Both the position numbers and the translations under genes were made by a program. A model generated the notes under the pieces. It saw only the letters and a list, made by a program, of their open reading frames with translations. It did not search any database and was not told the DNA's origin. A DNA stretch of 33,862 bases from Candidatus Methanoplasma sp. (GTDB lineage: Archaea; Thermoplasmatota; Thermoplasmata; Methanomassiliicoccales; Methanomethylophilaceae): assembly GCA_031283015.1 (NCBI GenBank), contig JAITCQ010000039.1, positions 1 to 33,862 on the forward strand, written 5' to 3'. This document shows, in pieces, positions 1 through 33,862 of the stretch. The first letter of the stretch is position 1, and each line of letters opens with the position of its first letter.

Positions 1-296
1 TTGACCACATATCCGTTGCCGACCGGCAGGGTCGCTCTGATGCTCACTTGGAAAGAACCGTCGGGGCCTGGTACTGTGAAGCCGACTACGATCATGGTCG
101 TTCCGTCCGTGCCGCAGACATCGAAGGTTACGGCGTCTTTCCCATCTATGTTTCCGACGACATTCACAAATGTGCCATCGTAGGAGGCCTCAAGCCGGGT
201 GAACCCGTTCTCGTCCGCCGCTACCGTGGATACGGCAGCAACCGTCAAGAGTGCGAGCACTCCCAGCAAAGCTGTTGTTTTCACCGCTCGGTTCAT
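1..296 (-). CDS. Small secreted/cell-surface protein, C-terminus truncated by window edge
   Basis: Reverse-strand reading from ATG at 294-296: MNRAVKTTALLGVLALLTVAAVSTVAADENGFTRLEASYDGTFVNVVGNIDGKDAVTFDV...; clear signal peptide; open to the window edge, so absent from the ORF track; begins 10 bp after the stop of the GLUG gene. Confidence 0.75.
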   Translation of the reverse strand, partial: MNRAVKTTALLGVLALLTVAAVSTVAADENGFTRLEASYDGTFVNVVGNIDGKDAVTFDVCGTDGTTMIVVGFTVPGPDGSFQVSIRATLPVGNGYVV

Positions 297-306
297 GTTG
301 TTCCTC

Positions 307-3120
307 TCAGAACTGTCCGATCTCGATCGCAAGGGTGGTGTAGCTGGTTCCGAACACCGGCCTTTCATCGGTGGCCAATACCATGTACATGACCGGCGGG
401 GCGCTTCCGCTCAGCTCGGCAAAGAACAAGGCAGTGGAGCCCGAATATCCCAGCCGTGCCACGCTTCTCTGGAATGTTCCGTCGCTGAACTGCACGTATA
501 TCGAGACCCATGAAGCACCGGACGCTATGTCCACGCTCCCGTCTAGGATCGCCGTGTTCCCGTTGACCTGAGGCGAGACCTCAAGCAGGATCTGGGTCAT
601 CACGAAGTTCTGCTGGTGATCCTGATCCATGGTCAGGATGATCGGCAGCAGCTGGTTCGTTCTGTAGCCTGCCTTTGCGATGCCCGTTATGGTCACGGTC
701 TCTCCCTCTTCTGCGGTTATGACATACTGCCCTCCCAAATTCGTGGTCACGGATGTTCCGTTGAACGAGATCGTGACGTCTCCCAGGGGGTTGGTCCCGT
801 CCGTTACCGTACCGGTCACGGTCTTGGTCGAGGGCTCTCCGGTGTCAGTGGGCGCCCGGAGCGTCGGATACCCGGAATTCACTCCGGGGTCGACGTCCCA
901 CACATTGACGAAGTCCCATCCGGGAACGGATTGGAAATTTACCGTGGTCGTTCCGATGTAATAGATGGATAGGTCATTCTGAGCATCCGCAAGGCTAGGC
1001 TTCATTTCCGAAGCGGTCTTTGCTCCCGATCCCTGGGGGCCGGGCCTCGGCGTTACGTCTGGGCCTCCGTCAGAGGCTGCCAGGCCCAGGCAAATTATGA
1101 CATTGGTTGCTGTTCCGTCGAGGGTATAACAGTTGGTTACCCATACGAACGCTCCATTGAAGGGTCCGCGACCGACGATGCCAGCCGGGGACGAGGTTGA
1201 ATAGTATGGTGGGTTCGCAGTGGATACTGCGGTGACCTGGCCGATGTTGTAGCAGTTTGTTATTATTGAGCTGACTTCATAGGGAACGCCGCCCTGGATC
1301 CCGCCCGCATATGACTGTGGAAACATATTTGGGGTCGAGGCCGATGTTGAAACGGTGATCGGGCCGGTGTTGTAACAATCCATGGTCGTCGGGGATTCCC
1401 CGCCGCCGACGATGCCGCCTGCGAATGCCACAGGGCTTACGCTCCCGGTGGTAGATAATGTGGTGGTGATCGAACCGGTGTTGTAACATCCGACAATCCT
1501 TGAACCATGTGCCGCTCCCGCGATGCCGCCGGAAAATGATGTCACATTCAAGGTGGACAATTTCTCCGTGTAAATGAGGGCTGTGTTGTAACAGTTCGTT
1601 ATGACCGTCGCGTTCATTCCGTAGCCGGCGATGCCGCCTGTGTACGAATCCTGGGATGACGCCGCCGTGATCGGGCCGGTGTTGTAGCACATATCTATCG
1701 CGCCTTCTCCTCTGCCGGCGATGCCGGCCGCATATACGTAAGCGGCTGCGTCTGCGGATGCGTCGACCGCGGCTGTGTTGTAGCAGTCCGATACCGATCC
1801 TTCCATCAAATAACCGACGATGCCGGCCGCGTACATATACGAACTATGGTTGCCGGTGGGCAGCGATGCGGTGATGGTGCCGGCGTTGTAGCAGTCGGTT
1901 ATGATCGTTTTATTGCTCCCGCCGATTATGCCGGCGGCCTGTATGTTCGAGTACGAGGCTGATGACGCGGCAATCGGGCCGGCGTTGTAACAATCGCTGA
2001 CCTGTACTGATGTTATCGCATTATTCGCATTACAGTAACCGGCAATGCCTCCGACATATGCATATGCGCATATGGTCGCGTGCGAGGTGTATGTCGACGC
2101 GGCGACCGAGCCGGTGTTGTGGCATCCGCTTATTCCGTTGTTCACGTATCTGTACTCGCCGACGATCCCTCCCGCATACGCGAGTATGCTATCCGAGTCT
2201 GCGATGACCGATGCATAGATCGAACCCTCGTTATAGCAGTTGGTGATCGTCGCATCGTATCCTGCCTGGCCGATGATACCGCCCGCATACACGCGTGGGT
2301 ACGTGGCCGAGGCCGACGATGCGGTGACCGTGCTTGTGTTGTAGCAGTCGATGATCGTAAGATTCTGGCCGCTGCCGACGATGCCGCCCGCGTATGCTAG
2401 ATCACCTGTCGATACCACGGTGACGGATCCGTCCGCCATGCCTAAGTTGTAGATCTTCACATCCGCTGTCGCGAATTTGAAGAGTCCGCCGTCCAGATAT
2501 GATCCGCTGAACGCCGCCGTGTTCATTCCGTAGATCGTGTGGCCGTCGCCGTCGAATGTCCCCCTGAAAAACGTGGGGCTGGAACCGATGGGGTCAAAGT
2601 TCCCGTTGCTGTTGAACGTTCCGCTGATATTGCCGGCCGTTGGGGTGTTCAGGATCACCGAGTACGCGAACGGGATCGACGAATCCAGCATGCCGCCTAT
2701 CGCCAGTGCGTATGTTCCGGGATGGATGCCGGAGAGAGAAACAGTGTTGTTGTTGGATTGGGTGTTAACGGCCCCTATCTGAGCGTGGAAAAGCGTGACC
2801 GCCCCGCTCGCGGGAGTGAGGGTCATGGTCAGACCCGTCCCGGATACCGATGCCGAGAAGCTTATGTCCACTCCGCCGTTGGTGTCATCGGCGGGTCCGA
2901 AGATTATGTCGTTTGCGAGATAATAGTTAGCTTGCAGAGGATAGCTTGGATCCTTCCCTATTTTTGCAAGCTCCTGGGGCGTGCTTATTGGTATGTATCC
3001 CGTGTGATCAATTGGATATGCTTCGCTTTCGTCCGCCGGCCCTATGAATGCGGCGGCGGTGGTCAGGAGCATGAGTGCCCCCATTATGACAGTGAACGTC
3101 AGTGTCTTGTTCTTTTTCAT
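307..3120 (-). CDS. Secreted GLUG-repeat surface protein with C-terminal carboxypeptidase-regulatory-like domain
   Basis: ORF 307..3192; the start at 3120 gives MKKNKTLTFTVIMGALMLLTTAAAFIGPADESEA (signal peptide) preceded by GGAGG. Repeated AGGI(V/I)G...CYN(T/A)G motifs typical of GLUG repeats; C-terminal TVTGTVTDGTNPLGDVTISFNG segment resembles CarboxypepD_reg. Confidence 0.85.
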   Translation of the reverse strand: MKKNKTLTFTVIMGALMLLTTAAAFIGPADESEAYPIDHTGYIPISTPQELAKIGKDPSYPLQANYYLANDIIFGPADDTNGGVDISFSASVSGTGLTMTLTPASGAVTLFHAQIGAVNTQSNNNTVSLSGIHPGTYALAIGGMLDSSIPFAYSVILNTPTAGNISGTFNSNGNFDPIGSSPTFFRGTFDGDGHTIYGMNTAAFSGSYLDGGLFKFATADVKIYNLGMADGSVTVVSTGDLAYAGGIVGSGQNLTIIDCYNTSTVTASSASATYPRVYAGGIIGQAGYDATITNCYNEGSIYASVIADSDSILAYAGGIVGEYRYVNNGISGCHNTGSVAASTYTSHATICAYAYVGGIAGYCNANNAITSVQVSDCYNAGPIAASSASYSNIQAAGIIGGSNKTIITDCYNAGTITASLPTGNHSSYMYAAGIVGYLMEGSVSDCYNTAAVDASADAAAYVYAAGIAGRGEGAIDMCYNTGPITAASSQDSYTGGIAGYGMNATVITNCYNTALIYTEKLSTLNVTSFSGGIAGAAHGSRIVGCYNTGSITTTLSTTGSVSPVAFAGGIVGGGESPTTMDCYNTGPITVSTSASTPNMFPQSYAGGIQGGVPYEVSSIITNCYNIGQVTAVSTANPPYYSTSSPAGIVGRGPFNGAFVWVTNCYTLDGTATNVIICLGLAASDGGPDVTPRPGPQGSGAKTASEMKPSLADAQNDLSIYYIGTTTVNFQSVPGWDFVNVWDVDPGVNSGYPTLRAPTDTGEPSTKTVTGTVTDGTNPLGDVTISFNGTSVTTNLGGQYVITAEEGETVTITGIAKAGYRTNQLLPIILTMDQDHQQNFVMTQILLEVSPQVNGNTAILDGSVDIASGASWVSIYVQFSDGTFQRSVARLGYSGSTALFFAELSGSAPPVMYMVLATDERPVFGTSYTTLAIEIGQF
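1120..2440 (-). repeat. About 12 imperfect in-gene repeats (GLUG units), roughly 96-133 bp period
   Basis: On the + strand gttgta(a/g)ca-like cores (complement of the C-Y-N codons) recur near 1246, 1370, 1481, 1584, 1681, 1777, 1886, 1984, 2117, 2230 and 2338, with a diverged copy near 1121. Confidence 0.8.
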
Positions 3121-3641
3121 GTTAATTCCTCCGGTCCCCTTCTGTTTCTGCGGTGGTAAAAATAAGGTCTCTTCCGAAGGATGGTCTCGCATCGAAATGA
3201 GCGCTTAACATTAGGTCGGCTGGGCGTTTCCGCTGAACTCCGCCTATAATATGGTAGTTGATCCTTTTCGAACCTGCAGAGATACGCTTCTCAGACATTG
3301 AATTCTACTCCGAACCCCAGTTTTGCTGGCGTTTTTGCGCAGCGCGGCCGTATATTTTTGGTATATCTCCAAGCAAATATAAACTATACTGATTAAACAG
3401 CGCCATTACTAATATCTGGCTTATGTATCCTTACACTAAAAAACGTATAATATATAGGTAAGCGTAACTCTGTTTATCCCTCGGTCTTTCCTATGGAATA
3501 GTAGCTTCTATTCGACAACAAACGCCTAAAGAACATAAGGCGGTTCCGCTTTGGGATAGAGCTCCGTCTTCGGAGAAGAGATATTCGGGGCGTGTCCTTA
3601 TTAGAGAGACTCAGGAGAGGTAACGAAAAGGACCAAAGGCC

Positions 3642-4160
3642 TCACTGGTCCTGATCCGGACCTAGATTCTTCGCCTGAGACTCGATCCATTTCTTGATGT
3701 CGGATATCCTGGTGCTCCCGATGCCGAAGTATTCCGAGAATTTCTTCGTTGTCGTTAACTCGAGCGTCTGCCCGCTCTTCTTCCCGGCCACCATGCCCAT
3801 GTCGATCAGCGAATGAACATCATCGTACGTCCTCGGCCCGCGGGTCTTGAAAAGCTCGGATTGAAGCACCGGCTGGTTATACGCGATGGTGCTCAGAGTG
3901 CGCATCATCCCCCCGGTCATCTCCGCCTTCGCAAATTTCCCGGTGAAATCTGTGTACTCGGTACGAAGCATCATCCTGTACTCGTTGCCGATCTTGGCGA
4001 TCATCACCGCCGATTCTCGATCATCGTACTCTTTCCTGAGGTCCTTCAGAGCGTGCCTTATCTTATCTTCCGGGAGCCCCGTCCTTTCCGCTATATCTGA
4101 AACGGTGATCTTTTCGGCGCTTGAGAAGAGTGCCGCCTCGACCGCGCCCTTCTCGTTCAC
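3642..4160 (-). CDS. scpB: Segregation and condensation protein ScpB
   Basis: 172 aa; winged-helix ScpB pattern (EAALFSSAEKITVSDIAERTGLPEDKIRHALKDLRKEY... MMRTLSTIAYNQPVLQSELFKTRG); directly follows scpA. Confidence 0.88.
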   Translation of the reverse strand: MNEKGAVEAALFSSAEKITVSDIAERTGLPEDKIRHALKDLRKEYDDRESAVMIAKIGNEYRMMLRTEYTDFTGKFAKAEMTGGMMRTLSTIAYNQPVLQSELFKTRGPRTYDDVHSLIDMGMVAGKKSGQTLELTTTKKFSEYFGIGSTRISDIKKWIESQAKNLGPDQDQ

Positions 4161-4161
4161 C

Positions 4162-5031
4162 TCAGTTCACCGCCTCGACCTCTTCCCCGTCCTTTCTGCT
4201 TTCAAGCGAGGTGGGTATTCCGGGGACCTTCATCTCGATTATTATCTCTCCTCTCGGGAGCGCGGTCTGGCATATCTCCAGTCTTCCGTCCCTCACCAGG
4301 TGGAGTATGGCCACGAACGTCCTGAGATTCTCCATTATTTCCTTTGTGTAGAGCTCGTCGATCTGTATCGGACCCGTTCCAAGCTTGACTATCCTCTCCC
4401 AAACGTACTCCACGTCGCGCTTGTCATCCTCCTCGTGCGCTTTATTATCGAACTTCTTAGGAAGCTTCTCCTCCAGCTCGATCCTGACCCTTTCCCTCTC
4501 GCGGTGGACCTCCATCTCGGCCCTCGCTTCCTCGAACGCATCGAGCAGTTCGTACATCGTCACCGGGCGTACGGCGTCCCTGCTGTACGCCTCCCTGAAC
4601 GATACTTCCGGAACGATGAGCGCTTCGTCCTCGTCCTCAAGTGGGAAGTCGAAGAACTCCTCCTCCAGCGGCTCGTCGGATTTTGAGCATGTCGCCTCCG
4701 ATTGCAATCTGAGGACCCTCCAGGCCATCAGCATAAGTTTTCCGGCCACGATCATGTCGAACCGGTTCTCGGATACTTTCTTTGAGTACAGCCTCACGAA
4801 CTCTCTGAGGTCGATCTCCCACGGATCTATCCCGTTCTCCAGGACCAGGCTGAAGGCCGCCCTTATGGACTCGTCCACCGGATCGTTCAGCCTTTCGCCT
4901 GACCCGGCCTTGTCGAGTATGCCCATATACCCGCTTATCCTGGCGTATGCGTCGCTGTCCTCCGCCATTGCCTTATGGAACAGCAGATGCTGCTCCATGT
5001 CTTCTTTTTTCATCGTTTCATCCATTTGCAT
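4162..5031 (-). CDS. scpA: Segregation and condensation protein ScpA
   Basis: 289 aa kleisin-like protein (DPWEIDLREFVRLYSKKV...FDMIVAGKLMLMAWRVLRLQSE); adjacent to smc and scpB. The start could be the second ATG at 5025. Confidence 0.88.
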   Translation of the reverse strand: MQMDETMKKEDMEQHLLFHKAMAEDSDAYARISGYMGILDKAGSGERLNDPVDESIRAAFSLVLENGIDPWEIDLREFVRLYSKKVSENRFDMIVAGKLMLMAWRVLRLQSEATCSKSDEPLEEEFFDFPLEDEDEALIVPEVSFREAYSRDAVRPVTMYELLDAFEEARAEMEVHRERERVRIELEEKLPKKFDNKAHEEDDKRDVEYVWERIVKLGTGPIQIDELYTKEIMENLRTFVAILHLVRDGRLEICQTALPRGEIIIEMKVPGIPTSLESRKDGEEVEAVN

Positions 5032-5045
5032 CCCATCCTTTTTTA

Positions 5046-8000
5046 TTAAGTTTCCGTTTCCTGTTTTTTCAATGCTTCTTCTTCGTATTTCGATACCTCG
5101 GCAAGGTCCGGCTGCATTATCACTTTGCTTATGCCGGACGGCGGCCTGGTCACCCCGATGAGGTGGTCGGCGGTCGCCAGTGTTACTTTTCTTAATGATA
5201 CCTGTATGAACTGAGCTTTTCCGGAGCTTGATTTTACTCTTCTTGCGACCATCTCGGCGTTCACCGAATCCAGGAACATATCCACTTCGTCCAAAACGTA
5301 GAACGGGGACGGCTGGTACTCCTGGATCGCAAATATGAATGCTAACGCGGTAAGGGATTTCTCCCCTCCCGAAAGCGCCTCCAGCCTCAGCAGCTTGCCG
5401 TTCTTCGGTTTTGCGTTTATCGTCAGGCCTCCGAGGAACGGGTCGCTCTCGTTCTCCAGGCCCATGTACGCCTCCCCTCCGTCAGATAATTGGGAGTATA
5501 TCTGCCTGAAGTTCCTGTCCACGGCGTCGTACGACTGCATGAACAGACCCTTCTTCTGAGAGTTCAGCGATTCTGTGAGGTCGCCTAGCTCCTTGATCTG
5601 CTTCTTCAGCTTTCCGACGTCCTCCATCAGACTGTCGTATCTTGTCTTGCGTTCTTCGTAATCCTCTATCGCTCTCAGATTGACGTTGCCTATCCTCGAC
5701 AGGATATTCTCGCATGACCTTATCGTGCGTTTTATCTCCTCTTCCGAGGGTATCGGAAGATCCACCTTTACCTTGATCTCCGCTATTTCCGCTCTTATCT
5801 GTTCGAGGTTCTCTCTTACGATGATGATCTGAGCCTCGTTGGACGACCGCATTCCCTCTTTGACCTCTATCTTCTCCTGAACGGAGTCCTTCTCGCCGGA
5901 GAGCTTGAATCCTCTCTCCACAAGCGCGTCCTTTTCGTCCCTGAGGCCTTCGATGCCGGCTTCCATTTCGTTTTCGATCTTTCTCAAAGCTTCGAGATCG
6001 ATGGTTATCCTTTCCATCTCCTTCTCATAGGAAGCGATGTCGTCCCTGCTCGCTTTGAGTTTCTTCTCCGCGGATCTGAGCTGGGTTTCGAGGGAACTGC
6101 GCTGTTTGTTCAGACCGGCGATCTCAGTTTCCAGTGAGTTCTTCTGCGCGCGGATCTCCGATGACTCGTTGGAAAGCCTGTAAACGCTGTCCCTTACGCT
6201 CTGTATCCTTTCCTGCAATTCCGCCGGGGCGATCGACGCGATCCTCTCCCTGACCTCCGTCCTCTCGTTCCTCATCGCCGCCAAAGCGGACGATGTTCCG
6301 TCCAGATCGCGTTTCAGGTCGATCCGCTGCTTCTCGGCCTCGTCGCATTCCTTCTTCTTGGAGGAGACCGCGTCCACCAGCTGCTGCCTCGCCTTCTTCA
6401 GCTCTGTTATCTTCGCTGTGAGCTGTCCCATTTTTGCCTGGGCGCCCATGCCCGCGCTGGACAGCTTCCTCATCTCGTCGTCCATCGCGCGGATGTTATC
6501 CCTTATCTCCTTCAGCTTCACCCTCAAGATATCTAACGAATCGTTGGCCGCTCTTAATTTGGAGCCCACCTCATCAAGCCTGGATTCGGACGCGGCGCCG
6601 AACTTGAGCATGTTCTGGGGACTGAGCGTACCTCCGGTCATTGCGCCGGAGGCCTCCACCAGCTCCCCGCCCTTCGTGACCAGCCTTACTCCGCCCATTA
6701 GCGCTCTCGCTTCCGCTATCGTGTTGACGACCAGCGTATCCTGGAACACATACCAGAACACGTTCACGTATTTCTGATCGAAATCTATCAGGTCCGTGGC
6801 GTATCCTTCCGTCTGCTTGACGGTCATTATCGCCTTCGCCCTGGGTTTGCTGCTTACCATCTTGTTCAGCGGCAGGAACGTCACCCTGCCGAGCTTCTCC
6901 TTTTTGAGATATGATATGCAATCGGACGCCACTTGATCATCCGAGACGACGATCGCTCGCATCTTGCCGCCTGCGGCCACCGCAAGCGCGGTCTCGTAAC
7001 CGGGCTGGACGGTGGCCAGTTCCTGGACCGTTCCGTGGATCCCGGTGGCCATGCCCTTGTTCCTGAGCTCGATTATCGCGTCCACCGCCTCGTCGCCTTT
7101 GTTCATTCTGCTGGCGACCTTCTTCTCTGCGGCGAGCTCGCTATATTGGGAATCCAATCTTCGTATCGCTTCTTTAAGCTCCGACTCCTGTTTTTCGAGT
7201 TCGGCCTCTTTCCTTTTGGCTTCCATTATCTTCTTGGAGATGTCCTCCGCCCCGCCCATGGGGCCGGCCTCCTGTTTTATCTCCTTCAGGTTCCACTCCG
7301 CATCCTTTATATCAAAGTCCGCGGATTGGAGCCGCTCGTCCAAAGCGGCCTTCGATCTTTTCAGCTCCTCGGCCACCGCCTCCGCCTTGGCGGAGGCTAC
7401 TTCGGCGTCATGCTCCGCCTGTTCTTTGGAATCGATTTCCGCTTCCAGTTCGTTGAGCCTGTTCTGAAGCTTTGTGTGCTCCCCGCCGTGCTTAGAGATC
7501 TCCTCGCTTATCGCCGCATCCTCTTTCTTCGCGGCGGCCAGCTCCTTCTCGCTGCTTTCCAGCCTGGCCGTGACGTCAGCGAGGGCTCCTGTCAAATCCT
7601 TTTGTTCGGCCAGGTTCTTGCCGATATCCTCTTCCAGCTCCGCTTTAATCGTTTGCTGCTCTTCGATATCCTCTTCGGCCCGCTCCGTCCTGTCCTTCTG
7701 CATGGCCATGTCGATCTTGGCCTTTTCTATCTTGCCTTTGATCTCCTTGTACTCCGGACCGACCTGGTCCTCGATCTCCTTTTCCTTCGCTTTGATCGCA
7801 ACCTCGTTCTCGGCGTATTCCTTCTTCAGCGTTTCCTTCCTCTCGCTGAGCCTTACGATCTCGTTGGTCACGGCGGCGATCTGCTCGGTGAGGCCTTCGA
7901 GCTTGGCCTCCTCTATCTGCATCTGCCTGTGGACGAACTGCGCCTTGGCCATTTCCAAGAGCGCTTGGGTCTCGATGTACCTCTTGGCGTCCTCTTTGTC

Positions 8001-8636
8001 CTTTTCCAGTTTCTCGATCTGTTTCTCAAGCTCCTCGATGACTATGCCTATCCTTTCGAGATTCAGCTCCGCCTCCTGGCGCTCTCCCCTCGCTTTCTCC
8101 AGGTCGGCGTCGTAGCTCGCTATTCCGGAAATGGAGTCAAGAACCCTCCTTCTCTCCAGGTTGCCCATCTGCACTATCCGGGTAACATCGCCCTGCTGCA
8201 CCATGTTGTAGCCGTCGGCGCTTATCCTCGCCTTGGTGAGGAGGCTGTCGAACTCGGTCAGCGAGGACTTCCGGTCGTTGATGTAGAAGTACGAATTATA
8301 ATCGCTCTCGGCCTCCGTTGTCTTAACGTATCGGGTCAATCTTACAACGTCGTCGTCCCAAGGCATGATCCTGTCGGAGTTGTCGAAGACAAGCGAGACC
8401 TTCATGTAACTTGCCTTGCTCTTCGACTTTCCGCCGTCGAATATAAGATCGGTGAGCTTCCCGGCCCTTATGGCCTTGGAGCTCTTGGGCCCGAGCACGA
8501 AGAGGATTGCATCTGTGATATTCGATTTCCCGGAACCGTTCGGTCCGGTGATCGCCATGTAACCTTCCATCAGAGGGATGGTGAGCTTCCCCCCGAACGA
8601 TTTGAAGTTCTCTAGTTCTACTTGTTTCAGGTACAC
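5046..8636 (-). CDS. smc: Chromosome segregation protein SMC
   Basis: 1196 aa: Walker A GPNGSGKSN, hinge GIHGTVQELATVQPGYETALAVAAGG, signature LSGGEKSLTALAFIFAIQ, Walker B PSPFYVLDEVD, long coiled coils. GTG start at 8634-8636. Confidence 0.97.
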   Translation of the reverse strand: MYLKQVELENFKSFGGKLTIPLMEGYMAITGPNGSGKSNITDAILFVLGPKSSKAIRAGKLTDLIFDGGKSKSKASYMKVSLVFDNSDRIMPWDDDVVRLTRYVKTTEAESDYNSYFYINDRKSSLTEFDSLLTKARISADGYNMVQQGDVTRIVQMGNLERRRVLDSISGIASYDADLEKARGERQEAELNLERIGIVIEELEKQIEKLEKDKEDAKRYIETQALLEMAKAQFVHRQMQIEEAKLEGLTEQIAAVTNEIVRLSERKETLKKEYAENEVAIKAKEKEIEDQVGPEYKEIKGKIEKAKIDMAMQKDRTERAEEDIEEQQTIKAELEEDIGKNLAEQKDLTGALADVTARLESSEKELAAAKKEDAAISEEISKHGGEHTKLQNRLNELEAEIDSKEQAEHDAEVASAKAEAVAEELKRSKAALDERLQSADFDIKDAEWNLKEIKQEAGPMGGAEDISKKIMEAKRKEAELEKQESELKEAIRRLDSQYSELAAEKKVASRMNKGDEAVDAIIELRNKGMATGIHGTVQELATVQPGYETALAVAAGGKMRAIVVSDDQVASDCISYLKKEKLGRVTFLPLNKMVSSKPRAKAIMTVKQTEGYATDLIDFDQKYVNVFWYVFQDTLVVNTIAEARALMGGVRLVTKGGELVEASGAMTGGTLSPQNMLKFGAASESRLDEVGSKLRAANDSLDILRVKLKEIRDNIRAMDDEMRKLSSAGMGAQAKMGQLTAKITELKKARQQLVDAVSSKKKECDEAEKQRIDLKRDLDGTSSALAAMRNERTEVRERIASIAPAELQERIQSVRDSVYRLSNESSEIRAQKNSLETEIAGLNKQRSSLETQLRSAEKKLKASRDDIASYEKEMERITIDLEALRKIENEMEAGIEGLRDEKDALVERGFKLSGEKDSVQEKIEVKEGMRSSNEAQIIIVRENLEQIRAEIAEIKVKVDLPIPSEEEIKRTIRSCENILSRIGNVNLRAIEDYEERKTRYDSLMEDVGKLKKQIKELGDLTESLNSQKKGLFMQSYDAVDRNFRQIYSQLSDGGEAYMGLENESDPFLGGLTINAKPKNGKLLRLEALSGGEKSLTALAFIFAIQEYQPSPFYVLDEVDMFLDSVNAEMVARRVKSSSGKAQFIQVSLRKVTLATADHLIGVTRPPSGISKVIMQPDLAEVSKYEEEALKKQETET

Positions 8637-8645
8637 GTCTTTGAC

Positions 8646-8661
8646 CCCTTTTTTTAAAGGG
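8646..8661 (-). promoter_or_regulatory. Inverted repeat CCCTTT-N4-AAAGGG overlapping the smc ribosome-binding site
   Basis: + strand ccctttttttaaaggg; the GGGG of the SD-like AAAGGGG lies in one arm. Confidence 0.45.
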
Positions 8662-8730
8662 CAAACGAGCCTTTGACTCCGAATGCATCCCCGTGTCCGC
8701 GTGCGGACGCTATACAGTAATGCGTGCGTG

Positions 8731-8740
8731 ATATATAAAG
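8731..8740 (-). promoter_or_regulatory. Putative TATA box for smc
   Basis: CTTTATATAT on the - strand about 95-105 nt upstream of the smc GTG. Confidence 0.55.
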
Positions 8741-8808
8741 TAACAGTCTAAAAATGGGTTTAATAGGCCTTTTTTGGGCTGCCGACGGTTTTGTTTGGGT
8801 TATATCGG

Positions 8809-8876
8809 TTTGTTGTTTTGATAGAGTTATAACCCAATTGATTGGTGATTTTGTTGTTTTAATAGGGTTATAACCC
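8809..8876. repeat. Two 27-bp direct repeats ending in the palindrome GGGTTATAACCC
   Basis: 8809-8835 tttgttgttttgatagagttataaccc and 8850-8876 tttgttgttttaatagggttataaccc (25/27 identical); 8865-8876 is a perfect 12-bp palindrome. Confidence 0.85.
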
Positions 8877-8936
8877 GACTATCATATACGCAACAGTTTT
8901 CGGTAAAAAGTCAGCTGAAATTCCGTAAAACGAGGA

Positions 8937-9719
8937 TCACTTATCCGTTCTCGACAGAAGTTCCGGTATGTCCGCCACCGATCCCAATACATACGTGGGC
9001 TTCACTTCCGAACCGTCGAGATCCGAGATCTTTGCCTCGCCCGTAAGCACCAGGATCGACTCGATGCCGGCGTTCGCGGCCATTCTCATATCCGTGTACA
9101 ACCTGTCTCCGATCATCATCGTTCTGTCCTTGGCGACGCCCATCTCCCCCGCCGCCATCTCGACCATCAGCATGCTCGGCTTGCCGACGATAATCGGCGC
9201 CGTTCCCGTAAGGTTGGAAAGCATACGGATGAACTGCCCTATGTCGACGTCATACGAATCCTCTGTGGGGCAGAGATCGTCGGGATGCGTCGCGATCAGC
9301 TCCGCGCCGTTCATGATGTGATGGTACGCCTTGTTGATCTTTTCGAACGTGATCGTCGTATCGAAGGTGAGGAGCACTATGTCTGGGTCTTTCTCTTCGC
9401 TCGGGATCCCGAGGCCCTCTATCTCCCCGGCCACCTCCGGTGTCGCCACTACGAACACTTTCTTCCCCGCCCTCCTTTCTTTAATGAACCGGACCGTGGC
9501 GATGGTGGAGGTGAGTATCTTCTCCTTATCGATCTCGAAGCCCATCGATCCGAGTTTGGCGCAGTAGTATTCCCTTGTGTGAGAAGAGTTGTTCGTAAGG
9601 AAAACGAACGGGATGTTCTCTTTTATCAGGAACTCAATGAACTCCTTCGCCCCGGGAATGACGTTCCGGCCTTTGTATATCGTGCCGTCCATGTCTATCA
9701 TCAACCCGGCGGGCGTCAA
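8937..9719 (-). CDS. HAD-IIA (NagD-like) sugar-phosphate phosphatase family protein
   Basis: 260 aa: IDMDGTIYKGRNVIPGAKEFIEFL, VFLTNNSSHTREYY, VGKPSMLMVEMA, MIGDRLYTDMRMAANAGIESILVLTGE. Confidence 0.9.
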   Translation of the reverse strand: MTPAGLMIDMDGTIYKGRNVIPGAKEFIEFLIKENIPFVFLTNNSSHTREYYCAKLGSMGFEIDKEKILTSTIATVRFIKERRAGKKVFVVATPEVAGEIEGLGIPSEEKDPDIVLLTFDTTITFEKINKAYHHIMNGAELIATHPDDLCPTEDSYDVDIGQFIRMLSNLTGTAPIIVGKPSMLMVEMAAGEMGVAKDRTMMIGDRLYTDMRMAANAGIESILVLTGEAKISDLDGSEVKPTYVLGSVADIPELLSRTDK

Positions 9720-9720
9720 C

Positions 9721-10257
9721 TCATCCCTCCAGGTATTCGTCCCTGAGTATCCTCATCGTCGTCCTGAGGGCGTCCCGGGACTCTCTGTTGTAGATGCATG
9801 CGGCGGGATGATAAGTGGGGATGAACAGAACGTCCGTTCCGAGGATGTTTATCGACATCTTCGTGTTGGCTATGTCCGCCATCTTCCCTTCGTAGCCCAA
9901 AAGGTCGCGGCATGCCGATTTCCCAAGGCCGACGACGACCTTCCGTCCCGATAACTCGTGATCGAGGAAGGGACGGCATGCGTCCATCTCCTCCTTGGTC
10001 GGGTCCCTGTTGTTGGGGGGACGGCATTTGACCGTGTTGGTGATCATCACCCTCGATCGTTCCACCCCTTCCTCTTCCATGATCGCATCAAGCAGCTTCC
10101 CGGACCTTCCCACGAAGGGTCTCCCGGAAAGGTCCTCCCTCTCCCCCGGAGCCTCGCCCACGAACACCACCGGCGAGTTCAGGTCGCCGCTGGGAAGGAC
10201 GATCTTCGTGCGGCCTTCGCAGAGCCCGCATAATCTGCAATCGGGTTCCGGCCTCAT
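9721..10257 (-). CDS. Uracil-DNA glycosylase, family 4
   Basis: 178 aa: CRLCGLCEGRTKIVLPSGDLNSPVVFVGEAPGEREDLSGRPFVGRSGKLLD, NTVKCRPPNNRDPTKEE, FIPTYHPAACIYN; cysteines for the Fe-S cluster. Confidence 0.92.
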   Translation of the reverse strand: MRPEPDCRLCGLCEGRTKIVLPSGDLNSPVVFVGEAPGEREDLSGRPFVGRSGKLLDAIMEEEGVERSRVMITNTVKCRPPNNRDPTKEEMDACRPFLDHELSGRKVVVGLGKSACRDLLGYEGKMADIANTKMSINILGTDVLFIPTYHPAACIYNRESRDALRTTMRILRDEYLEG

Positions 10258-10787
10258 CGTCTCCCCTTCGCAATCTCGGAACCCTTGACCAGGGACAGCA
10301 AAGAGACACCTATCTCCGCAAGGTTCTCCTTTCCGCCGCCTTCTCTGTCCACCACGGACAATATCTCTGTTACGACGGCACCGTTCTCTCTAAGCGTGGC
10401 GATCGCCTTTACGCTGGAACCCGCGGTGGTTATCACGTCCTCCACCACAAGCACCCTGTCCCCGGGGTTCAGGTCCCCTTCTATCAGCTCTTTCGTGCCG
10501 TGGTCCTTCTGCTCCTTTCTTACCATTATGTATGGGATGCCGGTCGCCATAGAAAGCGCGGCCGCCAGCGGAATGGATCCCAGCACGATGCCGGCTATCC
10601 TGTCCGGGCGTATGTTCTCCCTCTGCATCCTCTCCGCCATGAGCTGGGACATCAGATAGAGCACCCTGGGGTTTGTGCTCGCCTTCTTTATGTTTATGTA
10701 ATAATCGCTCTTCGCTCCGGATGCCAGCGTGAACTCTCCGAACTGAAGCGCCCCGCATTCCTCAAGTGCCTTTGAAATCTCGCTCAT
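10254..10787 (-). CDS. pyrE: Orotate phosphoribosyltransferase
   Basis: 177 aa: FTLASGAKSDYYINIKKASTNPRVL, GIVLGSIPLAAALSMATGIPYIMVRKEQKDHGTKELIEGDLNPGDRVLVVEDVITTAGS. Confidence 0.94.
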   Translation of the reverse strand: MSEISKALEECGALQFGEFTLASGAKSDYYINIKKASTNPRVLYLMSQLMAERMQRENIRPDRIAGIVLGSIPLAAALSMATGIPYIMVRKEQKDHGTKELIEGDLNPGDRVLVVEDVITTAGSSVKAIATLRENGAVVTEILSVVDREGGGKENLAEIGVSLLSLVKGSEIAKGRR

Positions 10788-10791
10788 TCTA

Positions 10792-11364
10792 TCACCAGGG
10801 TTCTTTCTTGAAACCGCATTTGTAACCTATAATGTTGACGCCTCTGTGTATGACGAACATAAGTGCCAGTATGAATATCAGCGCGGTGATGTGCCATCCC
10901 TCTATGTACGTTGAGTACACCCAATCCGGGAAGAACAGAGCGGTGACCAAAAAGGCTCCGAGCACGAAATCGTATTGATCCAGGACGGGAGCTTTTTGAC
11001 CCCTTTCCATTCCCAGTCTCCTTTTGATGAACGCTCCCATGATGTCCCCGAGTATGGCTCCGAAGGATAGGCAGAACAGTATCCCGACATTGTTCCAGAA
11101 CGGGCCGAATCCCCAATGGTTCTCTGGGTCCCAGATCGACGATATGCCTATCAGGATCAGTCCGATGGCGACGCCGGCGAAACCTCCTCCGAACAGGCCC
11201 CTCCAGCTCTTGCCGTCCCCGAGTATCCTTCTTCCTCTCCAGGACCTCCCGAAATCGATCTTGGCCCCGCCGCCCACCATGGCCGCTGCTGAGTTCGGAA
11301 GCATTGCCGGTATGAACAGCCACAGGCCGGCGAACATTATCAGAACTATTTCGGCGGTATCCAT
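10792..11364 (-). CDS. carS: CDP-2,3-bis-(O-geranylgeranyl)-sn-glycerol synthase (CDP-archaeol synthase)
   Basis: 190 aa: MLPNSAAAMVGGGAKIDFGRSWRGRRILGDGKSWRGLFGGGFAGVAIGL; CarS/DUF46 pattern with multiple TM segments. Confidence 0.92.
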   Translation of the reverse strand: MDTAEIVLIMFAGLWLFIPAMLPNSAAAMVGGGAKIDFGRSWRGRRILGDGKSWRGLFGGGFAGVAIGLILIGISSIWDPENHWGFGPFWNNVGILFCLSFGAILGDIMGAFIKRRLGMERGQKAPVLDQYDFVLGAFLVTALFFPDWVYSTYIEGWHITALIFILALMFVIHRGVNIIGYKCGFKKEPW

Positions 11365-11423
11365 TTTCTCCAGGACGATGATTGCGGAATCACTGTATAA
11401 GCTTTAGTAGAGCGTTTCATTGG

Positions 11424-11720
11424 TCATCCGTATACGACAACCTCGTCGGCGACCATATATCTGTAAAAACGGTCCTCCTTGAGCGATCTCCTGCTTACGA
11501 CATCGACTCGGGATCCCAGCGCCTCTTCCAGCTCATCTATGAAACCAAAGAAATCCAAAATGTTGTCCATCCTGCCGGGGTCGATCGAAAAATCATAATC
11601 GCTGTCGGACGCATTGTCCCCTCTTGCTCTGGAACCGAATAGATACACGCGTTCAATGCCGTATCTCTCGGCGATCGGCGATATGATCTTTATTATCTCG
11701 TCGATGGAATGATCCGCCAA
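11424..11720 (-). CDS. MNT-type (MntA-like) nucleotidyltransferase without an adjacent HEPN partner
   Basis: 98 aa; GSRARGDNASDSDYD matches GS-X10-DXD. TTG start at 11718-11720 preceded by GGAGG. Confidence 0.85.
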   Translation of the reverse strand: MADHSIDEIIKIISPIAERYGIERVYLFGSRARGDNASDSDYDFSIDPGRMDNILDFFGFIDELEEALGSRVDVVSRRSLKEDRFYRYMVADEVVVYG

Positions 11721-11730
11721 GCGTGTGCCT

Positions 11731-11753
11731 CCGTAATTGCCACCGCATTACGG
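11731..11753 (-). promoter_or_regulatory. Leader hairpin overlapping the SD of the orphan nucleotidyltransferase gene
   Basis: CCGTAAT-N9-ATTACGG; one arm runs into the GGAGG ribosome-binding site. Confidence 0.4.
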
Positions 11754-11865
11754 CTACATGACCTTTGTCGATTGCGGGTCATTATCGGATTCTTACTCAA
11801 TATTTGCTTTTAGTTCCAAGAGCAATAACAGATAATCTTATACCAATAAAGGCAATTAAGTCATC

Positions 11866-12177
11866 ATGGCCCAAATCGATGCAGAGGAGATCCGTCGTAT
11901 ACGAAGTATAGTTGAGCCTATAGCATCCAAGTACGGCATCGAAAAGATGTATCTTTTCGGTTCAAGGGCAAGAGGGGATAACTGTGAGAAAAGCGATTTC
12001 GACTTTTTCATCCATCCGGGAGAGATAAGGAGCTTATTTGAGATATCCCGGCTGATGAGGGACCTGCAGAACTCTCTGGACCAAGATGTCGACATCGTCA
12101 GCGCGGGTGCGTTGAAAGAAGGCGACGTTTTCATCACAGAGATCAAAAAGGACGGTGTTCTCGTTTATGAGAGATGA
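11866..12177 (+). CDS. mntA: MntA-like nucleotidyltransferase antitoxin
   Basis: 103 aa; GSRARGDNCEKSDFD = GS-X10-DXD; TATA-like cttatacc about 26 nt upstream; overlaps the HEPN gene. Confidence 0.88.
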   Translation: MAQIDAEEIRRIRSIVEPIASKYGIEKMYLFGSRARGDNCEKSDFDFFIHPGEIRSLFEISRLMRDLQNSLDQDVDIVSAGALKEGDVFITEIKKDGVLVYER

Positions 12178-12556
12178 TTCTTCAGACATCACGCCCCTGA
12201 AAATAGTACTTGATTATTGCGGATCAATATCTGAAACGATGGGTCTTTTCGGTTCTGATGAAGAGGATTTTCTCAGCAACAGAACATATCAGAACAGCTG
12301 TTCTTTCGCACTTTTTCAGATAGGCGAGGCTGTAAAAAGAATGCCGTTCATCATAACGGACGATCATCCCGAAGTCGATTGGTCAGGTGCCGCCAGGCTG
12401 AGGGATGTGATTGCCCACAGGTATGATAAGATAGACCTCCCCCGAGTATGGGTCGTTATTACAGAGGATGTTCCGACGCTTAGGTCGCAGTGCGAGAAGA
12501 TATTGCGTTCAATTGAGGCCAAACAAACGGAAACGGACCAAAAGGCCTCTCTTTGA
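12167..12556 (+). CDS. hepT: HepT-like HEPN-domain RNase toxin
   Basis: ORF 12155..12556; the ATG at 12167 overlaps mntA by 11 nt; RDVIAHRY matches RX4HXY; SCSFALFQIGEAVKRM is typical of HepT. Confidence 0.88.
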   Translation: MRDDSSDITPLKIVLDYCGSISETMGLFGSDEEDFLSNRTYQNSCSFALFQIGEAVKRMPFIITDDHPEVDWSGAARLRDVIAHRYDKIDLPRVWVVITEDVPTLRSQCEKILRSIEAKQTETDQKASL

Positions 12557-12585
12557 AGATTTCGAATAGATCGTGGACCGTCAAG

Positions 12586-12596
12586 TGTTTTTTTGT
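12586..12596 (+). terminator. T-tract downstream of mntA-hepT
   Basis: gtgtttttttg, 7 consecutive T about 32 nt after the hepT stop. Confidence 0.4.
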
Positions 12597-12734
12597 ACAC
12601 AAGGGATTCTTTCAGGCTTTCAGGAAATCATATTTGGTTACTCGCTCTTCGATTCTTTCGTTTCTACTGTTAATAAGGGAAGTCAAATTGAAATGATCTC
12701 CCGCATGTCGTTTGTGTTCGACCTGAAATATATT

Positions 12735-14804
12735 TTATTTTACCACGAGAATAAGGTTTTCAGGTTCTTCTTCATATAAAGTGAAGAATCTCTGCAATAA
12801 GTTTATCTTGTATTGCGTGTCGGTTTTCTTCAACAGGTAAATATTATCATCAATCTTTTCAAAAGTGGAGGATTCTGTTCTGGAGACATGTGTGGCCATA
12901 TCGATTGAATTGTCGGCATCTGCCAGATAGTTGAGAATCGCTTTATTTTTCTCGTGCAATGCTCCTATGACTGAGCAATACATATCTTTCCAGTTCTTCA
13001 CTTCACTTTCAATGTTGTTGAACCTATATTTCAATATCGTCCTGCCGGCAAAGGTCACGTCGTCGTTCAGCATATATTCATCAAATTGTCTCTGTGGCGG
13101 CGTGTAATTCGTTTCGACATAAGGCCATAATTTATGTGCTTCATTTGTCAGATATTCAGCTCTTTTTTCAAGTTCTTCCAGACCCCATTTTGTATTGCGG
13201 GCGAGGTACTGATTCATTCTCAGTCCGCTGTCAATGAAGCCACCCTTCATCTTGCATTTCTTCTCAAATCCATTATTTCGATATTCTGAGTTATATCCCG
13301 TCAATGTCAGATTTGCAAGACGGTGTAGCCACGTATCATGGATAATTTCGAAGTCCAAACCTAGTGCATCCTGCCAGTCTTCAGTCATTGTCTGAGGCAT
13401 TATGTGTTCGATCGAGTATTCCCCGTTGTCCATACGCTCATAGATGTTTACTGGTTCTTTACTGTCGCCGTTCTCCAGTCGTTCAAAAATATAAGCCTTG
13501 TTGTCAGACGACATCTTGTAGACGTTTTTGTTTATTATGTTCTTGGTAAATTCCTCCTTGTCCGGGAAACGCGCCTTCTCTTTCTTTACCGAGAGGACAT
13601 ATCTCATCTTATTGATGAAATCATTAGGTGTTCCATCGAGACGGAAGATATCATTATACAGTGTTAGGAACACCTTGTTCAGTACATTGGACGGCAGATC
13701 GCAGATAGCTCTGCGAAGCAGATAAGATTCGACGATTCTGAACGCTTTAATTGCATCCTCTGCAATGATCACATTCTCCTCCATCAGGCGTAAGACCTCC
13801 ATAAGGAATGGTCTTGTAACGCTGCTCCCAAGCCGGTTAAGACGGTTTATGGAAGCGTTCAGAAGTGGAAGATCGGAAGAAGCATTGAGCAACTTTTCAT
13901 ATCTGCGTGCATAAATCAACATCTCCTGTAGCAATGGCTCGGCGGTGGTAGATAAGGCATATTCTTTGAAAGCTGGATAAATCAAGTTTATCTTCGTTAT
14001 CTTCCTCTGTTTTATGCTTAAAAAGTCACGGATGAACAGGCTCACATCATAAATGTTGGTTTTCTTATCATGGCCTGCTTTTATCTCAATGGGGTTCCAA
14101 TAGTCCTTGTAGTATCTTTCTTGAGCCTTCGCTGATAATCCCATTAGAATAAAGTTTCTGATCTTATCTCCTTCACTCAATTCGAGTCCGGTCGAATTCA
14201 GACTTTCGAATACCAATTGCGGATCGTCATCGGGCATTTTCAAAGAGATATCGATTACCTGTAGGCGTTCTATCGCCTCAAAGAGTTCATCGGCTGTTAG
14301 CTCTTTGTCTTGGATACGTTTGTAAAAATATGTGTAATTTACCGTCACATTAGACGCTTGATTATAATCATCAGGGTTTTTCCATAACTTTTCAAAAGCG
14401 TCGGCGTCACCTTTGATTGGTTTCAGCTTGATTTTTCGTTTTGTCGAGTCTGCCTCATCTGCAAGATATTTTTTTACAATGATGTTGGCCAGATTTTGTT
14501 CGGTTGATACGATATTCCCTTCTTGGAGGAGGTTTGCCAGTGCGAGGAGAAGTAAATTTACGGTGATGATACGTTGCTGGCCGTCGATTATCAGCCAGTC
14601 TGCCCTTTGTCCATCTGGGTCGTTCACAGATACTATTCCGCCGAAAAAGTGTGTTTTACGGTCATTCTTTATAGTCTCGATGAGATCGTTAAAGAGTCTT
14701 TTACAATGTTCCTCTTTCCAATCGTAGTTCCGCTGATAGACTGGAATTATCAGTTTGTCTGCGCTTCGGAATACAGAAACTAGGAAATTCTCTTTTCCAA
14801 TCAT
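12735..14804 (-). CDS. DUF262/DUF1524 (GmrSD-like) protein, putative modification-dependent restriction/antiviral factor
   Basis: 689 aa; N-terminal IPVYQRNYDWKEEHCKRLFNDL and WLIIDGQQRIITVNLLLLAL (DUF262); C-terminal YSIEHIMPQTMTEDW...HRLANLTLTGYNSEYRNNGFEKK (DUF1524 HNH-like). Confidence 0.9.
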   Translation of the reverse strand: MIGKENFLVSVFRSADKLIIPVYQRNYDWKEEHCKRLFNDLIETIKNDRKTHFFGGIVSVNDPDGQRADWLIIDGQQRIITVNLLLLALANLLQEGNIVSTEQNLANIIVKKYLADEADSTKRKIKLKPIKGDADAFEKLWKNPDDYNQASNVTVNYTYFYKRIQDKELTADELFEAIERLQVIDISLKMPDDDPQLVFESLNSTGLELSEGDKIRNFILMGLSAKAQERYYKDYWNPIEIKAGHDKKTNIYDVSLFIRDFLSIKQRKITKINLIYPAFKEYALSTTAEPLLQEMLIYARRYEKLLNASSDLPLLNASINRLNRLGSSVTRPFLMEVLRLMEENVIIAEDAIKAFRIVESYLLRRAICDLPSNVLNKVFLTLYNDIFRLDGTPNDFINKMRYVLSVKKEKARFPDKEEFTKNIINKNVYKMSSDNKAYIFERLENGDSKEPVNIYERMDNGEYSIEHIMPQTMTEDWQDALGLDFEIIHDTWLHRLANLTLTGYNSEYRNNGFEKKCKMKGGFIDSGLRMNQYLARNTKWGLEELEKRAEYLTNEAHKLWPYVETNYTPPQRQFDEYMLNDDVTFAGRTILKYRFNNIESEVKNWKDMYCSVIGALHEKNKAILNYLADADNSIDMATHVSRTESSTFEKIDDNIYLLKKTDTQYKINLLQRFFTLYEEEPENLILVVK

Positions 14805-15007
14805 ATGAATTGATATTCATTCATTCGCTATATCATTTGCTAAATATTTTTCCTAAATGTTGGAACCTGGATCTTCTAGAAGAGAAAAAGAATACTATGA
14901 TGCTGTCGATATATGGCATTCGCAACGGTTACAGCGAGTTTGTTATTCCAGATATTCAGATGTCCTTTTGGCAGTAATGATGTGTTTTCCTCAGCACCGC
15001 CGATGAT

Positions 15008-15361
15008 TACCTATTATGTGAAGATTGGGTTGCTGGTGACAAGGCAGTTGTTAAGGAAATCCTAGAGGACTTCGTGATGCTCCTGCCCTCGCTGAAAGGG
15101 GTGACGGACACCATGATGCCCGTAAAGAAGATAGAACTGTCAGGATAGAGAAGGTTCCAGAGTATGTACGAAAGGATTCAACAGAGGGCTTATGAAGTTC
15201 TTCTTCGACGTGAATTGTATAGCCGTAAATCTCGGGTCATGACTGTGAGCTCAATGGGGGACACGGTGAACAACCGCACGGACCATACTTTCAAGGCAGA
15301 GGTCATGGTGAAAGCGATAGCTCACAACTCTGCAGACTGTTGGAACTCAGACTGGACTTGA
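15008..15361 (+). pseudogene. Decayed coding remnant, identity unresolved (possible transposase-type fragment)
   Basis: Open frame ...DYLLCEDWVAGDKAVVKEILEDFVMLLPSLKGVTDTMMPVKKIELSG ending in TAG, then a 65-aa ORF (15164..15361) without obvious RBS or complete domain. Weak evidence. Confidence 0.25.
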
Positions 15362-15373
15362 TGGGGGCGATGA

Positions 15374-15400
15374 TTTCCTGAAGGCCATTCTTTCAGGAAA
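15374..15400. repeat. 9-bp inverted repeat (hairpin) upstream of nob1
   Basis: TTTCCTGAA-ggccattct-TTCAGGAAA. Confidence 0.65.
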
Positions 15401-15431
15401 GTAGATAACTCCGGTATAACATGCAGAGGGC

Positions 15432-15890
15432 ATGCTTATCCTGGATAGCTCGGCGCTTTTCTCTATGGAAGGATTACCAGATGAGGAGTTCCTTTGTCCT
15501 CCCGGCGTCGCGGACGAGCTCGCCAAGCACAACGATAAGCGGCTAGATCTCTGGGGAGACCTTCTAAGAATCTCTGATTGTACGAAGGCGTCTGCCGAAA
15601 AAGTGACCGAGGCCGCAAGGAAAAGCGGCGACCTTGGAAGGCTGTCCGCCGTGGACATCACGGTGCTGGCACTTGCTCTTGACACCGGGGGAATGATACT
15701 TTCGGACGATTATTCGATACAGAACGTGTCGCGGATAATGGGTATCTCGTTCAGACCGGTGGGGATGAAAGGCATCGAGCGGGTGGAGAAATGGAACTAC
15801 CGGTGCGTCGGATGCGGAAAATGGTTCAAAGAAAAAATGAACGAATGCCCGATATGCGGCTCCGGCATGAAGCCGCATCGAAAAAGATGA
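15432..15890 (+). CDS. nob1: Nob1-like rRNA-maturation endonuclease (PIN domain + zinc ribbon)
   Basis: 152 aa; MLILDSSALFS PIN start, LSAVDITVLALAL, DDYSIQNV, zinc ribbon CVGCGKWF...CPICGSG. Confidence 0.92.
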   Translation: MLILDSSALFSMEGLPDEEFLCPPGVADELAKHNDKRLDLWGDLLRISDCTKASAEKVTEAARKSGDLGRLSAVDITVLALALDTGGMILSDDYSIQNVSRIMGISFRPVGMKGIERVEKWNYRCVGCGKWFKEKMNECPICGSGMKPHRKR

Positions 15891-16982
15891 TCACGGAAAG
15901 ATGCGTTTGCACCTGATGAGCTTGCCCATGCGCCTTGCGCCTAGAAGGCTCATTGTGATCTCCGTCCTTCTGTCGGATCTGAAAGCGAACTTGTCCGCCA
16001 TTCTCTTGCTGCTTGCTGCGATCTTCAGAGGTTTGCGGAATATCCTCTCGCATTCGTCCTGATAATCCGTAAGGCTGCGTCCGCTGACCACGCTGTCCCC
16101 GGCGACCTCCCCGCATGCCCTGCCCGCGATGAGCGCAAGCGGCAACCCGCCTCCGCTCACTGGTATCACTTGGCCGGCCGCGTCTCCCGCGAGCAGTCCG
16201 TTCCCGGATACTATCTTGGGCAGCATCCCCTCGCTCGGAACGTATTTCCCTTCGAGTTTTGTTGTTATCTCAAGACCGTGCTTCGCTCTGAACCTCTCGA
16301 AATAATCGCTCAGAGTTCCGTCCGCAAATTTGGGGGAAAGTCCGATACCTACGTTCGCCTGCCCTTTCTTCGGGATCATCCAACCGTATGCTCCAGGAGC
16401 TATCCCCCCGAAGAACATCTGAACGTACGGGTCGAAGTCTCCTTTCGCCTGAGCGGTCACCGCGGGGTACGGATTGCCGTTCCCCGGAAGGCCTAACGCC
16501 TTTGCGGTCTTCGAACCGGGGCCGTCCGCGCCGACGATCACTTTATACTCTATATCACCGAGTGACGTGACCGCTTTTCCGTTCTCTATTTTTTTGAAGT
16601 GGCAGTTCGTGATCAGTTCCGCGCCTTCTTTCTCCGCCTCTGACACTATATGCTTGTCGAACCTGTCCCTTTCCATCGTATATCCGGAGAAGTCCAGCAG
16701 CCTCTCCTTCCCTTTCGGGTCAATGAGCTTTATCCCTTCGATCTCCCTCAGTCGGAGATGCTTCGGCAGATCGAACAGAGACGCTATATTCCCGGCGTTG
16801 GGGAACATCGTCAGGATCTCCTCGTCCGAGGGCATCAGCTCGCCGCATCTCACCGGGACGCCGACCTCCGGCCTCCTTTCAACGATAGTAACATTCGCGC
16901 CCTTTGCCGCCGCATACCTGGCCGCCGTTCCGCCGGCGGGTCCCGACCCTATGACGAGAATGTCTGTTCTCATCGTGCCCAT
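15891..16982 (-). CDS. Geranylgeranyl reductase family FAD-dependent oxidoreductase
   Basis: 363 aa; ILVIGSGPAGGTAARYAAAKGANVTIVERR, VGADGPGSKTAKALGL, LLAGDAAGQVIPVSGGGLPLALIAGR; SD AGGTGAT before ATG 16982. Confidence 0.92.
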   Translation of the reverse strand: MGTMRTDILVIGSGPAGGTAARYAAAKGANVTIVERRPEVGVPVRCGELMPSDEEILTMFPNAGNIASLFDLPKHLRLREIEGIKLIDPKGKERLLDFSGYTMERDRFDKHIVSEAEKEGAELITNCHFKKIENGKAVTSLGDIEYKVIVGADGPGSKTAKALGLPGNGNPYPAVTAQAKGDFDPYVQMFFGGIAPGAYGWMIPKKGQANVGIGLSPKFADGTLSDYFERFRAKHGLEITTKLEGKYVPSEGMLPKIVSGNGLLAGDAAGQVIPVSGGGLPLALIAGRACGEVAGDSVVSGRSLTDYQDECERIFRKPLKIAASSKRMADKFAFRSDRRTEITMSLLGARRMGKLIRCKRIFP

Positions 16983-16986
16983 TTAA

Positions 16987-17952
16987 TCACCTGTCGCGGT
17001 CCGCGATATAGTGGGAAAGATCGATCAGGGACTTTTTGTAAACGGAATCCTCGACCTCGTTGAGGAATGATATCGAGTCGCCCGCGATCGCTTTCGCTTT
17101 CTCCGAACATCTTCTGATCGCGTCGGTCTTTTTTATAAGACGGATGGCCTCGGAAACCTCCTGCCATCCGAGCTCTTTCTTTCGGAAGAGGTCCTTTATC
17201 GTGTCGCCGTGGGCAGGGTCCTGCATGGCGTATATCGTGGGGAGGGTGGGTTTCCCTTCCATTATGTCGCTTCCGATCCTTTTTCCGGTAGTGTGTTCGT
17301 CGCCGATCACATCCAGCATGTCATCCACGATCTGGAACGCTATGCCGGTCCTGAAAGCGAACTCGCCCACATCGTGAATGGTCTGCTCGCCGGCCCCCGC
17401 CAGGAACGAGCCTATCTTCGCGCCGCACTCGATCAGCCTTGCCGTCTTACCCTTGATTATTTTCATATAGTCTTCTTCGGACACGGCGGCGTTGTGCTCG
17501 AAGGCTTTCTGCTCGAATTCGCCCGCGCTCATAGCCGTGGACGTGTCGACGATGAAATCCACCACTTCGTGCGATGCCGATCCTATCAATCTGTAACCGA
17601 GGGCGAACATGAAGTCGCCCGCAACTATGGACTTCCCGATGGAATATTTCTTGTATGCGGCCTGGGCACCTCTCCTCAGCTCGCCCTGGTCGTTGATGTC
17701 GTCGTGAACCAGCGTTGCGTTATGGATTATCTCGATGGCGGTCGCCACGTCTATGGCCTTCTTCGGATCCTTTCCGCCACATGCGCGGAAGGCCAGAAGG
17801 CACATTGACGGGCGGATCCTCTTGCCGTTCGAGCCGAGGACGTAATCGCATATCTCCGTGAGCTCGGGATTTCCAGACCTTACGGTGTTCCTCATAAGTC
17901 TCTCTACCTTCTCCAGGTCCTCCGAGATTGAAGAATACCAAGGCTCATCCAT
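16987..17952 (-). CDS. idsA: Polyprenyl (GGPP/FPP-type) diphosphate synthase
   Basis: 321 aa; ATLVHDDINDQGELRRG and IVDDMLDVIGDEHTTGKRIGSDIMEGKPTLP. Product chain length not determinable by eye. Confidence 0.92.
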   Translation of the reverse strand: MDEPWYSSISEDLEKVERLMRNTVRSGNPELTEICDYVLGSNGKRIRPSMCLLAFRACGGKDPKKAIDVATAIEIIHNATLVHDDINDQGELRRGAQAAYKKYSIGKSIVAGDFMFALGYRLIGSASHEVVDFIVDTSTAMSAGEFEQKAFEHNAAVSEEDYMKIIKGKTARLIECGAKIGSFLAGAGEQTIHDVGEFAFRTGIAFQIVDDMLDVIGDEHTTGKRIGSDIMEGKPTLPTIYAMQDPAHGDTIKDLFRKKELGWQEVSEAIRLIKKTDAIRRCSEKAKAIAGDSISFLNEVEDSVYKKSLIDLSHYIADRDR

Positions 17953-17964
17953 TGATTCGGGGAT

Positions 17965-17982
17965 GTTAAGTACATACTTAAC
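17965..17982 (-). promoter_or_regulatory. 18-bp palindrome over the putative idsA core promoter
   Basis: GTTAAGTA-ca-TACTTAAC (8-bp perfect arms), 13-30 nt upstream of the ATG. Confidence 0.6.
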
Positions 17983-18059
17983 TGTTTTCTAACACTGGGT
18001 TAGACATCGGAAGCAACGCATTGTGCGTTCTGGAGGGAACGCAGAAAATATCGTATTGA

Positions 18060-18080
18060 GAAAAATTAAAAATAAAAGGT
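18060..18080 (-). terminator. T-rich terminator after fpoN
   Basis: - strand CCTTTTATTTTTAATTTTT just downstream of the fpoN stop (18098). Confidence 0.6.
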
Positions 18081-18097
18081 ATTGGGAAAAAGTTTCT

Positions 18098-19597
18098 TTA
18101 ACCGCCGAACAGGACCGACGCCGCGTCCGCGCAGAAATCCATGATGAGCTGCGGGAACACTCCAAGCAGGACCACGAACACCAGGCAGAACACGATCGCC
18201 GCCGTGAATGTATGCGGGACCTTGATCCTTTCGGTAGACGGTCCTTTCTCAATGAGCATGGCCTTCACCACCCTTGTGTAGTAGTACAGGGAGATCGCGG
18301 AGTTCAGCACCGCCACGAACGCCAGCCAGATCCACTGGGTCATGACCCCGCCGTCGTATATCGCCGACGAGAACAGGAATAACTTCGACGTGAATCCCGC
18401 CAGCGGCGGGATGCCCGCGAGAGAGAACAGGAACAATGTCATCGCGATCGCGAGGAACGGCGCCCTTTTCAACAGGCCTTGGTAGTCTGATATCTTCTCT
18501 CCTATGCCGACGGTGATCAGCGCGCCGACAATCAGGAACGCTCCTCCTTTCATGAACACGTGGGTGAACATGTGGAACATGCCTGACGCGAGCGCGTACT
18601 CGCTCATGACCGCCATCACTATCAGGATGTAACCGGCCTGTGCGATGCTGGAATATGCCAGCATCCTTTTGATGTTGTTCTGGGATATTGCGACGACGTT
18701 ACCCACGGTCATGGTGATCGCCGCGATTATCGCGAAGATGTACTGCATCTCCTCTGTGGCGAACGCCGCCGTGGAACTCGCGGCGGCGAATATCACCAAG
18801 AAGACCTTGAACAGCGCCACGAACCCCACTTTCTTGGACCCTGTTCCTAAGAACATCGAGACCGGCGTCGCCGCTCCTTCGTACACGTCGGGGGCCCACA
18901 TATGGAACGGGACCGCCGCGATCTTGAAGCCGAATCCCGCGATCATGGTTATCATGGCTATGCCGAACGCCCAGCTGAAGTCTTGCGTGGACAGAGCGGC
19001 TGCGATATCCGAGATGTTCGTTGTCCCTGCCACGCCATAGAGCATGGACAGGCCGTACAATGTCAAGGCTGTCGACAGACCGCCGATGATCACGTACTTC
19101 ACCGCCGCCTCCGCGGCCCTCGGGTCGCTCCTCTTCATCGCGACGAGCACATACGAGGTGATACTCGCAAGCTCGATGCCCAGGAAGATTGTTATCAGGT
19201 CGCTTGCCGTCGCGACGAACATCATACCGACCGACGCCGAGAGCAGCAGCGAGTTGAATGCGCCGTAGTGCATCCTCGTGGTCTCTGAGCTTGAAACGGA
19301 GACCAGCGCGGTGACGAACACCACTATCTGGAACAACAGTATCATCACACCCGAGAATGCGTCATATGCGAACAGATCGGCATAACCGCCCTGATATCCG
19401 TCGACCATCATCAAGATGTTGAAGAACACCGAGACCAGGATCACTGCGATGGCGGTTGCCGCGACCGCGCTTCTCCTCTTTGACGCGAAGAACACGGCGG
19501 GCATCACCAATGCGCCCAGTATCAAGACGATCATAGGCGCCAGCGGGGTGAATTCCCCAAATATCGTTGTTACGATAGAGCCGTCGAACATCATCAT
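18098..19597 (-). CDS. fpoN: F420H2 dehydrogenase-like/complex I subunit FpoN (NuoN family)
   Basis: 499 aa multi-TM antiporter-like subunit; LGIELASITSYVLVAMKR, FKIAAVPFHMWAPDVYEGAATPVSMFLGTGSKKVGF. Start uncertain between 19597 and 19591. Confidence 0.93.
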   Translation of the reverse strand: MMMFDGSIVTTIFGEFTPLAPMIVLILGALVMPAVFFASKRRSAVAATAIAVILVSVFFNILMMVDGYQGGYADLFAYDAFSGVMILLFQIVVFVTALVSVSSSETTRMHYGAFNSLLLSASVGMMFVATASDLITIFLGIELASITSYVLVAMKRSDPRAAEAAVKYVIIGGLSTALTLYGLSMLYGVAGTTNISDIAAALSTQDFSWAFGIAMITMIAGFGFKIAAVPFHMWAPDVYEGAATPVSMFLGTGSKKVGFVALFKVFLVIFAAASSTAAFATEEMQYIFAIIAAITMTVGNVVAISQNNIKRMLAYSSIAQAGYILIVMAVMSEYALASGMFHMFTHVFMKGGAFLIVGALITVGIGEKISDYQGLLKRAPFLAIAMTLFLFSLAGIPPLAGFTSKLFLFSSAIYDGGVMTQWIWLAFVAVLNSAISLYYYTRVVKAMLIEKGPSTERIKVPHTFTAAIVFCLVFVVLLGVFPQLIMDFCADAASVLFGG

Positions 19598-21111
19598 ACC
19601 GCCCCCAGCGTCAAAGCGAGAGAGGACGCGTAGTCTTTAATGAACCCGAGCGCCAGGTCCGGCCAGAGACCGAACAGCGCGATCAGAGCGCATGTTGCTC
19701 CGAGCGCGACCACTTCCGGTCTGCTAAGGTCATGTATGTGCGTGAGGTCGATCTTCGTGGTAAGCCTTCCGAATAGGGTCCTCTGCGCCGCCCATAGATA
19801 GTAACCTGCGGTCAGCAGGAGGGTGATCAGACAGAACGCGATCAGCCATATCATGTCTATCGAGACGGTATACTCGTAGAACGAGAATATTATCCCGAAC
19901 TCCGCCCAGAACCCTACGAGGCCGGGAAGCCCCAGGGACGCCAGGAATCCGAACATCATGAACGCCGCGAACACCGGGAGTTTCCCGGCGAGTCCTCCGA
20001 GGAGGGGTATCTCTCTTGTCCCTATGTTGTGGCCCGCCGCTCCGGCGACCATGAACAATACGGCGGAGATCAGACCGTGCGCGAACATCTGGAACACCGC
20101 GAATTGGATCCCAATATCAGAAAGGCACGCCATTGCGATCATGACCATACCCATATGGCTGATCGACGAGAACGCCACCATTTTCTTGAGATCCTTCTGA
20201 GCGATGCAGGCGTATGCGCCGTATACCATCGCCAGGATGCCGATGAACACCATCGTCATCTGCCAGGCCTGCGCCCCGTCCGGGAGCAGTTCCAGACACA
20301 CTCGGATTATACCGTAGGAACCCATCTTAAGCATGACTCCCGCCAGCAGGACCGATCCTGCGGTGGGTGCCTCTGTGTGTGCGTCCGGCAACCATGTGTG
20401 GAACGGCACGATCGGCATCTTTACCGCGAATCCGAAGAACAGCAGTCCGAACACCAGCGTTTGGAATGTGGTGCTGAACGCCGCGCTCCCGGCGAGTACG
20501 GCCGCGAACGAGAAGTCCACCGTGCCTCCGCCGGCCGCTCCGAACACTATCGCGAATATCCCGATCAGCATGACCAGGCTCGCCACGTGCGTGTAGATGA
20601 AGAACTTGATCGCGGCGTAGTGCCTCCTCGGGCCGCCGAACCACGCTATCAGGAAATACATCGGGATCAGGGTGACCTCCCACAGGATGTAGAACAGGAA
20701 GTAGTCTCCCGCCATGTACACGCCCATCAATCCCACTTCCATCGCCAGCAGAAGGGCGAAGAAATAATGCGGCCTGTCGTGCTCGCGGGCCGAGAACACC
20801 GTCGAGAGGAAGACCAGCACGCCCGTCAGGAATACCATCAGGATGCTCAGGCCGTCCACCGTCAGTATGTACGACATCCTGACGCCGGCGGTCTCTATCC
20901 AAGTGTAACTTTCGTTGTATACGGAAAGATCGGGAGTGAACAGCAGCACCAAGGAAAGCACCATGGCGATGCCCGAGAACGTCCCCGCGACGTATTTGGC
21001 ATACTTTTGTCTCTCCCCGCCCATCGCCAACGTCGCGACCGCTCCGATGAGCGGCACGACCAGCAGAAGGGTCAGCAGATACGGTATCTCGAACGGGAAT
21101 TCAAAGAACAT
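19594..21111 (-). CDS. fpoM: Fpo-like complex subunit FpoM (NuoM family)
   Basis: ORF 19594..21144, start at 21111 with GGAGGTG; YILWEVTLIPMYFLIAWFGGPRRHYAAIKFFIYT, FAVKMPIVPFHTWLPDAHTEAPTAGSVLLAGVMLKMGSYG. Confidence 0.95.
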   Translation of the reverse strand: MFFEFPFEIPYLLTLLLVVPLIGAVATLAMGGERQKYAKYVAGTFSGIAMVLSLVLLFTPDLSVYNESYTWIETAGVRMSYILTVDGLSILMVFLTGVLVFLSTVFSAREHDRPHYFFALLLAMEVGLMGVYMAGDYFLFYILWEVTLIPMYFLIAWFGGPRRHYAAIKFFIYTHVASLVMLIGIFAIVFGAAGGGTVDFSFAAVLAGSAAFSTTFQTLVFGLLFFGFAVKMPIVPFHTWLPDAHTEAPTAGSVLLAGVMLKMGSYGIIRVCLELLPDGAQAWQMTMVFIGILAMVYGAYACIAQKDLKKMVAFSSISHMGMVMIAMACLSDIGIQFAVFQMFAHGLISAVLFMVAGAAGHNIGTREIPLLGGLAGKLPVFAAFMMFGFLASLGLPGLVGFWAEFGIIFSFYEYTVSIDMIWLIAFCLITLLLTAGYYLWAAQRTLFGRLTTKIDLTHIHDLSRPEVVALGATCALIALFGLWPDLALGFIKDYASSLALTLGAV

Positions 21112-21112
21112 C

Positions 21113-23167
21113 TTAAGCACCTCCCATGAAATAGAACAGAACAAGCATCACCGCAAATAACGATACGATGCCGAACATCACCACGGCCGCATAGTCGCGC
21201 ATGTTGCCGGTCTGCATCTTGCCGATGGAGTCCCCGCTTCCGGCGACCGCCGAGGACAGTGCGTTGACCGTCCCGTCCACCACCTGCGTGTCCACGAACT
21301 CCACTCCCCTGGCGACGCCGTTCCCAAGCTTCCATCCTATCTGATCGTAAAGCTGTGGGAACCACCATCTGTTGGATAATGCCCGATATATCATCGAGCT
21401 GCCGTTCTTGTTGAGTTTTCCGGGGTCCACAGACATCTTGCTGTACATGAAGTACGCTATGCCTATCGCCGCCAGCACCAGCGCGATCGTCAGGTAGGTG
21501 TATATGCTCATGAATATGTCCTCGAGCCATCCTTCCAATCCGTGCCCGTGTCCCGAGCCGAGCTGGAACTCTCCGACGTGGTTGATCCCTATCGTTACGT
21601 ATTCGTCGAATCCGAACAGCAGTATCGCGCCCAGCGCGGCCGCGAAGGGCGCCAGTATGATCAGCGGCACGGTCATGCTCTTCGGGGACTCCCCGTGGCA
21701 GTGCTCCGTTCCGTGTCCCGGCTTTCCCTTGAAGGTCATGAACCACATGCGGAACATGTAGAACGCCGTCATGAACGCCGTTACGATCGCCAGTATCCAC
21801 ATGATCGTGAACAGGTATCCTTCCGCGCCGTAGTCTCCCGCGTGCATCACTGTCTCCAGAACAAGCTCTTTCGACCAGAATCCGCTGAAGAACGGGAATC
21901 CCGCGATAGACAGGGAACCGATCAGCATGGTGATCGACGTTATTTTCATCTTACCATGAAGCCCGCCCATTTCTCTCATATCCTCCGTGCCGGTGGAATG
22001 TATCACCGATCCGGAACCTAGGAAAAGCAGAGCTTTGAAGAACGCATGGTTCACCATATGCAGGCATCCCGCGGTGTAACCTATCGCCCCGATCGCCATC
22101 AGGTGGTGGTCGTGGGTCTGCATTCCGAGCGCCATCATGTATCCGCCGGCGCCCAGCGCGAGGAACATGTATCCCAGCTGGGATAACGTTGAGTACGCAA
22201 GCACTTTCTTTATGTTCATGTTGTTCAGCGCCATCGTCGCGGCGAAGAACGCCGTTATTCCTCCGATGACCCCCACGAACAGCATGACCTCTGGGTTCTG
22301 CGTGAACAGCGGGAAGCATCTCGCTACGAGGAACACTCCCGCCTTGACCATGGTCGCCGCATGTATCAGCGCGGAGACCGTAGTGGGACCCGCCATCGCA
22401 TCCGGAAGCCAGTCCAGGAGCGGGAACTGCGCGCTCTTTCCTATCACGCCTCCGAATATCAGGAGGCTTCCGAGCATGATCATGCTCGGGTCCACCGCCG
22501 CCATAGCGGAAGCATCGAACACCGCCGCATAGTCGAGACTGCCGAATTCGTACAGCAGCACGAACATCCCTCCCATCAGGCATACGTCTCCGAGCCTGGT
22601 GACAAGGAACGCCTTCTTGGCCGCGGAAGCGGCCACATCCGTGGCGTCGTCGCCCTTGGGGTGATCGAATCCCCAGAATCCTATCAGGAGGTACGAGCAC
22701 AGGCCCATGGCCTCCCAGAACACGAACATCTCGAGGAAGTTGCTTGAGATCGCCAGCCCCAGCATTCCGGTTAGGAACAGGGACACTTGAGCGTAATATC
22801 TTCTCTTCTTCGCGCCCTCCCCGTGCATGTACCCTATTGAGTAGACGAATATCAGCGTCGAGATGAACGACGCGAACATCATCACGAGACAGGAAAGGCT
22901 GTCGATGTAGTATCCTATGTTTATATCGAAACTTCCGATCGAGAACCATGTGATCTGCGCCGTCACGTATCCGGGGTCCGCGTATGCGGAGGATGTGAAG
23001 AACTCATATGATATGAGTACCGAAAGGACGCATGCGAACAGCGCCCCGAAGACCGCCAGCGGGCCTCCGCCCTCCGGCATCTTCTTTCCTAGGAACCCTA
23101 TGGCCACGAAACAGAGAACGGGGACCAGCGGGACCAGCCAAGTGTATTCTATGAACATCCTTACCAC
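21113..23167 (-). CDS. fpoL: Fpo-like complex subunit FpoL (NuoL family)
   Basis: 684 aa; FVFWEAMGLCSYLLIGFWG, GKSAQFPLLDWLPDAMAGPTTVSALIHAATMVKAGVFLVAR, NMNIKKVLAYSTLSQLGYMFLALG. Confidence 0.95.
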   Translation of the reverse strand: MVRMFIEYTWLVPLVPVLCFVAIGFLGKKMPEGGGPLAVFGALFACVLSVLISYEFFTSSAYADPGYVTAQITWFSIGSFDINIGYYIDSLSCLVMMFASFISTLIFVYSIGYMHGEGAKKRRYYAQVSLFLTGMLGLAISSNFLEMFVFWEAMGLCSYLLIGFWGFDHPKGDDATDVAASAAKKAFLVTRLGDVCLMGGMFVLLYEFGSLDYAAVFDASAMAAVDPSMIMLGSLLIFGGVIGKSAQFPLLDWLPDAMAGPTTVSALIHAATMVKAGVFLVARCFPLFTQNPEVMLFVGVIGGITAFFAATMALNNMNIKKVLAYSTLSQLGYMFLALGAGGYMMALGMQTHDHHLMAIGAIGYTAGCLHMVNHAFFKALLFLGSGSVIHSTGTEDMREMGGLHGKMKITSITMLIGSLSIAGFPFFSGFWSKELVLETVMHAGDYGAEGYLFTIMWILAIVTAFMTAFYMFRMWFMTFKGKPGHGTEHCHGESPKSMTVPLIILAPFAAALGAILLFGFDEYVTIGINHVGEFQLGSGHGHGLEGWLEDIFMSIYTYLTIALVLAAIGIAYFMYSKMSVDPGKLNKNGSSMIYRALSNRWWFPQLYDQIGWKLGNGVARGVEFVDTQVVDGTVNALSSAVAGSGDSIGKMQTGNMRDYAAVVMFGIVSLFAVMLVLFYFMGGA

Positions 23168-23463
23168 CTCATGGACGTGAGGCTGTCAGCCTCGATCGTG
23201 TTCTTTATCTTGTAAGCGTTGAGCAGTATCGCTATTCCGACGGCGACCTCCGCCGCCGCGACGGAGATCGACATTATCACGAACACCTGCCCCAACACAT
23301 CCGTCGTGAACGCCGAGAAGACGATAAAGTTGATGTTCGCCGCATTGAGCATCAGTTCGATGCACATCAGGACCACGATCGTGTTGCTCTTCACCGCCAC
23401 GCCGTACGCCCCGATGGCGAAGAGAACAGCCGCGAATATCAGATAGACCTCAATCGGTATCAT
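23161..23463 (-). CDS. fpoK: Fpo-like complex subunit FpoK (NuoK family)
   Basis: MIPIEVYLIFAAVLFAIGAYGVAVKSNTIVVLMCIELMLNAANINFIVFS; NuoK signature. Start chosen at 23463. Confidence 0.93.
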   Translation of the reverse strand: MIPIEVYLIFAAVLFAIGAYGVAVKSNTIVVLMCIELMLNAANINFIVFSAFTTDVLGQVFVIMSISVAAAEVAVGIAILLNAYKIKNTIEADSLTSMRW

Positions 23464-23743
23464 CGTGCTCACCCTCCTCTCTCGCGATGCAAACACCGCC
23501 GATCATGGCGCCGAACATCAGCAGCGCCAGTATCAGCAGCAACGGGCCGTACTTTTCGAACAAGGCGTAGTTGAGCGAGTTCGGATCCATGTTGCCGTCC
23601 TCGTCCGTAACGCCTATGAAGTCTATGCCTTCTGGGGACTCGTTGGTAACGTGGTCGTCCCAGTCCGTCATCATCACCGATAAGGCGAGCACCGTCAGCA
23701 GCATCGCCGCTACGCATACTCCCATCGCGGTCTTCTTATTCAT
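23450..23743 (-). CDS. fpoJ: Fpo-like complex subunit FpoJ, C-terminal part as separate gene
   Basis: 97 aa, two TM segments, located between fpoK and the NuoJ N-terminal ORF; LLLILALLMFGAMIGGV. Confidence 0.8.
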   Translation of the reverse strand: MNKKTAMGVCVAAMLLTVLALSVMMTDWDDHVTNESPEGIDFIGVTDEDGNMDPNSLNYALFEKYGPLLLILALLMFGAMIGGVCIAREEGEHDDTD

Positions 23744-24065
23744 CGGAACCGCCCTCCTTGCGCATTATGTATCTTCTAGTAAGCATGATGCTGAACGCGA
23801 ACAGTATGGTGATCGCACCCACGTACACCAGCATCTGGATCACACCGATGAACTCCGCCTCCAGGAAGAAGTACGTGACCGCCACGCACACGAACACCAG
23901 CGCGAGATAGAACGCGCTGTGCACAACCTCTTCCGAGGACACCACATACAATGCGGCGGCTATGGCTATCGCGGCCAATACGACAAAGGCCACTAGGTCC
24001 GTGTTCGCCCAGAGGTACCCCATCACATTGCAGAATCCGTCCCAAATATTGTCCAGGATCTCCAT
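23736..24065 (-). CDS. fpoJ: Fpo-like complex subunit FpoJ, N-terminal part (NuoJ family)
   Basis: VVSSEEVVHSAFYLALVFVCVAVTYFFLEAEFIGVIQMLVYVGAITILFAFSIMLTRR; NuoJ core. Start at 24065. Confidence 0.9.
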   Translation of the reverse strand: MEILDNIWDGFCNVMGYLWANTDLVAFVVLAAIAIAAALYVVSSEEVVHSAFYLALVFVCVAVTYFFLEAEFIGVIQMLVYVGAITILFAFSIMLTRRYIMRKEGGSDE

Positions 24066-24808
24066 TATAGCACCTCGTTTATGTAGAGGGCGTCCTTGGG
24101 ACAATCCTCCACGCAATTCTCACAACATATGCAGGTGTCGTTGTTGAACTCGGGGTAGAGTATCGGTCTGCCCTTCTCATTCACTCCGTGCTCGACCATC
24201 GTGACGGCCTTCACGGGACACACCTTCTCGCATCTCTTGCAGCTTATGCACTTGGCCTCCACGAGGACCGGCCTGTCGGTCTTGAACGGCGATATCCTCC
24301 TTTCGGGGTTCCCGTTCTTTATGTCCGACATCAGGGTCTGTTCCAGATGGATCTCCATCCTTTCCGTTATACCCTCGTAGGCCAGCCTCTTCGGGCCGTA
24401 TATCAGGTCCTCCCTCGTATACTCCGCGAGTTCGAACTCGGGGGTGACGGTCATCGCGTCCACCGGGCAGTATTCCGCGCAGTATCCGCACATGGCGCAC
24501 CTTCCGACGTTGACCTGCGGCCTCTTGACCTTCTGGCCGGAGCCGTCCTCGGTGTCCACCAGCTTGATACAGGCAGTGGGACACATCTTGACGCACATCC
24601 CGCAGGCGACGCATCTGTCGAACCTGAGTCCGGGGCGTCCGCGGTAGTTCTCCGGCATCCACATCTTCTCGTAAGGATACAGGATCGTCACCGGTCTGTG
24701 CGCGATCGTCTTGAAGAAGATCTTGAGGGCCTTCGACACCGGCTTCATCACCCAGAGGGACCTTGCCGGGTTCCTCGGGTACTTGTCCAAGTATTCTTTC
24801 TTGGCCAT
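24065..24808 (-). CDS. fpoI: Fpo-like complex subunit FpoI with four [4Fe-4S] motifs (extended ferredoxin subunit)
   Basis: 247 aa; CVACGMCVKMCP, CAMCGYCAEYCP, CISCKRCEKVCP, CICCENCVEDCP; the N-terminal half matches NuoI, the C-terminal half is an additional 2[4Fe-4S] ferredoxin domain. Confidence 0.92.
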   Translation of the reverse strand: MAKKEYLDKYPRNPARSLWVMKPVSKALKIFFKTIAHRPVTILYPYEKMWMPENYRGRPGLRFDRCVACGMCVKMCPTACIKLVDTEDGSGQKVKRPQVNVGRCAMCGYCAEYCPVDAMTVTPEFELAEYTREDLIYGPKRLAYEGITERMEIHLEQTLMSDIKNGNPERRISPFKTDRPVLVEAKCISCKRCEKVCPVKAVTMVEHGVNEKGRPILYPEFNNDTCICCENCVEDCPKDALYINEVL

Positions 24809-25980
24809 CAGAACACACCTCCTAGTTTAAGCAGCAGCACGACCGCAAGGTTCGCTACCGACAGCGGCATGAACACCTTCCAGCCTATGTTGACTATCTG
24901 GTCGGTCCTGACACGCGCGAGCGCTCCCCTCAGTATTATCATTATGAAGAACACCGACCATACCTTCAGAAGGAACACTATCTCCGGGAACCAGCCGTTA
25001 ACGCCTCCGGAGACGAAGGGTATCAGCCATCCTCCCAGATACATTATGACCACCATTGCGCAGGAGACGTATCCTCTCAGATAGTCCGCTAGCATGATGA
25101 GTCCCCATTTCATTCCCGCGTACTCGGTCTGCCATCCCTCCACGAGTTCCGCCTCTGCCTCGGCAATGTCGAACGGTACGCGTTCGGCCTCGGCGGTGGC
25201 GCAGAAGATGAAGGTGATGAAACCGATTATCTGGGGTATGAAGAACCAGATCGTGTCCCCCTGCATGTTGACTATATCGTTTATATTGAAGCTTCCGGCC
25301 AGCAGACAGGTGGAAGCTATCATGATGAGCATCGGGACCTCGTACGAGATCATCAGCTCGGCCGCCCTCATCCCTCCGATGAGCGAGTACTTATTGTTCT
25401 GCGCCCACCCGGAGACGAGGATGAAGAACGGCGCCAGCGCGAACAGCGCCATTATTATTAGCAGGCCGGTTCCGTAATTGACGACGAACCATCTGTCGGA
25501 AAGCGGGATCATGCATGCGATCAGCGCCGAGGTGCCGATTATGAGGGCCGCCGTCCAAAGGTACGTCTTCTTGTCGACCTTCCTCGGGATGGTGTTCTCT
25601 TTCAAAAATGTCTTGAATCCGTCGGCCAGGCACTGCATGAATCCTTTGAGTCCGATCATGGTGCCTCTTCTGTCCATGACCCTTCCCAGGACCTTACGTT
25701 CCATCCACAACGATAGCAGAGTGACGACGAAGACCACCAGGAAGATTATGATCATGAACACTACCAGAGCGAACACGTTGGAGATCTCGTCCGACATCAG
25801 CCAGACCGATACCCCGTTCCCAGGGAAAATGAGATTTATGAGCCAGGCGATGAGCCCTCCCAACAGCTCCCATATCTTGTACGATAGGTCAAAGGGAAGG
25901 TTATAGCTCTCAAAGGGATAGAAGGGGTTGGACATCACGTCCTTGAACTGTATCCAATCCAAAATACTGCTGTACGCCAT
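24808..25980 (-). CDS. fpoH: Fpo-like complex subunit FpoH (NuoH family)
   Basis: 390 aa; MERKVLGRVMDRRGTMIGLKGFMQCLADGFK, ATAEAERVPFDIAEAEAELVEGWQTEYAGMKWGLIMLADYLRGYV. Confidence 0.95.
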   Translation of the reverse strand: MAYSSILDWIQFKDVMSNPFYPFESYNLPFDLSYKIWELLGGLIAWLINLIFPGNGVSVWLMSDEISNVFALVVFMIIIFLVVFVVTLLSLWMERKVLGRVMDRRGTMIGLKGFMQCLADGFKTFLKENTIPRKVDKKTYLWTAALIIGTSALIACMIPLSDRWFVVNYGTGLLIIMALFALAPFFILVSGWAQNNKYSLIGGMRAAELMISYEVPMLIMIASTCLLAGSFNINDIVNMQGDTIWFFIPQIIGFITFIFCATAEAERVPFDIAEAEAELVEGWQTEYAGMKWGLIMLADYLRGYVSCAMVVIMYLGGWLIPFVSGGVNGWFPEIVFLLKVWSVFFIMIILRGALARVRTDQIVNIGWKVFMPLSVANLAVVLLLKLGGVF

Positions 25981-25984
25981 ATTA

Positions 25985-27130
25985 TCACCTGTCGGTCTCT
26001 CCCAGGCACATGTCTATCATGGCCATCACCGCGGGCACATCGGCGATCCTGCTTCCCAGGACCAGCGGCTTGGCGGCGGATACGTTCACAAATATGGGGC
26101 TGCGCACTTTCAGTCTGTATGGTTTGTCGGTGCCGTCGGAGATCAGATACATCATGGACTCCCCGCGGGGGTCCTCCATCCTGACGAACGCCCTTCCGGC
26201 GGGAACCTTCGAGGGCACCTTGAGCCTGTACGGGGCGTTCCTGCCGATGGCCTTGACCTTCTGCAGACACTGTTTGATTATCTTACACGACTGGAACAGC
26301 TCTTCGATCCTGACCATGTATCTGGCGTACGAATCCCCCTCTTTAAGCACGGGAACCTCGAAATCCATCTTGTCATAGTTGTCGTAGGGGTCGTCGCGGC
26401 GTACGTCGAAATCCACGCCGGTGCCCCTCATGGCCGGTCCGGTGATGCCCAGATTGGCGCACTGCTCCCTCGAAAGGATGCCTGTGCCTTTCATCCTCGA
26501 AACGAACACCGAGGAGTCGTCGATCATCGCGATTATATCCCATATCGCTTTCTCAAAGCGCTCCACGCACCTTGAGGCGAACATTGCGAACTCGTCGTCG
26601 ATATCGTTCCTCACTCCTCCGATACGGGGGAAGTTGGTGGTCATCCTTGCGCCGCACATCCTTACGTTGAGGTCCATGAAGAACTCCCTCTCCCTCATTG
26701 CCCAAAGGAATACCGTGAGGTTCCCGAGGTCGGTCCCCACCGCGGCGAGCCACATGAGGTGCGACTGGATGCGGCAGATCTCGTCCGCCATTATCCTGAT
26801 GTATTTGGCCTTCTCCGGTATGTCTATACCCAGCGCCTTCTCGACCGTCATGCAGTACAGGTGGGTGTACGTCATGGACGCCGCGTAGCAGAGACGGTCC
26901 GCCATCGGTATGATCTTCGGATACGTCCTGTTCTCGCATTCTTTCTCCCACCCTCTGTGCAGGTAGCCGATGATCGGCTCCGCGTCCACCACTATCTCTC
27001 CGTCAAGCCGGGCTTTGAGCGTCCAGAGTCCGTGCGAGAATGGGTGCTGCGGGCCCATGATGACCCACATCTTGTCCGTGTGGAGCTCGGAGGTCTCGGC
27101 CTTTATGTCTATAACGTCCCGAGACATCAT
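25985..27130 (-). CDS. fpoD: Fpo-like complex subunit FpoD (NuoD family)
   Basis: 381 aa; MGPQHPFSHGLWTLKARLDGEIVVDAEPIIGYLHRGWEKECENRTYPKIIPMADRLCYAASM; C-terminal LVLGSRIADVPAVMAMIDMCLGETDR. Confidence 0.95.
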   Translation of the reverse strand: MMSRDVIDIKAETSELHTDKMWVIMGPQHPFSHGLWTLKARLDGEIVVDAEPIIGYLHRGWEKECENRTYPKIIPMADRLCYAASMTYTHLYCMTVEKALGIDIPEKAKYIRIMADEICRIQSHLMWLAAVGTDLGNLTVFLWAMREREFFMDLNVRMCGARMTTNFPRIGGVRNDIDDEFAMFASRCVERFEKAIWDIIAMIDDSSVFVSRMKGTGILSREQCANLGITGPAMRGTGVDFDVRRDDPYDNYDKMDFEVPVLKEGDSYARYMVRIEELFQSCKIIKQCLQKVKAIGRNAPYRLKVPSKVPAGRAFVRMEDPRGESMMYLISDGTDKPYRLKVRSPIFVNVSAAKPLVLGSRIADVPAVMAMIDMCLGETDR

Positions 27131-27597
27131 CCCTGCCCCCTTAGCTTATATGATTTCCTGAAAGGATAGAACTCATAGGTGTCCGGCGTAAGGAGCCTCT
27201 CCAGCTTCGGGTGTCCGTCGAAGACTATCCCGAACAGTTCGTAGGTCTCCCTCTCGTGCCAGTTCCCTCCTACCCATATGTCCGCCACCGATCTTACGTG
27301 AAGATTGTCCGCGGGCAGTTCGACGGTGAGCTCGATCATGACCCCGTTGAAATAGTTGGACAGATGGTAGATCACTTCCATGCGGTCGACCATGTCGTTA
27401 CCCATTATCGAGGTCGCGTGCTCGAACGTCAGATTGTCGTGTATGTAGGCGCATACGTCGTGGATGGAATCCCTCTCCACTTTTGCGTACACCCTTCTCT
27501 CTCCGGTGCGGGTGATCCCGACCTTGCCGGAGAAATTCTTCAGGAGGAGGTCAGATATCTCCTGGACCGACGATGCCTGATATGTCTCGCCAGCCAT
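27127..27597 (-). CDS. fpoC: Fpo-like complex subunit FpoC (NuoC family)
   Basis: MAGETYQASSVQEISDLLLKNF...; IWVGGNWHERETYELFGIVFDGHPKLERLLTPDTYEFYPFRKSY. Start chosen at 27597. Confidence 0.93.
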   Translation of the reverse strand: MAGETYQASSVQEISDLLLKNFSGKVGITRTGERRVYAKVERDSIHDVCAYIHDNLTFEHATSIMGNDMVDRMEVIYHLSNYFNGVMIELTVELPADNLHVRSVADIWVGGNWHERETYELFGIVFDGHPKLERLLTPDTYEFYPFRKSYKLRGQG

Positions 27598-27599
27598 GT

Positions 27600-28163
27600 T
27601 CAGTCCTCCATGAATACCCCTCTCCTGAAGTAGTCGTCTATCTTCTTCTGGAGGAGCATGAAACCGTCTATCATCGCGTCCGGCCTTGCGGGACATCCCG
27701 GTATGTAGATGTCCACCGGGACTATTTGGTCCAGACCCTGGACCGTGTTGTACGAATCGTACCACGGTCCGCCGGATATGGCGCATTCTCCCATCGCCAC
27801 CACCCATTTGGGGTTCGGTATCTGTTCATACAGGCGCCTCAGGTCCGGGCGTATCTTTTTGGAAATCCAGCCGTTCACGAGGAGCACGTCGGTCTGCCTC
27901 GGGGAGGACCTGTATATCATGCCGTAACGCTCCGCATCGAACCTGGGCGCGGACGCCGCCGCCATTTCCAGGGCGCAGCATGCCAGCCCCCAGTGCAGAG
28001 GGTGTATTGAATTTCTCATCGCCCAGGCCCAAATGGGTCCCGTGAGCTTGTCTACGGTCTTCTTCGTACCTCCGCTGAGAAGGTTGTTGATCATGGCCGA
28101 GGACCACGTCATGAATTCCTCTTTGCTCATGGCGACGGCGTGAGGATAAAGGCTCATATCCAT
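27600..28163 (-). CDS. fpoB: Fpo-like complex subunit FpoB (NuoB family)
   Basis: LHWGLACCALEMAAASAPRFDAERYGMIYRSSPRQTDVLLVNG, WVVAMGECAISGGPW, VDIYIPGCPARPDAMIDG. Start chosen at 28163. Confidence 0.95.
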   Translation of the reverse strand: MDMSLYPHAVAMSKEEFMTWSSAMINNLLSGGTKKTVDKLTGPIWAWAMRNSIHPLHWGLACCALEMAAASAPRFDAERYGMIYRSSPRQTDVLLVNGWISKKIRPDLRRLYEQIPNPKWVVAMGECAISGGPWYDSYNTVQGLDQIVPVDIYIPGCPARPDAMIDGFMLLQKKIDDYFRRGVFMED

Positions 28164-28516
28164 ACTGTTTCCTCCTTTTTGAGAGAGTACGCTACCCCGA
28201 GGATCATTATACCCAGCAGCAGGAGCATCCATACGGTGGCCATGGTCGAAAGACCTGAGAAGGCGACGGCCCAAATCATGAGGAAGGTTGCGATGAGATC
28301 AAAGACCACGAAAATGATTGCGAAAGCATAATACTGGAATCTGAACTGTACGTGAGCGTCCCCTATCGGTTCGGAACCGCACTCGTATGTATTCTCCATC
28401 CACTGGGTAGGCTTCCTCGGTCTGATGAACCTAGAACTCAGCCATGCCAAAGGTGCGAAGCCGAAGGCCATGAGGCCGACGACAACCAATGGGATGTAGG
28501 ACACAACTAGTGACAT
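28154..28516 (-). CDS. fpoA: Fpo-like complex subunit FpoA (NuoA family)
   Basis: MSLVVSYIPLVVVGLMAFGFAPLAWLSSRFIRPRKPTQWMENTYECGSEPIGDAHVQFRFQYYAFAIIFVVFDLIATFLMIWA. Start at 28516. Confidence 0.94.
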   Translation of the reverse strand: MSLVVSYIPLVVVGLMAFGFAPLAWLSSRFIRPRKPTQWMENTYECGSEPIGDAHVQFRFQYYAFAIIFVVFDLIATFLMIWAVAFSGLSTMATVWMLLLLGIMILGVAYSLKKEETVWI

Positions 28517-28535
28517 TGAGATTTCGCATGCCTTC

Positions 28536-28548
28536 TTTAATATATAAT
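28536..28548 (-). promoter_or_regulatory. Putative TATA box of the fpo operon
   Basis: - strand ATTATATATTAAA centred about 27 nt upstream of the fpoA ATG. Confidence 0.6.
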
Positions 28549-28572
28549 GTTTGCAGACGCGCGTTTTCTTCC

Positions 28573-28582
28573 CTATATAAAC
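28573..28582 (+). promoter_or_regulatory. Putative TATA box of proC
   Basis: ctatataaac about 50-58 nt upstream of the ATG at 28631. Confidence 0.6.
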
Positions 28583-28630
28583 GACATACGACAGTTTATT
28601 ATCGGTAAGGAAGATACATCGCCAGATATC

Positions 28631-29431
28631 ATGCCGGTAAAGATAGGTTTCATTGGGGCTGGAAGGATGGCGGAGGCGATGATGAGGGGGCTCATCGCGG
28701 AGGGCGTTTACACCGAGAAGGAGATGATCGCCTGTGATCCGATAGCCGAGATCAGAGAAAGAGTGGCCAAAAATCTGGGTGTCGCCGTGTATGAGACGGC
28801 TTCCGAGGTGTCGAAACTGACGAACGTGCTGGTCATAGCGGTCAAACCGGTGCACGTGTCCGGACTTTTTGAGAAGGAAGGTCTCAAACTTGGGTCCAAT
28901 TATCTGATCATAAGTATAGCCGCGGGCATCGGGATCCGTACATACGAATCATATGTGCCAGATGCGAGAATTGTGCGCGTTATGCCGAACCACTGCTGCA
29001 TGGTCCTGGAATCCGCTTCGGCTTATTCCCGCGGAAGCAGGGCCACCGACGCCGACATAGACCTCGTTGACGAGATATTATCGTCAATGGGATTGGCCTT
29101 CGAGGTAAAGGAGGGGGACCTGGATGCCGTGACCGGCGTTTCCGGAAGCTCCCCCGCATTCATGTACATGTTCGCGGAAGCGATCGCCGACATCGGAAAG
29201 AAGAATGGCCTTCCGGGGGATGTGGCGCTGGAGCTTGCCGCCCAATCTATGATCGGCGCGGGCAGGATGATGCTTGAGAGCGGGATGACCCCCAAAGAAC
29301 TGGTCGACAGCGTATGCTCTCCGGGAGGCACGACCATAGAGGGAGTGAAAGTGCTGGAAGATCGGAAACTGAAGGGGATCACCGGGGAGGCGGTCGAGGC
29401 CGCCATAAAGAAATCGCGGTCAATGGGCTGA
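28631..29431 (+). CDS. proC: Pyrroline-5-carboxylate reductase
   Basis: MPVKIGFIGAGRMAEAMMRGLI..., VIAVKPVHVSGLF, VRVMPNHCCMVLESASAYSRGS, DAVTGVSGSSPAFMYMFAEAIADIG, VCSPGGTTIEGVKVLE. Confidence 0.94.
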   Translation: MPVKIGFIGAGRMAEAMMRGLIAEGVYTEKEMIACDPIAEIRERVAKNLGVAVYETASEVSKLTNVLVIAVKPVHVSGLFEKEGLKLGSNYLIISIAAGIGIRTYESYVPDARIVRVMPNHCCMVLESASAYSRGSRATDADIDLVDEILSSMGLAFEVKEGDLDAVTGVSGSSPAFMYMFAEAIADIGKKNGLPGDVALELAAQSMIGAGRMMLESGMTPKELVDSVCSPGGTTIEGVKVLEDRKLKGITGEAVEAAIKKSRSMG

Positions 29432-29437
29432 CCCCCA

Positions 29438-29458
29438 TATTTTATTTTTATTAATTAT
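29438..29458 (+). terminator. T-rich terminator of proC in the convergent intergenic
   Basis: atattttatttttattaatta immediately after the proC stop. Confidence 0.5.
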
Positions 29459-31188
29459 CTAATAGAAGAGCGTACGAGCCCGGTCAGTATCCGGGGGGCG
29501 TTCCGCCAGATGGACCCCGCCTTCCAATCCAGGTTGTTCTTGTCGCAGATGGTGGAATTCATCAGGCTCGCGCCCTCGTCCTTTATCTCCCACAGCCTGC
29601 TCTCCCTCTCTTCCGCATCCCGAATGGTCATTATCTCGTCCACTCTGTGCATCAGCGAGCGGGCGGTCTCCGTCCTTTCCTTCCTTTGCTCGAATACGGC
29701 GGACGATATCCTCGAGCACTCGTGTTCCATTGCCGCAAGCTCTATCGCCGCGTCGTACGATGTCTCCGCGATCATGTCGCGGTCCATCCATTTCGTCTCA
29801 TACGAAAGAACATGCTTCCACGACGGATTCTCCTGAAGCCTCTTGTGTTCTTCCAGCGTCCTCGCGAAGAATCTATATCCCCACTTCTCCGGCTCCTCGA
29901 ACACCCTGCTGCCCGGATCGACGAAGGGCGCGAAGGGCGCGTTGTAAATGAACAGGCCGTCCTCTTTCTTCACAAGCTCCCACAGCCTCTTGGACGCTTT
30001 TGCGCTGTCTATGGCCGACCCCCTAGACTGGAACGGGAGACCCGTCATATAGAACATATCGAACCTTTCGCAGCCGTTCGCGAAGGCGGATGCCACGGAT
30101 CTCTCTATCGACGCGTTCGTGTATCCTTTTCCGAAAGCCTTTCTGACCTCCTCGTCGTGGGAGTCGGGGGAGAACTCTATGCTCCAGCCGCCGTTGAAGG
30201 CCTTGTCCAGCTTTGAGAAGAAGTCGTCGTCCGCCCCGTTGAACAGCTCAATCACCACGTGGTTCTTTATCTTCCTCTTTTTGACCTCTTCCAAAAGTTT
30301 CTCGGCGTAGCCGTTGCTGTGCTGCCTTATGTCGCCGACGACAAAGATCGGCGTGCGGAGATAGCTTTGTATGAGGTCCATGTCCTCGGCGAGCTTTTCG
30401 GGGCTTCTGTATGCGGGCGCGCCCCTGCATGCCACACGTTCGTTCGAGAAACTCGACCCTCCGCATACGGCGCAGTTAAGGGAACATCCCCTCACGGAGA
30501 ACACCGACGTCAGCGGCGTCCTGTCCCATCCATACCAAGGGAGCGCGCCTTTGACGTCCATGTTCCTGAGGGCGCTTTTTATCATCGTCCCGTAATCGAA
30601 CTTTATATCGTCCAAGCTGTCGGAGCAGCGGAACGTTCCGTTCTTGTGTATCTTCCCCGAATCGTCTTTCCATACCAGACCCGGGACGTCCGAGAGGTCC
30701 TTTCCCTTTTGCAGCGCCGTCATCATCTGCACCGTCGACTGTTCGGTGGAATCTCCTCTCATCACCAGGTCCGCCTCCGGCCTACGGATCAATTCCTCCC
30801 AGAAGTATGACGACGTGAATCCTCCGAACTCCACTTTCGAGTCGGGGTGGTGCTTCTTCACCAGCTTCGCTATCTCTGTGGCTCCGTGGACGTGGGGCAT
30901 CCAATGAAGATCTATGGCAAAAACGTCGGCGTCAAGGGACCTTATCTTCTTTTCCGCGTCGAATCTGTCGTCGGCGAGCATCTGCACCGCGAGGTTGACG
31001 ATCCTCGTCCTGAACCCGGCCGCCTCCAGATGGGAGGCGATGGTCATGAACCCTATCGGATACATCTCGAATACCGGCGACGACGGAATGACGTCGCTCA
31101 CCGGTCCGTAGAGGATGGGTTTCTTCCTGAAGTCGTATACGCTGGGGGCGTGCAGGAATATCAGGTCCGAGCGGGCCATCTCATTCAC
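29455..31188 (-). CDS. B12-binding domain/radical SAM domain protein
   Basis: 577 aa; N-terminal MYPIGFMTIASHLEAAGFRTRIVNLAVQML cobalamin-binding-like domain; SVRGCSLNCAVCGGSSF = CX3CX2C radical SAM motif. Resembles the archaeal TIGR04190-type family from memory. Start 31188 or 31179. Confidence 0.85.
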   Translation of the reverse strand: MNEMARSDLIFLHAPSVYDFRKKPILYGPVSDVIPSSPVFEMYPIGFMTIASHLEAAGFRTRIVNLAVQMLADDRFDAEKKIRSLDADVFAIDLHWMPHVHGATEIAKLVKKHHPDSKVEFGGFTSSYFWEELIRRPEADLVMRGDSTEQSTVQMMTALQKGKDLSDVPGLVWKDDSGKIHKNGTFRCSDSLDDIKFDYGTMIKSALRNMDVKGALPWYGWDRTPLTSVFSVRGCSLNCAVCGGSSFSNERVACRGAPAYRSPEKLAEDMDLIQSYLRTPIFVVGDIRQHSNGYAEKLLEEVKKRKIKNHVVIELFNGADDDFFSKLDKAFNGGWSIEFSPDSHDEEVRKAFGKGYTNASIERSVASAFANGCERFDMFYMTGLPFQSRGSAIDSAKASKRLWELVKKEDGLFIYNAPFAPFVDPGSRVFEEPEKWGYRFFARTLEEHKRLQENPSWKHVLSYETKWMDRDMIAETSYDAAIELAAMEHECSRISSAVFEQRKERTETARSLMHRVDEIMTIRDAEERESRLWEIKDEGASLMNSTICDKNNLDWKAGSIWRNAPRILTGLVRSSIR

Positions 31189-31960
31189 CGTAGCGTCTCA
31201 CGCGCTGCTGGTACGATCTTATCGCCCTGAGGAAGTCTATGTATCTGAATCCCGGCCAGTACACATCCGTGAAATACAGTTCCGAATACGCCAGCTGCCA
31301 AAGCAGGAAGTTCGATATCCTGACCTCCCCCGACGTCCTCAGGATCAGATCCGGATCGGGTATCTCCGAGGTGTAGAGGTGTTCCGAGAGGGTCTCTTCT
31401 GATATGTCCTCTACATCAAGCTCGCGGTCCGCGACCTTTCTGGCGATGTCCTTCACTGCAGAGACTATCTCCTGTCTGCTCCCGTACGCCATCGCGACGT
31501 TGAAATTGAAATTCGAGTACGAAGCCGTCTTTCCCTCCGCGTACTTTATGGCCTCTTTGACGCTGTCCGGCAGGGTGGAATGGTCACCGAACACCCTGAT
31601 CCTTACCTGGTTCTCATGTATCCTCTTGTTATCGGCCATTCTGTAAAGGGCGGCCTCCGAGAGATTCATGATGAAGTCTATCTCGCCCTTCTCCCTTTTG
31701 AAATTCTCGGTGGAAAGAGCGTACACCGTCACGTACTCGATCTTCAGCTCAAGACACCACCAGAGCATCTCCTCGATCTTCTCCTCTCCTCTGCGGTGAC
31801 CTTCGTTCTTGTCGGCGGCGAGGACCTCCGCCGCATATCTCCTGTTCCCGTCCATTATGATCGCTATGTGTTTCGGGATCGGTCCGCCGACCACTTCTTT
31901 GGCCAGTGCCTTCTTGTACCTCGAATAGACCGTCCTTGACAGCGGCTTAGGTAGCTCCAT
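31181..31960 (-). CDS. uppS: Polyprenyl (undecaprenyl-type, cis) diphosphate synthase
   Basis: HIAIIMDGNRRYAAE, GHRRGEEKIEEMLWWCLELKIEYVTVYALSTENFKR, DLILRTSGEVRISNFLLWQLAYSELYFTDVYWPGF. Start chosen at 31960 with a GTGAT-like SD. Confidence 0.94.
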   Translation of the reverse strand: MELPKPLSRTVYSRYKKALAKEVVGGPIPKHIAIIMDGNRRYAAEVLAADKNEGHRRGEEKIEEMLWWCLELKIEYVTVYALSTENFKREKGEIDFIMNLSEAALYRMADNKRIHENQVRIRVFGDHSTLPDSVKEAIKYAEGKTASYSNFNFNVAMAYGSRQEIVSAVKDIARKVADRELDVEDISEETLSEHLYTSEIPDPDLILRTSGEVRISNFLLWQLAYSELYFTDVYWPGFRYIDFLRAIRSYQQRVRRYGE

Positions 31961-31964
31961 AAGA

Positions 31965-32915
31965 TCACTTGAAATCCTCGGGTATCCCTGCGGCCTCGCC
32001 GCCCATGTCAAAACATCCTATCGCGGCCACGGCGCCGATCGCGCCTCTGGTGCCGGTTATGCTTATGATCAGCACCCCATTCTCTTCCGCCGCTTTGACG
32101 GCGTCCCCCTCCGAGAGGATCTCTGTCTTCGCCCTAACCCCGTATCCCTTCAGCGGATCCGGTATGCTCAGGCCTTTGAACACGGTCATCACGGTGTTCT
32201 CGGAGAACGTTTCCTTCCTGAGGAAATCCCGGCAGTATTCTATGAGCGCGGGTATGTCCTCCTCTTTTACGGCGAAGGATACCGCCGTGGAACAACAGTT
32301 CGTGGTCTTGTCGGGGGCCTTCGGATTCAGTTGGATTATCTTATGTTCGATGAAGCTGCCCACCGGGCAGCCGCTTCCCATTTTCAAAGCGGAGACCCAT
32401 GAAGCACCTTTTTCTTTTGTGTCGGTGTCGTCCACACCCACGATGACCCTGACCGTCTTCGGCGTGATTATGTCCACGTGCGCGGCGTGGGCGCCGCCCA
32501 TCTTGAAATCGTCCGGGTATTCCGTCTGGATGATGTCGGGGCACTGCGCTATGCACGCGCCTATGCCGACCGTGGCTCCCGCGATGCCGTACCAGGTCGT
32601 CCTGACCCTGTCCCCTTCTATCTTCAGGGCCGCCAGGCCCTGGCCTCCGACGTGTTCCGATACCGGGCCGAAACTGAGTTCCTTTTCTCCGATGACCACA
32701 TCCATTATCAGGGTCTGCCCGTCCATGCGTATCGTTTTTATGACGCCGCCGGATCTCCTGCGGTTCACGACGTCCCATTCTCCCGGACCTTTAGAGATGC
32801 ACTTCTCGACTATCTGCGCGATCTCTTTTTCCTCGTCGACCATGGTGAGGAAACCTTTGCAGAACAGTTGGCCGTATCTTTGCCTGACCTCATCCGGCCG
32901 GAGGATCTGCACCAT
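31965..32915 (-). CDS. Methanogenesis marker protein 11-like
   Basis: About 316 aa; GGVIKTIRMDGQTLIMDVVIGEKELSFGPVSEHVGGQGLAALKIEGDRVRTTWYGIAGATVGIGACIAQCPDII, VIVGVDDTDTKEKGASW (TiaS-like DDTD motif). Start at 32915 with GAGGAG. Confidence 0.82.
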   Translation of the reverse strand: MVQILRPDEVRQRYGQLFCKGFLTMVDEEKEIAQIVEKCISKGPGEWDVVNRRRSGGVIKTIRMDGQTLIMDVVIGEKELSFGPVSEHVGGQGLAALKIEGDRVRTTWYGIAGATVGIGACIAQCPDIIQTEYPDDFKMGGAHAAHVDIITPKTVRVIVGVDDTDTKEKGASWVSALKMGSGCPVGSFIEHKIIQLNPKAPDKTTNCCSTAVSFAVKEEDIPALIEYCRDFLRKETFSENTVMTVFKGLSIPDPLKGYGVRAKTEILSEGDAVKAAEENGVLIISITGTRGAIGAVAAIGCFDMGGEAAGIPEDFK

Positions 32916-32917
32916 GG

Positions 32918-33601
32918 TCACTCCTCTTCGTCCTCGATGTAGTCTTCTTCGTCCTCGTCCGGACCGTCATCCTCCGGCTCGGCGACGTACAGGAATTCGG
33001 GGGGGACCTGATCGCAGAGGAACACCGTCTTCGCGGCCTTCCCTATCTCGATCCCCGCGTCGATACACCCCACAGTGTCGATCGCGAGTATCACCGGCTC
33101 CTGCACTCTGACAGACCCGGCCTTAACCGCATCCTTGTACGAAAGGGAGAGGTGCACCATCGCCCTGTCCGACGGGAAGAGGCCGTCCTCTAGCAGTATC
33201 TCGCATTCCTCTTCCGTGGTCGGGAAATAGAGCACATCCGGTATATCGTCCACGGGAAGCCTGAGGCTAAGTTCGATCGTGTGTCCGTACGTTGCCCTCA
33301 CGTCCGCCCCGGATATCTGGTATCTTCCTTTGGGGTCGGTCTCCGCCATCGCCTCGATGTGGTGCGTCCGCAGCCATTTCATCTTCGGGTTCTTCGCTTT
33401 CATGACAGCTACGATGTCCCTCATGTCAACGAACCCCTGCTCGTCCATATCCAGACCGAACTTCCCGTGCCTGAGTATGCCGGCCATCGTCCTGCCCAGT
33501 TTCTCGACCTCGAAGTCGCTCATCAGGAATTTTCCTTCCTCTCCGCATATGGGGCAGCTTTCGTCGCGGAAGTAACCGTGTTCCTCACATTCCCTCATCA
33601 T
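32918..33601 (-). CDS. kptA: RNA 2'-phosphotransferase (KptA/Tpt1 family)
   Basis: 227 aa; LGRTMAGILRHGKFGLDMDEQGFVDM, RYQISGADVRATYGHTIEL, VHLSLSYKDAVKAGSVR; N-terminal zinc ribbon-like CEEHGYFRDESCPICG; acidic tail. Confidence 0.9.
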   Translation of the reverse strand: MMRECEEHGYFRDESCPICGEEGKFLMSDFEVEKLGRTMAGILRHGKFGLDMDEQGFVDMRDIVAVMKAKNPKMKWLRTHHIEAMAETDPKGRYQISGADVRATYGHTIELSLRLPVDDIPDVLYFPTTEEECEILLEDGLFPSDRAMVHLSLSYKDAVKAGSVRVQEPVILAIDTVGCIDAGIEIGKAAKTVFLCDQVPPEFLYVAEPEDDGPDEDEEDYIEDEEE

Positions 33602-33605
33602 TTAA

Positions 33606-33862
33606 TCACCTTAACGCAGCCGTTTTCTCCGCGGCGGCCACCGCATTGGCCATAAGCATGCAGATCGTCATCGGGCCGACGCCCCCGGGTACCGGGGATA
33701 TCGCTGACGCCTTTTTTTTCACAGCCTCGAAATCCACATCCCCGACCAGCTTGGACCCTTTCGGCGAGTCCGGGTCGTCCACCCTGTTCGTACCGACGTC
33801 GATCACGACCGCTCCCTCCTTCACCATATCGGCGGTCACGAAGTTCGCTTTGCCCATCGCCA
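33606..33862 (-). CDS. folD: Methylenetetrahydrofolate dehydrogenase/cyclohydrolase, C-terminal fragment at window edge
   Basis: [25 protein letters not shown]...[40 protein letters not shown]; FolD signature [10 protein letters not shown]. Confidence 0.9.

Follow-up and report, generated by a model that had tools for sequence, protein, structure and literature searches.

Known members of the NuoI/Nqo9/TYKY family of complex I subunits (TIGR01971) have a single dicluster ferredoxin domain. NdhI of photosynthetic NDH-1, a complex that is headless and ferredoxin fed, has two clusters, and NDH-1 relies on additional subunits, NdhS among them, for ferredoxin. Serial 2[4Fe-4S] domains within one chain occur in the polyferredoxins MvhB and FwdF, which are not complex I subunits and whose domains act as bridges in the MvhB and FwdF complexes.

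Among methanogens, the Fpo complex of the Methanosarcinales uses FpoF (PMC9478090). Several reports list fpoI or an Fpo-like complex, record that FpoF and FpoO are missing, and suggest ferredoxin oxidation and a contact with HdrD (PMC4153887, PMC5011839, PMC7374477, PMC6019823, PMC10804542). A review describes the Fpo complex of M. luminyensis as ferredoxin-oxidising (PMC7374477), and two sources state that Methanomassiliicoccales have HdrD without HdrE and propose that HdrD binds the Fpo-like complex (PMC7374477, PMC10804542). In term-matched passages of the open literature, FpoI was nowhere said to have a second dicluster domain, and searches for wording of that kind gave no results; an earlier description is possible.

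A four-cluster FpoI in a headless complex I operon

The window, by which we mean the whole stretch of 33,862 nucleotides of Candidatus Methanoplasma DNA analysed here, encodes an FpoI that differs from these known subunits in having a second, C-terminal dicluster domain and hence four clusters rather than the two of NdhI. The features discussed below are as follows.

18098 to 28855, minus strand: fpoABCDHIJ(N)J(C)KLMN operon, encoding an 11-subunit headless complex I
24065 to 24808, minus strand: fpoI/nuoI, 247 amino acids with four CxxCxxCxxxC motifs (open reading frame, NCBIfam and Pfam matches)
24437 to 24637, minus strand: canonical NuoI 2[4Fe-4S] domain, residues 58 to 124, with expected N6a/N6b clusters (TIGR01971, AlphaFold)
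24278 to 24379, minus strand: linker of 34 residues, residues 144 to 177
24071 to 24274, minus strand: extra C-terminal 2[4Fe-4S] domain, residues 179 to 246 (Pfam Fer4_7, invariant cysteines, AlphaFold)

A sequence-only reading of the window had assigned four motifs to positions 24065 to 24808, and both the coordinates and the motifs are correct; a stop interrupts the translation of the plus strand, and the gene is encoded on the minus strand. The motifs are CVACGMCVKMC (C66) and CAMCGYCAEYC (C104) in the canonical domain and CISCKRCEKVC (C187) and CICCENCVEDC (C226) in the C-terminal domain. Residues 28 to 142 matched the NCBIfam NuoI model TIGR01971 at 162.1 bits, above its cut-off of 113.05, and the two N-terminal CxxCxxCxxxCP motifs of that family are present (C66 to C76 and C104 to C114), while the best stretch for Pfam Fer4_7 was residues 186 to 240. 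The protein also aligned, over residues 26 to 145, with the Methanosarcina-type FpoI model NF040612, which describes a subunit of an Fpo-type complex in 135 positions, but the score of 111.1 bits was below the cut-off of 180. That NuoI and FpoI normally carry two clusters, as the same reading held, agrees with the listed NCBIfam FpoI and NuoI models, which have 121 to 220 positions, and with the solved NuoI and NdhI chains, none of which aligns past about residue 161. By sequence, the closest solved chain was NdhI of NDH-1 (6hum_I). A plasmid search returned no record reaching 80% query coverage.

The gene sits between fpoH and fpoJ, as nuoI does between nuoH and nuoJ, and read from the sequence it overlaps the stop of fpoH (TGATG) and the start of fpoJ-N (TAATG). 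Subunits A, B, C, D, H, I, J, K, L, M, and N are all encoded in the operon, and neither fpoF nor nuoEFG was recognised among its open reading frames. The complex that contains this FpoI is headless, and in this it differs from Fpo proper (F420H2 dehydrogenase), which has the FpoF input subunit. Searches with PF04432 (FrhB/FpoF) and PF01512 (NuoF) gave no match in the window's own genome (83% complete) or in a single-contig genome of the same genus (G071). Within the order, one genome (G001) has a single NuoF-like gene, on a separate contig, and proteins with an FrhB domain occur in 14 of the 147 genomes. Two of these were scored, at 113 and 107 bits against the FpoF cut-off of 475, so that no protein scored in the order came near the cut-off; they adjoin HdrA-like and glutamate-synthase-like genes. 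By eye, the FrhB homologues L067 (G005) and L069 (G001) lie away from fpo within an HdrA/FrhB/glutamate-synthase-like cluster, and the second homologue of G001 (L068) lies in an apparent surface-polysaccharide region that is likewise away from fpo.

Several other features of the window and of related operons were observed. The fpoJ gene is divided into two open reading frames (23450 to 24065, minus strand), J-N (PF00499) and then J-C, a division that several relatives and other members of the order share. Directly downstream of fpoN (15891 to 17952, minus strand) are, by eye, a geranylgeranyl reductase-like flavoprotein gene and a GGPP synthase-like gene, which perhaps serve a membrane-soluble carrier or lipids. 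Elsewhere the window encodes a GmrSD-type (type IV) restriction endonuclease with PF03235 and PF07510 (12735 to 14804, minus strand) and a probable surface protein of 961 amino acids with GLUG-motif repeats (307 to 3192, minus strand). The complex I operon of one Thermoplasmata MAG (L053, G456) contains two consecutive FpoM-like open reading frames (2330 to 5380, minus strand).

Conservation and predicted structure of the second domain

An FpoI match was found in 130 of the 147 genomes of the order, or in 73 of 74 when only high-quality genomes are counted. Nearly all of these alignments extend to the C-terminus; those that do not are fragments, several of them truncated at contig ends. A scan of GTDB genomes was assessed on the best 80 of 342 relatives, 79 of which had all four motifs and the last of which is interrupted by a contig end. 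Judging by titles or matching contigs, all of the best 80 of 342 loci are from Thermoplasmatota; one that is titled Methanomicrobia (L108) clusters by score with the Methanomassiliicoccales. The window protein was aligned with 65 of these best 80 of 342 loci, and across the resulting 66 diverse homologues all 16 cysteines were invariant, including the 8 of the extra domain. The second domain is therefore real and constrained, and its origin as a chance or frameshift artefact is excluded by this conservation. It is very unlikely, in our estimation, that the domain is a structural element or an electron buffer off the main electron path. Headless complexes with two clusters do exist without it, but the invariance of 8 of 8 extra ligands over a long divergence is hard to explain without cluster binding, and a six-cluster extension, described below, also exists.

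The AlphaFold model of FpoI had a mean pLDDT of 81, about 90 in the extra domain and in most of the canonical one, and a pTM of 0.67. A Foldseek search against solved chains found none sharing the two-domain arrangement; FwdF aligned over both domains with an rmsd of ~23 Å, and the arrangement of its domains thus differs. FwdF and MvhB were among the best non-NuoI sequence matches, and the domain is spread broadly over organisms with and without mcrA, observations that would suit extra clusters that dock a dedicated donor enzyme, for example an Mvh/Hdr complex or a 2-oxoacid:ferredoxin oxidoreductase, instead of free ferredoxin. We consider such docking unlikely, given that in the compared operons the neighbours of fpoI are fpoH and fpoJ and no donor gene adjoins it.

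The extra domain probably arose when the NuoI domain was copied in tandem. When the C-terminal profile was searched against six genomes, its top match beyond itself lay in all six cases within the same protein, in its NuoI domain (43 to 56 bits), with other ferredoxins in those genomes reaching at most 41.6 bits, and it is this best non-self match that suggests duplication. Profiles of the two domains align with 99.7% probability, as any two dicluster ferredoxins would, and a firm tree of the duplication cannot be built from domains of only 67 residues.

Distribution and evolutionary origin

Across 390 Thermoplasmatota genomes searched by profile, proteins were classed by where the match ended. 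The four-cluster class, in which it ran to the end of the profile, comprised families f1 to f6 (the order), f7, f11, f13, f18, f20, f24, and f40; the two-cluster class, in which it ended at about position 145 to 170, comprised f8, f9, f10, f14, f25, and many others. Both classes were verified by reading representative proteins. The four-cluster families include Marine Group III (f24; L097, and L107, which is titled Poseidoniia), the Thermoplasmata MAGs RS_9_17 and RS_5_45 (f13 and f20), and MAG nzgw66 (f40). In f11, the NuoI-family subunit, encoded in a headless complex I operon, has six CxxCxxCxxxC motifs (L059, G365, 7944 to 8867, plus strand). Four-cluster FpoI is thus found throughout the Methanomassiliicoccales and also in Marine Group III and other Thermoplasmatota. 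Outside the order, the four-cluster genomes sampled contained no McrA, FrhB/FdhB, or NuoF domain in searches of families other than f40, and no genome tested combined the four-cluster form with FpoF. Headless complexes of the same taxonomic class in f9, f10, and f14 have an ordinary two-cluster NuoI, so the extra clusters are not required for headless or FpoF-less function.

In a maximum-likelihood tree of concatenated FpoB, FpoC, FpoD, and FpoH (midpoint root; some inner nodes weak, at 49), the four- and six-cluster complexes all fell into a single group, supported at 88. The sole two-cluster member of that group was f14, weakly placed (37) beside f7. This pattern is consistent with one gain of the extra domain and perhaps one loss, and the gain appears to predate the divergence of the methanogens.

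The sequence-only reading had proposed that the added domain could be an entry module in place of FpoF. Part of this stands, namely that the domain is genuine, that the complex is headless, and that none of the proteins scored in the order came near the FpoF cut-off. A methanogen-specific replacement is not supported, however, as the same domain occurs in non-methanogenic Thermoplasmatota without mcrA, such as Marine Group III; FpoF replacement as the origin of the domain is excluded by its presence in lineages that lack mcrA and any FrhB domain.

The link to heterodisulfide reductase that the same reading suggested is not supported either. In such a scheme the extra domain would be an exit or bridge to HdrD, making Fpo and HdrD a single ferredoxin:heterodisulfide oxidoreductase. 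HdrD is present in the order, including the window's own genome (L168), and in f11, f13, and f20; the published proposal of HdrD binding would fit, and the linker between the two domains of FpoI, 34 residues in the window and 30 to 36 in the Methanomassiliicoccales, is 16 to 18 residues longer in that order than the 14 to 16 of Marine Group III, f13, f20, and f40. Against this, the domain occurs in lineages without a full-length HdrD homologue (no match at 1e-10 in 8 of 9 f7 genomes, nor in f18), and the best match in Marine Group III is only ~30% identical, lies in a protein of ~670 amino acids, and is shared with two-cluster lineages. The gain of the domain also appears older than the methanogens, and with an exit at the entry end the pump would be bypassed. 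We regard the bridge to HdrD as quite unlikely, and HdrD docking as the origin of the domain is excluded by f7, f18, and Marine Group III. Given these lineages and those without mcrA, the origin of the domain lies neither in HdrD docking nor in a substitution for FpoF in methanogens; methanogens may now use it in either way.

The HdrD of the genus (L168, G000 contig 34, 71 to 1924, minus strand) is encoded in an open frame of 589 to 618 amino acids. Its core is followed by a long stretch rich in Ala, Glu, and Lys and then by a C-terminal domain of ~100 residues, in which no Pfam family exceeded its cut-off; in the other families of the order, the frames that encode HdrD have 413 to 451 amino acids.

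A possible route for electron entry

We consider it reasonably probable that FpoI is a NuoI-family subunit whose dicluster domain was duplicated in tandem in an ancestor shared by some of the Thermoplasmatota and that its second domain is a polyferredoxin-like relay built into the cytoplasmic end of the complex I, which is headless and fed by ferredoxin. The presumed donor, soluble ferredoxin in its reduced form, would dock on or near the second domain. From the two extra clusters electrons would move to the canonical NuoI pair, and from there by way of N2 in FpoB to the membrane carrier, driving proton pumping. The distance between the extra and canonical clusters would have to be short enough for tunnelling, as we infer it to be, and the relay would lengthen the electron wire of the headless complex. 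The best reading, and the one that fits every lineage, is a relay that links cytosolic ferredoxin to the canonical clusters, with putative docking of ferredoxin at the extra domain, and a six-cluster form such as that of f11 would be expected of a modular relay. Two observations count against the relay. The net charge of the extra domain has a median of −1 (−3 in the window protein), so the domain is not basic and offers no obvious docking site for an acidic ferredoxin, and the existence of two-cluster headless complexes makes the extra domain unnecessary for input without FpoF or NuoEFG.

More tentatively, an archaeal lineage may have acquired its input to complex I by duplicating the NuoI ferredoxin domain in tandem and not through a removable module, giving four- and six-cluster arms fused to a core subunit that methanogens later reused for ferredoxin-driven heterodisulfide reduction. 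In the open literature searched, no such fused input design is described for complex I.

The finding bears on how headless complex I obtains electrons in methyl-reducing methanogens and in many uncultured archaea, for which the conserved, genetically fused second ferredoxin domain is a concrete and removable candidate entry site. It also corrects a methanogen-specific reading of the trait, which appears to be older than methanogenesis in this branch, and the extra domain of Marine Group III leads to the prediction that ocean archaea have a respiratory chain fed by ferredoxin.
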